Shown here piece after piece: positions 1 to 64,000 of a stretch of DNA of 64,000 bases. The stretch's first letter is position 1; every line of letters starts with the position of its first letter. The DNA is taken from the NCBI GenBank assembly GCA_947649575.1, contig CANSRZ010000002.1, forward strand, positions 132,049 through 196,048, in the 5' to 3' direction. The notes beneath the pieces were generated by a model. That model saw nothing but the letters and a program-made list of their open reading frames with translations, was not told the DNA's origin and searched no databases. The stretch is from an uncultured Clostridia bacterium (GTDB taxonomy: Bacteria > Bacillota > Clostridia > Christensenellales > UBA1242). Position numbers and translations under genes: made by a program.

Positions 1-2
1 TT

Positions 3-431
3 GCAGGCAGGCTCACTCAACACTTAACAGGCTATCAACATATAGATTTCAGTATAAGAAATCATGGGATAAAAGGACAAGCTAATCAAACAGCCTGGGA
101 TATTAACACAATTTATTATCCAGAAGAAATGCTAGATGAGAAAGAGCAATTTTTCATAAGAGAGTATGCTAATGCAGGATATCAGTTGCGAAATAAGACA
201 GCAGGCGGACAAAGTGATGGGAAGTTTAAGATTGCAGAGATTAAGCCCGCAAAAGGCTACTATGATGGACTTGGACAAGGTGAGAAAAATTTAAAAAGAA
301 AATTAAAACATATAGTCGAAAAATATTTAGTTATCGGTTTAAAGAAAGATAACATTTCTTCACGGAAAGCACTTGATAAATTCAACAAGCTTCTGGAAGA
401 ACAAAAGGAGGAGAATTATGGCGAAATTTAA
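3..431 (+). CDS. GIY-YIG-type phage nuclease-like protein, 5' partial
   Basis: The frame is open from the left edge, so the start and the N-terminal GIY-YIG core lie outside the window. The visible 142 residues contain the C-terminal signature of small phage GIY-YIG proteins: LDEKEQFFIREY, then a GGQSDGK stretch and KGYYDGLGQGEKN, followed by a basic helix. An internal ATG at 129 is not a convincing start, because the upstream codons read as conserved family sequence (YQHIDFSIRNHG). Such proteins are thought to nick or cleave DNA. The 3' end overlaps the next gene by 14 bases, as in a tightly packed phage operon. Family assignment is by recognition of the motif pattern. Confidence 0.7.
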   Translation, partial: AGRLTQHLTGYQHIDFSIRNHGIKGQANQTAWDINTIYYPEEMLDEKEQFFIREYANAGYQLRNKTAGGQSDGKFKIAEIKPAKGYYDGLGQGEKNLKRKLKHIVEKYLVIGLKKDNISSRKALDKFNKLLEEQKEENYGEI

Positions 432-1074
432 AATTGGAGATAAGGTTAGGATTTTAAAATATTCGGGGACTGTTTTCGAAAAAAGAGCAATGGTCGGGAA
501 AATTTGTGAAATTAAAGATGTAGACGAGGAGTCTATTCCTGTTGAATACAAAGTTTGGCAACCGGATAAAAGAGATCATTGGTTTTTTAGTGAAACTGAG
601 CTTGCACAAGTGGCAAAGCGAGGTAGACCTAAAAAAGATGCTTGTTGTAAGACAGGCACATCGAAACCAAGCGAGTTTGATAAACTGCAAGAAGAGCTGA
701 AACAAACAAGAGATATGCTAAAAGATTTAAGTCATCAATTCTTAGAGCTTAAACAAACAACTGAAACAAACATTTGCAGTTTAGGCTATGAACTTGGCAA
801 ATTGACAGCAAATATGCCAGAAGAAAAGAAGATTGAACTTTCAGAGGTTGAACGTGTTATTTTGAAAAATTTGGAGAACTTGGATATAAAGTTTAAATGG
901 ATAGCAAGGGATGGAGACAATGATATCTGCATTTATGTTGACAAGCCAACAAGAGGTGAGGATTTCTGGATTTGGCAATCAGGCAGTAAGGATTTGCCAT
1001 ATTCTAATCTCTTCCAATTTATCCGTTGTGAAGACAACGAGCCTTACGAAATTGCAAAGTTGTTGGAGGGGTAG
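418..1074 (+). CDS. Phage protein with SH3/KOW-like N-terminus, unknown function
   Basis: The start at 418 is set by an AGGAGGAG site eight bases upstream, not by the earlier ATG at 373. The first 60 residues (MAKFKIGDKVRILKYSG, then VGKICEI) read like the small beta-barrel at the head of many phage accessory proteins. A linker with a GRPKKDA basic patch and a predicted coiled coil (about residues 85-125) follows. The C-terminal 70 residues include KFKWIARDGDNDICIYVDKP and resemble no family I can name. It is translationally coupled with the upstream GIY-YIG gene and abuts the methylase downstream. Confidence 0.65.
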   Translation: MAKFKIGDKVRILKYSGTVFEKRAMVGKICEIKDVDEESIPVEYKVWQPDKRDHWFFSETELAQVAKRGRPKKDACCKTGTSKPSEFDKLQEELKQTRDMLKDLSHQFLELKQTTETNICSLGYELGKLTANMPEEKKIELSEVERVILKNLENLDIKFKWIARDGDNDICIYVDKPTRGEDFWIWQSGSKDLPYSNLFQFIRCEDNEPYEIAKLLEG

Positions 1075-1847
1075 ATGAAAGAAACAAAAATAGAGCTTTT
1101 TAATGACCACTTTCAAAATTATAAAGTTTATGGAATTCCAAAAGCACAATTAGTTATTGCAGATATTCCATACAATCTTGGAGTAAATGCTTACGCATCA
1201 AATCCTATGTGGTATGTGGATGGAGATAACAAGAATGGTGAAAGTGATAAAGCAGGCAAAGAATTCTTTGACACTGATAAAGATTTTCGAATAGCTGAGT
1301 TTATGCACTTCTGTTCAAAGATGTTGATTAAAGAGCCAAAGGAAACGGGGAAAGCTCCAGCAATGATTGTGTTTTGTGCTTTTGAGCAACTTCCAATGGT
1401 GATTGATTACGCAAAAAATATGGCTTTATGCATTATATCCCGCTAGTGTTTATTAAGAATTATTCAGCACAAGTATTAAAAGCCAATATGAAAATTGTTG
1501 GAGCAACAGAATATGCACTTGTTCTTTATAGAGATAAGCTCCCAAAGTTTAACAACAAAGGGAAAATGATTTTTAATTGGTTTGAGTGGAAAAGAGACAG
1601 CTCAAATGTTATTCCTAAAATACATCCAACTCAAAAGCCAGTTAATCTTCTTAGAAGAATTATAGAAATTTTTACAGACGAGGGAGATGTTGTTATTGAT
1701 CCAGTTGCAGGTAGCGGAAGCACTTTGAGAGCTTGTGCGGAGCTAAATAGAAATTGTTATGGCTTTGAAATAAAAAAAGATTTCTGTAAACAAGCAAAAG
1801 AGAAAATGCTTACTGGAATTATGGTGCAAGAGAAATTGATAATTTAG
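1075..1847 (+). pseudogene. DNA methyltransferase interrupted by a one-base frameshift
   Basis: Two adjacent frames (1075-1446 and the frame of 1428-1847) together make one DNA methylase of the N6-adenine/N4-cytosine family. The first half carries a motif IV-like DIPYNLG near residue 30; the second carries the AdoMet motif DPVAGSGSTLRA, an order typical of beta-class enzymes. The break lies at an A6 run (1413-1418). Adding one A would give AKKYGFMHYIPLVFIKNYS, joining the halves with no gap. The gene may be truly broken, may be phase variable through the homopolymer, may use ribosomal slippage, or the base may be an assembly error. An intact second methylase follows at 2900. Confidence 0.8.
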
Positions 1848-1857
1848 GAGATTTAAA

Positions 1858-2130
1858 ATGCAAATTACAATATTTAGTAAATACAAAGTGAAGTATGAGT
1901 GTAAGTACTCATATCAAAACGAATATGGTGAATTTGTTGATGGAGAGTGCAATTGGGATAAAATTATTGGGGGAGGAGAACTAGTAGAACTAATTGCTAA
2001 GTTGATTCAAGACAAAGATTTCATCGTTATAACTTCAAAAGAAAATTATGTTTACATTGAACATTTTAATCCAATGACTGGAGAACCAGCAGATTACAAA
2101 ATAACTTATGAGGAGGCACAAGATGAGTAA
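1858..2130 (+). CDS. Small hypothetical phage protein (90 aa)
   Basis: The gene begins after a TAGGAG site and overlaps the next start. The product starts MQITIFSKYKVKYECKYSY, is rich in aromatic and charged residues, and looks like a compact beta-rich domain with no signal peptide or membrane segment. The family is not recognised. Its place between a methylase and coiled-coil genes makes it part of the accessory early/middle operon. Confidence 0.6.
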   Translation: MQITIFSKYKVKYECKYSYQNEYGEFVDGECNWDKIIGGGELVELIAKLIQDKDFIVITSKENYVYIEHFNPMTGEPADYKITYEEAQDE

Positions 2131-2542
2131 GAGATTGACAGATAAAAACCACGAAGCAGTAAATAAATGTGGAGAATATTCAAGTTGTTATTCTTGTAAG
2201 AGAGATGTTTGTTATATAAATGAGTTAGCAGACAAACTCGCACAAGTTGAAGATTTTATGGAAGAGGAAAAAATCGAGTTTGTAGCAGACTTAGTTGATG
2301 AATTCAAGTCTAACAAAATTGATAAAGAGATTTATCGTAACAAGGCGAACAGAGTAGAACAAGAAGACCAAGCCCTCAAATCACGCTGGGAGAAACTGAA
2401 AGAATTTATCAAAAAAGAGATTGCGTTTGATAAAGATGAAGTTAAAGATTTTCCACTAGCACCAAACAGACACTATATAACAGCAGAGAGTATGATTTTA
2501 GACAAAATGCAAGAACTCGAAAAGGAGAGCAAAGATGAGTAA
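2123..2542 (+). CDS. Hypothetical phage protein with Cys cluster and coiled coil (139 aa)
   Basis: Translation from 2123 is favoured by the AGGAGG at 2111; the upstream ATG at 2108 has no such site. The N-terminus has four cysteines (CGEYSSCYSCKRDVC), which could bind a metal, followed by charged helices with coiled-coil character. It overlaps both neighbours by a few bases, so translation is probably coupled. No function can be assigned. Confidence 0.6.
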   Translation: MSKRLTDKNHEAVNKCGEYSSCYSCKRDVCYINELADKLAQVEDFMEEEKIEFVADLVDEFKSNKIDKEIYRNKANRVEQEDQALKSRWEKLKEFIKKEIAFDKDEVKDFPLAPNRHYITAESMILDKMQELEKESKDE

Positions 2543-2903
2543 TATACCAAATTTAAATGATATGTTAAAACTTTATACAAAGAAAGATTTATGGGATAGA
2601 GTTCAAGAGAAAAATCAAATTATAGCTAATTTAAACCAACAAATTCACGCCTTGCAAGAGCAGTTGAAGAATGCGAAGCCTAAGTTTAAATACAATCAAA
2701 AAGTGTATGCTTCGTTTAAGATACCTGTAAGTTTGGGTGGTTCAGTTATGGAATTAAAAGTTAAAGGCTTTATACCTGATGACTATGACCTTCTTGTGAT
2801 TTTGGAGGATAAAAATAAAGAGAGATTTGAACTCTATCAAAAAAGTTTATTTGCCACACGAGAAGAAGCCCTCAAGCGACTGGCTGAACTGGAGGGGAAA
2901 TGA
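2535..2903 (+). CDS. Hypothetical phage coiled-coil protein (122 aa)
   Basis: An N-terminal helix (residues about 15-50: QEKNQIIANLNQQIHALQEQL) is a clear coiled coil. It is followed by a small beta domain starting KFKYNQKVYASFKIPV, again like the SH3/KOW-type modules in this operon. The short C-terminal helix ends in EALKRLAELEGK. Similar coiled-coil heads occur in the products at 3676 and 4521, so these three genes may share ancestry or a common partner. Unknown function. Confidence 0.6.
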   Translation: MSNIPNLNDMLKLYTKKDLWDRVQEKNQIIANLNQQIHALQEQLKNAKPKFKYNQKVYASFKIPVSLGGSVMELKVKGFIPDDYDLLVILEDKNKERFELYQKSLFATREEALKRLAELEGK

Positions 2904-3679
2904 TTGATTTAAGATTAGGAGATTGCATTGAGTTAATGAAAGAAATAAATAACAACTCTATAGACCTGACTATAACTTCTCCTCCTTATGATGATTTAAG
3001 AAATTATAATTCAAATATCAATCTTAAAGAAATAGCAAATGAGTTATATAGAATTACAAAAGATGGTGGTATTATTGTTTGGGTTGTAGGTGATAAGGTA
3101 AAAAACGGTAGCAAATCATTGACATCTTTTAAGCAAGCATTATTGTTTAATGAAATAGGTTTTAATGTTTATGATGTAATAATTTATGAAAAAACAAGTC
3201 CTTCTGCTCCACATAAAAATAGATACTTTAATGCTTTTGAATATATGTTCGTTTTTAGTAAAGGTAAACCTAAAACTATAAATTTATTATGTGATAGAAA
3301 AAACAAATGGGCAGGCACTTATTCCGGTGTAATAACCAAGAGAGAGAAAGATGGCAGTCTTACAACAAAAGAAAAAAAATTAGTCAACGAATACAGTATA
3401 AGAACAAATATTTGGACTTATGCTGTTGGAAACAATAAAAGTTCTTCTGACAAAATTGCATTCCAGCACCCTGCAATATTCCCTGAAAAATTGGCTGAAG
3501 ATAACATCCTTTCTTGGTCAAACGAGGGTGATGTTGTATTGGATTGCTTTATGGGTAGTGGAACAACTGGAAAAATGTGTAAATTATTAAATAGAAACTT
3601 CATTGGCATAGAAATTGATAGAAACTATTTTAATATTGCCAAAGATAGAATTGAAAGTGCTAAAGGAGGACAACAATGA
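2900..3679 (+). CDS. Site-specific DNA methyltransferase, intact
   Basis: This is a complete 259-residue member of the N6-adenine/N4-cytosine DNA methylase family. Motif IV is TSPPYD near residue 28 (the SPPY form is often seen in N4-cytosine enzymes but is not decisive), and the AdoMet motif DCFMGSGTTGKMC sits near residue 210; this circular order defines a beta-class enzyme. It probably methylates phage DNA to evade host restriction. No cognate endonuclease is next to it, so it reads as an orphan methylase. It overlaps the genes on both sides by four bases (ATGA junctions). Confidence 0.85.
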   Translation: MIDLRLGDCIELMKEINNNSIDLTITSPPYDDLRNYNSNINLKEIANELYRITKDGGIIVWVVGDKVKNGSKSLTSFKQALLFNEIGFNVYDVIIYEKTSPSAPHKNRYFNAFEYMFVFSKGKPKTINLLCDRKNKWAGTYSGVITKREKDGSLTTKEKKLVNEYSIRTNIWTYAVGNNKSSSDKIAFQHPAIFPEKLAEDNILSWSNEGDVVLDCFMGSGTTGKMCKLLNRNFIGIEIDRNYFNIAKDRIESAKGGQQ

Positions 3680-4524
3680 CCAATAAAGAACGAATTGAGG
3701 AACTGGAAAGAGAAAACAGAAAACTAAAAGAAGATAATAAAGATTACGAGACTCAATTTAACTATTATTTAAGTCTGATAAAAGAAAAACCAGAGACCGC
3801 ACAGGCGATTGAAGAACTAATACGCCCTTATGTTGCTCAACTTAAAGAGAAAACTGCAAGAATTGATATGTTGGAAAGAAAGAACGCATTCGCAGATAAA
3901 GAGATTGAAAGGCTGAAAGAGGCACATTCTTACATCAGCGACTTGCACAATAATCTTTACAATGAATATCAGAAAAAGGTTGACGAACTCAAAACAATTC
4001 AATCTATTCAAAACCAAGAGGATGAAGAAATTAAAAAACTAAAACAAGAAATTGAACGACTAAAACAAGAGCCTAGAATAAATATTACTAAATACAATAG
4101 GCACGGTTGTAAACACACAAGACTTTATCAAATTTGGTGCGGAATGAAAAATAGATGCTATTCACTCAATAACCCATCTTATAAATATTATGGAGCGAGA
4201 GGCATAACAATTTGCGATGATTGGCGTAACGACTTTTCTACATTCAAAGAGTGGGCAGAGACAAACGGATATGAAGAGAATCTCACAATCGACCGTATTG
4301 ATAATAATGGCAACTATGAACCATCGAATTGTAGATGGATAACTATGGGTGAACAAGTAACCCATCAAAGAAATACTAAAATGATTGATATAGACAATGA
4401 AAACTTATCACTTAGAGAATTAGCAGAAAAATATCATATCAATAAGAATACATTGTATTATAGAATTATTAGAAATGCTTGGAGTATGGAAAAAGCATTA
4501 CAACCAAAAATGAGGGGAGTATGA
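3676..4524 (+). CDS. Coiled-coil protein fused to HNH/homing-endonuclease-like domain
   Basis: Residues 1-135 are a long coiled coil (KERIEELERENRKLKEDN onward). From about residue 145 the sequence becomes a phage HNH/AP2-type domain: LYQIWCGMKNRCY, YYGARGITICDDW, then TIDRIDNNGNYEPSNCRW with the conserved Asp, Asn and Cys-Arg-Trp. The last 45 residues (LSLRELAEKYHINKNTLYYR) form a helix-turn-helix, as in NUMOD-type DNA-binding tails. The simplest reading is that a homing endonuclease inserted into, or was fused to, a coiled-coil gene resembling its neighbours. It has ATGA overlaps at both ends. Confidence 0.75.
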   Translation: MTNKERIEELERENRKLKEDNKDYETQFNYYLSLIKEKPETAQAIEELIRPYVAQLKEKTARIDMLERKNAFADKEIERLKEAHSYISDLHNNLYNEYQKKVDELKTIQSIQNQEDEEIKKLKQEIERLKQEPRINITKYNRHGCKHTRLYQIWCGMKNRCYSLNNPSYKYYGARGITICDDWRNDFSTFKEWAETNGYEENLTIDRIDNNGNYEPSNCRWITMGEQVTHQRNTKMIDIDNENLSLRELAEKYHINKNTLYYRIIRNAWSMEKALQPKMRGV

Positions 4525-5189
4525 GTAAAGAAGAAAAAATCGTTACTGAACGATATTATGTAGATGGAACTGTTTGCGATTATGGTGTATTTGATAGACT
4601 TTCTTGTGAAGAAGAAAATAAATTAGTTTGCATTTGTAATTCTCACAAGAATGCACTAACCATTGCAGAAATTCTAAATACTGACTATTATCCAGATGAA
4701 AAAGGTTTTGTAGCAGTTTGGAAAGACAAGCAACTCGCAGAACTCAAAGCAAAGAATGAAATGCTAAAAGAAAATAATAAAAGTCAGTTAGTAAAACTCT
4801 ATGATGATGAGAATAAAAAACTCAAGCAACAACTCAAAGAAAAAGACGAGGAGATTGCTCAAATGAAATTAAATAGCGATAAAAACTTGGACTATTTAGA
4901 AGAGTTTGCATCAATGATAGATAACGAGAAAGATTGCAACACAATGTTAAAGGCTATTGACAATGTAAGAACTGGAAGAAAGTTTATTGTCAACGAATTT
5001 AATATTGAGCAAGCACTCAAATCTAACACCAAGCAAGTCTGCGAGAAGATTAGAGAGTATCTCGATAAAAACAAACATTTTGAGTGGGATACTGCCACAA
5101 GCTCGTATACAGGAGATTATTTCATGTATATAAGAGAAGTTAAGGAATTTTTAGACCAAATTGAGAAAGGAGAAAAAGATGGAAATTAA
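4521..5189 (+). CDS. Hypothetical phage coiled-coil protein (222 aa)
   Basis: The start at 4521 overlaps the upstream stop and follows a GAGGGGAG site; the earlier ATG at 4479 is unlikely. The N-terminal 75 residues include VTERYYVDGTVCDYGVFDR and a NALTIAEILN helix, a pattern seen in small phage proteins of unknown role. Residues 80-125 are a coiled coil and the C-terminal third is alpha-helical. No catalytic motif is visible. The 3' end overlaps the regulator gene by 10 bases. Confidence 0.6.
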   Translation: MSKEEKIVTERYYVDGTVCDYGVFDRLSCEEENKLVCICNSHKNALTIAEILNTDYYPDEKGFVAVWKDKQLAELKAKNEMLKENNKSQLVKLYDDENKKLKQQLKEKDEEIAQMKLNSDKNLDYLEEFASMIDNEKDCNTMLKAIDNVRTGRKFIVNEFNIEQALKSNTKQVCEKIREYLDKNKHFEWDTATSSYTGDYFMYIREVKEFLDQIEKGEKDGN

Positions 5190-5637
5190 AAAAGCATTAG
5201 AAGAATTAAACCTTTATCGCAAAAGCGAAAAGCGTAAGTCATACTTAAAACAAAAGATTACTGAGTTAAAAGAAAGAGAGTTCAGCTTAGGTGAAAAAGG
5301 TGAGAATCTTGGGATACAGGGTGGACAAGTTAGCAGTGATGACAAGCTTGCAGCTTTGATTGACCAAATCCAAAAGTTTACTGAAAATTTAATTGATGAA
5401 GAAACACATGGACTAAGTGTGCAAAATGATATTGAGAAAAAAATATACAAGCTTAAAGAACCATATTGCTCTGTTCTGCGTGGTTATTATGTTGAGGCTA
5501 AATCGCTTGAGAGAATAGCTGTTGAATATAATTATACATTTGACGGAGTTAAATCTATCAAATATAGAGGTGTGCAAAAATATGCAAAACTTCCGCCACT
5601 ATATGACAAATCATACTATAATGAAGAAATTTGCTAA
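5180..5637 (+). CDS. Sigma-70 region-4-like phage late transcription regulator
   Basis: The start at 5180 is fixed by an AAAGGAG site. The 152-residue product has an N-terminal helical region and a C-terminal stretch (about residues 88-140) laid out like sigma region 4: YKLKEPYCSVLRGYYVEAKS, then LERIAVEYNYTFDGVKSIKY as the helix-turn-helix. This matches the DUF1492/ArpU type of phage regulators that switch on packaging and structural genes. It is the last gene before the non-coding region with a strong promoter, where such a factor would act. The class is confident; the exact target is inference. Confidence 0.7.
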
Positions 5638-5647
5638 AAACTCAAAA

Positions 5648-5682
5648 TTGCACCCTTTTGCACCCTTTTTATATGTTATAAT
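5648..5682 (+). promoter_or_regulatory. Extended -10 promoter with upstream direct repeat
   Basis: TATAAT at 5677-5682 is preceded by TG one base upstream (TGTTATAAT), giving an extended -10 element. Upstream lie two tandem copies of TTGCACCCTTTT (from 5648 and 5658). Neither TTGCAC sits at 17 bases (spacers 23 and 13), so the repeat may be a regulator site rather than a -35. Transcription would start near 5690, ahead of the non-coding region and the packaging genes. Confidence 0.6.
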
Positions 5683-5689
5683 GCTAATG

Positions 5690-5980
5690 TGGAAGATTGA
5701 GAGAATAACCTCGCTCAATCTCCTCTCCCTAATTGATTAGCCCAATAGGGCGTAGCTTGCCACAAATGACACTATATATGCGTGGTGTAGTTCTTGGTCA
5801 TGAAGTAGTGTAAAGGCCATGCCACTATTGTCTGTGCGTGGAGCGACGGCGTGTTCACGTTGGAGCTATGATACAAATGGGCAATAGATAAACAATCATA
5901 CCAATTAATTTTGGCGTATAGACTTACGAAAGTAGTCATTGAATAAGAATGTGTGCGTTTGGTTGTTTGGCACTGTATTC
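5690..5980 (+). ncRNA. Candidate structured non-coding RNA of the prophage
   Basis: About 290 bases with no credible gene lie between a strong promoter and a strong terminator. Local hairpins are visible: GATTGAG with CTCAATC near 5695-5725, GCCC-AATA-GGGC near 5740-5752, and CGTG-TT-CACG near 5850. The GC content is higher than in neighbouring intergenic DNA. The layout (promoter, structured body, terminator) suggests a discrete RNA of about 325 nt. I cannot match it to a named family. It may instead be a cis-acting packaging or antitermination leader. Confidence 0.5.
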
Positions 5981-6016
5981 AAAAAAGACTTATTGTTATT
6001 ATGTAAGTCTTTTTTT
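5981..6016 (+). terminator. Rho-independent terminator
   Basis: AAAAAAGACTTA pairs with TAAGTCTTTTTT across a short loop and ends in a T run. It would end the candidate RNA begun at about 5690. Read-through, or relief by an antiterminator, would be needed for transcription to continue into the packaging genes. Confidence 0.8.
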
Positions 6017-6018
6017 AT

Positions 6019-6128
6019 CGGCTCGTGGTGTAAGTAGCACACAGGATGAGGGTTGAGGTGAAGTTTGTAGAGTTACATACTCTCAATCTTGGCTGAATGA
6101 AGTTTTGGTTTAAGTCCAGACGAGCCGA
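6019..6128 (+). other. tRNA-like fold with abnormal anticodon domain
   Basis: CGGCTCG (6019-6025) pairs with CGAGCCG (6121-6127) as a 7-bp acceptor stem, followed by an A at the discriminator position. T8 is present, then a 4-bp D-type stem GTGT/ACAC (6028-6031, 6039-6042) whose loop lacks the usual GG. A 5-bp T-arm, TTTGG/CCAGA (6104-6108, 6116-6120), closes a 7-base loop TTTAAGT, close to the TTCAAGT form. The 60 bases between are too long for a normal anticodon arm; they hold a 7-bp stem (6051-6057 with 6082-6088). There is no encoded CCA (the sequence is ACAA). It may be a decayed tRNA, a tRNA mimic or an unrelated RNA. Confidence 0.5.
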
Positions 6129-6149
6129 CAAATTATAAAGGAGAGAAAT

Positions 6150-6317
6150 ATGACACAAAATGAATTTAATTTTATTAGAGAGGCTTGTATTGCCAAGATT
6201 AATACTATGCTAGATAACATTGTTGAAGATGCAGCCGAACTTCACAATTTAAGAGAAAGTGTCAAAAAGAAAGAAGAGAAAAAGAAAGCCGAACATAAAA
6301 ATAGTGGAGTGGAATAA
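6150..6317 (+). CDS. Small hypothetical phage protein (55 aa)
   Basis: A good site (AAAGGAGAG) precedes the ATG at 6150. The product starts MTQNEFNFIREACIAKINTM and is all helical with a lysine/glutamate-rich tail. The stop is followed directly by the ATG of the zinc-ribbon gene, so the two are co-translated. Function unknown; its position suggests a small factor made just before packaging. Confidence 0.55.
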   Translation: MTQNEFNFIREACIAKINTMLDNIVEDAAELHNLRESVKKKEEKKKAEHKNSGVE

Positions 6318-6461
6318 ATGGAAGAAAGTTTAAAATGTCTTAAATGTGGCTGTCCTGTTATAGTAGGGGAAGAACATGCAAATACACAATGGAGGTGTCC
6401 AGTTTGTCATAGTAAATACATGTTACAGTGTATAAATGGCAAGCTTTCCTTCAACGAGTAG
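6318..6461 (+). CDS. Zinc-ribbon mini-protein (47 aa)
   Basis: The product has two CxxC knuckles, CLKC near the N-terminus and CPVC near residue 28, separated by a short beta-rich stretch (VIVGEEHANTQWR). This is a one-domain zinc ribbon, a fold used in phage proteins that bind DNA or RNA polymerase. It starts one base after the upstream stop and ends at the site for the terminase small subunit. The specific role is not known. Confidence 0.6.
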   Translation: MEESLKCLKCGCPVIVGEEHANTQWRCPVCHSKYMLQCINGKLSFNE

Positions 6462-6469
6462 GAGGGATC

Positions 6470-6832
6470 ATGGGGAAAGGCAAAGCTGAAAACCTAATTA
6501 AGAACTCCGATTTAACTCCTGAAGAGCGCAAGGAAAAAGCAAGCAAAGCAGGAAAGAAAAGCGGAGAAGCTAGAGCAAAGAAAAAGTTATTAAAAGACGA
6601 ACTTCTTGCACTTTTAGATATGGAGATTGAAGATCCAGACAGCAAGAAAAAAGTAAATACAAGAAATCTTATATCTGCGAAACTTATCAGAGAGTGTATA
6701 AATGGAAATGTTAAGGCTTTTGTTGCCTTGCGTGACACAATAGGCGAAAAACCCGTTGAAACAATCAACGCATCAATTGAGAATGATAACAAAGACATAC
6801 TCAAAGCGTATTTGGAGAATGTGAAGAAATGA
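6470..6832 (+). CDS. Terminase small subunit-like protein
   Basis: Translation starts at 6470 behind AGGAGGG. The 120-residue product has the pattern LTPEERKEKASKAGKKSGEA, then a basic KKKLLKDELLALL helix and SAKLIRECINGNVKAFVALR, ending near IGEKPVE. This is the layout of small DNA-recognition proteins coded just before the large terminase in many gut Firmicute phages. It would bind the pac or cos site and recruit the motor. Assignment rests on pattern and position. Confidence 0.7.
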   Translation: MGKGKAENLIKNSDLTPEERKEKASKAGKKSGEARAKKKLLKDELLALLDMEIEDPDSKKKVNTRNLISAKLIRECINGNVKAFVALRDTIGEKPVETINASIENDNKDILKAYLENVKK

Positions 6833-6993
6833 AAAGAGAAAAGATTGAGAAAAAGTATTCACGGCTTATAAACAACACAATAGAACGTATGAAAGATAGA
6901 CCAATGGAAGAGTTGTGGCCAGAGCTAGACAAATTAAAAGCCAAGATGGCGGAAGAATGTGAAAGTAAAGGAATAAAACTTGAAAGTAAATGA
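6829..6993 (+). CDS. Small hypothetical protein between terminase genes (54 aa)
   Basis: An ATGA overlap couples it to the upstream gene, and its 3' end overlaps the terminase large-subunit start by 14 bases. The product MKREKIEKKYSRLINNTIER is a charged helical peptide. Coupling on both sides suggests it is translated and may help set terminase levels. Function unknown. Confidence 0.5.
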   Translation: MKREKIEKKYSRLINNTIERMKDRPMEELWPELDKLKAKMAEECESKGIKLESK

Positions 6994-8350
6994 TATTATC
7001 TGGACGCCTAAAATGAAGGCGGTCATGCGAGATGATGCACAAATACTTTTTCTTACTGGCGCAACTGGATGTTCAAAGTCTCTGGTGGCGGGTCATAAGT
7101 TTATGGATTGGCTTTTATATGCACCTGCAGATGCAACGCAGTTTTATATGATTTTCAAGGATATGGGAACAGGCGTAAGAAACTTTCTTCAAAATCAAGA
7201 TAGTTTTTATAACATGTTTGATTTTATGAGAGAGAAATATAAAGCTGGAGCCGAAGGTGGTGTTCAGTTCACTTTTCATGGTTTATATAGTGATAAAACC
7301 GTTTACATTGTTGGTGCAGATGATAAGAATGCATGGAGTAAGATCTTGGGGTCAAATCCAGACGGACTATGGCTTGAAGAATTGTCTGTATTGCACATAG
7401 ACTGCATTCGAGAAGCTGTAGGGCGTGCATTATCTCGTAAGTGTAAGTTGATTGCCACAACAAACGGAGGTTTGCCAACACAAGAGTGCTATACAGAATT
7501 TATCAACCATGCTATAGTTCAATTCAAAGATAGTGTTCCAGCAATAGAACTTGCGGATATGGTGGAAGATAAGCCATACATGCATTATTATCATTTTAAC
7601 TTGGAAGATGATGCACCACACCTCACGACAGAAGAAAAAGAAAAGTTAAAAGAGTTATATCCAAAGAACTCTTTTTATTATTACTCAAAAATTCTTGGTT
7701 GTCGTGGATTTGTTGAAGGTGCTGCATACGCAGAACTTATGGATAAACACATTCACTTGAGAGAGTTTGACGACATTATTTTGAATAACTTACAGGAAAT
7801 AATCTTATCTGTCGATGTAGGCTCAAATAAAAACATAAGTGACACAAGTAAGGCTTCAACGGTTGCAACACTTACAGGTTTCTCAAAAGGTTATCAGAGA
7901 GCCATAGTTCTTGAATGTTGGGTAATCCCTGCAGTAAGCCACGATGAGATAATACGGAGTTGTGAGGAAAAGATTGAATGGTGGTGGGTTAAATACATGC
8001 AGAAGTTCACAAAAATTCGTATTGATTCTGCAGAAAGTATTTTAATCAACACATGGAGAGAACGCAATAAATATCCAACGATAGAAGTTAAAGGATCAAT
8101 TAAACAGGTTGCTGGCCAAATAAGTTTAGTGACCAGATGTCAACTCAAACAACAACTTCTGGTGCAAGAGAGACTTCTTTGGAGTTCTCATGCAGTCAAT
8201 TCATATAATGCACACACTCGAATTCTTTTAGATGAAGATGGCAAAGAACTTGACTTAAGTGTGCAAGATAACGATATAGCAGATAGTCTTGTTTATAGTT
8301 TAACAGAGAACTGGAACTATCTCACAACACAAACACGAAGGAGGGCTTAA
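6980..8350 (+). CDS. Terminase large subunit (packaging ATPase/nuclease)
   Basis: The 456-residue protein powers DNA entry into the capsid and cuts the concatemer. The Walker A motif GATGCSKS is at residues 27-34; a Walker B/catalytic stretch GLWLEEL follows near 133. The nuclease half begins with LSVDVGSNK near residue 275, with a late acidic site QDNDIADSLVY. Length and order match the terminase family. Translation seems to start at a TTG (6980), overlapping the preceding small gene; no ATG suits the conserved N-terminus. Confidence 0.9.
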   Translation: MKVNDIIWTPKMKAVMRDDAQILFLTGATGCSKSLVAGHKFMDWLLYAPADATQFYMIFKDMGTGVRNFLQNQDSFYNMFDFMREKYKAGAEGGVQFTFHGLYSDKTVYIVGADDKNAWSKILGSNPDGLWLEELSVLHIDCIREAVGRALSRKCKLIATTNGGLPTQECYTEFINHAIVQFKDSVPAIELADMVEDKPYMHYYHFNLEDDAPHLTTEEKEKLKELYPKNSFYYYSKILGCRGFVEGAAYAELMDKHIHLREFDDIILNNLQEIILSVDVGSNKNISDTSKASTVATLTGFSKGYQRAIVLECWVIPAVSHDEIIRSCEEKIEWWWVKYMQKFTKIRIDSAESILINTWRERNKYPTIEVKGSIKQVAGQISLVTRCQLKQQLLVQERLLWSSHAVNSYNAHTRILLDEDGKELDLSVQDNDIADSLVYSLTENWNYLTTQTRRRA

Positions 8351-8352
8351 TA

Positions 8353-8607
8353 ATGGCAATGCTAAACATTATCAAGGGCAGTCTCAAAAACATTGTTGAC
8401 GAAGCACAATTCGAGAGATTATATAAGCCTAATGGGTGGCGGATAGATGAGACTGAAAAGCCTCCAGAAAATGAAGAGTCCAAAGCATTAAAGATCTTGC
8501 ATACTGAACAAGAATTCAAGAACTATGTAAAAATGTCAAAGACAAAGCCGAAGCAATTTGACGACAAATTGTTTTATAGTGAAACAGAAAATGAAATACG
8601 GAGTTAA
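8353..8607 (+). CDS. Small hypothetical head-module protein (84 aa)
   Basis: It starts two bases after the terminase stop, behind AGGAGGG. The product MAMLNIIKGSLKNIVDEAQF is charged and mostly helical with no membrane segment. Position between terminase and portal fits a minor head or packaging accessory protein, but no family is recognised. Confidence 0.6.
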   Translation: MAMLNIIKGSLKNIVDEAQFERLYKPNGWRIDETEKPPENEESKALKILHTEQEFKNYVKMSKTKPKQFDDKLFYSETENEIRS

Positions 8608-8610
8608 ATT

Positions 8611-10173
8611 ATGTCAAAGTATAGTTTTAATTTAAAAGATAAGCAAGTATTGGATAATATACGTTCGCCATTGGTATATCAATTTAACCTTGCACGCAAT
8701 TTAGCGCTTCTTAGCAATGATCCTACGGTTATCAGGAACTTCTATCAAGTAGAGGCTGAAAAGCTAACAAGAGACCAATGGCTTGCAATGGAAATGAAAG
8801 ATAAGTTTATGGCGCAATCCATAGATGGACAAGCCTTTGCATACTTTGGAATTTGTCCTATGATTGTGCAAGGGAAAGTCAATCTTCTAGCCTCAAGTGG
8901 TTTTAAATGTCAGAGTGATGCGAAAGAGATAGACGACAAATTAAATGAGTTCATTGAAGATGCAAAGTTGAAAGAGAAGTTTGCAGAAGGTGTTTATCTT
9001 GAGAGTGGTTTAGGTGATTTCTTATATCGTTTATCATATGATCCTAAAATCAGCCATAAACCAATAATTGATGTTATAGAGCCACAAAACTTTGAAATCA
9101 ATTATGCAAGAGGTCAAGTTAAATCCTATGTTATTAAAATCGTTGCTGATGAAGATCCAGATTATGAATTGAGAGAAATTCATTATAGGAACGATAAAGG
9201 CGAGATATGTATTGCATATCGCTTTTTTTATTCTGGCAAGTATGTAGCACCAGATGATAAGTCTTTGATTGAACAATGCAGAGAAAAATTCCCTATAGAT
9301 ATCAACATAGAAGAGAAAGTCTTGCCGTTTAAAGATTTTCCAATCGTATTTAAAAAGAATGCAAATTCAAATCAATTATATAGAGGGGAACGTGGTGTTC
9401 CTGATATACAAGGATTAGACACGATTGAAGATGCTTTAACAGAAGCAATAAGTGATTTGATTGACGCTATTCGAAAGGGTGGAGTGAGAGAGTATATTGA
9501 CTCAAGCCTTATTCCTCAAACACCAGACGGCAAGGATATGAAGTTAAGCCCTTTCAACAAAAGAATAATAACAACGAAGGGAAGTTCAAATCCTGCAAAT
9601 CCTAAAAACCTCTTGCAAGTTGTTCAAGCAGATATCCATTGGGAAGGCTACATAAAAGCAATTCAAACATTAATGTCGCAGGCCATAAACAAGGCAGGCT
9701 TATCTCCAACAACACTTGGTTTAACTGGACTTGAAAGCATAAATAGTTCAGCAGAGAGCCAGGAAGCAAGAGAAAAGACAAGTTTAAGAACTAGAGAACT
9801 TTGCCTTTCAACATGGGAGAGAACTCTTAAAGAACTTTTAAACAAATACCTTCAAATCCTGGATTATATCGAAGGAAAAGAAATCCTAGACTATTCAAGT
9901 GTTATCAAAATACACTTTGACGATTATATCAGTCCATCAGTTGAGAACATAACTGAAGTTTTGGTTAATCAGGTGGCGGCTGGAATTAAATCACAAAAGC
10001 ATGCTATTAAGGACTTGAATAGTGAATACGATGACCAAGACGCAGAAAAGGAAATCCTAGATATTTTAACAGAGCAAGGTGCGCCTGTATTGCAAGACAG
10101 CCCTACTGAGCCTGTTGTAGATATGGAGAATAGCACTCCTAAAAATGCTAATTTAGAGAATAGCAACTCTTAG
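8611..10173 (+). CDS. Phage portal protein
   Basis: At 520 residues this is the size of portal (head-tail connector) proteins, whose dodecameric ring is the DNA gate. It lies directly after terminase and before scaffold and capsid. Typical features include the long helical stem region around residues 260-300 (LDTIEDALTEAISDLIDAIR), followed by SINSSAESQEAREKTSLRTR near 375 and a helical C-terminus. The final codons lie in a tandem-repeat tract (see 10125-10250) that gives a low-complexity NANLENSNS tail. Family call is by context and pattern. Confidence 0.8.
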   Translation: MSKYSFNLKDKQVLDNIRSPLVYQFNLARNLALLSNDPTVIRNFYQVEAEKLTRDQWLAMEMKDKFMAQSIDGQAFAYFGICPMIVQGKVNLLASSGFKCQSDAKEIDDKLNEFIEDAKLKEKFAEGVYLESGLGDFLYRLSYDPKISHKPIIDVIEPQNFEINYARGQVKSYVIKIVADEDPDYELREIHYRNDKGEICIAYRFFYSGKYVAPDDKSLIEQCREKFPIDINIEEKVLPFKDFPIVFKKNANSNQLYRGERGVPDIQGLDTIEDALTEAISDLIDAIRKGGVREYIDSSLIPQTPDGKDMKLSPFNKRIITTKGSSNPANPKNLLQVVQADIHWEGYIKAIQTLMSQAINKAGLSPTTLGLTGLESINSSAESQEAREKTSLRTRELCLSTWERTLKELLNKYLQILDYIEGKEILDYSSVIKIHFDDYISPSVENITEVLVNQVAAGIKSQKHAIKDLNSEYDDQDAEKEILDILTEQGAPVLQDSPTEPVVDMENSTPKNANLENSNS

Positions 10174-10250
10174 ACAAACGCTAATTTGGAGTATAGCACT
10201 CGATAAATGCTAATTTAGAGAATAGCAACTCTTGACAAAGGCTAAATCAC
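10125..10250 (+). repeat. Degenerate 29-33 base tandem repeat at the portal 3' end
   Basis: Units beginning GCTAATTT start at 10147, 10180 and 10209, with a partial GCTAAATC at 10241 and another fragment near 10125. The first and third copies match over 27 bases (10145-10171 and 10207-10233). The array runs from portal coding sequence through its stop into the gap before the scaffold gene. It may arise from replication slippage or be a binding or packaging site. Confidence 0.8.
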
Positions 10251-10271
10251 ATTTTAAAAGGAAATTGAAAA

Positions 10272-10967
10272 ATGGTTAATGAATTAAAGAAGGAACTCTC
10301 AAAGCTCTCAGGCGTGGACTTTTTCAATCCAAAGTTTAGAGATGTCTTTAAAAAATATTTTCCAAACGACAATAGCAAAAACGAAATTAACTCAAATGAA
10401 GAAGATCGTTTGAAAGAAGTTATTGGCGAAGAAGAAAATACACAAGACGCTCTAACACCAGAAACTGAAAAAGAAGAAACAAAAGCTGAAGATGTCAAAG
10501 AAGATCCAGTGAAGGAAGAAGGGGAAGATCCAAAACCAACAGAAGAACCTGTTGAAGAAGAGAAACCTACCGAAGAAGAGCCTAAACCTGATGTTGACGA
10601 CAATCCAGTTGAAGAACCTAAAGAAGAACCTGCTGAAGAGCCTAAAGTAGAAGTTCCAACAGAAGATGCAGGAGAATCAAAAGACACAAGCAATACTGAA
10701 CTTTTGGAAGTTAGGCTTGAGCTTGAACTTATAAAAGCAGGTATTCGTCCAGACAGATTGGCATCTGCAAAGAAATTATTTATGCAAGAAATTCATAGCA
10801 TAGATGATTTAGCAAAAGTCCCAGATCTTGTTGCACAATATCCAGAATGGAATAAACAAGAAGGAGAAGAGGCAAAACCTTTTGGCATGTCACTTGATGA
10901 CAATGGTGATGGCTTAACAGCCGAAGAAAGAAGGTTAAGAGAAATGGGCATTGACCCTAAAGCATAA
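10272..10967 (+). CDS. Acidic scaffold-like protein
   Basis: The 231-residue protein has a central region (about 55-145) made almost only of Glu, Pro, Lys and Asp, flanked by an N-terminal helix (MVNELKKELSKLSGVDFF) and a C-terminal helical part. Position directly before the capsid gene and the acidic coiled nature fit an assembly scaffold that is later expelled. The last 17 residues (LTAEERRLREMGIDPKA) match a motif found twice in the product at 12500, so this tail may be a shared docking signal. Confidence 0.7.
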   Translation: MVNELKKELSKLSGVDFFNPKFRDVFKKYFPNDNSKNEINSNEEDRLKEVIGEEENTQDALTPETEKEETKAEDVKEDPVKEEGEDPKPTEEPVEEEKPTEEEPKPDVDDNPVEEPKEEPAEEPKVEVPTEDAGESKDTSNTELLEVRLELELIKAGIRPDRLASAKKLFMQEIHSIDDLAKVPDLVAQYPEWNKQEGEEAKPFGMSLDDNGDGLTAEERRLREMGIDPKA

Positions 10968-11040
10968 AACAGGGCAGGATTTTAGGAATGAGAGATCGTT
11001 CTTTTTTATTGCTTAATTTTTTTTAAAGGAGATTATAATC

Positions 11041-11997
11041 ATGGCATATACAGAAACTTTGCCTAGTTCTTTCAGATTCAACTCAGTTGAAACTGTAGAC
11101 ACAGTGTTTAGCAAACTTTTGATTGCTAACTTATTTAAAGACCAGACATTCAAAGCTGGCATTACTTTTACAGACAAATACAATGAGAGAGGCGGACAAA
11201 TCTATGCTCGCAGACTTGGTAAAATAAAAGCTACATTATCAGACGCAACTGCAGCTGATGGTTTGAAATTCAAACACACAAACACTCAAGACAGCCTTGT
11301 TTTAATTCAAAAGAAGGATAGAATCAGTGTAAGTGAAGAATGCTACGATCTTGTTGAAAACTTGAGAGCAAGTGGCAAGAGTGTAGATAAAGTAAGTGAA
11401 GCTATTGATGCTTTCAAAGAAAGATGTCAAATTCTTTACATGAGTTATCTGCTTGCTGAACCAGTAGAAGATGGTTCAGTTGGTATTGGTGGAGCAATGA
11501 GAAGTGCTAACACTGACGAATGTAAAACTCTTGACGCACTCACAAAGTCAATCTTGACTGATAGAGAGCAAATCAGAGTTAATGGTGGTGTAGCAGATAC
11601 TCTTATTATTTCACCAGAAAAGGAAACTATTTTCCTTGCAAGCCCAACAACTAAAAACTCATTCATTCCAGAAACAAATGAAGAGTGGTTAAGAAGTGGC
11701 CGTATTGGAAGACTTTATGGTATGAATGTTTACACTTCAAACTTGATTGGCTCTGGCGCACCTACAACTGTTCCAGTTGCAGGAAATGCGGCTAAGAACG
11801 AAGGCAATGCAGCTAAGTGTGAATATGTGATTTATGATCACAATGACTTTGCTATCTGCGGAGATATTGAAACTCTTCGTATGGTAAATGCTATTGACTT
11901 TACAGGTTCATATGCACAACTTGATGGTGTGTTTGGTGGTGGTATTATCAATCCAGCACTTGCTATTGCAAAACTTGTTGAAGTTGCTGCAGCCTAA
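11041..11997 (+). CDS. Major capsid protein
   Basis: The 318-residue protein follows the scaffold gene, has its own strong ribosome site (AAAGGAG) and is followed by a terminator, as expected for a highly made coat protein. Sequence such as RGGQIYARRLGKIKATLSDA and LVLIQKKDRISVSEE, and the late RIGRLYGMNVYTSNLIGS stretch, is laid out like HK97-fold coat proteins (N-arm, E-loop, A-domain end). The fold is inferred from pattern and position, not from an alignment. Confidence 0.8.
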   Translation: MAYTETLPSSFRFNSVETVDTVFSKLLIANLFKDQTFKAGITFTDKYNERGGQIYARRLGKIKATLSDATAADGLKFKHTNTQDSLVLIQKKDRISVSEECYDLVENLRASGKSVDKVSEAIDAFKERCQILYMSYLLAEPVEDGSVGIGGAMRSANTDECKTLDALTKSILTDREQIRVNGGVADTLIISPEKETIFLASPTTKNSFIPETNEEWLRSGRIGRLYGMNVYTSNLIGSGAPTTVPVAGNAAKNEGNAAKCEYVIYDHNDFAICGDIETLRMVNAIDFTGSYAQLDGVFGGGIINPALAIAKLVEVAAA

Positions 11998-12010
11998 ATG
12001 AATTTAAAAT

Positions 12011-12038
12011 AAAACACCTTTAATCAAAAGGTGTTTTT
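12011..12038 (+). terminator. Terminator after the capsid gene
   Basis: AAAACACCTTT pairs with AAAGGTGTTTT over a loop of about five bases and ends in a T run. It lies 13 bases after the capsid stop and should limit read-through into the lower-demand genes. Confidence 0.85.
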
Positions 12039-12041
12039 TGT

Positions 12042-12082
12042 GAGAACTAGGATTAATGCGAGTTCAATTCTCGCAGTTCTCA
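12042..12082 (+). other. Mini-tRNA-like acceptor/T-arm helix
   Basis: GAGAACT (12042-12048) pairs perfectly with AGTTCTC (12075-12081). Within it, GCGAG/CTCGC (12058-12062, 12070-12074) is a 5-bp arm closing a canonical 7-base T-loop, TTCAATT. The 3' strand of the arm runs straight into the 3' acceptor strand, as in a tRNA, and is followed by A. Only nine bases (AGGATTAAT) stand where the D and anticodon arms should be. The 5' edge touches the capsid terminator and the 3' edge touches the AGGAGG of the next gene. There is no encoded CCA. Confidence 0.6.
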
Positions 12083-12093
12083 GGAGGATTTCT

Positions 12094-12498
12094 ATGAGAT
12101 TATATCTAGGCGGTTACGGACATCATCCGAGCGGCAAAATGTATTCATATTGGGGTAATGATAACTACAGGACAGGGCAAAATGTTGTTGCACCTGTCAC
12201 CAATAAAAGGACAGGCAGAACCTACAATACTATGTTTACAATTATGCGAACAAGTGGAGGCGATGGTCAGGTTGCTGATAATGAAGCTCAGAGACTTTCT
12301 CAGTCAGGTATCGGGATAAAATACATACATGGCACAGATGTTTTGGGCAAATTGCCGAGCGGAAAACGTTTTGAGAGTAAGTCGCAGTGGGCAAAGGATA
12401 GTGAAGCAAGATACAACTCAGAGTTAGAGAGCAGGATCTTTTCAAGGGGTTCTATAAATAGTAATAATCAGGCAATGCAAAGGATATTAGGAGGATAA
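12094..12498 (+). CDS. Hypothetical phage structural-module protein (134 aa)
   Basis: The start at 12094 is set by AGGAGG. The product opens MRLYLGGYGHHPSGKMYSYW and is rich in Gly, Arg, Tyr and Ser, with no signal or membrane segment. It lies between capsid and the MuF-C protein, so it is probably a minor head protein or internal virion component. Family not recognised. Confidence 0.55.
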   Translation: MRLYLGGYGHHPSGKMYSYWGNDNYRTGQNVVAPVTNKRTGRTYNTMFTIMRTSGGDGQVADNEAQRLSQSGIGIKYIHGTDVLGKLPSGKRFESKSQWAKDSEARYNSELESRIFSRGSINSNNQAMQRILGG

Positions 12499-12499
12499 A

Positions 12500-13171
12500 A
12501 TGGTGCAATGGGAAGAAGAAAAACATCCGCGTGACGATGATGGCAAATTTACTTCAGGTGGCGGAACACCTGCTGAAAAAGAACGATTGAGAATAATGGG
12601 GATAGATGCAGAAGAAAATACAAATTTAACTGCTGAAGAACAGAAACTGAAATCGATGGGTATTAATATAGATAAACTTGAGTCGCAAGTTGATAAAGTT
12701 TTAAATGGTACTTACAAAGACTCGCATATAACTTTGTGCGATAAGACACCGCAAGTCTTACAGGATATAGGGATACCAGACAAACCTTTCGTTATTACTT
12801 CGAAACATACATATTTAACAATAAATAGTGAAGGGAAGTTTAAAGGCGTAAATGACCATTATCATGGATTAGGTAAAAAAACTTTTTTACAAATCCCCGC
12901 CTTATTGCAAAAACCTATTCTAGTGTTTAAAAATCATTATGCCAATAATGAAATTATTGCAGTAGTAAATGCTATTGATAATAATAAAAATTTAGTTATT
13001 GTACCTATAAAAATGGATGCCATAGGTTCGCAAAATCATATTATGATAGATGTTAATTTAGTCAAATCCATTTATGGGAAAAATAATTTACAAAACTATA
13101 TAGATAAAAATGTTAAAGATGAAGATGTGCTTTTAATACAAAATAAAAAAATTCGCAGCCTAAACTCTTAA
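12500..13171 (+). CDS. MuF-C-domain-like phage protein, possible effector
   Basis: The N-terminus has the HPRDDDGKFTSGGG tag typical of phage minor head or injected proteins. Two repeats of the scaffold-tail motif follow (residues 23-36 and 43-56), at a 20-residue period. From about residue 75 the sequence follows the MuF C-terminal-domain pattern: GIPDKPFVITSKH, then FLQIPALLQKPILVFKNHYA, NNEIIAVV and a late HIMIDVNLVKSIYG. In this family the domain is found at the ends of MuF and polymorphic-toxin-like proteins. The N-terminal MuF morphogenesis domain is missing, so it may be a virion-carried protein targeted by its repeats. Toxicity is not shown. Confidence 0.6.
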   Translation: MVQWEEEKHPRDDDGKFTSGGGTPAEKERLRIMGIDAEENTNLTAEEQKLKSMGINIDKLESQVDKVLNGTYKDSHITLCDKTPQVLQDIGIPDKPFVITSKHTYLTINSEGKFKGVNDHYHGLGKKTFLQIPALLQKPILVFKNHYANNEIIAVVNAIDNNKNLVIVPIKMDAIGSQNHIMIDVNLVKSIYGKNNLQNYIDKNVKDEDVLLIQNKKIRSLNS

Positions 13172-13231
13172 TAGAGTTGGCTACTGCTACCTCAAGGTCC
13201 CAATGACCTGAATAGTCAGCCCCAGCGAATT
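13150..13231 (+). ncRNA. Candidate structured RNA at the 3' end of the MuF-C gene
   Basis: AATTCGC (13150-13156) pairs with GCGAATT (13225-13231) as a closing helix. Inside are a hairpin AACTC/GAGTT extended by AGCC/GGCT across a bulge (about 13158-13184), and a hairpin AGGTC-CCAAT-GACCT. An alternative pairing GGCTACT with AGT-C-AGCC competes with the first. The element begins in the last codons of the gene and is followed by AT-rich DNA. It may be a ribozyme of the kind found beside phage genes (RAGATH motifs), a terminator-like structure or an attenuator. No known ribozyme core was recognised. Confidence 0.5.
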
Positions 13232-13298
13232 CTTATACTTATATTATACTCAAAAATAATAAAAAATCAACTATTTTTGCAAATTTTAAGGAGAAATT

Positions 13299-13865
13299 AT
13301 GAAAAAAGAAGAAATACCTTTTTATAATGACCCTGAAGGGTTTATTAATGGCGATGCAAAATTTCCATGCAATACTCAGTTTATGGTATATAATCCAATG
13401 TTACATAGATATTATTTAACAGCTGAAGGGCTTATACATTATGGTATTAATGCAGAGCGTATGTATGCGTCATCTAATCCAAACAAGATACAAGAACTTA
13501 TAGAGAAAACTAGTAAAAAGGTTTATGATTATATCCAATACAAAGCAGGGCAACAATGCTATCAAATCATGATGTATAGAATTGCGACAGCCCCTACAAC
13601 TATATATCCTGATCAATATTTTATGCGAAAACAATTTGAGGAAGCTCTTGCTGATCAGGCTAGAAAGATCGTTGAGTGCGGAGATAGCGCAAGATATAGC
13701 GGGCAAAATATAGAATCAGGTGCATCAAAGGTTTTGCCGCCAGAGGAGAATTATCCAGACTTTGGTGATATGTCGGCAGAAACAATGAGAACGCTTGAAA
13801 CGTTAGGCTTAACAAGATGGTTTATAGTTGGACAATTTGCACCTCTAGACTTGAGCAAATATTAG
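13299..13865 (+). CDS. Hypothetical phage head/connector protein (188 aa)
   Basis: A strong AAGGAGAAATT site precedes the start. The product MKKEEIPFYNDPEGFINGDA has a beta-rich N-terminus with YNPMLHRYYLT, then a long helical part with EELADQARKIVEC-like helices, and no membrane segment. Position between the MuF-C gene and the tail knob suggests a head-completion or connector protein in the DNA exit path. Not assigned to a named family. Confidence 0.6.
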   Translation: MKKEEIPFYNDPEGFINGDAKFPCNTQFMVYNPMLHRYYLTAEGLIHYGINAERMYASSNPNKIQELIEKTSKKVYDYIQYKAGQQCYQIMMYRIATAPTTIYPDQYFMRKQFEEALADQARKIVECGDSARYSGQNIESGASKVLPPEENYPDFGDMSAETMRTLETLGLTRWFIVGQFAPLDLSKY

Positions 13866-13873
13866 GAGCGGCT

Positions 13874-14314
13874 ATGATAAAAGTTGAAAAGCGTTTGCCT
13901 TTTGGGTTTAGAGGCGATTGGGGAAGGGTATATAAACTTTATGTTTTTGACGAGCAAAAAGAGAATATTAAATATCAAAACAATAATTATGTGCAAATAG
14001 AAAGTGATGTTCAATTTAAATACTTGCACAATAGTGTAAATAAAAACATAAGTATCGCACAGCCAAAAAATAATATGCCAATCGGGGCAGAGAATATTAT
14101 AGTTGAAACTACGGATGCGTACTTTAATGACAGAAATAAAAGTTTTGAATGTGTCGTTTATCAAGGCGATATAGTTTTTTTATTCGGTCAATTTTGGCTT
14201 GTAGAAAAAGTCGAAGAGAAGAACATTTATACGCCAAATAAACAATCATTTTATTATTGTGAATTAAAGAAAATCTTAGATGGCGTTGTAAGGAGAGATT
14301 ATGCTGAAAGTTGA
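13874..14314 (+). CDS. Hypothetical phage head-tail joining protein (146 aa)
   Basis: The start at 13874 has AGGAG upstream and lies eight bases after the previous stop; the longer frame from 13817 only overlaps that gene. The product MIKVEKRLPFGFRGDWGRVY is beta-rich, with a central loop of Asn and Lys and a C-terminus ending YYCELKKILDGVVRRDY. It overlaps the tail-knob gene by 14 bases. Size and position fit a head-tail adaptor; this is inference from gene order. Confidence 0.55.
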   Translation: MIKVEKRLPFGFRGDWGRVYKLYVFDEQKENIKYQNNNYVQIESDVQFKYLHNSVNKNISIAQPKNNMPIGAENIIVETTDAYFNDRNKSFECVVYQGDIVFLFGQFWLVEKVEEKNIYTPNKQSFYYCELKKILDGVVRRDYAES

Positions 14315-17162
14315 AGAAGTCTCAAGCTTTATAGAACAAAAATTAAATGAAATTGCGTCTACAAAAAATCCTGTATATAATTTTAACCTATTTGCAGACT
14401 TTGGCAAAATAACCACAGCAAGCAAGATTAATGGTTTGGTTAAAACTATTAAAGGAGATCCTGGCAATGTAGCAGTTTTAAATGATATCGAGTATATCTA
14501 TTCATGTGAACTATTAGTTCCTAGTTCTATGTCTAATAACAACATAATCAACATTAAGAATATAATTGACGAGTTTATAAATGTTAATAATGGCTGTGAA
14601 ATTGAAATAGGTAATGGGACAGGAATATTCACATTTTCGACTGCTCTCGCTGGGGATTATAAAAGCGATGCTGGACTGGGCGACATAGTACCCGTCCAAT
14701 TTAACATAAACATAAAATACACTTTGGATGTTTTAACGGCGAGTAAAAAACATTGGTTTTTAGACGGATTTGAGATACCTTTTATAAGTGAAGGGGTTTA
14801 TGTAGATAAAGAGGGCATTATACAAAAAATAAGCGGTAAAAACTACTCTAAAACACTTATCACAGGTCAAACTAAATACTATAAATTTCAATTCCCTTTT
14901 GACACTAAAAATCAATTATGTGTTCAGTTACAAAGAGATCTTTTAAATGGGGATTTGAATAAACAATACGAGCTTAAGTATTTTGACGGTGTTTCTTTTA
15001 TCAAAGATGAGCCTTTTGTGACTACTGTATCTATATATAAAAATGGGGATGCAAATGCTCAAATTTTAAAAACGTCTCAGTTCAATATAACATTTGCCGA
15101 TGTGGATGACGGGAAAGACCAAGTAAAATATTATTTAGGGCTTTGTGACACGGTATTTGATGCTAGTTCTGAAAATACGCGCTATTTTGAAAATTCTGGT
15201 AGAATAACAGCCAAAATGAAACAGCAAGAGTATTGGGAAGAAAAAATAAACGAAGGGTGTGTTTATGAGCAAATAAAATGCCCAAATCTTCAGTCCTTGA
15301 CTATAACTCAACAGGTTTATAGCAACACGCATAATTATGAGTTGTTTGACTTGGTTAATAAAAATTATGCTGTTATCAAAATTGAGCAGCCAAATAAACC
15401 AACAAAATACTTTTACTATTTCATTACAAATGCAACAATAGGCGCTAATAATCAAGTTATGTATGATCTAAAACTAGATACTATCCAAACATACTTTTTT
15501 GAAGATGATATCAAATTTAGTGACTGCTTAATAGAAAGAGCGCACTTGAACAGGTTTGTTAGATGCACGGATGAAAATGGCGAAATTGATCCTGAGCATG
15601 TTAAATTTGATGGTGGTGTTGATAGTAAGTTGTTTTTAAATGAGCCAATAGGAGATTCGCCAAAACATTTAGTAAGCATGCAAAAGATAAAATGGAATGT
15701 TTCGGGAGACGCTAAAATAAGCGAATGGATAAATTCAAATATTGCTTATTGGGTTTATATTTTTATAGATCCAACACATTTATATAATGTATATGATGCA
15801 AATTGCATTAAAGTGGACAAAACCCCTTCAAATTCTAACGAGCCAATTCCTTCTGGGAGATTATGGAAAAGCAAAACTGCAACTTCGCACGGAGAATTAG
15901 TTGAAAATGATTATAGTGTTCTTGCGTATCCTATTTATAAGAACAGGGGATCATATATTAGAACAATAAAAATTAAACATAATGAAAACTATTTTCCAGT
16001 TAATAATGAGTCTATGGAAATTTTTGAAGATTTAAATAATGATGCTTCGTTTATTTATAGTAAAAAAATATCCATTATGCCCCCCTTTGTTGATGCAGGA
16101 ATTTATTGGTCTATTGATAATCATGATGATTTAATTATGGATGTTACAAATATAACCAATTTAATTAATCCACACTTAAATAATCAAATGAAAGCAATGT
16201 TTCTTTTAAAAGGGGATAAAAAGTCAGCGTTATTTGGCGGGATAGAGCAATCATATGCGCCTTTAACAAGCTATCCTGTTAAACTTGATTATGACTTTTC
16301 CTTTAATGAAGATGAAGTAAAGGCTGGTTTGAATGATAAAAAATACAATCCTAAAATACTGTCAATGGACAATACTGTATTGAAACTTAAAAGTTTTACT
16401 GGTGCATTTTTTGATTATGATTTGCAAAAGTTAAATTCAAATGAAATCATTTTTCTTTATAATGAAACTATCCAACCAGAAATAAGTAAATATTATTGTA
16501 GAGTTAAAGCCCCACAAGGCTTATATGTAAAAGAAACAAGTTCAAACTTTTTGGGTTTGGTGGATTCTGTTGATATGGGAGTAGCAATATCAAATGATCA
16601 ATATCAACTTTACTTAGCTAATAATAAGAATGCTTGGTTGCAGTCGGCATTTCAAATAGTTGGTAGTGCAGGCAGTGAATTTGGAAGAAGTATGGTGGCA
16701 GGGTCTGAAATGGGTGTTTTAGGTGGATTAATAAGTGGCACAAGCGGTATAGTTAGTAGCCTTTTTAATAGGGCATTAACGATTGATAATATGAAAGAAT
16801 CTCCAGACAGTTTAAAACATGCAAGTGGAAATGCACTTTATTCATTACAAATAAAAGAACTTGGTATGTATGTTGAAATTTACACATCTTTAGATGGAGT
16901 ATTAAATAATAGAAATGATTTTAATAAATTATTTGGATATGAATGTGATTTCGTAGGAAACTTAAAACAAAATTGCAATATAAGAAAGTACTTTAATTAT
17001 ATAAAAGCGAAACTAAATTCCATAGATGGTGTGCCAATAAGCAATTTTGCAAGAGAAGATTTAAAGGCACGTTTCGAAAGAGGCGTGCGATTTTGGAATA
17101 ATGATAATATAGAATTTAATATGGAAAATTATGAGAAATGGATAGATGGTATTCAGATATAA
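14301..17162 (+). CDS. phi29 gp9-like tail knob protein
   Basis: Residues from about 330 to 950 follow the pattern of the short-tail tube protein of phi29-like podoviruses. The signature is YYFITNATIGANNQVMYDLK then LDTIQTYFFEDDIKFSDCLI with an IERAH motif. In phi29 the protein forms the distal tail tube that pierces the cell surface. A glycine/alanine stretch near residue 790 (SAFQIVGSAGSEFGRSMVAG onward) resembles the membrane-active loop of gp9. At 953 residues it is about 350 longer than phi29 gp9; the extra N-terminal part looks beta-rich and unrelated. The pairing with a terminase-type packaging module is mosaic, since phi29 itself packages differently. Confidence 0.7.
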   Translation: MLKVEEVSSFIEQKLNEIASTKNPVYNFNLFADFGKITTASKINGLVKTIKGDPGNVAVLNDIEYIYSCELLVPSSMSNNNIINIKNIIDEFINVNNGCEIEIGNGTGIFTFSTALAGDYKSDAGLGDIVPVQFNINIKYTLDVLTASKKHWFLDGFEIPFISEGVYVDKEGIIQKISGKNYSKTLITGQTKYYKFQFPFDTKNQLCVQLQRDLLNGDLNKQYELKYFDGVSFIKDEPFVTTVSIYKNGDANAQILKTSQFNITFADVDDGKDQVKYYLGLCDTVFDASSENTRYFENSGRITAKMKQQEYWEEKINEGCVYEQIKCPNLQSLTITQQVYSNTHNYELFDLVNKNYAVIKIEQPNKPTKYFYYFITNATIGANNQVMYDLKLDTIQTYFFEDDIKFSDCLIERAHLNRFVRCTDENGEIDPEHVKFDGGVDSKLFLNEPIGDSPKHLVSMQKIKWNVSGDAKISEWINSNIAYWVYIFIDPTHLYNVYDANCIKVDKTPSNSNEPIPSGRLWKSKTATSHGELVENDYSVLAYPIYKNRGSYIRTIKIKHNENYFPVNNESMEIFEDLNNDASFIYSKKISIMPPFVDAGIYWSIDNHDDLIMDVTNITNLINPHLNNQMKAMFLLKGDKKSALFGGIEQSYAPLTSYPVKLDYDFSFNEDEVKAGLNDKKYNPKILSMDNTVLKLKSFTGAFFDYDLQKLNSNEIIFLYNETIQPEISKYYCRVKAPQGLYVKETSSNFLGLVDSVDMGVAISNDQYQLYLANNKNAWLQSAFQIVGSAGSEFGRSMVAGSEMGVLGGLISGTSGIVSSLFNRALTIDNMKESPDSLKHASGNALYSLQIKELGMYVEIYTSLDGVLNNRNDFNKLFGYECDFVGNLKQNCNIRKYFNYIKAKLNSIDGVPISNFAREDLKARFERGVRFWNNDNIEFNMENYEKWIDGIQI

Positions 17163-17170
17163 TTTAAAAG

Positions 17171-17548
17171 TTAGTTGTTCCATATAACTATATTATTAAA
17201 TTCTATTTTATTTATATCAAAATAAAACCAATAATATCCATTTGTTTCGTTAGGTCTAGTCATTAAACAATTTTCTGTCAATATAACATCTTGAAGGCGT
17301 AAAGATTTTGATAAAAAGCTTTTTTCAGCGCCATTATATTGTGAATGAGCTATTCCAAATATTGTAATTTCATCTCTATACAAGTCTTCACTATTCTTTT
17401 GAATATCATAAATAGTTGATTTCAAATCCGTATAGCTATCTATATTATCATTATCTTTCCCACACCCAACAAATAAAAACGCACTAGCTATAAACAAAGT
17501 GCAGATCATAAGCAAAAATATATTTTTAAAAGAAAGTGATTTTTTCAT
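17171..17548 (-). CDS. Prophage lipoprotein moron
   Basis: The gene runs against the tail genes that surround it. The product has a basic N-terminus, a hydrophobic stretch (NIFLLMICTLFIASAFLF) and a lipobox VGC at Cys29, so it should be a lipoprotein exposed on the membrane. The remaining 97 residues have no recognised domain. A consensus promoter of its own and an AAGAGGT site make it expressible in the lysogen, as in morons. Superinfection exclusion is a common role for prophage lipoproteins, but here it is only a hypothesis. Confidence 0.75.
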   Translation of the reverse strand: MKKSLSFKNIFLLMICTLFIASAFLFVGCGKDNDNIDSYTDLKSTIYDIQKNSEDLYRDEITIFGIAHSQYNGAEKSFLSKSLRLQDVILTENCLMTRPNETNGYYWFYFDINKIEFNNIVIWNN

Positions 17549-17565
17549 ATTTACCTCTTAAAAAT

Positions 17566-17595
17566 ATTATAATATAAATGATAAAATTTTGTCAA
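17566..17595 (-). promoter_or_regulatory. Promoter of the lipoprotein moron
   Basis: Read on the minus strand, TTGACA (17590-17595) and TATAAT (17566-17571) are separated by 18 bases and lie just upstream of the lipoprotein start. Both hexamers are perfect consensus, so expression should not need a phage activator. Confidence 0.8.
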
Positions 17596-17694
17596 GTCGA
17601 ATTTTGTCGAAAATATTTTTAATAATAATTTCCCAAAAAACAGAAAAAAGTATTTAATTTTATAAATTCTTTGCCAAATATCGGGAAAAATTCT

Positions 17695-17718
17695 GTAGGA
17701 TTAGACTCCTACTTTTTT
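17695..17718 (+). terminator. Terminator ahead of the fibre gene
   Basis: GTAGGA pairs with TCCTAC over the loop TTAGAC and is followed by six T. It lies a few bases upstream of the fibre gene's ribosome site, where it could stop transcripts coming from the tail-knob gene or act as an attenuator. Confidence 0.6.
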
Positions 17719-17736
17719 AATTTAAAGGAGAAAATG

Positions 17737-20700
17737 ATGCTGAAAGAGAAAGACGTTATTAAAGTAAAATTGACAACATATGGAACACTTGAAGTTGTAT
17801 GTATTCCTGTAAATCTTAATAAAGATAGTTATAAGTTTGTTAAGTTGCAATGTATGGTACCAAAGACTGAGAACTCAAAAGATGATGCTATATTAAAAGT
17901 TTACTCATCTACAATAGATGAGACAGGAAAAGTTGTTTGGAACAGCGAAACATATAGTTTGCCTTATAAAGAAACTATTACTATAAGAAATTTTGAGTAT
18001 GAAGTCTATGAAGATGACTTACCAAGAGAGTTTTGTTTCAAAAGGGGTGATCTAACGTTGACTTTCTGTTATTGTACAATTAATGAAGATGGTACGATTA
18101 CAAGTCTTTTACCATCACAGAACTTAAATTTATATATTGGTTTTGTAGGCGGTGCTGGATTTAATGAAAATGGGATTAAAATTTCAGATTACGATGCTAC
18201 AGTGGCAAATGTAAATAGACTTAACAAGCAAATTGCAACAAAAGCTGAAATAGATGAAACTTTTTTGAGATATGACGTGGAAAGATTGCCAGAAAAGATA
18301 ACTTACAATAAGGAAGGGTTTAAGACGCCCGTTGTCATTTATCAAAATGCTCAATTTGATATCCCTGGTATGGAGGGGAATATTAATCCTCAATTAGGGA
18401 ACCTGATTGTTACAAATAGTATAAGTGCAGATAACATTGTGCAAGTGGAAACTTTTATCTATAAAGATAATATTGCTCAAAGAACATTAGTTTTTTCATG
18501 CGAGAAAGAATTGATTTCTGCAGAAGATTGGTCAATCAAAGTTGATAGGAAACAAAACAAGAGTCATGCCGGAGAATTTCTATATGTTGACAAAAATGGC
18601 AACATAAACTTTACAAAAGCATTGAAAGACCTTATCACAAAGTCAAATGGCGAAGTTTTGACAAATGATACAAGCGCGTTTGATTTTTCTTCAATATTTG
18701 AGATAGTCATGAAGGATAAGGAAGAGGTTTTTGTTGATGGCTCGGTAGAACTAAAATCAGTGCTTAAAAGTATAGACTATGATTTAGAGACTGCGCAACT
18801 AAAACTTGCTAGGTTTAATGCAGAAGAATTTGTATTGCAACTTCCAACGAAATTAAGTCAATTCGAGAATGATACTGAATTTATAACAAAAGAAGTAGAT
18901 AATCTTACAAATTATGTTTTAAAAGATCAAGTGGGCAACAAACTTTCTTTTTCATTGGATCAAGATACATTTATTTTAACTATTAATTTACTAAACAATA
19001 AAGATGAAATAATTAGTACTGGACAAGTTGATTTTCCTCTTGAAAGCATGATTATAGACGGGCGATATGAAAATGGTTATGTTTATTTAATGTTAAAAAG
19101 CGGGACCGAGATAAGCTTTAGTATAGCTTCTTTAATAAGTGGGCTTGTTCCGTCGACAAGGAAGATAAACGGACAAACTCTTGATAAGGATATAGATCTA
19201 TTTATCCCAACTTATTTATCAAGTTTATATCAAGATTCTAAACATCGAACAGTTACTGACGAAGAAAAAGCAACTTGGAATAATAAGAGTAATTTTGATG
19301 GGGATTATAATTCACTCACAAACAAACCATATATTCCCGAGGGCGCGGTTATTGATGCGGAATTGTCTGAGTCTAGTATTAACTCTGTTCAAAACAAGGT
19401 TGTAACTAAAGCACTGAATAACAAGTTAACTATAAAAGATAGCGTTTTAAATAATGGTTGTTATTCTACGCAGGCAACTATAAATAGTGGTGCTAAAGGG
19501 GTGGTTTGTTATGCAGAGGACAAGTTTATTAAAATCTCTTCTATAGGTGGGAGCAATTCTAAGTTTGCCACAAGTATAGACGGCAAAAATTGGACTACTG
19601 AAGTAATAGTGTCAGACGTTAATGGGCAGATAAGAGAGGTTGCTTATGGTAATGATGTATTTGTGGCGTTAGACAATTATCATGTGTTATTATCAAATGA
19701 TTGTAAAACATGGGAAACTATTATTGATTTTGAGTGCTCAAGTAGCGGTGCTCAGATTGGCAATTTAGCTTTTGGAAATAGCGTATTTGTAATTTGTGGA
19801 AAATCAACATCAATCAAACCAAAGTATTCAACAGATGGAAGAATATGGAATGATATAACTGACACATTACTGCATACCAATGATACTTTCTCTATAAGCT
19901 TTGATTCAACACTGAAACAATTTATTTTAGCACAAAGGAATTATCCTTATTGTATGTTTAGTTCTAAAGATGGGGTGACTTGGAGCGCATATGGTGCATC
20001 GCGTTTTGGCGGAGTTCTTAAAGTGGCTATGTCTGATAAACATCTTTTATATATAGATAACTCAATGAGATTGTTTAAATCAACAAAATATCCTGACTTG
20101 GCGTCATCAAATGCAAGCGATTGGCAAGAAATTAATTTTGGTAATAGTTATTTAATAAATGATCTTCAATATTTGAATAATATTGGTCTGTTTGTGGTAA
20201 CAAGACAAAATGGAGATGTGTTATATAGCTCAGATGGCGAAAAATGGTTGAAAGCAGATTTTCTTGACCCTTATGGGAAAGACATATCAGTCGCTTATAA
20301 TATAGCTACGAATAATTCGATTGTGGTTATTTCTGGTAATGGAGATTTAGTTCAAACGATTATGCTTGAAAATAATCTTGATTATGTTACACCAAAAGAC
20401 TTGATAAAAGTAGACAATGCGCTTTCTAAAACCAGCGAAAATCCAGTGCAAAATAAGATTATTACAGAAGCTCTGAATAGTGTAGCGACCAAAGATGAAC
20501 TTAATGAAAAAGCGTCAAAGTTAAATACGGTGACTACTGACAGTGAACAAGAAATAACAGGCAAGAAAAATTTTAATAAAGTAAAAGTGAAGTCACTTGA
20601 TGTTGCTAATATTTACACAACGGATGCAAATGGGAACATAAATCATTGGTTAGGATTTAGCAATGATTCAATATATTTAGGTAGCGAAATTCTGGGTTAT

Positions 20701-20802
20701 GGAACAATATTTTTACAAAAAAATACAGAAATTGTTGGAAACTTTAAAATCAATGGTGGCTCCATAACATACAACGCTAACACAAATACATTTACGATAT
20801 AG
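17737..20802 (+). CDS. Large tail fibre with Asp-box (BNR) repeats
   Basis: The start is placed at the second of two ATGs (17734, 17737), which has the better spacing from AAAGGAG. The N-terminal 160 residues (LTTYGTLEVVCIPVNLNKDS) resemble the virion-anchor domain of BppU-like fibres. Linkers of the type LSESSINSVQNKVVTKAL and LSKTSENPVQNKIITEAL flank the middle. Between them lie at least five Asp-box motifs such as SIDGKNW, STDGRIW, SSKDGVTW and SSDGEKW, as in beta-propeller sialidase-like folds, suggesting glycan binding. The C-terminus has ITGKKNF and a short beta-helix-like end. About 1,021 residues. Confidence 0.75.
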   Translation: MLKEKDVIKVKLTTYGTLEVVCIPVNLNKDSYKFVKLQCMVPKTENSKDDAILKVYSSTIDETGKVVWNSETYSLPYKETITIRNFEYEVYEDDLPREFCFKRGDLTLTFCYCTINEDGTITSLLPSQNLNLYIGFVGGAGFNENGIKISDYDATVANVNRLNKQIATKAEIDETFLRYDVERLPEKITYNKEGFKTPVVIYQNAQFDIPGMEGNINPQLGNLIVTNSISADNIVQVETFIYKDNIAQRTLVFSCEKELISAEDWSIKVDRKQNKSHAGEFLYVDKNGNINFTKALKDLITKSNGEVLTNDTSAFDFSSIFEIVMKDKEEVFVDGSVELKSVLKSIDYDLETAQLKLARFNAEEFVLQLPTKLSQFENDTEFITKEVDNLTNYVLKDQVGNKLSFSLDQDTFILTINLLNNKDEIISTGQVDFPLESMIIDGRYENGYVYLMLKSGTEISFSIASLISGLVPSTRKINGQTLDKDIDLFIPTYLSSLYQDSKHRTVTDEEKATWNNKSNFDGDYNSLTNKPYIPEGAVIDAELSESSINSVQNKVVTKALNNKLTIKDSVLNNGCYSTQATINSGAKGVVCYAEDKFIKISSIGGSNSKFATSIDGKNWTTEVIVSDVNGQIREVAYGNDVFVALDNYHVLLSNDCKTWETIIDFECSSSGAQIGNLAFGNSVFVICGKSTSIKPKYSTDGRIWNDITDTLLHTNDTFSISFDSTLKQFILAQRNYPYCMFSSKDGVTWSAYGASRFGGVLKVAMSDKHLLYIDNSMRLFKSTKYPDLASSNASDWQEINFGNSYLINDLQYLNNIGLFVVTRQNGDVLYSSDGEKWLKADFLDPYGKDISVAYNIATNNSIVVISGNGDLVQTIMLENNLDYVTPKDLIKVDNALSKTSENPVQNKIITEALNSVATKDELNEKASKLNTVTTDSEQEITGKKNFNKVKVKSLDVANIYTTDANGNINHWLGFSNDSIYLGSEILGYGTIFLQKNTEIVGNFKINGGSITYNANTNTFTI

Positions 20803-20810
20803 AGGTGGTT

Positions 20811-21158
20811 ATGGCAAATTTAAATGTAACAGGTAAGATAACTTCTGAGGGTAAAGAAGTTGTAACAATAATACAAAAGACAAGTAACGCGATAAAACTA
20901 TCCAATGGTTTAATATTAAATTGGGGAGATGTTACTCCCGCAAAATCTGGGACAACTGTCACATTGCAAATACCATTTTCAACTACTTCATATTCTGTGG
21001 GAGCAACTAATCGAACTATTTCTTCCAATCAAATTAAGTCGTTGGCAGTAACGGAATATAATACCACGAATTTTGTATGTTATGGTCAGTATTCTCAGTC
21101 TAACAGTGGCCTGACGGGTGGCGATGTTCCATTTAGATGGATAGCAGCAGGTTTTTAA
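20811..21158 (+). CDS. Fibre-tip protein, first copy
   Basis: The ATG at 20811 follows GAGGTGG. The product opens MANLNVTGKITSEGKEV and continues with SNGLILNWGDVTPAKSG, then a beta-rich region ending FRWIAAGF. This is the pattern of the gp53-like C-terminal receptor-binding domain of short tail fibres (NGLxLxWG ... W-A-x-G). It probably trimerises at the fibre end and meets the host receptor. A related gene lies at 21573. Confidence 0.65.
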   Translation: MANLNVTGKITSEGKEVVTIIQKTSNAIKLSNGLILNWGDVTPAKSGTTVTLQIPFSTTSYSVGATNRTISSNQIKSLAVTEYNTTNFVCYGQYSQSNSGLTGGDVPFRWIAAGF

Positions 21159-21167
21159 GGAGAAATT

Positions 21168-21545
21168 ATGATTGATTTAAATGAAATCTTTACAATTGAC
21201 TTATATCTTCAAAAATATGAAGAAATCAAAGATGATGAAAATTTTACTATTAAAGAGATAGCGCCCGCAAATGACGGAGTTCGAAGATTTATGTATCAAT
21301 ATATAGAAGATAATCAGAATCATAGCAATGAAATCGAATATTATGCTTTACTTAATTGGTTTGATACCTTTTACACTCAGCATGAACAAAAATATAGAAG
21401 ACTTATGTCATTAAATAAACTAGACGATGATGGTATAAATGCAAAGGCAAAATTAGATAATTTGTATGAATTGGCTGAAAAGAATAGATTAAGAATACAG
21501 GAGTTAGAAAATATTGTGACTGGGGCGGAAAAACTGAATGAGTAA
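21168..21545 (+). CDS. Fibre accessory/assembly protein, first copy
   Basis: The 125-residue acidic, helical protein starts MIDLNEIFTIDLYLQKYEEI and has a NWFDTFYTQHEQKYRRLMSL centre. Its start resembles that of the gene at 21988 (VDEIFKLDDDYYNKAKY), which sits in the same place after the second tip gene. The pair layout suggests a dedicated chaperone or accessory for the upstream tip protein. Function is inferred from context. Confidence 0.55.
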   Translation: MIDLNEIFTIDLYLQKYEEIKDDENFTIKEIAPANDGVRRFMYQYIEDNQNHSNEIEYYALLNWFDTFYTQHEQKYRRLMSLNKLDDDGINAKAKLDNLYELAEKNRLRIQELENIVTGAEKLNE

Positions 21546-21572
21546 TTTAAAATTAACGGAGGTGATTAAGGT

Positions 21573-21974
21573 ATGGCGAATTTACATATTAACGGAAAAG
21601 TTACTGTTGCTGGAGATTTATTAATCAATAACAAAAAAGCATTTCAGCCCTCAAGTAATGGCATGTCTAGAGGCAATACTGGCTCGTTTAGTTATGCTTA
21701 TATCCCAACTGAAAGTGGGACTTTGTTAGTTCAATGGGGGACAACAAGTTCTGTTGGTGGAGAGGGCAGCACTACAATTACAATAATGCCTTACAATGAC
21801 ACAAATTTTGTGGGCATTGCTATGTGTGATAGAGACAGCTCAAGTGGCAGTGGAATGCTTGGGTGTTACACTTATCCAGCTGCGAATAATCAACTAAGAA
21901 TACAAAAAGATTATGTAAACGCAGGCTCAAATATATCAACTTGGGTTAATTGGTATACCATTGGACTTGTTTAG
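21573..21974 (+). CDS. Fibre-tip protein, second copy
   Basis: An AGGAGGTGATT-like site precedes the start. The N-terminus MANLHINGKVTVAGDLLIN parallels the first tip protein (MANLNVTGKI), while the rest has diverged to a glycine/serine-rich, beta-type domain with LLVQWGTTSSVGG and a final NWYTIGLV. The shared head and divergent tip point to duplication followed by receptor-site change. Confidence 0.6.
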   Translation: MANLHINGKVTVAGDLLINNKKAFQPSSNGMSRGNTGSFSYAYIPTESGTLLVQWGTTSSVGGEGSTTITIMPYNDTNFVGIAMCDRDSSSGSGMLGCYTYPAANNQLRIQKDYVNAGSNISTWVNWYTIGLV

Positions 21975-21987
21975 CTGAGGAGGGCTT

Positions 21988-22353
21988 ATGAAATATAATG
22001 TTGACGAAATATTTAAGTTAGATGATGATTATTACAACAAAGCGAAATATTGTAATGATAATGGTCTAGTAATTAAAGAAGTAACGCAAGAAAATGACAA
22101 AGAAAGATATTTTAAAATCCAAAAACTCCCTGAAGCGACATTAGACCAAATATTGAATCAGTTAAGAAAAAGGCGCGAATATGAGTGTTTCTCTATTATT
22201 AACAGAGGCTTTCTCTGGTATAATAAACTAACAGAAGAGCAAAAAAACGAGTTAGCTATCTGGTATCAAGAATGGCTGGATATTACGGATAAATACGAGG
22301 ATGGTATAGACATCGAGACTATTATTCCTAAAAAGCCCAAGTGGCTAAAATAA
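21988..22353 (+). CDS. Fibre accessory/assembly protein, second copy
   Basis: The 121-residue product MKYNVDEIFKLDDDYYNKAK is acidic and helical. Its end has LTEEQKNELAIWYQEWLDIT and IIPKKPKWLK, a pattern found at the C-terminus of tail-fibre assembly proteins. Together with the tip gene at 21573 it forms the second of two tandem cassettes. Confidence 0.6.
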   Translation: MKYNVDEIFKLDDDYYNKAKYCNDNGLVIKEVTQENDKERYFKIQKLPEATLDQILNQLRKRREYECFSIINRGFLWYNKLTEEQKNELAIWYQEWLDITDKYEDGIDIETIIPKKPKWLK

Positions 22354-22363
22354 GGAGGACATT

Positions 22364-22945
22364 ATGGAAGAAAAAACACCAGAACAAATAAGACAAGAGA
22401 TGGAACTTGAAATTAAGAAAGAAGAAGCTCGTGCAAAAGCTGAGGCCGAAACAATGGCTTTAGCTGAAATTGCACAAGACCCAAACAAAGCTATCAAAAG
22501 CAAAATAAATACACAAGTCGCACAGTTTATAGGCAACTCAGATGTAGCAAAAGAGAAGATTGAGGAAACTGCTGGAAAAGTATTAGCACAAGGCTTACAG
22601 GCTTATCAAAATCAAGTTGACAAAGATTATCTAGATACGCAGCATGAAAAAAATAAATCTGAGTTTAAACTTGATGAAGATTCGTATAGAGCATTTGGCA
22701 AGGATAATTGTCCTAAAGAGACCTGGAAAAAAAGAATGATACAAGTGGGCAATGATTTTTGGTTTGTTGTCCTCTTTATTGTCTGTTTTTTCTCGCTTGC
22801 ACCATTTTATAGCTTCTTAAAAATAATTAAAACTCAAAGCGGTGTGCTTAAAGTTATAGCAGTTATTATTGGTGTAGTGCTATTGTTGGGCATCCTGGCA
22901 GGTCTTACATATGGGTGCTTAAAATGGATTGGCGTGATTGGATAG
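22364..22945 (+). CDS. Phage membrane protein with two transmembrane segments
   Basis: The first 120 residues are charged and helical (EEARAKAEAETMALAEIA). Two hydrophobic segments follow, at about 128-148 (FWFVVLFIVCFFSLAPFY) and 160-185 (VIAVIIGVVLLLGILAGLTY). It lies after the fibre genes, where holins are often found, but the long cytoplasmic head is unlike a classical holin. A virion or injection-related membrane protein is equally possible. Confidence 0.6.
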   Translation: MEEKTPEQIRQEMELEIKKEEARAKAEAETMALAEIAQDPNKAIKSKINTQVAQFIGNSDVAKEKIEETAGKVLAQGLQAYQNQVDKDYLDTQHEKNKSEFKLDEDSYRAFGKDNCPKETWKKRMIQVGNDFWFVVLFIVCFFSLAPFYSFLKIIKTQSGVLKVIAVIIGVVLLLGILAGLTYGCLKWIGVIG

Positions 22946-22987
22946 TCATCGAAAGAAAGGCAGATGACAAAATAAGTGATGGTATTA

Positions 22988-23022
22988 TAAAGCTTCGTTC
23001 AATGGCAGAACGAGGCTTTTAT
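22988..23022 (+). terminator. Terminator between late genes
   Basis: AAAGCTTCGTTC pairs with GAACGAGGCTTTT around a short loop and ends in T-rich DNA. It separates the two-TM membrane protein from the next small gene. Confidence 0.7.
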
Positions 23023-23055
23023 AATATAAAAATTTTAAAAAAGGAGGAGAAAACT

Positions 23056-23316
23056 ATGCAAACATATTTGGATTTTTTGGCAGAATTGCAAGAGCAAATG
23101 AAATCACTTCAAACTGCCGATATCAAAGCTATCGTAGACAAGAAAGTTGAAGAGTATCGCGTCCAAGTAGAAAATGACGAGCTTTCTAAACAAAAAGCAG
23201 CAATCGAAAGAAAGCAAATTGAAATTGATACTATCAATAAGTTTATCGATAGAGAACGTGCAAAAGCAGAAGTTTCGGCTACATGTGATGTAGAAGAAAA
23301 ACAAGAGGAGGAATAG
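23056..23316 (+). CDS. Small coiled-coil phage protein (86 aa)
   Basis: An AAGGAGGAG site sets the start at 23056; the long frame beginning at 22915 crosses a terminator and is not credible. The product is almost entirely one charged helix (DIKAIVDKKVEEYRVQVEND), with no membrane segment. It is followed three bases later by a membrane-protein gene. Function unknown. Confidence 0.55.
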   Translation: MQTYLDFLAELQEQMKSLQTADIKAIVDKKVEEYRVQVENDELSKQKAAIERKQIEIDTINKFIDRERAKAEVSATCDVEEKQEEE

Positions 23317-23319
23317 TTT

Positions 23320-23802
23320 ATGTGGAGGGAAATACTTGTGAGTGCTTCATGTCTAACAGCAATTATTCTTGCCATAGTTGGCGTTGCCAAAATGCCGTTC
23401 AAACGCCTAAAAGAAAAACATAAAGGTTGGTATAGGGCAATATTCTTTGTCCTATCTCTAGCCCTTGTGATTGGTTGCAGCATTATCACTGAACTATATA
23501 TAGTTGGTGGAGTGTTATTATCAGTTGAGTTTGCTTGCCTTATCTTAGGTACAGCATTTGGCGTGTTTGGCGGCTATGCAGCTTATGAAAACCTACCAAT
23601 TAAAACCCTTGTTCATAAAGGTGCAACAGCCTTTATGAGACTTATGAATAAATATAGCGACAGTAAGGTTGAGAAGTTTATTGGTAAAGTCGGTATGGAT
23701 AAAATACAAGAAATTGCAGAAAAATCAAAGCCTGTTGAGCCCGAGGTTATCGAGCCTTCAGCCGAACAGGTTTTAATTGAAGAGAAAAAAGAGGGGGAAT
23801 AA
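23320..23802 (+). CDS. Phage membrane protein, possible holin
   Basis: Three hydrophobic segments are visible in the first 90 residues (LVSASCLTAIILAIVGVA; YRAIFFVLSLALVIGCSIIT; VGGVLLSVEFACLILGTAFG). A cytoplasmic C-terminus of about 70 residues ends in KKEGE. Three membrane helices at the end of the late region fit a class I holin, although the size (160 aa) is large and no endolysin gene is next to it. Confidence 0.5.
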   Translation: MWREILVSASCLTAIILAIVGVAKMPFKRLKEKHKGWYRAIFFVLSLALVIGCSIITELYIVGGVLLSVEFACLILGTAFGVFGGYAAYENLPIKTLVHKGATAFMRLMNKYSDSKVEKFIGKVGMDKIQEIAEKSKPVEPEVIEPSAEQVLIEEKKEGE

Positions 23803-23820
23803 AAACCTCCTCTTTTTTTT
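23785..23820 (+). terminator. Strong terminator closing the prophage late region
   Basis: AAAAAAGAGGGGG pairs with CCTCCTCTTTTTTTT across AATAAAAA. It overlaps the membrane-protein stop and is followed by the promoter-less gap before the Ku gene. Confidence 0.85.
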
Positions 23821-23869
23821 GTGTTTAAAGTGTTTAACTAAAAGCCATAATTAATGTTAGGGGGATGGT

Positions 23870-24655
23870 ATGGCGTATTCATATAAAGGTAGTTTAAGTT
23901 TTGGGTTTGTATATATTCCAATCACACTTCATAGCACGATTAAGAATAATGACATTGGATTTAATATGATTGATAAAAAGACTATGAGTCGTGTTAAATA
24001 TAAAAAGACTTGCACTGATTGTGAGGATAGAGAAGTTAAACAAAGCGACATTGTTAAGGGCTATGAATATGAAGAGGGAAAGTATGTGATTTTTGAAGAT
24101 GAGGATTTTGAAAAGATTAAATCCAAGAAAGATAAAAATATCACAATTGATAGCTTTGTAGACCTTAAAGAGATTGATCCGCTATACTTTGATAAACCAT
24201 ATTATGTGGCACCTACGGGGGCTGAAAAGGCTTTTAACGTTTTACTTAATGCTATGGAAGAAACGAATAAAGCGGCAATTGCAAAGACTGTGCTGGGCAC
24301 AAAAGAAACGCTAGTTATGATCAGAGCAAAAAACGGCGAAATGCTGCTTAATACTCTGTTTTTTGAAGAAGAAGTGACCAAAAATCCTGCAAAAGAAGTT
24401 AAGGATACGTCGAGCGAGCAAGAAAAGAAACTTGCAAAATCTATCATAGAGTCAATGACAGGTCATTTTGAGCCCGAAAAATATAAGGATGAATATAGAG
24501 AAAAAGTTCAAAAAGCAATAGAACAAAAAATAGCAGGAGAAGAGATAACTGCTCCTAAAGAGAAAAGCGAGGGCAAAATTATCAACCTTATGGAAGCATT
24601 ACAAAAAAGTTTAAAAGCGACGCAAAAACCTAAAAAGGCAGCAAAAGCCAAATGA
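23870..24655 (+). CDS. ku: Ku protein, non-homologous end joining
   Basis: The 261-residue protein is a complete bacterial Ku, which binds double-strand DNA ends as a homodimer and recruits LigD. The beta-barrel core is clear from the start (SYKGSLSFGFVYIPITLHST), with KTCTDCEDREV in the bridge, YEYEEGKYVIFEDEDFEKIK and the LMIRAKNG-like strand near 145. The C-terminal tail is lysine-rich (KATQKPKKAAKAK), a form linked to DNA threading and LigD contact. It overlaps the ligase gene by an ATGA junction. It follows the prophage terminator by about 50 bases, so it may be phage cargo or host DNA. Confidence 0.92.
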   Translation: MAYSYKGSLSFGFVYIPITLHSTIKNNDIGFNMIDKKTMSRVKYKKTCTDCEDREVKQSDIVKGYEYEEGKYVIFEDEDFEKIKSKKDKNITIDSFVDLKEIDPLYFDKPYYVAPTGAEKAFNVLLNAMEETNKAAIAKTVLGTKETLVMIRAKNGEMLLNTLFFEEEVTKNPAKEVKDTSSEQEKKLAKSIIESMTGHFEPEKYKDEYREKVQKAIEQKIAGEEITAPKEKSEGKIINLMEALQKSLKATQKPKKAAKAK

Positions 24656-25581
24656 GTGATCTTTTTGATGATAAAAATATTTCGCCCATGCTTTTGCAAC
24701 AAACCCAGCCATTTGATAGCGAAGAACATATTTTTGAACTTAAGCTTGACGGAATAAGATGCCTAGCATATATTGATAAAAATTCAGTTGTTTTGGAGAA
24801 TAAACGTTTTAAAGATGTAAGCGAAATATATCCAGAGCTTCAAGACATGAATAAATGCGTCAAAAAACGTTGCATCTTGGACGGGGAGTTGGTTGTTTTA
24901 ACTGATGGGCAGCCAGATTTTTTTGCACTCCAAAAACGCAGCCTTATGAGTGATAAACTCAGGATTGAACTTGCCTCCAAGAAAAATCCAGTCCAATTTG
25001 TTGCCTATGATATTTTATATATAGATCATAAAGATATTACTAGCAAGACATTAATGGAAAGAAAGCTATATTTACAAAATAATATTAATGAAGGCCATAA
25101 TTTAAGTATTTCACGATATATTGAAACAAATGGAATTGAGTTTTTTAAACTTGCCAAAAAGCAAAACCTTGAAGGAATAGTTGCCAAGAAAAAAGATGGC
25201 AAATATCATATAGGCAAGCGCACAGATGATTGGGTCAAAATAAAGGTAATGCAAGACGAGGACCTTGTTGTTTGTGGATATATGCCTGACGAAGAAGGTA
25301 ATGTGAAAGATGTGGTTTTAGGTTATTATGACAAAGGTAAGTTTAAATGTCGTGGCAAAGTATATTTAGGGGTGTCTAAACATGACCAGCGAAAAATACA
25401 AGCCTTTGCAAAAAATAACCAAGTTACTAAAGCATGGCTTCCAGAATACAAAAATATCGTTTGGCTGCAACTTGAACTTGTTGGCACAGTAAAATATATG
25501 CACCTAACAAAAACAGGCGGCATGCGCCAACCTGTATGGAAAGGCTTACGAGATGATAAAAGTGTAGAGGAATTGAGATAA
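24652..25581 (+). CDS. ligD: ATP-dependent DNA ligase, LigD ligase-only type
   Basis: The 309-residue protein has nucleotidyltransferase motif I at residues 29-36 (ELKLDGIR, Lys31 is the adenylation site), the LDGELVVL motif III region near 85, a GIVAKKKDGKYHIGKRTDDW motif IV region and WVKIK as motif V, then an OB fold. The polymerase and phosphoesterase domains of full LigD are missing, so end processing must come from elsewhere. The overlap with ku gives a minimal two-gene NHEJ operon. Confidence 0.9.
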   Translation: MSDLFDDKNISPMLLQQTQPFDSEEHIFELKLDGIRCLAYIDKNSVVLENKRFKDVSEIYPELQDMNKCVKKRCILDGELVVLTDGQPDFFALQKRSLMSDKLRIELASKKNPVQFVAYDILYIDHKDITSKTLMERKLYLQNNINEGHNLSISRYIETNGIEFFKLAKKQNLEGIVAKKKDGKYHIGKRTDDWVKIKVMQDEDLVVCGYMPDEEGNVKDVVLGYYDKGKFKCRGKVYLGVSKHDQRKIQAFAKNNQVTKAWLPEYKNIVWLQLELVGTVKYMHLTKTGGMRQPVWKGLRDDKSVEELR

Positions 25582-25667
25582 TGATTTCACACTCTTTTCA
25601 CACTTAATCTATTTTTGATCAAAATTGAAGTAAAATTCAATAAATTTTGGTTTAAACAGAAAAATAA

Positions 25668-25711
25668 AAAATCGCTACTTGCCTTAAAATTAAAGGCATA
25701 TAGCGATTTTA
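25668..25711. terminator. Bidirectional terminator between ligD and tRNA-Ile
   Basis: AAAATCGCTA pairs with TAGCGATTTT, with an inner TTGCCTT/AAGGCA helix. The stem ends in A and T runs on both sides, so it can end ligase transcripts from the left and tRNA transcripts from the right. Confidence 0.8.
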
Positions 25712-25716
25712 AACTT

Positions 25717-25793
25717 TGGTTGGGATGAGTGGACTCGAACCACCGACCCCCACCTTATCAGGGTGGTGCTCTAACCAGCTGAGCTACATCCCA
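25717..25793 (-). tRNA. tRNA-Ile (GAT)
   Basis: On the minus strand the acceptor TGGGATG/CATCCCA, D-arm GCTC/GAGC, anticodon stem CCACC/GGTGG with loop CTGATAA (anticodon GAT) and T-arm with loop TTCGAGT are all canonical. CCA is encoded. tRNA genes are common phage attachment sites, and this one is the nearest to the prophage end, but no attachment-site repeat was seen within the window. Confidence 0.95.
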
Positions 25794-26106
25794 TTATAAA
25801 TTGAACAAAAGTTCAATTACGTTTTTTTATACAAAATCTTAACCGAGAGGGATAATAAAGATTAAAATTTTGCAAATTTTTATTAAACGCAATGACATTA
25901 TATCTTAAATCAAATCAGATGTCAACTGTTTCAACCAAATTTTTTAATATTTTTTTAAAGTTTAACAATATGGCTAAAATATAAATAATTGTTTTCTGAA
26001 AGCACAAGTGCTAAACTATAAATAAAAATATCAAATAAGATTTGACAATTTTTGCCGCATAGTGTATAATCAAAAGTATAATCAGCAATAAATTTGCGTT
26101 TGACGT

Positions 26107-26180
26107 GCGGGTGTAGTACATCGGTAGTATGCGAGCTTCCCAAGCTTGAGAGGTGGGTCCGACTCCCATCATCCGCTCCA
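26107..26180 (+). tRNA. tRNA-Gly (CCC) with unusual T-loop
   Basis: Acceptor GCGGGTG/CATCCGC contains one G-T pair; the anticodon stem CGAGC/GCTTG closes loop TTCCCAA (anticodon CCC); CCA is encoded. The T-arm GTGGG/CCCAT closes TCCGACT, so the normally invariant T55 is C. The D-stem GTAC/GTAT ends in a weak G-T pair. GGG codons are rare in such AT-rich DNA. It may decode GGG poorly, or serve another use of glycyl-tRNA. Confidence 0.85.
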
Positions 26181-26289
26181 AATATATTGTACAAAAAGTC
26201 TTTTTTTGAAAAGGCTTTTTTCATTGCTAAAACCACAATATGCAGTGTTTTTTGAGTATTTAATCACTGCATACAGATATGACAATTTT

Positions 26290-26475
26290 TGAGATTTGAA
26301 ATTTGGCAATTTCAAGTCTTTTTTCAAAATACAAAAGTTTTGATTTTTTTGATTTTTTGCCCAAAATTTTGATTTTTTATCAAAAAATTGGCTGTCGCAA
26401 AATCAAAACTTCAAAAATCAAAACTGAACACCGAGAAAATCAAAAATAATCAAAAAATCAAAATTTCAAAGCCAA
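26290..26475. repeat. TTTTGATTTT / AAAATCAAAA inverted-repeat tract
   Basis: The left half is rich in TTTTGAT words and the right half in ATCAAAA words, with GGCTGTCGC near the middle. The two halves can pair into a long imperfect hairpin. No gene is visible. It ends just before the first shared promoter and may block transcription from the tRNA side. Confidence 0.6.
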
Positions 26476-26481
26476 AATCGA

Positions 26482-26509
26482 TTGCAATTGCAAAGAGTTG
26501 TGGTATTAT
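26482..26509 (+). promoter_or_regulatory. Shared promoter module, copy 1 (C39 gene)
   Basis: TTGCAA (26482) and TATTAT (26504-26509) are 16 bases apart. The palindrome TTGCAATTGCAA covers the -35. The spacer contains GCAAAGAGTTGTGG, repeated exactly at 27200 and 27704. The ATG of the gene lies six bases after the -10, which predicts a leaderless transcript. Confidence 0.8.
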
Positions 26510-26515
26510 GTTTTT

Positions 26516-27118
26516 ATGAAAACGAAAATAAAAGTTGTGATTATTACCGTTTTGATTCTTTTAGTTTTGATTTTGAATGTAATTTTTGCTATTGCCATCT
26601 TGACACCGAAAGCTGATAAGATAAATGTGGATGATATAACAGAGAGTTTTTTTATTGCAAATGGCACATATATTGATTATCAAGAAAAGGATGAGTGTTC
26701 AGCTTATTCAACGGCATATGTTCTTCGTAGTTTAGGGATGGATGTTTCAGGCAAAGAAATCTATCCGCAAATGAAAAGATTTTTTGGGCTTATGACGGTG
26801 CGAAGCATAAGCAAGACAATTGAAAAACAAGGATATAAAGCGCAAGGTTATCATGGAAGTATTAATACTTTAAAACAAAGAATTGCACAAAATAAGCCAG
26901 TGATTTGCTATATTACAAACAGCAATGACACACATTACGTTGTTGCGGTTGGCTATGACAATGAGAATATATATTTGGTTGATTCAATAAAAGAAAATGA
27001 AAATGTTTCAAATTCAGATTTGTATAACCGCAAGGTCGCAGTGAAAGAGTTTGAAAAATTATGGAAGAACAAATGGTATTTTTATAATAACATATATATT
27101 GTTGTGGATTATAAATAA
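26516..27118 (+). CDS. Membrane-anchored C39-like cysteine protease
   Basis: Residues 6-32 form a signal-anchor (VVIITVLILLVLILNVIFAI). The outer domain has a papain-like C39 layout: YQEKDECSAYSTAYVLRSLG with Gln and the catalytic Cys, NDTHYVVAVGYD with His, and LVDS with Asp. C39-type domains cut peptide leaders or act on cell-wall proteins; with no transporter attached, the substrate is unknown. The start at 26516 follows the promoter directly, without a ribosome site; the upstream TTG at 26498 would overlap the -10 and is rejected. Confidence 0.75.
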   Translation: MKTKIKVVIITVLILLVLILNVIFAIAILTPKADKINVDDITESFFIANGTYIDYQEKDECSAYSTAYVLRSLGMDVSGKEIYPQMKRFFGLMTVRSISKTIEKQGYKAQGYHGSINTLKQRIAQNKPVICYITNSNDTHYVVAVGYDNENIYLVDSIKENENVSNSDLYNRKVAVKEFEKLWKNKWYFYNNIYIVVDYK

Positions 27119-27191
27119 ATGTGACATGAAAGCATAGGTGTTAAGAAAATGCAATCACGGTCATTTTGCTTAAGTTTTTTATAAAAATCGA

Positions 27192-27219
27192 TTGCAATTG
27201 CAAAGAGTTGTGGTATAAT
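27192..27219 (+). promoter_or_regulatory. Shared promoter module, copy 2 (oxidase-like gene)
   Basis: TTGCAA at 27192, 16-base spacer, TATAAT at 27214-27219. Sequence from AAAATCGATTGC through TTGTGG is the same as in copy 1, including the palindrome TTGCAATTGCAA. An ATG again lies six bases after the -10. Confidence 0.8.
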
Positions 27220-27225
27220 GACCAT

Positions 27226-27651
27226 ATGAGGAATGACATGACCAAAGAAAAATTATTTGAATTTATTAAAAAGCAAAAGACGGCTTTCATTTCATCGGTT
27301 GATGAGCAAGGTTACCCCGTAACAAGAGCAATGCTTGCGCCAAGAGAAATTGATGGCAATGATATTTACTTTTCAACCAACACTTCAAGCAAAAAGGTTA
27401 AGCAATACCAAAAGTACGACAAGGCTTGTGTGTATTTCTATGAGCGGGGCAGATTTAAGTATCAGGGTGTAACAATTAAAGGTACTATGGAGGTTTGTAC
27501 TGACCAACCGACAAAGGATAGAATTTGGCGATTTGGCGACAAGTTGTTTTATAAGAAAGGCGTAACCGATCCAGATTACTGCGTGTTAAAATTCACAGCA
27601 CAAGAAGCCGAATATTATTGTGATTTCAAAATTGAAACAATAGAACTTTAA
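27226..27651 (+). CDS. Pyridoxamine 5'-phosphate oxidase-like flavin protein
   Basis: The split-barrel FMN-binding pattern is clear: KTAFISSVDEQGYPVTRAML, then DIYFSTNTSSKKVKQYQKY and ACVYFYERGRFKYQGVTIKG, ending with a TAQEAEYYCDF strand. Members of this family reduce or oxidise small molecules, but the substrate here is unknown. Two starts are possible: 27226, placed where transcription should begin, and 27238, with GAGG seven bases upstream. The shared promoter favours the first; protein alignment could favour either. Confidence 0.8.
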   Translation: MRNDMTKEKLFEFIKKQKTAFISSVDEQGYPVTRAMLAPREIDGNDIYFSTNTSSKKVKQYQKYDKACVYFYERGRFKYQGVTIKGTMEVCTDQPTKDRIWRFGDKLFYKKGVTDPDYCVLKFTAQEAEYYCDFKIETIEL

Positions 27652-27655
27652 TATA

Positions 27656-27684
27656 AATCACGAAGCAATGTTTCGTGATTTTTT
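27656..27684 (+). terminator. Terminator after the oxidase-like gene
   Basis: AAATCACGAA pairs with TTTCGTGATT over GCAATG and continues into T6. Its 3' half (TTTCGTGATTTTTTA) recurs alone at about 29833. Confidence 0.8.
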
Positions 27685-27703
27685 AATAAAACCGATACAG
27701 AAT

Positions 27704-27723
27704 GCAAAGAGTTGTGGTATAAT
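27704..27723 (+). promoter_or_regulatory. Shared promoter module, copy 3 (DUF3781 gene)
   Basis: GCAAAGAGTTGTGGTATAAT is identical to copy 2 from the spacer to the -10, but the upstream TTGCAATTGCAA palindrome is lost and the -35 is weak. Here the gene has a normal leader with AGGAG. Confidence 0.7.
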
Positions 27724-27739
27724 GCAAGCAGGAGAAAAA

Positions 27740-27985
27740 ATGGATAAGCAAATTTTAATTGACAACATAGACTTAGTTCATACAACAGATATGGGAGTCG
27801 ATAGAATTAAAAGAAATTTGAAACTTGACACAAATGATGTGGTTGGGTATTGCAAACAAAAAGTTTTGGACAAGCAATGTAAGATTTATAGACACGGCAA
27901 AAATTGGTATTGTGAAATTGAGGATATAGTTATCACAATCAATGCTTATAGTTACACAATAATCACAGCACACAAAATAAAGTAA
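27740..27985 (+). CDS. DUF3781 family protein
   Basis: The 81-residue product opens MDKQILIDNIDLVHTTDMGV and has the family features MGVDRIKRNLKL, DVVGYCKQKVL, RHGKNWYCEIEDIVITINA and SYTIITAHK. The domain is common in small Firmicute proteins; its function is not known. The start at 27740 has AGGAG six bases upstream. Confidence 0.85.
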   Translation: MDKQILIDNIDLVHTTDMGVDRIKRNLKLDTNDVVGYCKQKVLDKQCKIYRHGKNWYCEIEDIVITINAYSYTIITAHKIK

Positions 27986-28095
27986 AATCACGAGCAAAGG
28001 TTAGTGTTTTTTTGTTGCAAAAATTAAATTAAATGGAGAATAAAAAAATGGCAGTAAAGGTTGCAAATGTGGATGTGAAATGATAAAATATAACC

Positions 28096-28653
28096 ATGGT
28101 TTACACAATAGGTTATGCAGGAACAGACATTGAAAGATTTGTCAGAATTCTGAATGATAAAAGAGTGAATATTTTGATTGATGTAAGGAGTATTCCGAGA
28201 AGTCAATATTTTTATCAGTTTAATGACATTCTTTTAAACAAGACGCTTTCAAAGGTTGGCATAAAATATGAAAATTGGAAGCAAGAATTTGGTGCAAGGC
28301 AAGATTGTCTAGAGTTTTATACTGATAGTGTTCTTGATTATCAAAAATTCTCAGAAAGCTCTCAATTTCAAGAGGGTGTTTCAAAAATTAAAAAGCTTGT
28401 AAATCAGGACATAAATGTTTGCTTGATGTGTGCCGAAATAGATCCAATTAATTGCCATAGAGCGATTCTTTGTGGAAAAGAGATTTATGTCAAAGGATTA
28501 GATGTTATGCATATCATAGCAAAAAGGAACGGAGAAACCCTTTTTGAAAGTCAAGAAGACTTTGAGAAAAGACTCCTTTCATGTACAAAGGTAAATAACC
28601 TCTCCGAGGCTTACCAAAAACAAAACAAAAAAATCGGCTATAAGCTAACTTAA
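28096..28653 (+). CDS. DUF488 family protein
   Basis: The signature IGYAGTDIERFVRIL at the start, LIDVRSIPRSQ near residue 33, and CLMCAEIDPINCHRAIL near 117 identify the DUF488 fold, which has a conserved Cys/His centre. Such genes are often next to dual-OB proteins, as here. No ribosome site precedes the ATG, and AT-rich -10-like DNA lies close upstream. The molecular activity is not established. Confidence 0.85.
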   Translation: MVYTIGYAGTDIERFVRILNDKRVNILIDVRSIPRSQYFYQFNDILLNKTLSKVGIKYENWKQEFGARQDCLEFYTDSVLDYQKFSESSQFQEGVSKIKKLVNQDINVCLMCAEIDPINCHRAILCGKEIYVKGLDVMHIIAKRNGETLFESQEDFEKRLLSCTKVNNLSEAYQKQNKKIGYKLT

Positions 28654-28674
28654 AAAAGTTGGTCAGCCAAGTTG

Positions 28675-28709
28675 AAGTTAATCACAAAACTACAGTGGTT
28701 AACTTTTTT
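28675..28709 (+). terminator. Terminator or attenuator between DUF488 and dual-OB genes
   Basis: AAGTTAATCAC pairs with GTGGTTAACTT around an eight-base loop and ends in T6. It lies inside an apparent two-gene unit, so it may tune the second gene. Confidence 0.75.
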
Positions 28710-28736
28710 GTTGCTAAAAGTTAAAAGGAGAGGAAG

Positions 28737-29357
28737 ATGAAAAAACAAATTTGCATATTAACAAAGTCGTTGAAGGATCACGATTATTGTGTTGCAGGGA
28801 TTGATATCACAACAGGAAAATGGACAAGGCTTGTAAGCTCAAAGAATGGAGGGGCTTTTCCAAAAGAAATGTTAGATGATAATCATTTTAAAGAATTAAA
28901 TGTTCTTGAAGTTGAAGTGAAGCAACAGGTGCCATATCATGTTCAAACTGAAAATTGGCTTATTGACGAAAGTGCTGAAATTAAAAAGATTGGAAATTTA
29001 TCAAAACAGCAAGTGTTTAGTTTGCATCCCATAGAAAAGCCAAAAATGATTTTTGGAACAACAGGAAACGAATTACAAAAATCAGAAATTAAAAACTTAA
29101 ATCATTCATTAGAAATGGTAAATGTAAAATCATTACAACTTGACACATCTATGAAAGGAGATGGGAAGCACCATTACAAAGTTAAATTTCAATATAATGG
29201 AAGTGAATATAGTTTGGCACTAACAGATCCCAAATATAGAAATGAGGATTTTGATCAAATTCGCATTCCAAGTGCAACAATAATTGTGAGTATCCCTGCT
29301 GTACCTTATGGAGAGAATGATCTGTATTATAAATTTGTCGCAAAGATTTTAATTTAA
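28737..29357 (+). CDS. Dual-OB-domain protein, partner of DUF488
   Basis: The N-terminal pattern MKKQICILTKSLKDHDYCVA followed by GIDITTGKWTRLVSS, and the late SLALTDPKYRNED motif, fit the dual OB-containing (DuOB) family that is often coded beside DUF488. OB folds usually bind nucleic acid. A strong AAAAGGAGAGG site precedes the start and a terminator follows. The role in the pair is unknown. Confidence 0.7.
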   Translation: MKKQICILTKSLKDHDYCVAGIDITTGKWTRLVSSKNGGAFPKEMLDDNHFKELNVLEVEVKQQVPYHVQTENWLIDESAEIKKIGNLSKQQVFSLHPIEKPKMIFGTTGNELQKSEIKNLNHSLEMVNVKSLQLDTSMKGDGKHHYKVKFQYNGSEYSLALTDPKYRNEDFDQIRIPSATIIVSIPAVPYGENDLYYKFVAKILI

Positions 29358-29363
29358 CAAATT

Positions 29364-29392
29364 GAGAGGAGTGTTAACTTCTCTTTTTTTTG
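29364..29392 (+). terminator. Terminator after the dual-OB gene
   Basis: AGAGGAGT pairs with ACTTCTCT over GTTA and is followed by eight T. Confidence 0.8.
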
Positions 29393-29404
29393 TTTTATCA
29401 AAAG

Positions 29405-29644
29405 TTAATTCAAGAATATTTCTTTACAAACTTCATATGTAATTTGAATAATATGGTCAATTTCAAGAGAGTGAAGTTGACCTTTTCCCAAATCTAAATC
29501 AAAATATTCCTTCCATTTCTCTTTTGAAAAATCTTTTGTGAATGCATCTTCAAGTTCACAAACTTTATTTAATTGAAGTTGCGTTTCAGCACTTTGTTTT
29601 CCCGACTCGATAATACTCATAACGATGTCTATAATGTGTTTCAT
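29405..29644 (-). CDS. Small hypothetical helical protein (79 aa)
   Basis: The gene faces the dual-OB gene. The product MKHIIDIVMSIIESGKQSAE is helical and acidic with no signal or membrane span. A GGAGGTG site precedes it on the minus strand. No family recognised. Confidence 0.5.
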   Translation of the reverse strand: MKHIIDIVMSIIESGKQSAETQLQLNKVCELEDAFTKDFSKEKWKEYFDLDLGKGQLHSLEIDHIIQITYEVCKEIFLN

Positions 29645-29757
29645 AACACCTCCGTAAATTTGGTTGTGTGTTGTATAGCGTAAATAAAAGGTAATTGCAA
29701 GTCTTTTTGCAAAATTTTAAAGAAAAATTTATCGGCAACAATCATTGTGTAAATTGT

Positions 29758-29850
29758 TTGACTTTTTGCCGATATCGGTATATAATAAAATTATCAAATT
29801 TAGGAGAGATCAAAGTGAGGTGCACCTCCAAGTTTCGTGATTTTTTAGTT
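29758..29850 (+). promoter_or_regulatory. Orphan promoter with operator and deletion scar
   Basis: TTGACT (29758-29763), a 17-base spacer and TATAAT (29781-29786) form a near-consensus promoter; the spacer contains the palindrome CCGATATCGG. An AGGAG site and a GTG follow, but only 17 codons are open. Within this stretch lies GAGGTGCACCTC, then TTTCGTGATTTTTTA, which is the 3' half of the terminator found at 27656. The most likely history is loss of a gene between promoter and terminator. Confidence 0.65.
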
Positions 29851-29867
29851 AAAAATTACACAATTTG

Positions 29868-29895
29868 AAATAATTGTGCTACAATCCTATTTATA
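29868..29895 (+). promoter_or_regulatory. Promoter/operator of the truncated hydrolase
   Basis: CACAAT and ATTGTG flank eight bases (29869-29888) as an inverted repeat directly upstream of a TACAAT -10-like hexamer. A GGAGAG site precedes the ATG at 29907. The operator implies that the gene was once regulated. Confidence 0.45.
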
Positions 29896-29906
29896 GGAGA
29901 GAATAA

Positions 29907-30113
29907 ATGAAATTTTTACATCTTGAAAACACACCAATTTCTTATTATATTGATGACTCTGCAAACAATGATTGGGTTGTTTTTATACACGCAGCATTTA
30001 TAGACCATAGAATGTTTGAAAAGCAGTTTGAATATTTTTCTGGCAAATATAATTTGCTCGCAGTTGATATTATTGGGCATGGCAATTCAACAAAAACAAA
30101 AAAACAATTCTAA
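29907..30113 (+). pseudogene. Truncated alpha/beta hydrolase
   Basis: Only 68 residues remain. They match the start of an alpha/beta hydrolase: YYIDDSANNDWVVFIHAAFI with the HxAF oxyanion region, then YNLLAVDIIGHGNSTKT. The nucleophile elbow and the rest of the fold (about 200 residues) are missing; a stop follows KKQF. The promoter and ribosome site are intact, so this is a recent truncation. Confidence 0.8.
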
Positions 30114-30447
30114 TTTTTCATAAGAAATGCCACTTACATTTTAATAATTTTACCAAGGCATCCCTCTATCTACTGAGGGATATCAGCATAGAGTGCTATG
30201 CTTGTTTTTAGTGCGGTTCAAATATTTTCAGGCGTTGCCCTTTTACATGTGCGAGATTTTGTTTGAGTGCTGTTAAATATTAGGAATTTATGGTTTGGGG
30301 TTTGGAGTTGTGTTATGGGGTAGTTATAAAGGTTTTTTATATTGAAACAACAAAAGGCCTTTCATGGAAAGGCTAATTTCATTTTATGAATAAGTTTTTG
30401 TAAGAGGATAGCAGGCTAGTTATGGTTGTGTAGCAAAAATTATTTTT
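30114..30447. other. Gene-free decayed region
   Basis: No open frame with a ribosome site is seen in these 334 bases. A weak hairpin (GCCTTT-CATG-GAAAGGC) lies near 30357. The rest of the hydrolase is not recognisable in other frames. It appears to be the debris of a deletion. Confidence 0.5.
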
Positions 30448-30936
30448 TTAACTCTTAACAACCTCAACAGTAACTATTGGGAAATTGAATGATATATCAG
30501 GAGTTAAGCTGTTGTCTGTTATTGACTCGTCTAGTGCTGAGTTGATAAGGTCTGTTACTGTTTCTTCGTCCAGATAATCATAATCAGTTAAGTCTATTGT
30601 TAAAGTAAATTTTGATTTTTCTGAGATAAAAGTATATACTTCTCCCTCTTCTATTTCTTCAACACCGCCAATTGTTAGCCAAGTTTTGATGTTTTCTACT
30701 ATTGCAATTTGCAACTCTTCTTCAAAAATTATCTCTGGAGTTTCTGGTTCATTAGGATATTCTGGCTCTTCTGAATTGTCAGGAGTTTCTGGTAATTTAT
30801 CCACATTTCCTGTATCAGGATTTGTTGGTTGGACTATTCCTGAACCTGAATCATTGTTATTTCCACAACCTATTAATCCTACACCTGCTGTTATTATGCT
30901 TAGACTTAGCATTATTGCTATCAATATCTTTCTCAT
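30448..30936 (-). CDS. Small secreted lipoprotein (162 aa)
   Basis: The signal peptide (MRKILIAIMLSLSIITAGVG) ends in a lipobox LIGC. A disordered linker of Pro, Glu, Asn and Asp (about residues 30-68) holds a 90-residue domain away from the membrane. The domain has alternating strand/helix character (FTLTIDLTDYDYLDEETVTD) and is not recognised. The gene is alone on this strand with an AGGAG site. Confidence 0.7.
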   Translation of the reverse strand: MRKILIAIMLSLSIITAGVGLIGCGNNNDSGSGIVQPTNPDTGNVDKLPETPDNSEEPEYPNEPETPEIIFEEELQIAIVENIKTWLTIGGVEEIEEGEVYTFISEKSKFTLTIDLTDYDYLDEETVTDLINSALDESITDNSLTPDISFNFPIVTVEVVKS

Positions 30937-31087
30937 TTCGTTTTTCTCCTGTCGACATATTTTGACAATTTTCTACCTTTGCTGACAGGTTGGAGTATAG
31001 TATATATTTTGTTATTTTCATAATGTTTTGACTATTGTAAGAGAATTTTTTTTGAAGAAAGTTGTGCTTATATTTTTAAATTTTTGC

Positions 31088-31116
31088 TTGATATACTTTT
31101 GCAAAAAGGGTATAAT
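31088..31116 (+). promoter_or_regulatory. uvrA promoter, leaderless arrangement
   Basis: TTGATA (31088-31093), 17-base spacer and TATAAT (31111-31116). The uvrA ATG at 31126 is nine bases after the -10 and has no ribosome site, so the transcript should have a leader of at most three bases. No LexA-type operator is obvious. Confidence 0.75.
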
Positions 31117-31125
31117 ATAGTTGTT

Positions 31126-33963
31126 ATGAAAAATTCTATTTTGATAAGCGGAGCAAGAGAAAATAATTTAAAGAATGTATCTCTTGAAATTCCTAAAAAC
31201 AAACTTGTTGTTTTCACTGGCGTTAGTGGCTCTGGTAAAACTAGTCTTGCTTTTGGCACTATTTTTGCTGAGGGGCAAAGACGATATATTGAAAGTTTGT
31301 CTTCTTATGCAAGGCAATTTTTGGGACAGGCTCAAAAGCCTGATGTTGAATCTATTGAGGGGTTAAGTCCTGCAATTTCGATAGACCAAAAAACTACAAA
31401 CCACAACCCACGTTCAACAGTTGGCACTGTGACGGAAATATATGATTACATGCGTCTGCTTTTTGCGCGCGTTGGAACTCCATACTGTCCGCATTGCAAC
31501 AAGCCAATTACGCAGCAGACTATTGATCAAATTATTGATGCGGTGCTTGAAAGTGAAGAGGGAAGCAAACTGACGATATTGGCTCCTATTGTTCGAGGCC
31601 AAAAAGGTGCTTTTGTTAAACAGTTTGAAAGCTTGAAAAAAAGCGGATATGTTCGCGTGCAGGTGGACGGAAGTATTTATAACTTGGACGAAGAGATAAA
31701 TCTTGATAAAAACTTGAAGCATGACATTAAAGTTGTGATTGATAGAATTGTTTTGAAAGAGGGCGTGCGTTCGCGTTTAAACGACAGCTTAGAAACAGCA
31801 CTTAAACTTGCAGAGGGACTTGTTATTGTTGATAAAAATGGTGAAGAACAACTTTTCTCAACAAATTATGCTTGTTCTGAATGCGGTTGGACATTGGAAG
31901 AGATTTCGCCAAGACTGTTTTCTTTTAATGCGCCTTATGGAGCATGTCCAAATTGTTCTGGGCTTGGCGTTGTAACTGATATTGATGAGGGGTTGGTGTT
32001 AAAGAACGGCGAACTCTCTATGCGAGAGGGAGCATTTAATATAACAGGCTGGCGAATGGACAAGGGCTCGATGACAGAGCGCTATTTGCTGGCGTTGTCA
32101 AAAAAATATGGCATTGATGTTGATATGCCAATAAAAAAGTTGCCAAGAAAGCAACTTGATATTTTGCTTTATGGAAATAATGGCGAAAGGCTTGACCTTT
32201 ATGAAAACGAGCAAAAGAATAAAACTTATGAACATTTTAACGGCAAACGAGCAATGTCTTTTGAGGGAATTATCAACAACTTGAAAAGGCGCTTGACAGA
32301 GGGCAAAAGTGAATTTGTCAAACTTGAAATAGCAAAGTTTGTTCGCGAACAAACTTGTCCTGTTTGCCACGGCACAAGATTAAACGAAGCCGCGCTTTCT
32401 GTGAGGATTAACAATAAAAATATTGCTCAAACTTGTGATATGAGCGTTGGCGAACTTGTTCCTCATTTTGTAGGACTTAAACTGGATAAAGCAAAAGCCT
32501 CAATCGCTCAAAGTATTTTGAAAGAAATCAATGCCAGAATAAAATTTTTGTCTGACGTTGGCTTAAATTATTTAACTTTATCTCGTTCGGCAACAACGCT
32601 TTCGGGTGGTGAAGCGCAGCGAATAAGGCTTGCAACTCAGATTGGAAGCGGGCTTTCAGGCGTTTTATATATCCTTGATGAGCCAAGCATTGGACTTCAT
32701 CAGCGTGATAACAATCGCTTGATTGAAACTATGAAAAATCTTCGCGACCTTGGCAACACTTTGATTGTTGTCGAGCATGACGAGGACACAATCAGAACGG
32801 CAGACTGGCTTGTGGACGTTGGACCTTATGCGGGCGTTCACGGCGGAGAAATTGTCGGCAACGGTACAGTTGATGAGGTTATAAAAAACTCAAATTCAAT
32901 AACTGCCAAATTTTTGCGTGGCGAAGAAAAAATTGAAGTGCCTAAAACAAGAAGAATTCCTAAAAAGTTTTTGAAAGTTAAGGGTGCAAAAGAAAATAAT
33001 TTGCGTGATATTGATGTTGATATTCCGCTTGGCGTTTTAACTGTTGTGACAGGTGTGTCAGGCAGTGGCAAATCAAGCCTTGTAAATGAAATTGTTTATC
33101 CTTATCTTTCCAATGTGCTTAACAATTCAAGGCTTGAACTTGGCAAGTTTAAAAAGATTGAGGGCGTAAATGAACTTGATAAAGTTATTTGCATAGACCA
33201 ATCGCCAATTGGCAGAACGCCTCGCTCAAATCCTGCAACTTATGTTGGAATGTTTACAGCAATTCGTGAACTTTTTGCTTCAACTCCTGACGCAAAGATG
33301 AGAGGTTATTTGCCAGGCAGATTTTCTTTCAATGTAAAGGGGGGAAGATGTGATGCTTGCGAGGGTGCAGGCGTAAAAGAAATTGAAATGTTCTTCTTGC
33401 CTGATATCACCGTTCCTTGCGAAGTCTGCAAAGGGCATAGATATAATCATGAAACTTTGGAAGTTAAGTATAAAGGCAAAACTATTTCAGATGTGCTTGA
33501 CATGACCGTTGAAGAGGCACTTTCGTTTTTTGAAAACATTCCTGCAATCAAGGCAAAAGTGCAGGCGCTTCATGATGTGGGATTGGACTATATCAAGCTT
33601 GGTCAGTCTGCAACAACGCTTTCAGGTGGTGAGGCTCAGCGAGTTAAGCTTGCAACAGAACTGTCTAAAAAATCAACAGGTAAAACAATTTATCTGCTTG
33701 ATGAGCCAACAACAGGATTGCATATGTATGATGTCCGCAAATTGATTGGAATTTTGAACAGGCTTGTGGATAATGGCAACAGCGTTGTGGTTATCGAACA
33801 TAACTTGGATGTGGTTAAAAGTGCTGACCAAATTATCGACCTCGGCCCAGAGGGCGGAAGCGGTGGCGGAACAATTATTGCTCAGGGCACGCCAGAAGAA
33901 GTTGCGCTTGTGCCAGAAAGTTTCACTGGTCAATTTTTAAGGCAAGTTTTAGAAAATAATTAA
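31126..33963 (+). CDS. uvrA: UvrA, excinuclease ABC subunit A
   Basis: This is the damage-recognition ATPase of nucleotide excision repair; with UvrB it scans DNA and loads the incision complex. All landmarks are present in about 945 residues: Walker [15 protein letters not shown] near residue 32, a zinc finger starting CPHCNKPI, a second starting CPVCHGTRL, signature [12 protein letters not shown], a second Walker [14 protein letters not shown] near 640, the [16 protein letters not shown] zinc module, and a second LSGGEAQR. The start is set by the conserved [20 protein letters not shown]; the upstream ATG at 31084 would lie inside the promoter. Confidence 0.97.
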
Positions 33964-33965
33964 AA

Positions 33966-34016
33966 CACTAGGCCTAACGCTTGGCGACCAGACCAAGCAA
34001 CGGGTGAGTGTCAGTA
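33966..34016 (+). other. Nested stem-loop downstream of uvrA
   Basis: ACACT and AGTGT enclose GCTTGG and CCAAGC around CGACCAGA. It has higher GC than the flanking DNA and is not followed by a T run, so it is not an obvious terminator. It could protect the uvrA mRNA 3' end or be part of a small RNA. Confidence 0.4.
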
Positions 34017-34059
34017 AATAAGTAATTAAACACAAAATGCAATTGTATATAACAAATAT

Positions 34060-34085
34060 AAAGCGCCATTGGCGCTTTACTTTTT
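34060..34085 (+). terminator. Terminator after uvrA
   Basis: AAAGCGCC pairs with GGCGCTTT over ATT; TTTTTT follows after AC. Confidence 0.8.
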
Positions 34086-34119
34086 TCTAAAAGAAAAGTA
34101 AGCTTTTTCTATAAAATTC

Positions 34120-34148
34120 TTTACAAATATTGGGGTTTATGTTAATAT
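34120..34148 (+). promoter_or_regulatory. engB promoter, leaderless arrangement
   Basis: TTTACA (34120-34125), 17-base spacer and TAATAT (34143-34148). The engB ATG is at 34155, seven bases after the -10, with no ribosome site between. Confidence 0.7.
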
Positions 34149-34154
34149 CTTTCT

Positions 34155-34757
34155 ATGAATATAACAAAAGCAGTTTACAAAACTAGTGCGGTGGACAAGA
34201 CAGGGATTCTTAATGACGGAGTTCCTGAGTTTGCCTTTGTTGGCAGAAGCAATGTTGGCAAATCCAGCCTTATCAATGCTCTTGTAAATCAAAAGAGGCT
34301 TGCAAAAACTTCATCAACAGCGGGTCTAACAAAAATGGTCAACTATTTTGATATCAACGATTCTTTTCGATTTGTGGATTTGCCAGGCTATGGCTTTGCC
34401 AAAGTCGGCAAAGGTCAACTTGATGTTTGGGCAAGTTTGATGGGAGAGTATTTGCTCACTTCGCAAAGCCTCCTTACAGTTTTTGTGCTGTTGGATATCA
34501 GAATAAAGCCGACAGAACTTGATAAGGCTATGATAAATTATCTTGTTTATCATAATATTCCATTCAGATTACTTGCTACAAAATGCGACAAGCTTTCACG
34601 CGCACAACAAAACAAGAGCATTGAAATAATCGCAAAAGAGCTTAACATGAGAAAGGAATTTATTATCTTAACAAGCAGCGAAAAAAGACAAGGCATTGAA
34701 ACATTATTAAATTATATGGAGGGCGTGCTTGACAGATTGGCACAAAGCGATGAATAA
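34155..34757 (+). CDS. engB: EngB/YsxC ribosome biogenesis GTPase
   Basis: The 200-residue protein helps assemble the 50S ribosomal subunit. The G1 motif GRSNVGKSSLINAL is near residue 29, G3 is DLPGYGFAKVG near 76, G4 is TKCDKLS near 140 and G5 is ILTSSEKRQGIE. Length is normal for the family. It overlaps the downstream methylase by eight bases, so the two ribosome-related genes are co-transcribed. Confidence 0.95.
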   Translation: MNITKAVYKTSAVDKTGILNDGVPEFAFVGRSNVGKSSLINALVNQKRLAKTSSTAGLTKMVNYFDINDSFRFVDLPGYGFAKVGKGQLDVWASLMGEYLLTSQSLLTVFVLLDIRIKPTELDKAMINYLVYHNIPFRLLATKCDKLSRAQQNKSIEIIAKELNMRKEFIILTSSEKRQGIETLLNYMEGVLDRLAQSDE

Positions 34758-35985
34758 AAAAGTAAATTTAGAAATAACCGATTATGGCTATTCAGGCGAG
34801 GGCGTTGGCAGAAACAAAGGTAAAGTATTTTTTGTGCCATATGCGTTGAAAGATGAACTTGTGTCTTGCAAAATAGTTAAAGAAACATCAAGCTTTTGCA
34901 AAGCAAGACTTGTTGAAATAAAAAATAAGTCTGACAAAAGAATAAATGCGCCATGTCCATATTTTGCCAAATGTGGAGGCTGTACATTTCAAAACTTGAA
35001 TTATCAAGATGAGCTTGAAATCAAAAAGCAAATTATCTCAAATCAGCTTAAAAAAGTGGATTTTGCAGGCGATATTGAAGTTATTGCTTCGCCAAAAGAG
35101 TATAATTATCGTAACAAAATAAAACTTTTTTGCAATGGCAGAAGTCTATCACTTAATGAACTTGAAAGCAGCAGGCTTGTTGAGATTGACAGATGCCTCC
35201 TTGTAGAGGAGGAGATTAATAGTGTTATTCAAACAGTCCAAACTTTTATAAATGCAAAAAATATTGAAAAAGACATTGACAATGTGTATATCAGAAAGCA
35301 AGGTCAAAATATTTTGGTATGGTTTAAGTTTTTTAAACCTGTTAAACTTGAATTTGGCGGGCTTCAACTTATGCTTGGTGCGGAATGCGGAATTTATCAA
35401 TCTTTGGGCAAGGCAAAGCCAGGGCATGTTATGGGAGCGAAAGTGCTTTCATCCAACGAGTTTGGGTTTGATTGTGAATTTGATGTAAATGCTTTTCATC
35501 AAGTTAATAATGAAGTTGGCCAAAAGCTTTATCAAGAGGTTGTTGACAGTGTTTTAGGCAATAAGGTTATCAATGCTTACAGCGGAGCAGGCGTGCTTAG
35601 CGGAATTCTTGCCTTATCAGGAAAAACTGTATATGGCGTTGAGTTAGGGCAGGCGGAGCATAATAGCGCCGAGAGGTTGAAAGAAAACAATAAACTTAAC
35701 AAACTGTTTAATATCAAAGGCGATTGTGCTGAAATTATTCCAAATCTGATTTCAAGTGATTTGCAGTCTTTGATTGTTGATCCACCACGTGCTGGCTGTG
35801 ATAAAAAAGTTTGCGAAGCGATTAATAATGCCGATGTTAAAAGAGTTATTTACATTTCTTGCGATAGTTCAACTCTGGTGCGCGATATTGCCAGAATGAG
35901 CAATTTTAAAATTAAAAGCGTAAAAATATTTGATATGTTTCCAAAAACAAGCAGCATTGAAGTTTTGTGCATTCTTGAAAAATAA
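34750..35985 (+). CDS. 23S rRNA (uracil-C5)-methyltransferase, RumA/TrmA family
   Basis: A TRAM domain (residues 2-58: LEITDYGYSGEGVGRNKGKV) is followed by an iron-sulfur cysteine set (CPYFAKCGGCTFQN), then the AdoMet fold (NAYSGAGVLSGILALS, VDPPRAGCDKKV) and the catalytic ISCDSSTLVRD with Cys. This architecture forms 5-methyluridine in rRNA. About 411 residues from the ATG at 34750. RumA (m5U1939) or RlmC-type specificity cannot be separated by eye. Confidence 0.92.
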   Translation: MNKKVNLEITDYGYSGEGVGRNKGKVFFVPYALKDELVSCKIVKETSSFCKARLVEIKNKSDKRINAPCPYFAKCGGCTFQNLNYQDELEIKKQIISNQLKKVDFAGDIEVIASPKEYNYRNKIKLFCNGRSLSLNELESSRLVEIDRCLLVEEEINSVIQTVQTFINAKNIEKDIDNVYIRKQGQNILVWFKFFKPVKLEFGGLQLMLGAECGIYQSLGKAKPGHVMGAKVLSSNEFGFDCEFDVNAFHQVNNEVGQKLYQEVVDSVLGNKVINAYSGAGVLSGILALSGKTVYGVELGQAEHNSAERLKENNKLNKLFNIKGDCAEIIPNLISSDLQSLIVDPPRAGCDKKVCEAINNADVKRVIYISCDSSTLVRDIARMSNFKIKSVKIFDMFPKTSSIEVLCILEK

Positions 35986-36049
35986 AGCAATTTTTGATAT
36001 TGCTTTGAAAAATAATTGCAAAGATGTATAATAATATAAAGGAGTTTGT

Positions 36050-36604
36050 ATGAAATACAGTGAATTTTACGATAGAAATCGTGCTTTTGAAGAATTTAAA
36101 ATATTCAGAAACAAATTGAACAGTTCAATTGTCAATCCTCGCGGAGAAAGCTTTTCAAAACTTTTTGATAATATGAAAAAGCAAGCGGTTGAGGGCGATG
36201 TTGTTGCACAAGATGTTATTGCATACTTTTACAGAGATGGGGCAGGCAGATATTTGGATGAGGATTATATGCGCTATATGCATTGGGAAATTTTGGCTTC
36301 TGCCAACGGCAATAAATTTGCGATTGATAAAATGCAATTCTTTTTGGGCTATGCTTATGACGCGATTGTAAATGATGAAGATTTTCCTTTGATAAAATTT
36401 AAAAGCAATATTGATGAGTTTAATTATATTTACATCATAGGGCAAAAAATTTGCGAACAACTTGTGATTGATTTGAAACTTGACCCGCAAGAACTCGGCA
36501 ATGCAGAAGATGATTATAGACCATACATGCCAGAATATTTCAGAGATTTGCGCAAAGCGGTTGATAAATGCTTGCCAGTTGTTATAGAAAATATGAAGAA
36601 ATAA
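36050..36604 (+). CDS. Hypothetical Sel1-like helical protein (184 aa)
   Basis: AAAGGAG precedes the ATG. The region AVEGDVVAQDVIAYFYRDGA and HWEILASANGNKFAIDKMQF resembles Sel1-type helical repeats (paired helices with A..G..A positions). No enzyme motif is seen. The gene converges with the next one and overlaps it by 23 bases at the 3' ends. The promoter region has GCAAAGATGTATAATAAT, similar to the shared module at 26482. Confidence 0.6.
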   Translation: MKYSEFYDRNRAFEEFKIFRNKLNSSIVNPRGESFSKLFDNMKKQAVEGDVVAQDVIAYFYRDGAGRYLDEDYMRYMHWEILASANGNKFAIDKMQFFLGYAYDAIVNDEDFPLIKFKSNIDEFNYIYIIGQKICEQLVIDLKLDPQELGNAEDDYRPYMPEYFRDLRKAVDKCLPVVIENMKK

Positions 36605-37031
36605 CCCCATTGATTTTATAGAGAGAGCTTGAAAGAGAAGTTCTCTCTTTTATTATATCAAAAAGTTGGTCTGAAAATTTTGAAATCCCAGCAAGCGAAA
36701 TCAATTTGTTTATCAAATAATTTTCAAGACTAAGCATATTTAAAAAGCATTTTGTTTTATCTCGTGAAAAATGAGCAGGCTTAAAATTAAAGTTATCGCC
36801 ATAAAGCCTGTGCATTTTTTGAATGTGCTGTTCTGTCAAAGAATACAAAGCGCCAGTGCCTAAAAATCCCGCTAAAGCAAACAAACTTCCATGCAATAAA
36901 TGCAAAGTTTGCAAAATATCACTGACTAATGCCTTTTCTTCACTGTCGTCAAAGCGTACAGCCTCTTTTAAATAAGCCCGTGCCATTTTTTCATAACCCG
37001 CTGGCGTTAATAATTGTTCATCATTATACAT
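36582..37031 (-). CDS. Hypothetical helical protein (149 aa)
   Basis: The product MYNDEQLLTPAGYEKMARAY is all helical, with LLHGSLFALAGFLGTGALYS in the centre. It looks like a four-helix bundle, but the metal-binding residues of ferritins are not apparent. It converges with the Sel1-like gene. Function unknown. Confidence 0.55.
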   Translation of the reverse strand: MYNDEQLLTPAGYEKMARAYLKEAVRFDDSEEKALVSDILQTLHLLHGSLFALAGFLGTGALYSLTEQHIQKMHRLYGDNFNFKPAHFSRDKTKCFLNMLSLENYLINKLISLAGISKFSDQLFDIIKERTSLSSSLYKINGVISSYFL

Positions 37032-37076
37032 AGACCCCTCACAAACTTATTCTTTTATATGAAGATAAAAGTGTTT

Positions 37077-37110
37077 GTGTGAAATAAAAAAGCGCTCTGA
37101 AAATTGAGCG
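37077..37110. terminator. Terminator near the SecB-like gene end
   Basis: GCGCTC pairs with GAGCGC over eight bases, with A-rich and T-rich flanks, downstream of the minus-strand gene. Confidence 0.6.
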
Positions 37111-37120
37111 CATTTAAAAT

Positions 37121-37519
37121 TTATGCTTTTGGAAACATTGGAACTGGTGCTGTCACCATAGGTCCAATTGGGCCATGCATTGTGATGTTTGCAATGATTG
37201 TTGCAATATGAGTGAGAAGAACTTGCATAACTTGAGTTGTTTTGAAATATTCTTCAGCGTCATTGAGTGCATCATAAGCAGATGTATTTACAAGCACTTC
37301 AAGACCCATTTTAACTTCAACTGAAAGCAAACTTTCTGGCTCAGGCTTGATAAAACGAGTAACAACAACCTTAACAGCATCAGAGCGAAGACGCTCAACT
37401 TTGATTTCATCCCAAGTTCTCATATTAACTGTGCTGTTGTTTGCAGGCAAGTTTAAACGCTTGTATTCAACCTTTTCCAAAATAGGTTTAAAATTCATAT
37501 TTTTGATAATTTGATCCAT
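37121..37519 (-). CDS. SecB-like chaperone-fold protein
   Basis: The 132-residue product has a beta-rich front half (DAVKVVVTRFIKPEPESLLS) and a helical end, VLLTHIATIIANITMHGPIG then VTAPVPMFPKA. The end pattern (two helices, then a short P-rich strand) is like that of SecB, which binds unfolded proteins. SecB itself is mainly found in Proteobacteria, so this may be one of the SecB-like proteins of Firmicutes, some linked to toxin control. A strong AAGGAGAAA site is present. Confidence 0.5.
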   Translation of the reverse strand: MDQIIKNMNFKPILEKVEYKRLNLPANNSTVNMRTWDEIKVERLRSDAVKVVVTRFIKPEPESLLSVEVKMGLEVLVNTSAYDALNDAEEYFKTTQVMQVLLTHIATIIANITMHGPIGPMVTAPVPMFPKA

Positions 37520-37717
37520 ATTTTTCTCCTTAAGTAAGTTTTGACAAAATTTTCTTTTTGCATAACAATAATAGCATAAAAAAATATTTAAAGCAAGAAA
37601 AGCGAAAAGAAAAATATTTTTTAAAGTAAAAATTTAATAAAAATTGGCAAAATTTATCAATTTTTTGTCAAAAATGCACGCAAAATGCTATAAATTTGAA
37701 AAAAATTAAAATTTTTC

Positions 37718-37763
37718 TTGCACAATCGCTTTCTTAGGAGTATAATCTAAAATGGACGGTTAA
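37718..37763 (+). promoter_or_regulatory. tilS promoter with three-codon leaderless minigene
   Basis: TTGCAC (37718-37723), 17-base spacer, TATAAT (37741-37746). Six bases later ATGGACGGTTAA (37752-37763) is a start, two sense codons and a stop. Initiation on this leaderless ATG would end nine bases before the tilS ATG (37773), which itself lacks a ribosome site. The minigene may feed ribosomes to tilS, or may be chance. Confidence 0.55.
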
Positions 37764-37772
37764 AAGAAAATT

Positions 37773-39107
37773 ATGGAAACAGCAAAAGAATTAATCAAAA
37801 AAACAGGAATGATAAAAAGCGGTGAAATTATTGGCGTTGGCGTCAGTGGAGGATCTGACTCAATGGCACTGCTCAACTTTTTGGCAGAGAATGCCGAGGA
37901 TATGGATATCGAAGTTGTGGCTATTCATGTTGACCATGGCATAAGAGAAAACAGTTATGAAGATGCTGACTTTGTTAAAGCCAAAGCAAAAGAAATGGGC
38001 GTCAGGTTTTATAAGTTCAGAATTGATGCGCCAAAACTTGCAAAGGATAAAAATATAAGTCTTGAAACGGCAGCGCGCGAAGCAAGATATGGAGTGTTTT
38101 CAACACTGCTTAGAAAGGGTGTTGTGGACAAGATTGCACTTGCTCATCACACAACAGACCAAGCGGAAACAATTTTGATGCATATTTTTAGAGGAAGTGG
38201 CGTTGCAGGAGCAAAGGGCATGGAGCCAATCCGAGATAAAGTTTATATCAGGCCATTTTTAACGACCACAAAAGAACAGATTAAAGAATATCTTATTGAA
38301 AAGCGAATCGACAATGTTGAAGATTATTCTAATGCAGACAACTCTTACAACAGAAACTATGTTAGAAATGTTCTGATGCCAGAAATTGTTAAGCGTTGGC
38401 CAAACGCTGTTAACGCTATTTCAAATTTTGGACAGGCAATATGCGAAGATGACGAATATATCAACAGTCAAGTTTATGCCGATGCAATTATGACTCATGA
38501 AAAAGAAGTTAAAATTCCAACGAGTTATTTCCTTTATCCAAATGCAATCGTGTCAAGAATTATTTTTAAAGCAGTCAAAAAAATTGGAATTGTTCAAGAT
38601 ATAGAGAAAAAACATATTTTGGCTATCAAAGACCTTGCTTTGAACGGTCAAAATGGTGCGAGAATTTATCTGCCTTTTGAAGCAATTGCAATAAGAGAGT
38701 ATGATTATCTGACAATATATAACAGACATGAAGAAGAGGTTGTTTTAAATGTGCCATTCAAGTGCGGAGAGTTTGAAGTTCCTGGATTTGGCAAAGTGAT
38801 TGTTAAACGCGTTAAAGATTTTACTCCAAAAGAAAACGTTTTGTATCTAGATTATCGCAAAGTGCCAAAGTCTGCTTCTTGGAGATTTAGAGAAGATGGT
38901 GACATGTTTACTAAATTTGGCGGAGGAAGCAAAAAACTTAAAAGTTATTTGATTGACAAAAAAGTGCCAGTTCGTTTAAGAGGCGTTATTCCTGTGCTGG
39001 CTGATGGCAATGAAGTTTATGCTATTGCAGGAGTTGAAATTTCTGATAAAGTTAAAATTGAGGATGTTCCAACCGCATTTATGATTGAAGTTGAAAGACA
39101 AAAATAG
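37773..39107 (+). CDS. tilS: tRNA(Ile)-lysidine synthase
   Basis: TilS attaches lysine to C34 of tRNA-Ile2 (CAU), which switches decoding from Met to Ile. The ATP pyrophosphatase loop GVSGGSDSMALLNF is at about residues 24-37, followed by HVDHGIRENSYEDADFV, AHHTTDQAETILMHIFRG and a basic, helical middle domain. The C-terminal TilS domain (SASWRFREDGDMFTKFGGGS) is complete. The length of 444 residues is normal. Confidence 0.95.
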   Translation: METAKELIKKTGMIKSGEIIGVGVSGGSDSMALLNFLAENAEDMDIEVVAIHVDHGIRENSYEDADFVKAKAKEMGVRFYKFRIDAPKLAKDKNISLETAAREARYGVFSTLLRKGVVDKIALAHHTTDQAETILMHIFRGSGVAGAKGMEPIRDKVYIRPFLTTTKEQIKEYLIEKRIDNVEDYSNADNSYNRNYVRNVLMPEIVKRWPNAVNAISNFGQAICEDDEYINSQVYADAIMTHEKEVKIPTSYFLYPNAIVSRIIFKAVKKIGIVQDIEKKHILAIKDLALNGQNGARIYLPFEAIAIREYDYLTIYNRHEEEVVLNVPFKCGEFEVPGFGKVIVKRVKDFTPKENVLYLDYRKVPKSASWRFREDGDMFTKFGGGSKKLKSYLIDKKVPVRLRGVIPVLADGNEVYAIAGVEISDKVKIEDVPTAFMIEVERQK

Positions 39108-39207
39108 AAGAATTTTCTTCTATTTTTTTTATTTATAGCAAATATTAAACAAAATCTTTGATTTTTGAAAAGATATGTGATATAATATATAATATAAGGA
39201 GGTTATT

Positions 39208-39801
39208 ATGAGCAATCTTTTAGCATTAAGCACAGGCGCAATTGTAGGAATTGCTGTTGGTGCAGTTGCATTATTGGCAATCATTATTATAATTTGGGGA
39301 ATCGCAGTTTATAACAAACTTATCAAATCAGGCGTTGGTATTGACGAAGCATTCTCAACTATGGATGTTTATCTCAATAAACGTTATGACCTTATTCCAA
39401 ACCTTGTTGAAACTTGCAAAGGTTATGCAAAGCATGAAAGTGAAACTCTTGAAAATGTTATGAGAGCAAGAAACCTTGCAATGAAGTCTAATGGCGAAAA
39501 GGATAGATTTGAAAAAGAAAACGCTCTTACTGGAACTTTAAGAAGATTATACAAAGTTACAGAAAATTATCCTAACCTTAAGGCTGATACGCACTTCACC
39601 AAGCTTATGAATGAACTTAGCCGAATTGAAGATGAAATCACTCAATCACGCAAGTATTATAATGGTTGCGTTAAAGAATACAATATTATGCGTAGAGTTT
39701 TCCCTAAAAACTTAATTGCAAAAATGTTTGGCTTCAAAGAACGTGCTCTCTTTGAAGTTGAAGATGCAGAAGTTCGCAAAAATGTTAAAGTTAAGTTTTA
39801 A
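39208..39801 (+). CDS. lemA: LemA family membrane protein
   Basis: A single N-terminal transmembrane segment (residues 10-34: AIVGIAVGAVALLAIIIIIW) is followed by the LemA helical domain, YNKLIKSGVGIDEAFSTMDV, LNKRYDLIPNLVETCKGYA, MRARN, and EYNIMRRVFPKNLIAKMFGF. The role is poorly known. It has a strong AAGGAGG site and an AT-rich promoter with several TATAAT words. Confidence 0.93.
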   Translation: MSNLLALSTGAIVGIAVGAVALLAIIIIIWGIAVYNKLIKSGVGIDEAFSTMDVYLNKRYDLIPNLVETCKGYAKHESETLENVMRARNLAMKSNGEKDRFEKENALTGTLRRLYKVTENYPNLKADTHFTKLMNELSRIEDEITQSRKYYNGCVKEYNIMRRVFPKNLIAKMFGFKERALFEVEDAEVRKNVKVKF

Positions 39802-39820
39802 TTCTTAGCAAAAACCAAAT

Positions 39821-39851
39821 AAAAAATCGAGTTTAACACTCGATTTTTTTA
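39821..39851 (+). terminator. lemA terminator (left copy of an identical pair)
   Basis: AAAAAATCGAGT pairs with ACTCGATTTTTT over TTAAC. The same 29-base hairpin occurs at 41253. Confidence 0.85.
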
Positions 39852-39887
39852 ATTATAAAAATTTTTATAATTTTTTTGCAAAAACGC

Positions 39888-39939
39888 TTGACATGTGTAA
39901 ATAATACGCATATAATAAAATTGTGTAAAACATACACAA
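39888..39939 (+). promoter_or_regulatory. Consensus promoter with two matching operators
   Basis: TTGACA (39888-39893) and TATAAT (39911-39916) are both perfect, 17 bases apart. An inverted repeat ATGTGTA-N5-TACGCAT (39893-39911) fills the spacer, and a perfect one, TTGTGTA-N5-TACACAA (39921-39939), covers the expected start of transcription. The centres are 28 bases apart. A dimeric repressor binding both would shut the promoter off tightly. The gene follows with AGGAGGG. Confidence 0.8.
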
Positions 39940-39961
39940 ATAATTTGTTAGGAGGGATTTT

Positions 39962-41254
39962 ATGGTATTTGATGATTGTGAATATTTGGGCTATGACCAA
40001 GCGTTAGCCTATGACCTTTGGTGTCATTACATGTTTGAAAAGCGTTCCAGTTTGACAAGAGATAGAATTAATAGAGGAGTGCATAAGGACAATCATTTAA
40101 GAGTTACAACTAGAGATGAACTGAGAGCTTTGCTGAGAGAGTGCGTGGTAACAACGCCTCAAAGTTTGGCAAAGTCTTTTACAAGTTTTCACCATTGGCC
40201 AGATAAAAAGGGGAATGAAGGAACTGCAAGGAAGTATCTTCTTTTAGTTAACTTTATTGACTCGACTGGGGTGGAAGACAAGTATAGGCTAAGTGATAAA
40301 GTTATTGACAGCTTTGAAAGTGAATTAGATTTAGTGAATTTTCTTTTCTCTGGAGCGCATCAAGATCGCTGCGCAACTGTGTTTCATCACAGAGAGTATT
40401 ATAATTATCCAGGTTGGCATGGCTATTATGAAGAAGAAAGCCACAAGGGATACACTGATTATTGGAATTATATTAGAATTGAAGAATTAATTGATTGGGA
40501 TACTGTATATACACATACTTTACCGTATGGAAAGTCAATCAAAAGTATTAAAAAAATTATGTCACATGCATCTCATCTATTTTTTAATTTTGAAAAAGAT
40601 AAAAAAATAAAGATAAACTGTAATGATATATTAAAGGAAAATCAAAAAAAAGATTTTTCAGGCATGGAATATTCTTTGAAAACTGGACTTTTGAATGCTT
40701 ATAGAAAAGCAATGATACCTTATTTAAGTAAATATGCTACAAAAACTGATGGTGTTGATATTTTCCCTAAAATTAAATATAGAGAAGATATTGAAGGGGC
40801 AGCAAATGATATGCTTATAACAAAGGACATGCTTGCTGCTCAGTATGCATGGCTTTTGAAACAGAATTATGTATCAGCTGAGGAAATAAGTGCAAATGTA
40901 AATTGTGCGGGGGAATATTTAAATGCAATTTTAAAATATAATCCAACAATTCCTCTTAAAAAAGCAAGAGTAGCTTACAATAAAGTTTATTATAAATTGG
41001 ATACAGATTTTTCAAAATTTAAATCAACCATGGATGTTTACAACTTTATTGTAAAAAGCGGAAAGTTTGACAATTTGAATACAAGGCAAACTGAAAGGGA
41101 CAAAAACCGAGTTGTTAAAACAAATACATGTGACCCAAAGCCAAAAATGCAAGATGATACAGGAAGTGTTGAATGGCATTTGGAAGTGGATGATTTCTTT
41201 AATAGTGAAAAATTGCCTTATCAATCAAATTCCGAGATAAAAATTGAAAAATAA
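39962..41254 (+). CDS. Unknown 430-residue protein under tight operator control
   Basis: The product starts MVFDDCEYLGYDQALAYDLW. The N-terminal third has a helical part with a TTPQSLAKSFTSFHHW motif and an RKYLLLVNFIDSTGVEDKYR segment; the centre is rich in Tyr, His and Trp (ATVFHHREYYNYPGWHGYYE); the C-terminal half is helical and basic, ending in a charged tail. There is no signal peptide, membrane span or known catalytic motif. It lies alone between lemA and a YitT-like gene, is bounded by identical terminators, and has a promoter with two operators. Confidence 0.7.
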   Translation: MVFDDCEYLGYDQALAYDLWCHYMFEKRSSLTRDRINRGVHKDNHLRVTTRDELRALLRECVVTTPQSLAKSFTSFHHWPDKKGNEGTARKYLLLVNFIDSTGVEDKYRLSDKVIDSFESELDLVNFLFSGAHQDRCATVFHHREYYNYPGWHGYYEEESHKGYTDYWNYIRIEELIDWDTVYTHTLPYGKSIKSIKKIMSHASHLFFNFEKDKKIKINCNDILKENQKKDFSGMEYSLKTGLLNAYRKAMIPYLSKYATKTDGVDIFPKIKYREDIEGAANDMLITKDMLAAQYAWLLKQNYVSAEEISANVNCAGEYLNAILKYNPTIPLKKARVAYNKVYYKLDTDFSKFKSTMDVYNFIVKSGKFDNLNTRQTERDKNRVVKTNTCDPKPKMQDDTGSVEWHLEVDDFFNSEKLPYQSNSEIKIEK

Positions 41255-41281
41255 AAAATCGAGTTTAACACTCGATTTTTT
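41253..41281. terminator. Shared terminator of converging genes (right copy)
   Basis: The hairpin AAAAAATCGAGT/ACTCGATTTTTT is the same as at 39821. It includes the stop codon region of the unknown gene on the plus strand and overlaps the YitT gene end on the minus strand by two bases, so it serves both. Confidence 0.85.
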
Positions 41282-42368
41282 ATTTAGTTTCAGTTTGTTC
41301 AGTTGTGGATTGTTTACATTCAACATTTTCAGATGAATGGAATTTTTTGCCAAACAATTTTTTAGGACGCTCTTTCATTGCATGCAACTCGGTGTCCGCT
41401 TTTGTTATTGGTGGAGCATTTGTGATTTTGTTCTTTTTCACAGACGCCTCTTTCATAAAGTAGCCATCGCCAAGTGTTTCTGTAACTGAGGTTGAAAAAA
41501 CAAATGCGTTTTTATCAGTATCTTTGACAATTTCTTTCATTTCTCTTGCTTGATAGCTTGCAACCAAACAGAGCAGCATTTTCTTTTCTTTGCCAGAAAA
41601 CTTGCCTTGAGCTGGAAGCACTGTTACACCTCTGTTAAAACGTTTTAAAATTTTGTTTGCAATTTCCTCATCTTTGTCGCAGATTATGTAAAATGCCTTT
41701 ACAGTTTTTTTGCCGTCAAGCACCATATCGCAAGTTATGGTGCTGACAACTGAAACAATAACGGCATAAAGTGCAGTTTGCCAACCCTCGGCAATTACTG
41801 TGATAGTTATAACAATAACATTGATGATAAGCACGGCTACACCAGTTTTGATTTTTGGAGCAAATTTATTTATAATGTTTGCTGCGATATCACTTCCGCC
41901 AGTCGAACCTCCCATTCTGAAAGCAAGCCCTTGTCCAGCGCCTGCAATTCCAGCACCAATAATGCTGTATAGCAAACGATAATCAGGGAATTCTTCTGGA
42001 TTTGGAGTTGAAATGACTGGCACTTTGAAGAACTGCATGGCAAGCGAGAAACCAGCAATACCAACCAAAGTTAAAATTACAAACCGCCAGCCAAACAGTT
42101 TTAAAGCTATTAAAAATAGGACGACATTGATGATAAGATAGATAACGGTTACGAGTTCTGGGTGCCCAATGCCTTTGGCAATTAAAAGAGCTATACCGCT
42201 AAGCCCGCTTGGAATAATGTTTGCAGGCACGTAAAAAGTTGGAAAGATCATACCAGAGACCATTGCGCCAAGAAGCACACCAAGCACTTGAACTGCAAAT
42301 CTAAGTTTTTGATTTTTCCTGTATTCATGTCTTAAATTAAGTTTGTTAAAAGTTGCTGATTTTTTCAT
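41280..42368 (-). CDS. YitT/DUF161 family membrane protein
   Basis: The 362-residue product has five to six hydrophobic segments in the first 215 residues with family motifs FPTFYVPANIIPSGLSGIAL and FRMGGSTGGSDIAANIINKF. A DUF2179 domain follows (KAFYIICDKDEEIANKILKR; VTVLPAQGKFSGKEKKMLLC). The C-terminal tail of about 60 residues is basic. The family may be involved in transport; the substrate is unknown. Confidence 0.88.
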   Translation of the reverse strand: MKKSATFNKLNLRHEYRKNQKLRFAVQVLGVLLGAMVSGMIFPTFYVPANIIPSGLSGIALLIAKGIGHPELVTVIYLIINVVLFLIALKLFGWRFVILTLVGIAGFSLAMQFFKVPVISTPNPEEFPDYRLLYSIIGAGIAGAGQGLAFRMGGSTGGSDIAANIINKFAPKIKTGVAVLIINVIVITITVIAEGWQTALYAVIVSVVSTITCDMVLDGKKTVKAFYIICDKDEEIANKILKRFNRGVTVLPAQGKFSGKEKKMLLCLVASYQAREMKEIVKDTDKNAFVFSTSVTETLGDGYFMKEASVKKNKITNAPPITKADTELHAMKERPKKLFGKKFHSSENVECKQSTTEQTETK

Positions 42369-42430
42369 GATTATAATATATCACAAAAATTAAAAATGTC
42401 ATATTATTTTTTGCAAATTTTACATAAAAT

Positions 42431-42459
42431 TTGACTTTTTTCTATAATAATATTACAAT
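42431..42459 (+). promoter_or_regulatory. Lipid-kinase promoter, leaderless arrangement
   Basis: TTGACT (42431-42436), 17-base spacer, TACAAT (42454-42459). The ATG at 42466 is seven bases after the -10 with no ribosome site. Confidence 0.75.
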
Positions 42460-42465
42460 AAAAGT

Positions 42466-43371
42466 ATGAAATGTCTATATATTTACAATCCATACAGTGG
42501 CAAAAGTAAAGCGGAAAAGAAGAAAGAGTATATTGTTAGCATGCTTTCACAGCATTTTTCACAACTGGAAGTTGTTAAAACAGAGCGCCCAGGTCATGCC
42601 AAAGAACTAGCTGAGGCAAGCTGCGGGCAATATGATTATCTTGTTGTTGCTGGCGGAGACGGAACTCTTAATGAAGTTGTTAACGGATTGGCTGAGAAAG
42701 ATAATAAGCCAATTTTGGGATATATTCCTCTTGGAACAGTCAACGATTTTGCTCATTCAGTTGGCATCCCTCGTTCAATAAAAGGCGCAATCAAAACAAT
42801 AATTTCTGGCACTCCTATTCAGCACGAGATTTTTAAAGCAGGCGAGCGTTATGGCGTTTATGTTTGTGCAATGGGTGTTGGCACTTCGTCTAGTTATACA
42901 ACAAAGCAGAAAGTTAAGAAAAAACTTGGCAAGTCGGCTTACTTTTTGGACGGATTTTTTAAATTGTTCAACACAAAAACAATTCCTCTTACAATTGAGT
43001 TCGAGGGTGGCAAAATTCAAAGTTCTTTTGGGTTGATGCTTGCAATAAATTCAAAATATGTGGCAAGCTTTAAACTGAATAAAAATTTTAGATTTAATGA
43101 CGGATATGTTGACTTTGTGATTGTTGAAGATAAACACAAAAAAGTGAAATTTCCAGCACTTTTAACGATTGCACGATTGCTTGCATTTGGAATAGGTGGC
43201 AAACATGCAAAAAGAACAACAAGGCTAAGGCTGAAAAAGTTTACGATGACTCTTCCAAAAGATGCGATTGTCAATCTTGACGGCGAGGGCATGAAGTTTA
43301 AAGAGGGCAAGTTTGATTTTGAAGTTATTCAAAACGGATTACAAATTATAGTTAAAAATAAAGAGCGTTAG
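42466..43371 (+). CDS. Diacylglycerol/lipid kinase family protein
   Basis: The start MKCLYIYNPYSGKSKAEKKK and the nucleotide motif VVAGGDGTLNEVVNGL near residue 63, with LGYIPLGTVNDFAHSVGIP, define the DagK/YegS family. Members phosphorylate diacylglycerol or related lipids using ATP and help recycle lipids from lipoteichoic acid synthesis. The C-terminal beta domain includes AIVNLDGEGMKF. About 301 residues, as expected. Confidence 0.92.
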   Translation: MKCLYIYNPYSGKSKAEKKKEYIVSMLSQHFSQLEVVKTERPGHAKELAEASCGQYDYLVVAGGDGTLNEVVNGLAEKDNKPILGYIPLGTVNDFAHSVGIPRSIKGAIKTIISGTPIQHEIFKAGERYGVYVCAMGVGTSSSYTTKQKVKKKLGKSAYFLDGFFKLFNTKTIPLTIEFEGGKIQSSFGLMLAINSKYVASFKLNKNFRFNDGYVDFVIVEDKHKKVKFPALLTIARLLAFGIGGKHAKRTTRLRLKKFTMTLPKDAIVNLDGEGMKFKEGKFDFEVIQNGLQIIVKNKER

Positions 43372-43406
43372 TCAGTTACTTTTGAAACTAGCGAAATAAG
43401 TAAAGA

Positions 43407-43441
43407 AAAACATAGATAAAACAATCTATGTTTTCTTTTTT
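43407..43441 (+). terminator. Terminator after the lipid-kinase gene
   Basis: AAAACATAGAT pairs with ATCTATGTTTT over AAAACA, followed by CTTTTTT. Confidence 0.8.
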
Positions 43442-43571
43442 ACCCTTACTCTCTCTTAACTGCCAAACAAATGAATATCTCTGCCGTTGTCATAGGTTGC
43501 CGTGAAAAGCACTAAACTTTCAAATCTTATGGCACTTGCCTTGACCTTGACAAAAAAGAATATTCGTTTAG

Positions 43572-43724
43572 ACTAGAATAATTGAGAGAAGAAAACAAAA
43601 AGCAAAAGAGCGGTGTGCGTTACGCTCTGCCAGCAACCGCTCCTTTGCAAAAAATTAGGTTTTAGGCGTGTGCTTGTATGGCGAGGCAAAGCCGAGCCAC
43701 TTGTATAACCAAGCACACGCCTAA
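43572..43724. repeat. GC-rich double-palindrome element
   Basis: Two hairpins lie in an otherwise AT-rich gap. The first pairs GAGCGGT (43608-43614) with ACCGCTC (43636-43642). The second pairs 15 perfect bases, TTAGGCGTGTGCTTG (43662-43676) with 43710-43724, and its loop holds the nested palindrome GGCGAGGCAAAGCCGAGCC. No gene is present. It resembles a repetitive extragenic palindrome, a small mobile element or a structured RNA. Confidence 0.65.
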
Positions 43725-43823
43725 GTGCCAATTAGAAGAAATTTTATAAAAAATTAAAAAAAAGTTATTGAAATTTTAATATCACTATGTTATAATAAAG
43801 ATGTTAAAAATAAAGGAGTAGTT

Positions 43824-44093
43824 ATGACGATACAAGAATTATATAATTTTTTAGGTGATTTTATTAAAAAACATCCAAAATGCAAAGACCAAAGCATAAT
43901 GGTAAAAAATTTAAATGATGAATCCACTTGGGAGGAAGTTACTATCGTATCAGATACAGTTGTGGAGTCTTGTCCCCAATATGGTTCACCTCTTTATTTG
44001 CATTCAAAATCTCAAGAAGAAGTTACTAAAAAATACCAAGATAAATTAAAGAAACATTACGACGATGACGATGAGTATGATTTTTATATTTAG
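43824..44093 (+). CDS. Small hypothetical acidic protein (89 aa)
   Basis: The product MTIQELYNFLGDFIKKHPKC ends in KKHYDDDDEYDFYI. It has a ribosome site AAAGGAG, a TATAAT-like -10 upstream and its own terminator, so it is a single-gene unit. Unknown function. Confidence 0.65.
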   Translation: MTIQELYNFLGDFIKKHPKCKDQSIMVKNLNDESTWEEVTIVSDTVVESCPQYGSPLYLHSKSQEEVTKKYQDKLKKHYDDDDEYDFYI

Positions 44094-44098
44094 TTTAT

Positions 44099-44131
44099 AA
44101 AAAATGATGTCAATTTTGACATCATTTTTTT
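44099..44131. terminator. Terminator after the small acidic gene
   Basis: AAAATGATGTCAA pairs with TTGACATCATTTT and is followed by a T run. Confidence 0.85.
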
Positions 44132-44219
44132 GCTAGTTTCAAAGTTTACAGTCCTTAAGCTCTTTTTTTTGTTGATTAAAAGATAAAATTTTAGGGCATA
44201 AATGTTTTGGAGGTTATTT

Positions 44220-45467
44220 ATGACATTTAATCCGTTTAACGAGAAGCCAAAGAAGATGGAAAGCATAATTATGAACTGGAACATGCTTGCGCCTAAGCCA
44301 TACAATAAAGATGAAGTTGACCCATATACTCGCGTGAGATGTATTTTGATGAATGGCACTGAATATGAAGCAGTTTGGAGCAAACATCATTTTAACAGGC
44401 ATGCTGATAATAATGATGTGAGAAGAGAGGTGGCATTGATTCGCAGAAGTGAACAACAGCAACAAAAGCTGATTTCCGCATTAAAGCCAGCCGATGAAAA
44501 TTTGCTTGAAACAACTATGGGCTATGAACAGCTAGCAGTTGATTTGACAGCAATATTAGCTCAGCGTGCAAAAGATAAGCATGTAAAAGAGGCACTTAAC
44601 TTTGCACTCTTGGAAGATTTTGACCATCTTTATCGCTATGCTAATTTGCTTGAAACCGACATGGGCGAGCATGCCGAAAAATATGTTGGAGATTATACAG
44701 AAATCATGCCAGGCAGACCAACAATTGCTCATCATCGTCATCCATATGATTCAATCAAAAACCCGATTGATAACAAGATTGCAGACCCGATTTCAAAGTG
44801 CGATGTTATGATTATCACGGCTGCTGAACAACAGACTATGAATTATTATATGAACCTTGGCGCGTTCTACAAAAATCAAATGGGAAGAGAACTTTACGCA
44901 GAAATTGGCATGGTGGAAGAACAGCATGTATCTCAATATGGCTCACTTATCGACCCAAATGCGTCTATGTGTGAGGATATGCTTATGCACGAGTATGTTG
45001 AGTGTTATTTATATTATTCAATGCTTAATGATGAGACTGACAAAAATATCAAACAAATTTGGGAAATGCTTTTTGAGCAAGAACTTGCACATCTTCATCA
45101 AGCGGTCAAGATGATAAGAACTTATGAGAAAAAAGATTGGAGTGATGTTATCCCTGACGGCAATTTCCCAAAGCTTATCTCTTTCCATGAAAACAAAGAA
45201 TATGTAAGAAGCGTGCTTGGCAGAACTGTAACTTTAACAGCAGACAGAGAAAAATATATTGATATTAGCAAACTTTCAAAAACTGCAAATTTCTATAAAT
45301 ATCAAAACAAGGTCAATGCTAAGCCGAAAGAGGAAGCAGGGCACGTTGTGATTGAACAGCATATCGACCGCTTTGGCGAGGATTATCGTGTCCAAGATAA
45401 AGAACATCCAGTTAAAGCATTAAGAAGCAGAACAGAGGATAATTTTACAATAGGTAGACAGGCTTAG
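44220..45467 (+). CDS. Ferritin-like di-iron domain protein
   Basis: The start at 44220 has GGAGG. Helices carry metal-ligand patterns of ferritin-like proteins: MGYEQLAVDL, LLEDFDHLYRYANLL, GMVEEQHVSQYGSLI, MHEYVECYLYYS and LFEQELAHLHQAV, giving paired Glu and His residues suited to a di-iron site. The 415-residue length and a second partial bundle set it apart from classical rubrerythrin; no rubredoxin cysteines are present. A role in oxidative-stress defence is possible. Confidence 0.7.
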   Translation: MTFNPFNEKPKKMESIIMNWNMLAPKPYNKDEVDPYTRVRCILMNGTEYEAVWSKHHFNRHADNNDVRREVALIRRSEQQQQKLISALKPADENLLETTMGYEQLAVDLTAILAQRAKDKHVKEALNFALLEDFDHLYRYANLLETDMGEHAEKYVGDYTEIMPGRPTIAHHRHPYDSIKNPIDNKIADPISKCDVMIITAAEQQTMNYYMNLGAFYKNQMGRELYAEIGMVEEQHVSQYGSLIDPNASMCEDMLMHEYVECYLYYSMLNDETDKNIKQIWEMLFEQELAHLHQAVKMIRTYEKKDWSDVIPDGNFPKLISFHENKEYVRSVLGRTVTLTADREKYIDISKLSKTANFYKYQNKVNAKPKEEAGHVVIEQHIDRFGEDYRVQDKEHPVKALRSRTEDNFTIGRQA

Positions 45468-45478
45468 CCTGTCTTTTT
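45457..45478 (+). terminator. Terminator overlapping the ferritin-like stop
   Basis: GACAGGC-TTA-GCCTGTC is followed by TTTTT; the TAG stop lies inside the loop and stem. Confidence 0.85.
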
Positions 45479-45581
45479 GCTTAATAACCACAAAAAGTAT
45501 ACAAAAAGCAATAAAACTCTACGGATAGTAGGGAAAAATTGTTTTTTGGTATGATATAATATTTACGTAAAGGAGGTCAAT

Positions 45582-46193
45582 ATGGATTTGCAAAAGACGG
45601 GAAATTTCATAGCTCAGCAAAGAAAAGCTAAAAATTTAACGCAAGCAAAGTTGGCAGAAAAGCTTCATGTAAGTGAAAAAACTGTGTCAAAGTGGGAGTG
45701 TGGCAATGGTTTTCCAGACACAAGTTTAATTATGCCATTATGTGAGGCGTTGGAGATATCTGCCAACGAACTTTTGTCAGCTGAGAAAATAAATGATAAT
45801 CAATATAAAGAATATGCTGAGCACAATCTTGTTACTTTGCAGGCTAAAAATACAAAGAATACAAAATTATTGTTTTTGCTTGAATGGGTGTTAGGCTTAA
45901 CAACATCAGTTTTCTTTATGATTTTAATTTTTATAGCATCTTTTTGTGAGTTGGCAACAGGTTGGCGAATAGGATTGATTATTATAGGCTTTTTACAATT
46001 TATTGTAGGCGTGGGGTTCTGTTTGCGAATAGAAAAAGAAGCAGGCTTTTATGAATGCGGTCATTGTCATGAAAAATATATTCCGACATATAAACAAGTT
46101 TTGTTTTCAATGCATCATGGACGAAACCGTTATATGAAATGTCCAAAATGCGGAAAATATTCTTGGAACAAAAAAGTCATAAATAAAGATTAA
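45582..46193 (+). CDS. XRE-family regulator with membrane segments and zinc ribbon
   Basis: Residues 6-60 are a helix-turn-helix of the XRE type (IAQQRKAKNLTQAKLAEKLH, then VSEKTVSKWECGNGFPD). Two hydrophobic segments follow (about 90-115 and 122-145), then a zinc ribbon with CGHC and CPKC. A DNA-binding domain tethered to the membrane suggests it senses the envelope state. The start follows AAAGGAGG. Confidence 0.85.
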   Translation: MDLQKTGNFIAQQRKAKNLTQAKLAEKLHVSEKTVSKWECGNGFPDTSLIMPLCEALEISANELLSAEKINDNQYKEYAEHNLVTLQAKNTKNTKLLFLLEWVLGLTTSVFFMILIFIASFCELATGWRIGLIIIGFLQFIVGVGFCLRIEKEAGFYECGHCHEKYIPTYKQVLFSMHHGRNRYMKCPKCGKYSWNKKVINKD

Positions 46194-46253
46194 AAATTAA
46201 CGTTTATTTGATACTGTTGTAACAAAAATTTGCTTTTGGAAATATTTAACTAT

Positions 46254-46733
46254 ATGGTTAAAGAATATAATCGACTTAAAGCAACAGAGTATGCTCAAAA
46301 ATGGGCATTGAGTGCAAATCCAGAGTATTATCACTTTGGCGGAATAGGTGGAGATTGCACAAACTTTATTTCTCAGTGCTTGTTGGCGGGTGGCGGAGTT
46401 ATGAACTATGATAAAATTAATGGCTGGTTTTATAATTCTGTCAACAGCCGTTCGCCCAGCTGGACGAGTGTTGCATATCTGCAAAAATTTTTATTGAACA
46501 ATAAAGAAATAGGGCCTTTTGCAAGTTTATATAATATCAATAATTTGCAAATAGGTGATTTAATTCAACTTCGCCAAAACCCAACCCATTTTAATCATAC
46601 GCTTATCATAACGCGTATTACAGGCAATCAGATTTATGTCTGCGCTCACAGCAATGACGCTTTGAATAAGCCACTGTCAAGTTATCAATATTTTCAAGCG
46701 CAGGGCATTCATATAGAGGGCATCCGCAAATAA
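46254..46733 (+). CDS. Amidase_6-like (putative Cys/His hydrolase) protein
   Basis: The start MVKEYNRLKATEYAQKWALS and the CTNFISQCLLAGG motif with a likely catalytic Cys, followed by a late FNHTLIITRITGNQIYVCAH with His, fit the putative amidase domain family (Amidase_6), which often has papain-like cell-wall or peptide hydrolase features. There is no signal peptide. The ATG at 46254 has no ribosome site; a TTG at 46230 could be a longer start. It lies behind the XRE regulator. Confidence 0.75.
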   Translation: MVKEYNRLKATEYAQKWALSANPEYYHFGGIGGDCTNFISQCLLAGGGVMNYDKINGWFYNSVNSRSPSWTSVAYLQKFLLNNKEIGPFASLYNINNLQIGDLIQLRQNPTHFNHTLIITRITGNQIYVCAHSNDALNKPLSSYQYFQAQGIHIEGIRK

Positions 46734-46763
46734 AAAGCTTAGATAGAAATATCTAGGCTTTTT
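46732..46763 (+). terminator. Terminator after the amidase-like gene
   Basis: AAAAAGCTTAGAT pairs with ATCTAGGCTTTTT around a short loop. Confidence 0.8.
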
Positions 46764-46846
46764 GTTGACAAACTGTCAAAATTAATATATAATTAAGCAA
46801 AATAAAGGCAAGGGAGTTATAAGTTCAGTCTTTATTTATAATCCGT

Positions 46847-46928
46847 GTGGATATGGCGGAATGGCAGACGCGCTGGATTTAGGTTCCAGTGGGAAACCGT
46901 GCAGGTTCAAGTCCTGTTATCCACACCA
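46847..46928 (+). tRNA. tRNA-Leu (TAG)
   Basis: Acceptor GTGGATA/TATCCAC, A73 and an encoded CCA. The anticodon stem CTGGA/TCCAG closes TTTAGGT (anticodon TAG), a variable arm GTGGGAAACCGT-type stem follows, and the T-loop is TTCAAGT. A class II tRNA of normal length. Confidence 0.95.
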
Positions 46929-46957
46929 AGTTTGGTGTAGTGATTTATAAATATAAT

Positions 46958-46986
46958 AAAAAAGACATTTTTCAATGTCTTTTTTG
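46958..46986. terminator. Bidirectional terminator after tRNA-Leu
   Basis: AAAAAAGACATT pairs with AATGTCTTTTTT over TTTC; it serves the tRNA and the converging membrane-protein gene. Confidence 0.85.
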
Positions 46987-47493
46987 TTATTCTTCTTTCT
47001 TTTTCTTTTTAAAATTCTTTTTGCGTCTTGGTGAGAAGATGAGCGCAAGTAAACTTGCTCCAAAGGCTGCAACAAGGCCATAGCCAATTGTTCCGCGTTC
47101 TAAAATTTCAGCAGCTGTAGATGCATTTGTGCTATCTTTCATAAACATTACATACATAACGCAAGCCACTGCCATAGTTAAGAAAAACATAATTGAAAAG
47201 AATTTTGCCCCAACAAGTCTATTGCTTCCAGCAGCGCGTCCGATAAGGTTAAGCAGTGAGAACAGCATCATAAGTCCGCAGAAAACAAGTGCAATAATCA
47301 AAAAGATGTTCCCAACCATCATAAAAGTGTTTTGACCTTCTTTAAACTCAATCAATTGATAACCTGATGGACCCTCTTTATAAATTGCATTTAAAAGATT
47401 TTTACCCTCGCCAGCATAAGCCCAGAAAGCAGGTTGGTCAAGCAGAACAAAAGTTGCAACACCCAAAAGAATAGCAAAAACTCCAAAAAACAT
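46987..47493 (-). CDS. Four-TM membrane protein with lysine-rich tail (168 aa)
   Basis: Hydrophobic segments lie near residues 1-18, 58-85, 98-115 and 137-155. The C-terminus is strongly basic (RRKKNFKKKKKEE). A conserved-looking outer loop contains GPSGYQLIEFKEGQNTF. No family name can be given. An AAAGGAGG site precedes the start on the minus strand. Confidence 0.65.
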   Translation of the reverse strand: MFFGVFAILLGVATFVLLDQPAFWAYAGEGKNLLNAIYKEGPSGYQLIEFKEGQNTFMMVGNIFLIIALVFCGLMMLFSLLNLIGRAAGSNRLVGAKFFSIMFFLTMAVACVMYVMFMKDSTNASTAAEILERGTIGYGLVAAFGASLLALIFSPRRKKNFKKKKKEE

Positions 47494-47560
47494 ATCAAAA
47501 CCTCCTTTGTAATTATTTATATAATATCATAAAATAGAAATTTGTCAACATAAATTTAAG

Positions 47561-47595
47561 AAAAAGGGCTAAAAATATCAAATTTTAGCCTTTTT
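47561..47595. terminator. Terminator after gpmI
   Basis: AAAAAGGGCTAAAA pairs with TTTTAGCCTTTTT over about seven bases, downstream of the minus-strand gpmI. Confidence 0.8.
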
Positions 47596-47607
47596 GTTGT
47601 TGAATAA

Positions 47608-49110
47608 TCAAAGCAATGGCTTTTCCATACTGTTTGGGATTGGAAGATTTAGCAGTTTTAAAACAGTTGGAGCAATATTGGCAATTGAGCAATTCTTTTT
47701 GAGTTTTGCTTTTTTAAACTTTTCACTAACCAATATGCAAGGCACTGGATTTGTTGTGTGAGATGTAACTTTGTTGCCATTTTTATCAAACATAAGCTCA
47801 GCGTTGCCGTGGTCAGCTGTGATTATGCATTCGCCTCCTGCCATGAGCGTGGCAAGAGCAAGCAAATATGCTTGTTTTTCAACACATGCAATTGCCTCTT
47901 TTGCTGAATTAAAATTGCCAGTGTGGCCAATCATGTCAGGATTTGAAAAATTAACTAAAACAAAATCATATTTTTGTGAAGCGATTGCTTCAAGAGTGGC
48001 TTCGGTGATTTCAAGCGCTCTCATTTTTGGATAATAAGAGAAATCTTCAACATCAATGCTTTCAATAAGCTTGCGCTCTTCGCCAGGATAAGGTTCTTCA
48101 ATTCCACCATTGAAATAGAAAGTGACATGTGCATATTTTGTTGTTTCTGCCACATGAAATTGTTTCATGCCTGCTTGAGAAATCAAAGCGGACAGGTTGT
48201 CATTAATCTTTACAGGTGGATAAATCACATTTGTGAAAGCAAGTTCTTTAGCATATTCTTTCATAGGTGAATATAACAAATTTTTAAACTTTTTAACTTT
48301 AAAATGTGTAAAATTGTTGTTAACTATTGCAAAACTAAGTTCTCTTGCTCTGTCAGAACGATAGTTAAAATGAATAACGCTGTCATTATCTTTGATAATT
48401 CCATTATTATCAATTAGAGTTGGCTCGATAAATTCATCAGTTATTCCATTTGAATAATTTTCTTCTATGCAAGAGATTGCAGTTGAGGCTGTCTTTCCTT
48501 TTCCGTTAACTATCACATTATAGGCTTTTTCTAAACGTTCCCAGCGCTGCTCTCTATCCATGGCATAAACTCTGCCAGAAATTGAGGCAATGCTTGCATG
48601 GGTACCTTGAATTTTGTTTTCTAGCCTTTCAACAAAGCCTCTACCAGAAGTAACAGCAGTATCGCGGCCATCAGTGAAAACATGGATGTAAATATGTTGA
48701 ATTTTGTATGCTTTTGCGCAATCTAAGATAGCAAAAAGTTGATTGATGTGTGAGTGAACTCCTCCATCAGACAACAAGCCCATAAGATGAAGATTGCTCT
48801 TATTTTTCTCCGCATGCTTAAACGCTTTTATCAGGGCAATATTATCTTTAAATTTGTTATTAGCAATATCTTGATTGATTTCCATAAGGTCTTGCCAAGT
48901 TTTGCGACCGCTTCCTAATGTTAAATGTCCAACTTCAGAATTTCCCATTTGTCCCTCAGGCAAGCCAACAGCAAGCCCGCTTGCTTCAAGCTGAGTAAAA
49001 GGATATTTTTTTATCAGTTTATCAAGATTTGGAGTGCCTTGTGCTTTTATTGCATTGCCAAAACTTTCCTTTCTTAAGCCGAAGCCGTCTAATATAATAA
49101 GTGTAACCAT
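47608..49110 (-). CDS. gpmI: Cofactor-independent phosphoglycerate mutase
   Basis: The 500-residue enzyme converts 3- to 2-phosphoglycerate in glycolysis, using two Mn ions and a serine. The start MVTLIILDGFGLRKESFGNA holds a metal-binding Asp, GQMGNSEVGHLTLGSGR holds the catalytic Ser, and the late TADHGNAELMF and HTTNPVPCILV carry metal-binding His and Asp residues. FTDGRDTAVTSGRGFVE is also diagnostic. Length is normal. The gene stands alone here, apart from other glycolytic genes. Confidence 0.95.
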   Translation of the reverse strand: MVTLIILDGFGLRKESFGNAIKAQGTPNLDKLIKKYPFTQLEASGLAVGLPEGQMGNSEVGHLTLGSGRKTWQDLMEINQDIANNKFKDNIALIKAFKHAEKNKSNLHLMGLLSDGGVHSHINQLFAILDCAKAYKIQHIYIHVFTDGRDTAVTSGRGFVERLENKIQGTHASIASISGRVYAMDREQRWERLEKAYNVIVNGKGKTASTAISCIEENYSNGITDEFIEPTLIDNNGIIKDNDSVIHFNYRSDRARELSFAIVNNNFTHFKVKKFKNLLYSPMKEYAKELAFTNVIYPPVKINDNLSALISQAGMKQFHVAETTKYAHVTFYFNGGIEEPYPGEERKLIESIDVEDFSYYPKMRALEITEATLEAIASQKYDFVLVNFSNPDMIGHTGNFNSAKEAIACVEKQAYLLALATLMAGGECIITADHGNAELMFDKNGNKVTSHTTNPVPCILVSEKFKKAKLKKNCSIANIAPTVLKLLNLPIPNSMEKPLL

Positions 49111-49219
49111 AATGTTCTCCTAACGCTTTAATAATATATGATTGACAAAAAAAAGTCAAATAATGTTCACGTTTTCAAAAATGAGTGAATAGATATTTAA
49201 TGTCAAAATGGGGGAAGTT

Positions 49220-50203
49220 ATGAAAAAATCATATATTTTAAAGTTTAATAATGTGCAGGGTGATTATGTTATAGTTGAAAAAACTGAGCAAAATGCAAAA
49301 AGTCAATCTGTTGAAAACAATAAATATTTTACGCAAAATCGTGGCTTTTTTGCTAATTTTTTCTTTAAAAATCGCAAAAACAATCAAAATGATGTCAAAA
49401 ATAATCAAAATTCAAATCATGAAAACACTGGCTATTTGCAAGCGTTGGATGAAAAAATATTAAAAAATAAACAAGACCGAGAAGCGTTCTCGCAAGGACT
49501 AATTCAAATTAATCAAGTTGAAATTCCTCAAAATGCACGCATGGAACCTAATTCGCCATTGCCAAAAACGCCTCAACTACAAGAAGAGGAGAACAACAAC
49601 TTAACACAAACGCCAGAGCAAATTCCAGCTCAGCCAATTATTCCTCCAGCTCAGCCAACGCAAGACAATCAAGAGCAAAATCAGAATAATAGTCAAGAAA
49701 ACTTAAATAGCTCAGATAATATCCCGCAACAGCCAAATGCACCTAAAAATAATGAAACGCCAGAACTGCCAACTCAGCCAGGCAGGCAAGACAACGGCGT
49801 TAGTGTTGCAGAGGGTGTCCAACTTCTGGGGCAATTATATGGCAATTTCAGAATTCTTAACATGATTTATCAAGTTTTGCGAGATATCTATAATGAAAAC
49901 TCTCAAACTTTTCGCGATATGATATCAGATAACATTGGCGTTCAAGGTGCGCTTTTAAATATTTATTATGATGTCAGTGGTCAAAATCTTCCACCTAATT
50001 TGCAAGACCGCATGCCGATATTGTCGTCTGAATATGATGAGATTTTAACAATTGCTTCATCGCGAGTTCAGGGCATGAGGGATATAAATTTAAGGCTTTC
50101 CAAAATGTTTGATGTTGAACGCTTTAACAGAATTTTTAATCTTATTGAAAGCACGCTTGCCGTTCAAGCAGGGCAATTAAATCAAATTCAAAATAATTTA
50201 TAA
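49220..50203 (+). CDS. Unknown protein with Gln/Pro-rich linker (327 aa)
   Basis: Start at 49220 with GGGGGAAG upstream; the ATG at 49208 is less likely. The first 60 residues are basic and Asn-rich (FFANFFFKNRKNNQNDVKNN); residues 110-195 are a low-complexity Gln/Pro/Asn linker (QEEENNNLTQTPEQIPAQPI onward); the last 125 are helical (GVQLLGQLYGNFRILNMIYQ). No signal peptide is evident, and the family is not recognised. Confidence 0.6.
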   Translation: MKKSYILKFNNVQGDYVIVEKTEQNAKSQSVENNKYFTQNRGFFANFFFKNRKNNQNDVKNNQNSNHENTGYLQALDEKILKNKQDREAFSQGLIQINQVEIPQNARMEPNSPLPKTPQLQEEENNNLTQTPEQIPAQPIIPPAQPTQDNQEQNQNNSQENLNSSDNIPQQPNAPKNNETPELPTQPGRQDNGVSVAEGVQLLGQLYGNFRILNMIYQVLRDIYNENSQTFRDMISDNIGVQGALLNIYYDVSGQNLPPNLQDRMPILSSEYDEILTIASSRVQGMRDINLRLSKMFDVERFNRIFNLIESTLAVQAGQLNQIQNNL

Positions 50204-50268
50204 ACTAAATAATTTAAAGAAAAAGCAATAAAAAACAAAAAATATCGTTAATTTTATTAAAAATATTA

Positions 50269-50298
50269 AAAAAGCCAATAAAATTTTGGCTTTTTTAA
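50269..50298. terminator. Shared terminator of converging genes
   Basis: AAAAAAGCCAA pairs with TTGGCTTTTTT between the plus-strand unknown gene and the minus-strand TtcA-like gene. Confidence 0.8.
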
Positions 50299-50996
50299 AA
50301 CAAATTATATCTGTCAGGATGAATTATTGCATTGAATATTTTTTCTTTTGCATTGGGGTAAGTTTTGTTAAGCTGTTCAAGCAAAAGTTTTGCTTTTTCT
50401 CTTTCCGTGTTGTGATTTGCTTGGCAGGTGTTGTGAATAACTGGAAAATCTTTTGATAGCGATTTTATCTCTTCTTCTGAGATGTAAAGCATTGGTCTGA
50501 TAACGGTCAGGTCTGTGCGAGATAAATATGACTTTGGCTTAAAGGTGGACAGGCGACTTTCAAAAAATAGTGATAACAAAAATGTTTCGATAAGGTCGTC
50601 TTTGTGATGTCCAAGCGCAACTTTGTTGCAGCCAAGCTCTTTGGCAGAACTGTTTAAAATTCCTCTTCTAAGATTTGCGCAAAGACTGCAAGGATTTTTT
50701 TCTTTTCTTATTTCAAAAACAACTTTAAAAACTTCGGATGGAATTAAATGAAATTCCACATCAAGCTTTTCACAAAACTTTTTTATTTCAGAATAATCCA
50801 TTTCGCCATTTGATAAATCCACAGCGATTGCCACGAGTTCAAATTTATTTGGTGAAAATTTTTGAAAATTCTTTAATAAAGTTAATAATGATAAACTATC
50901 CTTTCCGCCAGACACACCAACTGCTATTTTATCGTTATTTTCTATTAAATTAAATTCCTCGCAAATTTTTCTTAAACTGCCTAATAATTTCTGCAT
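50295..50996 (-). CDS. TtcA-like ATP pyrophosphatase (tRNA thiolation family)
   Basis: The start MQKLLGSLRKICEEFNLIEN is set by GAGGAAA on the minus strand; an upstream ATG (51023) is less likely. The PP-loop VGVSGGKDSLSLLTLL is near residue 33, CSLCANLRRG gives a CxxC pair, and LGHHKDDLIETFLLSLFF follows. This matches the TtcA/TtuA class, where the cysteines help hold an iron-sulfur cluster and C32 or a related tRNA base is thiolated. The exact target is not certain. Confidence 0.85.
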   Translation of the reverse strand: MQKLLGSLRKICEEFNLIENNDKIAVGVSGGKDSLSLLTLLKNFQKFSPNKFELVAIAVDLSNGEMDYSEIKKFCEKLDVEFHLIPSEVFKVVFEIRKEKNPCSLCANLRRGILNSSAKELGCNKVALGHHKDDLIETFLLSLFFESRLSTFKPKSYLSRTDLTVIRPMLYISEEEIKSLSKDFPVIHNTCQANHNTEREKAKLLLEQLNKTYPNAKEKIFNAIIHPDRYNLF

Positions 50997-51168
50997 AATT
51001 TCCTCTTTTAAATAATTTAACAAAAATTAATTAAAAAATCAATAAAAATGCGAAAAAATCATTAAAAAATGCAAAATAATTAATTAAAAAATATTTTTTC
51101 GCCTGATTTTGCCTTGTTTGTAGCGATTTTGAAATAATATATTAATTAATAAATATTTTTTAATTTAT

Positions 51169-51197
51169 TTGACTTAAATTTTATAAACTAGTATAAT
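51169..51197 (+). promoter_or_regulatory. Promoter of the giant surface gene
   Basis: TTGACT (51169-51174), 17-base spacer, TATAAT (51192-51197). Transcription should start near 51204, giving a leader of about 100 bases that is nearly all A and T. The coding start has GAGGAGG, so this gene is not leaderless. Confidence 0.7.
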
Positions 51198-51306
51198 TTT
51201 ATATATATTTAAAAAATATATAATAAATATTAATTTTATTTTTTTAAATATTTTTTAAGCATGTTTAATATTGAATTTTTTACAGATATTAAACGAGGAG
51301 GAATTG

Positions 51307-54300
51307 ATGAAAAAAATTTGGATTGCATTACTCTCAATTTTTGTTCTTGTTGGCGGAATAACTTTTTCTGCCTGCGGCAAAAAACAAGTTTCTTTAAGTT
51401 TGTCATCAACGTCAGAAACTATTTGCATTGACGCAAACAAAGAAGAGGAATTACATATTGTTACAGCCACTGTCCAAGGTGTTGACGATGGCGTTGTTTC
51501 TGCTGTGCCAAATTCTTCTGGAATTGTGAAAGTGGAAACCGTTTACAATTCAACCACAAAGAGAAATGAAATCACCTTGACTGGAATAAGCGAGGGCACA
51601 ACTCAGGTTGTTGTTACTTGTCTTGATAACAGCAAAGTTTTTGATACAATTACTGTAACAGTTTACAGTGACATCCTTGGCATGGAAGAAAAAAGTCATG
51701 ACATGTTTGAAAGCGGCAAAAGTCCTTTTTATGCTGTTAGAGGAGATAACATTTCTCTTAGCCATCAAAACCTTATCACCTTTACAAACGGCACTCGCGA
51801 GAACTGCCGAAAAGATATTGAATGGCATTTGGTGGAAGAAACTTCTAACGCCAGCATTCAAAACGATATCTTGACTGTTAATTCAAATTATGCAGAAAAT
51901 ACAATTCAAATATATGCTTCATCTTTATATGATCCATCAATTCAAACTCAACCTATCACTTTAACAGTTGTGGACAAGATTGAAAAAGAATCAATTCAAA
52001 TTTCTTACGCGCCTAAGCTTACTATGCCATTCACACCAATAGATGAGGTGGATGGAACAATCAGAATTGTGCCTAATGACCCAAATGATGAAAACTATAA
52101 TGGCTATATCAGACTTTCTTTTGCTGGAAGTCAACGTTTGGATGTTGAACCAATTGTGACTGGCGCCAACATTGAGGGCTATCAAATTGTCAAAGTTGCA
52201 AGAATTGGCGAGCCTGTTATTTCTGGCAGTGGCAGTGATGCAAGGATAGTTTATACATACAGAATTTTTCCACTTGACCAATATGTTGATGGTCAAGGTC
52301 ATACAGTTTATAATCCTGCTGTTAATGGCGACAATCAATTAATCTTCAATGCAAAATATTCTGAGTTCGAATATTCAGTTAATACAGATAGCGTGGAAGT
52401 TGAAACTTATGAAAAAATCAAAGAGCTTAATGTTTATGACGAGAATGGTGCAGAAATTCCTGATGGGCAAATTATTTACACTTCTTATCAAAACATTTAT
52501 GGCAAACAACTTAACATTGAGCTTTTGCCTGTAACGGTTGTTGGAAAAACAGGACAATATTCAATTGAAGTGATTTATGACATCAATACTCCAAATATTG
52601 AAAATATTACAGAAAATACTCTCAAATTCTATTATCGTTCAAGACAAGGCAACTATGTTGCAATTGACATGAAGAAAAGAGAGGGAACTTCTAACGTTTT
52701 TGAAACTTCAAACTTTGCTGATGCTCAACAAATTTATGTGATTGCTGGCGACGGCTTTGTGACTTCTATTCCTGGCGTTACTGTTAGATTTACTTCTAGG
52801 GATAACAACGATGTATCGCAAGAACTTCATTTAACTCTTTATAAATCAGCAACAAGTTTGACTTTTGAAAATCAAACAGACCTTGCTATTGTTGCTCCAA
52901 CTGATGAAGCAAGTGTAAAAACTATTCCTGTGCGATTTGAACTTAAAGGACAAACAAGCATTGTTGGGCTTCGCACTGAAAGCTTTGGCAAAGGTTTTAG
53001 CGTAAGCCAACCTTATGGGGCTGAGGCTGGTGAAGACAGTGTGGTTTTCTGGGTTGATGTAAAAATTGAAGAAATAGGAATAACTTCTAATGGTTGGTAT
53101 AAAATTTGTCACGAAAACGGCATTCAAAGTCAAGAGTTTGATGTGTCACTCTTCTTGCCATTTACTGACGCTAGATTTGAGTATGACCTTGGAGAGAATA
53201 ATCCAGCAGTTACTGACAGCACAACACACTCAACAGAAAACATTCCTGATTTAAAAGAGGGACTTTATCGTTTAAATAACGGCGAGCTTACGCTTGTTCC
53301 TAATGCAATGACAAGCCTTGCATATTTGCAACTTAAAACTGCATCATCTGTTCAACTTATTCCTACAAACAACAGGGCTGGCGGATATGACGCAGAAGCA
53401 AGAGTAGAATTTAGATATCTTGACCTTGTTACAGGCGAGAAAGGTAATGAAGCAACATTTGATACACTTTCAGCAAATGATATTTATAAAAATGTGATGA
53501 ACAATCCAAATAGTGGGCTTTCTTCATATATAGGAATGGCTCGTGACTACACAATCACAACAAACAACTATGCTGGCAAGACTTATCTAGTTGCAATTTT
53601 CACTGGAAAAGATAGAGATTATCAAGATGTGCAATATGTGCGCATAATCAAGATAGAAACTCATGTTGCAGTTGGTGCAATGGCTACAAAAGACGGAACT
53701 GTGACTGTGTATGCAACAAACTCTGTCAATGACCCAGAGCTTGCAAGATACAATGTTGAAATTTCTCTTGGCGATAATCTTATTATGCCTGTTACTTACA
53801 GCGAGTTTGATAGATTTGATTTCTATTCAACAAATTATAGATATCCACAAGATTCAACTCAAAGTTCAATCACTTGGGAAGAGAATTATTACAGCATATC
53901 AAATGTTACAATTGATGGCAAAGTGTTGAAGTTTACTATTATTGGAAATACAACAAAAGGCAATCCTATCGTGCCAGACACTTTGATTGTTTCTTATAAT
54001 TATAAAAACGTGCGCTCTTCTGTTTCAATCTCTGTAAGAGTGCTTAACGCAGACAGAGTGACAAGCGTGCAATGGAACAACAGCAATGAAGAGGGAATTT
54101 ATTTTGAAATTGATAAAGATAATATCAGTTCAGCGGATAATTCTTTTGTGCTTGTGACTTCTACTGCTCCGTCAAATGCAAAAGATCAATCACTTGACTA
54201 TTATGTTACTGACAAAGAGGGCAATAGAGCAAACTTTGTTTCTGTTGGCGAAGTTGCAGGTCGTGGCGTTGTAACACTTAATGCCAATACTGGTGCGTCT

Positions 54301-57300
54301 GGCTATCTTTACATTTTGCCAAGAGATGCAAGCAATAATGAATTTATTTCATTTAGTTATTATGTTAAAAATGGTCAAGCAGTGGCTTTTGACGATGTTG
54401 AAAATCATGTTGGCATGCCTGTTGAGGGCGTGATTGCCAAAAATCAATTGGGGCTTAATTATCGAGATGGCTTAACGGGCTTTGATTATCTTATCAAATA
54501 TGGATTTTTTAAGACCAACGCACTTAGCGATAATGAAATTTCTTTTGAAAACATTTTGATAAAAATTCCTGTAACTATTGCAGACGGAAAAAGTTTTGAT
54601 ACAGCTTACAGACTTTACAATTCAGCAGATTTCGACGAAATTCAAAGATTTTCATATTATATTGTTATGAACAGTGTTGTGCTTAAAGATTGGAAAGGCA
54701 TAAACAATTTTAACGGCGGAATTAAAGGTTGGAGAGATGATATAACAATCAATCTTGCTGGAAGTTCTTTAAGCTTCATTGATGTTTTGAATCAAGCGGA
54801 TAATGACGAGGGTGGTGTCATAGATTTAACATTCACTGGCTCTGTTATCGGTGGCGGATTTGTTGCAAACATAAACTATGGAACAATTGATAATGTTAAA
54901 GTTGACGTTAATTTGTCTGAGTCAACAGCACTTTCTTCAACTGTGGACGGTGCAGGGCTTGACTATGCAGGCGGAGTGGTTGGCATCAATAACGGAACAT
55001 TAAATAACGTTAAAGTTTTGGGCGCATCCGTTTCTGGCGCAGACTGTGTTGGCGGTGTTGTTGGACAAAACAACGGAAGCATTACAAGTGCAAGATTTGA
55101 AATTTATACATTTGCAAATGGTGAAAACACCTTGTCAGCAGAAACGGTTGTTGGCGGAATTGTTGGTGAAGCAGTCAGCGGAAGCATAACACTTTCATTT
55201 GCATATGATTATACTCTTGAAACGGCAGATGATAAAACTGCTTCAAATCTCAGCGGAACAACAATAGGTGCAATTGCAGGTGTTGTTAATGGAAATACAA
55301 CAATATCAGAAAGTTTTGGCGTTGTAAATATTGTTAATGCTTTTGGCAATATTACAAACAACAATCTTTCAACTTATAACAATATAACAAATATCTATAC
55401 TGGATATTATGACAGCAATGAAGAGTATAAAATTTACACTTCTAAGCTTGGCAATTCTGCATGGGTTTCTAACGGTCAAACAGGCTTTTTGGCATATGTT
55501 AATGGTGAAGATAAAGAACACTTGAAAAATGTTTATCAAGATATGCCTTTGACTGCGGAGGAGATTAATAATGCTCAGTTTAAAGAAGTTGAAAAAACTT
55601 ATAATAAGAATTCAAGCTTTAATCAAACTTTGCCAACGCAAAATGGCAATGGAATTGTGTTCTATTACAGTGCAGGCGACAACGTTTATGATGACATGAC
55701 AAGCAGTGAAAGAAATGATTTGCTTGCCCTTAACACAATTCTTTTGACAGATATCTTTGGCGAAATTGCTCCAAGATTGAATGTTATCAGCTCTGACGTT
55801 AACGCTCTTGAAGTTACAAATAATGCGCTTATTGTCAAAAAATGTGGCAGTGTTACATTAACAATTAGCTCTAAACAAAATTATAAGAACAACAAACATA
55901 TTAATATAGATATAATCTATGCGCTTTCTGATTTGCGTGCAGATTGGAGTGCTGGTGCAAGTTATACTGAGGTTACAAATGGCTCAACAGTTGAGGCTCA
56001 GCGTGAAAGCTCAGTTGTTGTGAGATATCAGTTTAAAAATGAAGTTATCTCTCTTGGCTCAGGCGGAAGAGATTTCACTCTTCTTCAAACTTCTTACAAC
56101 TTTGTTAATCAAATTGAAGAGAGTTTAAACAATGACTCTAAATTCAATTCAAAACCAACAACAATTGTCAGCGGAAATATTTTGACAATTGCAACAACAA
56201 ATACAAGCTATGCAGAAAGCATTGCAACAACAAGCATCAAGGTTAATAAATATGACGCTGAAAGCGAATTTGGCAAAGCAATACAAGGCAAGTTTAAACA
56301 TATGTTTAATTTAAGCTTGTTTGAGGGCGCTCTTAACTTGTCGCTTTCTCAAAATGAGTTGCCAATAACTCCAAGCGCTGTCGGCGTGCTTGATGTTGAA
56401 CTTATCACAAACAATGAAAATGACTTTATCGAAATTGATATTGCATTTGACGGCATTAAATTAGACAAAAATCCTGATACAAGAACAGGAAATAGATTTG
56501 AATATTCTCTTCCTGGCTCAACAGAAGTTAGACTTATTGCAACAATCAATAAAATTTCTGAAAGCAAGCAAGAAAGTGATGGCAAAACAGTTATAAAATA
56601 TCGTGTAAATTTTGAGGTGGCTGAAAATTATAAAGGTCAAATCAATGATTTGCAAGAATATGATGTAACAGTTCACTCTTCTTCTAATGTTAAAGACAAA
56701 TCATTTGTTTTAAAAGTTAGCAGGCAAAACTTTACTAACATTGAAATGACTTCATATATGACTGAGGGCATTTACAGAGCAGAAACCAATACAACAACAT
56801 ACACTATTGGCAGAGCGTCTAGCGTGTTCAAGCCTGGCGATGTTGCGCTTCTTGCTATAAATGTTAATCCAACTTATGCATATTATGACTATTTCACTTT
56901 GACATTGACATCAGGGTCAAATATCAATCTTGACGCTGTGACAATGACTTATATGAACAGATATTTGGATAGTGAAAACACTTATCGTGATGCAACAGCT
57001 CAACAAATCACAGGTGGACTTCAAATTAATCAAAAGCCTGAAACAACACAAGACCTTGCAAGACTTGTTTTCAAGATTTGGATTAATCCAAATATGAGAC
57101 AGGATGCAAATCTTAGATTTACAATTGCTTTCTATGAAAATGGCAAACAAGAGCCTATCGATGTTGCTCATAAGCCAATTTCTATCAGCTATTTGGCTGA
57201 GCCAGAGCTTAGAGTTGATGGCAACAGCGAAAACGCAGTTGTTTCAAGAGGAACAGTTGTGCCAGTTGAAGTTGAGGTTAACTATGACCAAACTGTAAAC

Positions 57301-60300
57301 CTTGAAACTGCTTCTATCAGAAATGTTGAAAGAGGAATTTATCTTTCTTCATTTGGCGAGCCTGTTATCAACGAACAAACTGGCAGAAAAATTTATACAG
57401 CATCACTTCAAGCAGATGTTACAGCAATGCTTAGAGATGACGCAACAGAATTCTATGTTTATGTCACAGTTTCAAGAGTTATCAACGGCGTGATTGAAAC
57501 AAAGAACACAGAAGTTAACGTCAGACTTGTAAACTTTACAATTGATGCCGAAAATGGCGTTGAAATTAAACATGAAGAAAGCAACAATAATTTTACAGCT
57601 TATATGGGCGTTGCAAAGCAATTGTCATTTGGCTATGACATTTATCCAACAACTTATTCTTATGCAATTAACAATGCAGAGCAAGTTAGAAAAGTTGCAG
57701 AGTTAAATCAAGAACGTATAAAGTTTAACAATACTGGATATTATAGAGAATTTGTTGACACAAGCGTTGAGGGGCAAACAAAAGACAATCTTTATTCTAT
57801 CAACTATAAATATGTTAGAGGTGAAAACAACACAGTTAGTTTGCGAGCAGTTCCTGTTTGGGAACGCCTTGCATTCTGGTCAGAAAGCAGAAACAACTGG
57901 GTGCCAATCTACAACACAACAACAGGGTTGTTTAATGACGCTGGCGGAAACTATCAATTTGACATAACAACTGCTGGAACTTTGGTCGTAACAGGTTTAA
58001 AACTTTCAACAAGTTCAACAAGATTTAGACTTCAAACTTATATCCAAAATGGCTCTGGGGAGCAAAATATTGCAACAAAAGAATATTACTTTACAATGGA
58101 TTGCAGTGCTTATTCAAGCGAGAATCTTCCTCTTTGCATTTGGGATGAGGACGATTTCAATGATATTCGTGAGGGCGAAGCACAAGATTATATCTTGATG
58201 AATGACCTCGTGCTTAACGATTATACTCCATTCTCAACTTCTTCAATCAGAAGTTTGGACGGAAATGGATTTACAATTTATCTTAACAGTTTCAACACAG
58301 AGCAAACTGGCAACAATCTAAGACTTGCGCTTTTCAATGAAGTTACAGCAGGCACAACTTTGAAAAATATCAGAGTCAATATTTATAATGCTGGTCAAAT
58401 TGTGGCAGATGTTTCAACTTACAAAAATGTTGAAGTTGCAGGCTTTGCAATTACAAACTCTGGAATTATCACAAACTGCGAAGTTGTTGCATTCTATATG
58501 GATAATGAGAAAAACACTTCAAGATTAAGTGGCGACGTTGGCTTGAATATCAAATATGTGAACGGCAAAGGCAACAGCGAAGAAACATATCTTAATGATA
58601 GCGATGCTTCTTTCAACAGTTCAGTTGCAGGCTTTGTTCTCACAAATAACGGAAATATCACAAACTCACGCGTAGGCGGAGAAAAAGTTGCTCTTCTTGT
58701 GAAAGGTGAGTCTATTCGCGAAGAGGACGATAAAAATCCAGAAGTAAAAGCTTCTTATGTTGACCTTGAAGAATTTAATATAATTGCTCAAGGTGATATG
58801 GCGGGCTTTGTGCTTGAAAACTCAGCAGGCGCAGTTGCAAGTTCTTATGCAAAACGCATTGGAATGAGAAATAAATCAAACAGCACAAACAGATATCTTG
58901 CAGGCTTTGTTGGCGTCAACACAGGCAGAATTATTTCATCTTTTGTTGAGGGCGTCAAAGGCGAAAATGAAACCGATAATTATTGCATTCAAGGCAGTAA
59001 CTTAACTTCAAAACTTGGCGTTATTGCAGGCTTTGCTTACACAAATTCAAGCGTAATACATGATTGCTATTCAAATATACTTATTTCAAACAATAGTGAC
59101 GAAAATTATATTTATCTCGCCACAGGCTTTGTCTATACAAATGAAAGCGAGGGCTTGGTAGAAAATTGTTATTCAGCTTCACAAGTTATGTTCTCAAAAT
59201 TCTCACAAATGAACTTTACAGGTATCAGCGTTGACGGTGAGCCTCAAAATCATGGACAATATTTGAACAATTATTATTATAGTCGTTCATCAGGTGGCTC
59301 GGCAGGCTCAATTGAGGACAAGTTTGTGTTGAATACAACAGAACTTAAAGACGTTTCAAATGAAAACTATTTCTATGGCTTTGCATTTGCTTCATCAAGT
59401 GCGGCTGGTGACGGTGTTTGGTATATGGATGAATTTGCGGGTCCTAAACTTGTTGAGCCAGAAAAGATTGCTTACTCAAACAGACGTTATTCAGTTACTG
59501 ATTTTGTAAACGATGAGGGCAAACAATATGTATTGCCATATAATATAGTTGAACTTGATAACAGAGAGCTTAGCACAAGCTATGGCGGAAGAGATAATCC
59601 AATTATCATCAGAACGGCAAGCGAATTTGATAAAGTTATGGGCAGTGCAAGCGACAGCGATATCAATAAAAACTTTAATGAAAATGAAATTTTTGGCTCA
59701 TACAGACTTGTTGACGATGTTGACTTGGCAGAACTTTTCACTTCTTCATCAGATACAACATTTAACTTGGGCTCAACAACTCGTGCCTTTACTGGAACTT
59801 TTATGGGTAACGGCTTTGATATCAACAATCTTTCTATAAGTTCAAGAAACAGAAACTTTGCTTATGGAATGTTTGCATCGGTAGAAAATGCTGTGCTTGT
59901 AAACTTTAACCTTTCATATAACAATGTTATCAACAATCAAGCGGCAATGGTCGGAGCTCTTGCAGGGCTTGTACGTAATTCAAAAATCGTGAATGTAGAA
60001 ATAACTGCAAACACAAATGCTGTTGTTGAGGGTGCAACTTTTGTTGGCGGTCTTGCGGGCATGGTTCTTGGCGATAGTTATATTAAAAATATTTCAATTG
60101 TTAACTCAAATGTAATATCAGATAGATTTATATCTTCACTTGACGAAGTTGACGGCGTGTTTACAGAAAAATCAGCAAACAAACTTAGAACTGACTACTC
60201 AAGTATAGTTGGCGACTCGCTGATAACTTCTATCACCGCTGGCTTTGCAAACGATTTGTTTAATAAAGTTGCAAACTACTCTTATGCAGGCGGACTTATC

Positions 60301-63300
60301 GGCTATGCTGATATTGATAGAGACGGCAAGACAAGTGGATATACTTATCTTGAAAAGCGCGTGCTTAAAGATTATGATTTGACAACTTTAAGAGCAAGCG
60401 GAACACTTAATGTTCAAGGTCAAGTGGCAGGCGGACTTGTTGGCTATCAAGGACGTCAAACTTATATTATGGACGCTGGTGTCACAATTGACGGAAATGG
60501 AAGTGAAAACTCTTCTCATATTGTTGCAACAAAATTCTATGCAGGTGGCGTGATTGGTCAAGCAAGCTCTGCAATGAGTCAATTGTTTGCAGTGCATAAT
60601 AGCGAATTTCAAAATTCAATTGAAAGCAATATTTCAACTTATTACAGCGGAAGCACAACGGCTGAAAGAGGAATTCTTGACTTGTTTGCAACAGGTGCAG
60701 ACGAAGAAAAATATTCTCAAAAAGCAGTTGGTGGACTTGTTGGAATTGCAACAGGTGGAAGCTTGGTTGTAAGCTATTCAAAACTTAACGCAGTGTCAAA
60801 CAATGCAGACTATGCAGGTGGCGTGATTGGAACAATCAGCACTGCTGGGGTTGAGCAATATTCTTTCAGCAATGGTGCAACTGATGAATGGGGCAATTTC
60901 TTGATTCATGAGGTTTATGCTACTGGCGATGTCAGAGCAAGATATGTCGCAGACCCAATTACTTCAAAAGAAACAAGCGGAAAAGCTGGCGGAATTGTTG
61001 GCTCTATTGCTACAAACTCAATTGTAAAATTGATGACAGTCAATGTGATGAATATGCTTAGCGTTTACAACTATGCAACAAATTCTGATTTCACGACAGA
61101 AACTGGCTCAGGTGAATTCTTTACAAGACTTGGTGTTTATGCAATCGCTGGCGAAGTTGGCGGAACAATCAACAATAACGGAACTTTAAATGCAATGAAT
61201 TTAAGAAATACATTGTCATTTGTTGAATATGCAAAAAAAGGTGATAATGATAGTGTATCGTTTGAGCCATCTGTTGGCTTTGTAAAAGATTATTCTGGCT
61301 CTGCTTTTGCAGGAACAACTGCAAATGTTTCAGCATATCCAGGATACTCAGTAGAACAACCTCAAGACCATTTCTATATCTCACTATATACAAGCATTAT
61401 CAACGCAGAACAAAATGGCTATCAATTGACTTTTGGCTTGTTTATAGGCTCACGTATTTGGAACACAAACAACTGGACTCAAACAAGCGTTCAACTTTAT
61501 CCATCAATCAGATATACTGTTGCGGAAGAAGTGTTTGTATGGCTTGACGCTTATGATGCTTCAATTGAAGAAGTGTTCAGGACAATAAGCGCTTCGCCAA
61601 CAACAGAAATTCGTGTGCGCGGACAGGCAAGTCCAAACTCAACAATTGTGACTGATATTAATCTTGCTGATTACTGGGCAAGAAAAGGATATTCAAATCG
61701 TTATATTGATACCTTTAATGGAAACATGATTTGGTCGCGTGACTTTGGCGTTAAGCCTGGTGCAGAGGTAGGCAATGATGCGCCTAGGATTATTCTGGAC
61801 AGACCTCTTTTCAATGCTATTGGAGCTGGGGCAAGCATTAATGGTGTTAGTTTCCAACTTGGCACAGGTGTTGAGTCTTCATCTGAACAAGAAAACGGGT
61901 CAACTTTCACAAATAATGGCACTGCTTATAGTGGTGCAATTTGTGCAGGAGGTATCACAAGTGCAAACATAGCAGCGATTAATATTTATGTTAAAGAAAC
62001 AGTTAATCTTAAAGCTGGGAATAACAATTCTTCTGTTGGCTTGCTTGCGACAAACATTACAAGTACAGCGATTAACACAATCAGAATTATTCCTGAAACG
62101 AGAGCTCTGTTAAATGTTATAAATTCTAGTGATAATCTCTCTAGTGTTGGCTTGATTGCAGGTGCTTATGCACAAAATGATGAATTAGAGTCTAAAACTA
62201 TAAGCGGACTGTCAATAGGCCCAGCACAAGAAACAGAAATACAAGCGATTTCATTTAGTAGTATAAATGGCACTACTAATGGCGTTAGTAACCCTCTTAA
62301 CATTGGCTTATTCTTTGGCAGTGTTAGCAAAGGAGGCAATTCTGCCACAGGAGAACCTGCTCAAGAACTTGATTTCACTCTTGGACAAGTAGATAATCAA
62401 GACACAAGTTGCTATAAAATCAATCTTGCCAATTTGAGTGGGGCTTCACATGTAAACGTAGGTGGCGGTGTTGGCTCATTATCAGGGGCTAGAGTTAATT
62501 TTAGCGGCAACGGTGGAACGATTATCAATACTGGAATTGAGATAAATACAAGCGTTGGCGAGCTTAACGCAGGCTTAATGATAGGAACTTCTGATTCAAG
62601 CCTTACAAACTTGAACGGCAATGGCGGAATTGTTAAAGGATATTTGTTACAAGGTAGTAATGAAAATAATTCAATAACTAACGCAAACATTGGTGGCTTT
62701 ATTGGGCAATCAACTGGTGCAATAAGCCTTGCGAATATCAAGTCAGAATTTGTTGTAAAACAAGGAACTTCAAGATGGGACGGTGATTCTTTCAGAAAAG
62801 ATCATATTGATACTATTGAGATAGACAAACCAAGCAATCTTGCAACACCTATCACAGTCTCTAACACTGCAAATGTTGGCGGTCTTGTTGGACTTGCTAC
62901 AAATTCATTCACATACACTGGCAGCACAAGCGCAGACAGCGCTCCATCAATAAATGAAAACTATCAACCTCTTGCAATCAATGCAAAAACTGTAAACCTT
63001 GGCGGCATTTTAGGTCAGGGCAATGGTTCAGCCGCAATAAGTGGGTTTGTTAAATCAAATGCAACATTATTGGGATACTATACACCTCAAAACGAAACAA
63101 AAACAGAAACGGTTGCTAATTATTATGCTTATGTTGGTGGCTTAATTGGTAATATTGCTGCACCAAAACAAACTAGTGGAGCTGGCGCTCAGACATCACA
63201 AGCACAAGTAACAATTCAAGGAGTTGCTACAGGTGGAGTTACGCACGCTTCTATGTATGTAGGCTCACAGATTTATACAAATAATAATGCAGTTGTTGGC

Positions 63301-64000
63301 GGAATTATTGGCAGAATGGTTAATACAAATTCTAACAATACAATTTCTGGCACAGTCTTTGGCGGTGCGTATAAATTCTTTGGCGGAAATCAAGTTGTGT
63401 TTGGTGGAACAGTTGGTCGCAGTGATGTTGCAACATTATCTTATAACGCAAACTTTGGCGATGTATTCAATATTGGTAAAAAACATTTAGATACCTATGT
63501 TTTTGGCGGAATTGTTGGTTGGGGCGAGCAAAGCATGACAGCAAACAACAATTACAGCATGGTAACAAATCATAATGCTTCAACTTATACCGAGGCCACT
63601 TCAAAAGTTTGGGCAATGTTTGGTCAAAACATTAGCTTAACGAAAGAAAGCAATCACAACTATTACAACCATGCAGTGTCAATGGCAATTGATGGCTTTG
63701 GACAAGATATGGCTTATAAGACAGCTTATGACCAAGACCAAGACTATATGGGTTATGGCAATGCTTTGCGAGGAAATGACAACACAATACTCAATTTCTT
63801 GTTCAGTAATTATCAGTTGCAAAATTTGCTTGGTGCAGATATTGAAGATATTGCAGGCACAAAACTTAATCCTATTAAGTTTGATAGTAAAATTGTTAAT
63901 TCTGAAAAAACAACAATTGACAATGATGGAGTAACAATCAGCACAAATACAAATGGTATAAAATATTATGTTTTGACGGCAGATGTTGAATTGGATTTAA
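51307..64000 (+). CDS. Giant lipoprotein-type surface protein with GLUG-like repeats, 3' partial
   Basis: A single frame with a GAGGAGG site is open from 51307 to the right edge, more than 4,230 codons. The N-terminus is a signal peptide (MKKIWIALLSIFVLVGGITF) ending at SAC, with the lipid-anchor Cys at residue 23. Residues about 28-130 resemble a bacterial Ig-like domain (GISEGTTQVVVTCLDNSKVF). From about residue 1,170 the protein has many glycine-rich repeats of the GLUG type, such as YAGGVVGINNGTLNNVKVLG, CVGGVVGQNNGSITSARFEI and LAGFVGVNTGRIISSFVEGV, spread through the rest of the window and separated by long beta-rich blocks. This architecture suggests a long stalk for adhesion or for binding host or plant polymers. 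No catalytic domain is recognised, and the C-terminus is not seen. The shorter frames on either strand here are shadows. Confidence 0.9.
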   Translation, partial: MKKIWIALLSIFVLVGGITFSACGKKQVSLSLSSTSETICIDANKEEELHIVTATVQGVDDGVVSAVPNSSGIVKVETVYNSTTKRNEITLTGISEGTTQVVVTCLDNSKVFDTITVTVYSDILGMEEKSHDMFESGKSPFYAVRGDNISLSHQNLITFTNGTRENCRKDIEWHLVEETSNASIQNDILTVNSNYAENTIQIYASSLYDPSIQTQPITLTVVDKIEKESIQISYAPKLTMPFTPIDEVDGTIRIVPNDPNDENYNGYIRLSFAGSQRLDVEPIVTGANIEGYQIVKVARIGEPVISGSGSDARIVYTYRIFPLDQYVDGQGHTVYNPAVNGDNQLIFNAKYSEFEYSVNTDSVEVETYEKIKELNVYDENGAEIPDGQIIYTSYQNIYGKQLNIELLPVTVVGKTGQYSIEVIYDINTPNIENITENTLKFYYRSRQGNYVAIDMKKREGTSNVFETSNFADAQQIYVIAGDGFVTSIPGVTVRFTSRDNNDVSQELHLTLYKSATSLTFENQTDLAIVAPTDEASVKTIPVRFELKGQTSIVGLRTESFGKGFSVSQPYGAEAGEDSVVFWVDVKIEEIGITSNGWYKICHENGIQSQEFDVSLFLPFTDARFEYDLGENNPAVTDSTTHSTENIPDLKEGLYRLNNGELTLVPNAMTSLAYLQLKTASSVQLIPTNNRAGGYDAEARVEFRYLDLVTGEKGNEATFDTLSANDIYKNVMNNPNSGLSSYIGMARDYTITTNNYAGKTYLVAIFTGKDRDYQDVQYVRIIKIETHVAVGAMATKDGTVTVYATNSVNDPELARYNVEISLGDNLIMPVTYSEFDRFDFYSTNYRYPQDSTQSSITWEENYYSISNVTIDGKVLKFTIIGNTTKGNPIVPDTLIVSYNYKNVRSSVSISVRVLNADRVTSVQWNNSNEEGIYFEIDKDNISSADNSFVLVTSTAPSNAKDQSLDYYVTDKEGNRANFVSVGEVAGRGVVTLNANTGASGYLYILPRDASNNEFISFSYYVKNGQAVAFDDVENHVGMPVEGVIAKNQLGLNYRDGLTGFDYLIKYGFFKTNALSDNEISFENILIKIPVTIADGKSFDTAYRLYNSADFDEIQRFSYYIVMNSVVLKDWKGINNFNGGIKGWRDDITINLAGSSLSFIDVLNQADNDEGGVIDLTFTGSVIGGGFVANINYGTIDNVKVDVNLSESTALSSTVDGAGLDYAGGVVGINNGTLNNVKVLGASVSGADCVGGVVGQNNGSITSARFEIYTFANGENTLSAETVVGGIVGEAVSGSITLSFAYDYTLETADDKTASNLSGTTIGAIAGVVNGNTTISESFGVVNIVNAFGNITNNNLSTYNNITNIYTGYYDSNEEYKIYTSKLGNSAWVSNGQTGFLAYVNGEDKEHLKNVYQDMPLTAEEINNAQFKEVEKTYNKNSSFNQTLPTQNGNGIVFYYSAGDNVYDDMTSSERNDLLALNTILLTDIFGEIAPRLNVISSDVNALEVTNNALIVKKCGSVTLTISSKQNYKNNKHINIDIIYALSDLRADWSAGASYTEVTNGSTVEAQRESSVVVRYQFKNEVISLGSGGRDFTLLQTSYNFVNQIEESLNNDSKFNSKPTTIVSGNILTIATTNTSYAESIATTSIKVNKYDAESEFGKAIQGKFKHMFNLSLFEGALNLSLSQNELPITPSAVGVLDVELITNNENDFIEIDIAFDGIKLDKNPDTRTGNRFEYSLPGSTEVRLIATINKISESKQESDGKTVIKYRVNFEVAENYKGQINDLQEYDVTVHSSSNVKDKSFVLKVSRQNFTNIEMTSYMTEGIYRAETNTTTYTIGRASSVFKPGDVALLAINVNPTYAYYDYFTLTLTSGSNINLDAVTMTYMNRYLDSENTYRDATAQQITGGLQINQKPETTQDLARLVFKIWINPNMRQDANLRFTIAFYENGKQEPIDVAHKPISISYLAEPELRVDGNSENAVVSRGTVVPVEVEVNYDQTVNLETASIRNVERGIYLSSFGEPVINEQTGRKIYTASLQADVTAMLRDDATEFYVYVTVSRVINGVIETKNTEVNVRLVNFTIDAENGVEIKHEESNNNFTAYMGVAKQLSFGYDIYPTTYSYAINNAEQVRKVAELNQERIKFNNTGYYREFVDTSVEGQTKDNLYSINYKYVRGENNTVSLRAVPVWERLAFWSESRNNWVPIYNTTTGLFNDAGGNYQFDITTAGTLVVTGLKLSTSSTRFRLQTYIQNGSGEQNIATKEYYFTMDCSAYSSENLPLCIWDEDDFNDIREGEAQDYILMNDLVLNDYTPFSTSSIRSLDGNGFTIYLNSFNTEQTGNNLRLALFNEVTAGTTLKNIRVNIYNAGQIVADVSTYKNVEVAGFAITNSGIITNCEVVAFYMDNEKNTSRLSGDVGLNIKYVNGKGNSEETYLNDSDASFNSSVAGFVLTNNGNITNSRVGGEKVALLVKGESIREEDDKNPEVKASYVDLEEFNIIAQGDMAGFVLENSAGAVASSYAKRIGMRNKSNSTNRYLAGFVGVNTGRIISSFVEGVKGENETDNYCIQGSNLTSKLGVIAGFAYTNSSVIHDCYSNILISNNSDENYIYLATGFVYTNESEGLVENCYSASQVMFSKFSQMNFTGISVDGEPQNHGQYLNNYYYSRSSGGSAGSIEDKFVLNTTELKDVSNENYFYGFAFASSSAAGDGVWYMDEFAGPKLVEPEKIAYSNRRYSVTDFVNDEGKQYVLPYNIVELDNRELSTSYGGRDNPIIIRTASEFDKVMGSASDSDINKNFNENEIFGSYRLVDDVDLAELFTSSSDTTFNLGSTTRAFTGTFMGNGFDINNLSISSRNRNFAYGMFASVENAVLVNFNLSYNNVINNQAAMVGALAGLVRNSKIVNVEITANTNAVVEGATFVGGLAGMVLGDSYIKNISIVNSNVISDRFISSLDEVDGVFTEKSANKLRTDYSSIVGDSLITSITAGFANDLFNKVANYSYAGGLIGYADIDRDGKTSGYTYLEKRVLKDYDLTTLRASGTLNVQGQVAGGLVGYQGRQTYIMDAGVTIDGNGSENSSHIVATKFYAGGVIGQASSAMSQLFAVHNSEFQNSIESNISTYYSGSTTAERGILDLFATGADEEKYSQKAVGGLVGIATGGSLVVSYSKLNAVSNNADYAGGVIGTISTAGVEQYSFSNGATDEWGNFLIHEVYATGDVRARYVADPITSKETSGKAGGIVGSIATNSIVKLMTVNVMNMLSVYNYATNSDFTTETGSGEFFTRLGVYAIAGEVGGTINNNGTLNAMNLRNTLSFVEYAKKGDNDSVSFEPSVGFVKDYSGSAFAGTTANVSAYPGYSVEQPQDHFYISLYTSIINAEQNGYQLTFGLFIGSRIWNTNNWTQTSVQLYPSIRYTVAEEVFVWLDAYDASIEEVFRTISASPTTEIRVRGQASPNSTIVTDINLADYWARKGYSNRYIDTFNGNMIWSRDFGVKPGAEVGNDAPRIILDRPLFNAIGAGASINGVSFQLGTGVESSSEQENGSTFTNNGTAYSGAICAGGITSANIAAINIYVKETVNLKAGNNNSSVGLLATNITSTAINTIRIIPETRALLNVINSSDNLSSVGLIAGAYAQNDELESKTISGLSIGPAQETEIQAISFSSINGTTNGVSNPLNIGLFFGSVSKGGNSATGEPAQELDFTLGQVDNQDTSCYKINLANLSGASHVNVGGGVGSLSGARVNFSGNGGTIINTGIEINTSVGELNAGLMIGTSDSSLTNLNGNGGIVKGYLLQGSNENNSITNANIGGFIGQSTGAISLANIKSEFVVKQGTSRWDGDSFRKDHIDTIEIDKPSNLATPITVSNTANVGGLVGLATNSFTYTGSTSADSAPSINENYQPLAINAKTVNLGGILGQGNGSAAISGFVKSNATLLGYYTPQNETKTETVANYYAYVGGLIGNIAAPKQTSGAGAQTSQAQVTIQGVATGGVTHASMYVGSQIYTNNNAVVGGIIGRMVNTNSNNTISGTVFGGAYKFFGGNQVVFGGTVGRSDVATLSYNANFGDVFNIGKKHLDTYVFGGIVGWGEQSMTANNNYSMVTNHNASTYTEATSKVWAMFGQNISLTKESNHNYYNHAVSMAIDGFGQDMAYKTAYDQDQDYMGYGNALRGNDNTILNFLFSNYQLQNLLGADIEDIAGTKLNPIKFDSKIVNSEKTTIDNDGVTISTNTNGIKYYVLTADVELDL

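Follow-up and report, generated by a model that had tools for sequence, protein, structure and literature searches.

The window, that is, the whole stretch of DNA analysed (64,000 nucleotides), ends inside a single open frame on the forward strand that runs from ATG at 51307 to position 64000 (4,231 codons by translation; 4,243 codons when counted from an upstream TTG); the preliminary description, which had put it at more than 4,230 codons cut by the edge, was correct. Beyond the window the frame stayed open for another 281 bases and reached the end of contig C2 (base 196329; 4,325 codons from the ATG), so that the window edge is in effect also a contig end. The following features were assigned (positions, strand, description):

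47608..49110, reverse strand: conserved neighbour, presumably a phosphoglycerate mutase-like gene (copies in the named loci)
50295..51023, reverse strand: upstream neighbour, PP-loop ATPase gene (PF01171, E 6.2e-20), which we take to be TtcA-like
51169..51197, forward strand: promoter-like site TTGACT-17-TATAAT (11/12, consensus match only)
51296..51301, forward strand: AGGAGG, ribosome-binding site, 5 bases 5' of the ATG (read directly)
51307..51375, forward strand: signal peptide and lipobox (cysteine 23 at 51373–51375)
51307..64000, forward strand: giant lipoprotein gene, window part (4,231 codons); continued by 281 bases on C2, an unassembled gap of ca. 1 kb and then C6 (L010:3-5963)
54480..55840, forward strand: first GLUG-bearing segment (ca. 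residues 1060–1510, limits approximate)
58090..60486, forward strand: central core (residues 2262–3060), holding the best conserved block
59752..61251, forward strand: piece with Pfam Glug over the cut-off (residues 2816–3315, E 3.7e-6)

The assembly consisted of 1,092,894 bases in nine contigs (completeness 95.4%), of which the giant gene (ca. 20 kb) takes up ca. 1.8%; no paralogue was found in the same genome by protein search with two overlapping parts. Eight promoter matches were counted in the region against 4.6 (sd 2.4) in shuffled sequence, i.e., within ca. 1.4 sd and not clearly above it; the 11/12 match taken together with AGGAGG gives only a hint that the gene may be strongly expressed.

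Complete gene and its distribution

Both ends of all nine contigs were read to locate the rest of the gene. Contig C6 starts within an open frame of 1,986 codons that is closed by a stop and followed by a terminator-like hairpin (18 pairs) and a RadC-domain gene (PF04002, E 2.9e-24). On the 6,567-codon frame of relative G002, the window part was aligned to residues 24–4330 and the C6 part begins at residue 4670; the residues missing between the two parts number ca. 311 (G054), 339 (G002) and 347 (G004). The gene is thus read as split over C2 and C6 with about 1 kb lacking, and the whole protein, since the relatives put 311–347 residues into the gap, would comprise about 6,640 amino acids. In the ten relatives for which flanking DNA was fetched, a RadC-family gene starts within 2.0 kb 3' of the giant in nine, and in all ten either it or the small gene that comes next on C6 lies downstream; the join is supported independently, because the downstream genes of C6 also adjoin the giant in relatives. 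The RadC-family gene is on the strand opposite to the giant in G054 and G002. Two RadC-like genes ca. 1.4 kb apart were noticed 3' of the giant in the window's own genome (L010:6120-9075; the first by Pfam RadC, the second by eye). Three more contig ends of the assembly break inside frames that resemble GLUG proteins by eye: L044 (C1 end), 367 codons; L008 (C4 start), 504 codons; L013 (C9 start), 418 codons.

Of the 101 genomes of the genus, the window's own included, 93 were matched by query residues 1–1550, as were 62 of the 65 good genomes. Frames of at least 6,000 codons were obtained 62 times (median 6,566 codons, range 6,059–7,702; stop-to-stop frames, slightly longer than the proteins); 30 shorter frames, among them that of the own genome, and the masked frame of G029 were left out of these statistics. 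The latter, nominally 30,488 codons, is artefactual, since its contig of 110,904 bases contains 72,000 N; the readable part amounts to 6,485 codons. Contig limits were known for 28 copies; the 20 with more than 6,000 codons are complete, and the eight shorter ones hit a contig end. A chance open frame is excluded by the matching frames of 6,059–7,702 codons in 62 other genomes of the genus.

The PP-loop gene precedes the giant in 13 of 13 named loci checked (of 36 found) and in seven of the ten fetched relatives, the other three (G027, G041, G050) having none within the 0.8–2.0 kb fetched; copies of the gene at 47608..49110, 61.6–71.4% identical, were present in 11 of the 13 named loci. Distances between the giants (first 1,400–1,500 residues) track those between the products of the two housekeeping genes upstream (24 genomes, made up of the window plus 23 of the 36 loci, those with all three genes; Mantel r 0.90, 0 of 999 permutations as high), while the mean p-distance is 0.575 for the giant vs 0.28 for the housekeeping proteins, i.e., the giant evolves faster. 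Vertical inheritance of the gene is the simplest reading of these data. By its distribution the giant is a single-copy core gene of a large lineage, no local oddity, and its product probably belongs to the permanent equipment of these cells. Water-deer colon or cecum is the named source in two of the 36 relatives' records. A second, shorter giant (3,385–3,735 codons) matched the core profile (below) in six of eight genus members sampled (G026:C10, G053:C1, G021:C1, G062:C8, G041:C3, G030:C6); the window's genome (G000) and G016 gave only one core-profile match each.

Two profiles were used outside the genus, A1 (N-terminal, 12 rows) and A3 (core, 32 rows). With A1, 206 of 297 genomes of the family (27 of 42 genera) matched, many of them weakly; among the matches listed, E 1e-20 or better was reached outside the genus in six genera (g11, g13, g20, g27, g32, g36). 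Five giants from five of these genera (G119, G131, G135, G126, G110; 5,616–6,600 codons) were aligned with the genus proteins over ca. 950–3,200 residues (26–34% identity in the best segments), and the PP-loop gene stands upstream in three of them (G131, G135, G126). In the order, A1 matched 99 of 296 genomes, the matches outside the family being short and mostly confined to the GLUG segment (best E 4.8e-11). With A3, 64 of 391 genomes of the class matched: nine of nine sampled family members strongly (E 1.3e-78 or better) and the other 55 weakly (best E 3.8e-13), again over short stretches only. Giants of 6,378–8,277 codons were also met in other families of the order (G323:C28, G342:C34, G465:C11, G579:C2). 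Those of G323, G465 and G579 (fetched part) have only short GLUG-sized segments in common with the present protein and that of G342 has no shared segment at E 1e-4; all four were rejected as orthologues. Giant surface genes thus seem common in the order. The preliminary description had called a giant lipoprotein unusual: this holds for the anchor and the conservation, and does not hold for giant size as such, since giants are not rare in other genera and in other families of the order.

Probable membrane anchor

The lipid-anchor signal noticed earlier at the start of the frame was found again as a lipobox with cysteine 23. The cysteine was present in 28 of 28 orthologous N-termini and invariant across a 12-row alignment; the strict pattern was matched by 26 of the 28 (exceptions: G095, where the match begins at residue 2, and G073, where the box is weaker). 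The signal peptide is the top hydrophobic segment of the protein (2.26, Kyte–Doolittle, 19 residues), the runner-up (1.47) lying in the C6 part.

Other anchors were searched for in the protein and in the genomes. LPxTG was absent from the 23 sequences scanned; no SLH domain turned up when both parts of the protein were searched in 14 pieces, and neither these pieces nor the last 942–1,000 residues of ten copies gave a Pfam match for wall binding. Extension of the contig, proposed earlier as a means of finding the end and any wall-binding or SLH domain there, thus led to the end on C6 and to neither domain. Genome searches gave the following: sortase (PF04203), no match in the window's genome, 12 of 13 sampled genus members without, controls positive 3/14; SLH, 0 of 21 genomes (own included), controls 4/14; CW_binding_2, 0 of 21 (own included), controls 2/14; LspA (PF01252), E 4e-36 in the own genome, present in 20 of 21, controls 10/14; penicillin-binding transpeptidase domains, two matches in the own genome, controls 10/14. 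The sole sampled genus member with sortase is G004 (three matches). Two transpeptidase domains in the genome suggest that the cell is probably walled. Of the routes tested (sortase, SLH, CW_binding_2, lipid) only the lipid one is probably available, in an assembly whose gap (completeness 95.4%) could hide a gene. A lipid anchor of the giant is well supported by these sequence data, and cysteine 23 itself would be the lipidated residue. The earlier assignment to giant lipoproteins rather than to wall-anchored or S-layer giants therefore stands: the protein has no sortase motif, wall-binding Pfam domain or second equally strong hydrophobic segment, and its genome has no sortase or SLH match.

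Repeats, domains and identity along the protein

GLUG-like repeats had been described through most of the length, which overstates their extent: Pfam Glug was over the cut-off in two of the 14 pieces, at 59752..61251 and at the start of the C6 part (E 1e-9), and below it in two more; a crude motif scan of 4,325 residues gave ten GLUG sites, all within residues 1282–3997. The first GLUG-bearing segment is the part of the N-terminal profile best kept by the other genera of the family; Glug was detected in it at E 0.001 in 11 of 29 orthologues, the window's own copy not being among them. Tandem Repeats Finder returned a single 40-base match in the C2 part of the gene, and the autocorrelation peaks were weak (ca. 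0.1–0.15) with differing spacings. Variation of repeat number between strains, a comparison proposed in the preliminary description, is not to be expected, because the C2 part has no tandem DNA repeat beyond the 40-base match; there is no tandem array, and the length is nearly constant in the genus.

Of the 32 members of the central core, 31 were without a Pfam match at E 0.001; the core is distantly similar to the first segment (hhalign probability 95.5%, E 1.6e-8). Identity among nine copies compared peaks at 43–50% at residues 2201–2800 (G054 numbering) and drops to 19–29% past residue 4800. At the C-terminal end (last 942–1,000 residues, ten copies), nine copies gave no Pfam family at E 0.01 and the tenth a weak Ig_mannosidase below the cut-off; none was over the cut-off, and SH3 was not matched in any of the ten. 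A search for solved structural relatives of the N-terminal profile found none; the core gave two ribosomal-protein rows (E 0.54 and 0.67), taken as chance, as were NCBIfam rows far below the cut-off (roughly eight of the 14 pieces searched).

Proposed role and its alternatives

The protein is best read as a membrane-tethered giant lipoprotein fibre (ca. 6,640 residues) that serves the cell as its main tether or adhesin; a probability of about 0.58 is given to this reading. The signal peptide would export the protein, and lipidation of cysteine 23 would hold it in the cytoplasmic membrane, from which a long, probably beta-rich fibre would extend outward through the wall; its parts would be the N-terminal region, GLUG-bearing stretches (probably solenoids) and the fast-changing C-terminal end, and it would act in contact with particles, the gut lining or a partner cell. 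Computation shows the frame with its length, the lipobox, the conservation, the place in the genome and the lack of sortase, SLH and CW_binding_2 matches; lipidation as such, the fibre shape, the exposure of the far end at the surface and the adhesive role we infer. Counted in favour of the tether or adhesin are the frame and its join, the presence in 93 of 101 genomes, the near-constant length, the neighbours and apparent vertical inheritance, the lipobox, LspA, the two transpeptidase matches, and the lack of sortase, SLH and CW_binding_2 matches in the own genome. A C-terminal third that changes fast fits, as expected, an end facing the target; the lack of a known ligand-binding domain by Pfam at that end (ten copies) is counted against the reading, as are the sortase matches of G004, by which sortase is not absent genus-wide. 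GLUG proteins of a gut methanogen were read as possible adhesins (accessible part of PMC9723798), and GLUG itself as solenoid-related (PMC4021314, from the portion available).

Conservation of the middle, rather than of tip or anchor, would also fit a structural or assembly role. Many lipid-anchored copies could form an envelope layer in place of an S-layer, with no specific adhesion; the near-constant length, the conserved middle, the absence of SLH and CW_binding_2 from 21 genomes and the promoter-like site before the gene all agree with such a coat. It is nevertheless considered unlikely in view of the fast change in the C-terminal third and of the size, S-layer proteins being usually far shorter than this giant. 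A protein of the spore or forespore surface would suit the sporulation genes reported in UBA1242 (PMC12306168), the probable family of this genome; the promoter-like site resembles, by consensus only, those of vegetative sigma-70, and no spore-coat domain was found, which makes this reading very improbable. Scarcely any weight is given to a giant surface enzyme, e.g., a protease of the IgA1-peptidase (M26) type whose repeats merely carry a catalytic part: Peptidase_M26_N was matched in one of the 32 core members (E 9e-5; not the window's copy) and IgA1 proteases contain GLUG (PMC4021314, in the part at hand), while HExxH was absent from the 23 sequences scanned and no enzyme family was over the cut-off in the 14 pieces or in the C-terminal 942–1,000 residues of ten copies. 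Cleavage after export into several separate proteins, suggested for far larger proteins elsewhere (PMC13104272, as far as its available text goes), is poorly compatible with a single conserved order and a near-constant length throughout and is thought most improbable here. An assembly artefact or a chimera of separate genes, suggested by the break over two contigs of a draft assembly, can practically be dismissed, since length, order and neighbours recur in the assemblies of relatives and, of 28 copies, only the eight below 6,000 codons are incomplete, each running into a contig end; an early stop, a frameshift or a chimera, named beforehand as refuting cases, is contradicted by many other assemblies in which homologous frames of similar length lie beside the same neighbours.

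The putative tether or adhesin was compared with known giants. Sortase-anchored (LPXTG) and S-layer (SLH) surface giants are likewise large with a presumed surface role; this protein has neither anchor, and its own genome gave no sortase or SLH match. Giant1–5 of Apilactobacillus kunkeei (extracellular, 3,000–8,000 aa, a Firmicute of small genome, adhesion proposed; PMC12863079, PMC4494060, both in the parts accessible) resemble it in the small-genome Firmicutes host, very long extracellular (here presumed) proteins, proposed adhesion, solenoid stretches (here probable) and the conserved place of at least one gene. According to the same partial texts, they carry a beta-solenoid at the N-terminus and, at the C-terminus, an SH3b-like domain that presumably binds the wall, and are encoded in a recombining cluster of five genes. 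The present protein has a lipid-anchor signal at its N-terminus, is encoded by one gene of near-constant length and gave no Pfam match to SH3 at its C-terminal end. The GLUG-motif proteins (PF07581) of Methanimicrococcus are similar in having Glug over the cut-off in parts and in being membrane-associated possible adhesins (PMC9723798, section available); in the present protein most of the length is without Glug at that level, and the window copy lacks it in the best-conserved core as well. The giants of Omnitrophota and Oscillospiraceae, also from uncultured, partly gut-living lineages, exceed 40,000 residues (accessible text of PMC13104272), compared with ca. 6,640 here and a length conserved across the genus. 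On its sequence, the protein forms a new family of giant surface proteins, a known kind within which its anchor and conservation are unusual. No description of it was recognised in the literature searched (preprints and most subscription journals lay outside the search).

An earlier survey called giant genes strain-specific (as cited in the available part of PMC11573180); in contrast, the present gene belongs to the core of a large genus, and further genera of the family have relatives of it. Pared-down genomes of ca. 1 Mb nevertheless devote ca. 1.8% to this one protein, and lipid tethering suggests itself as a way of holding very large surface proteins where sortase is missing. Reduced-genome UBA1242 (order Christensenellales) live in the gut, appear to be obligate symbionts or parasites and encode, besides sporulation genes, hypothetical membrane proteins with a possible part in transport or contact (PMC12306168, 2025); if the organism belongs to UBA1242, the giant is a concrete candidate for such a protein. 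A tentative and rather doubtful extension would make it the shared contact device of a family of partner-dependent gut Clostridia with tiny genomes, probably UBA1242: a lipid-tethered fibre that attaches the cell to the organism on which it feeds and is retained because unattached life would be impossible, with the far end retuned to each partner.

Elsewhere in the window, a prophage-like stretch (ca. 1000–23800) contains a portal protein gene (PF05133, E 2.9e-7, 8611–10173) and, by eye only and without Pfam match, terminase-like and capsid-like genes. At its edge, adjoining tRNA-Ile (25717–25793), lies a two-gene end-joining pair on the forward strand (23870–25581), Ku (PF02735, E 1.4e-48) followed by ATP-dependent DNA ligase (PF01068, E 5.1e-33), in a genome of 1.09 Mb.
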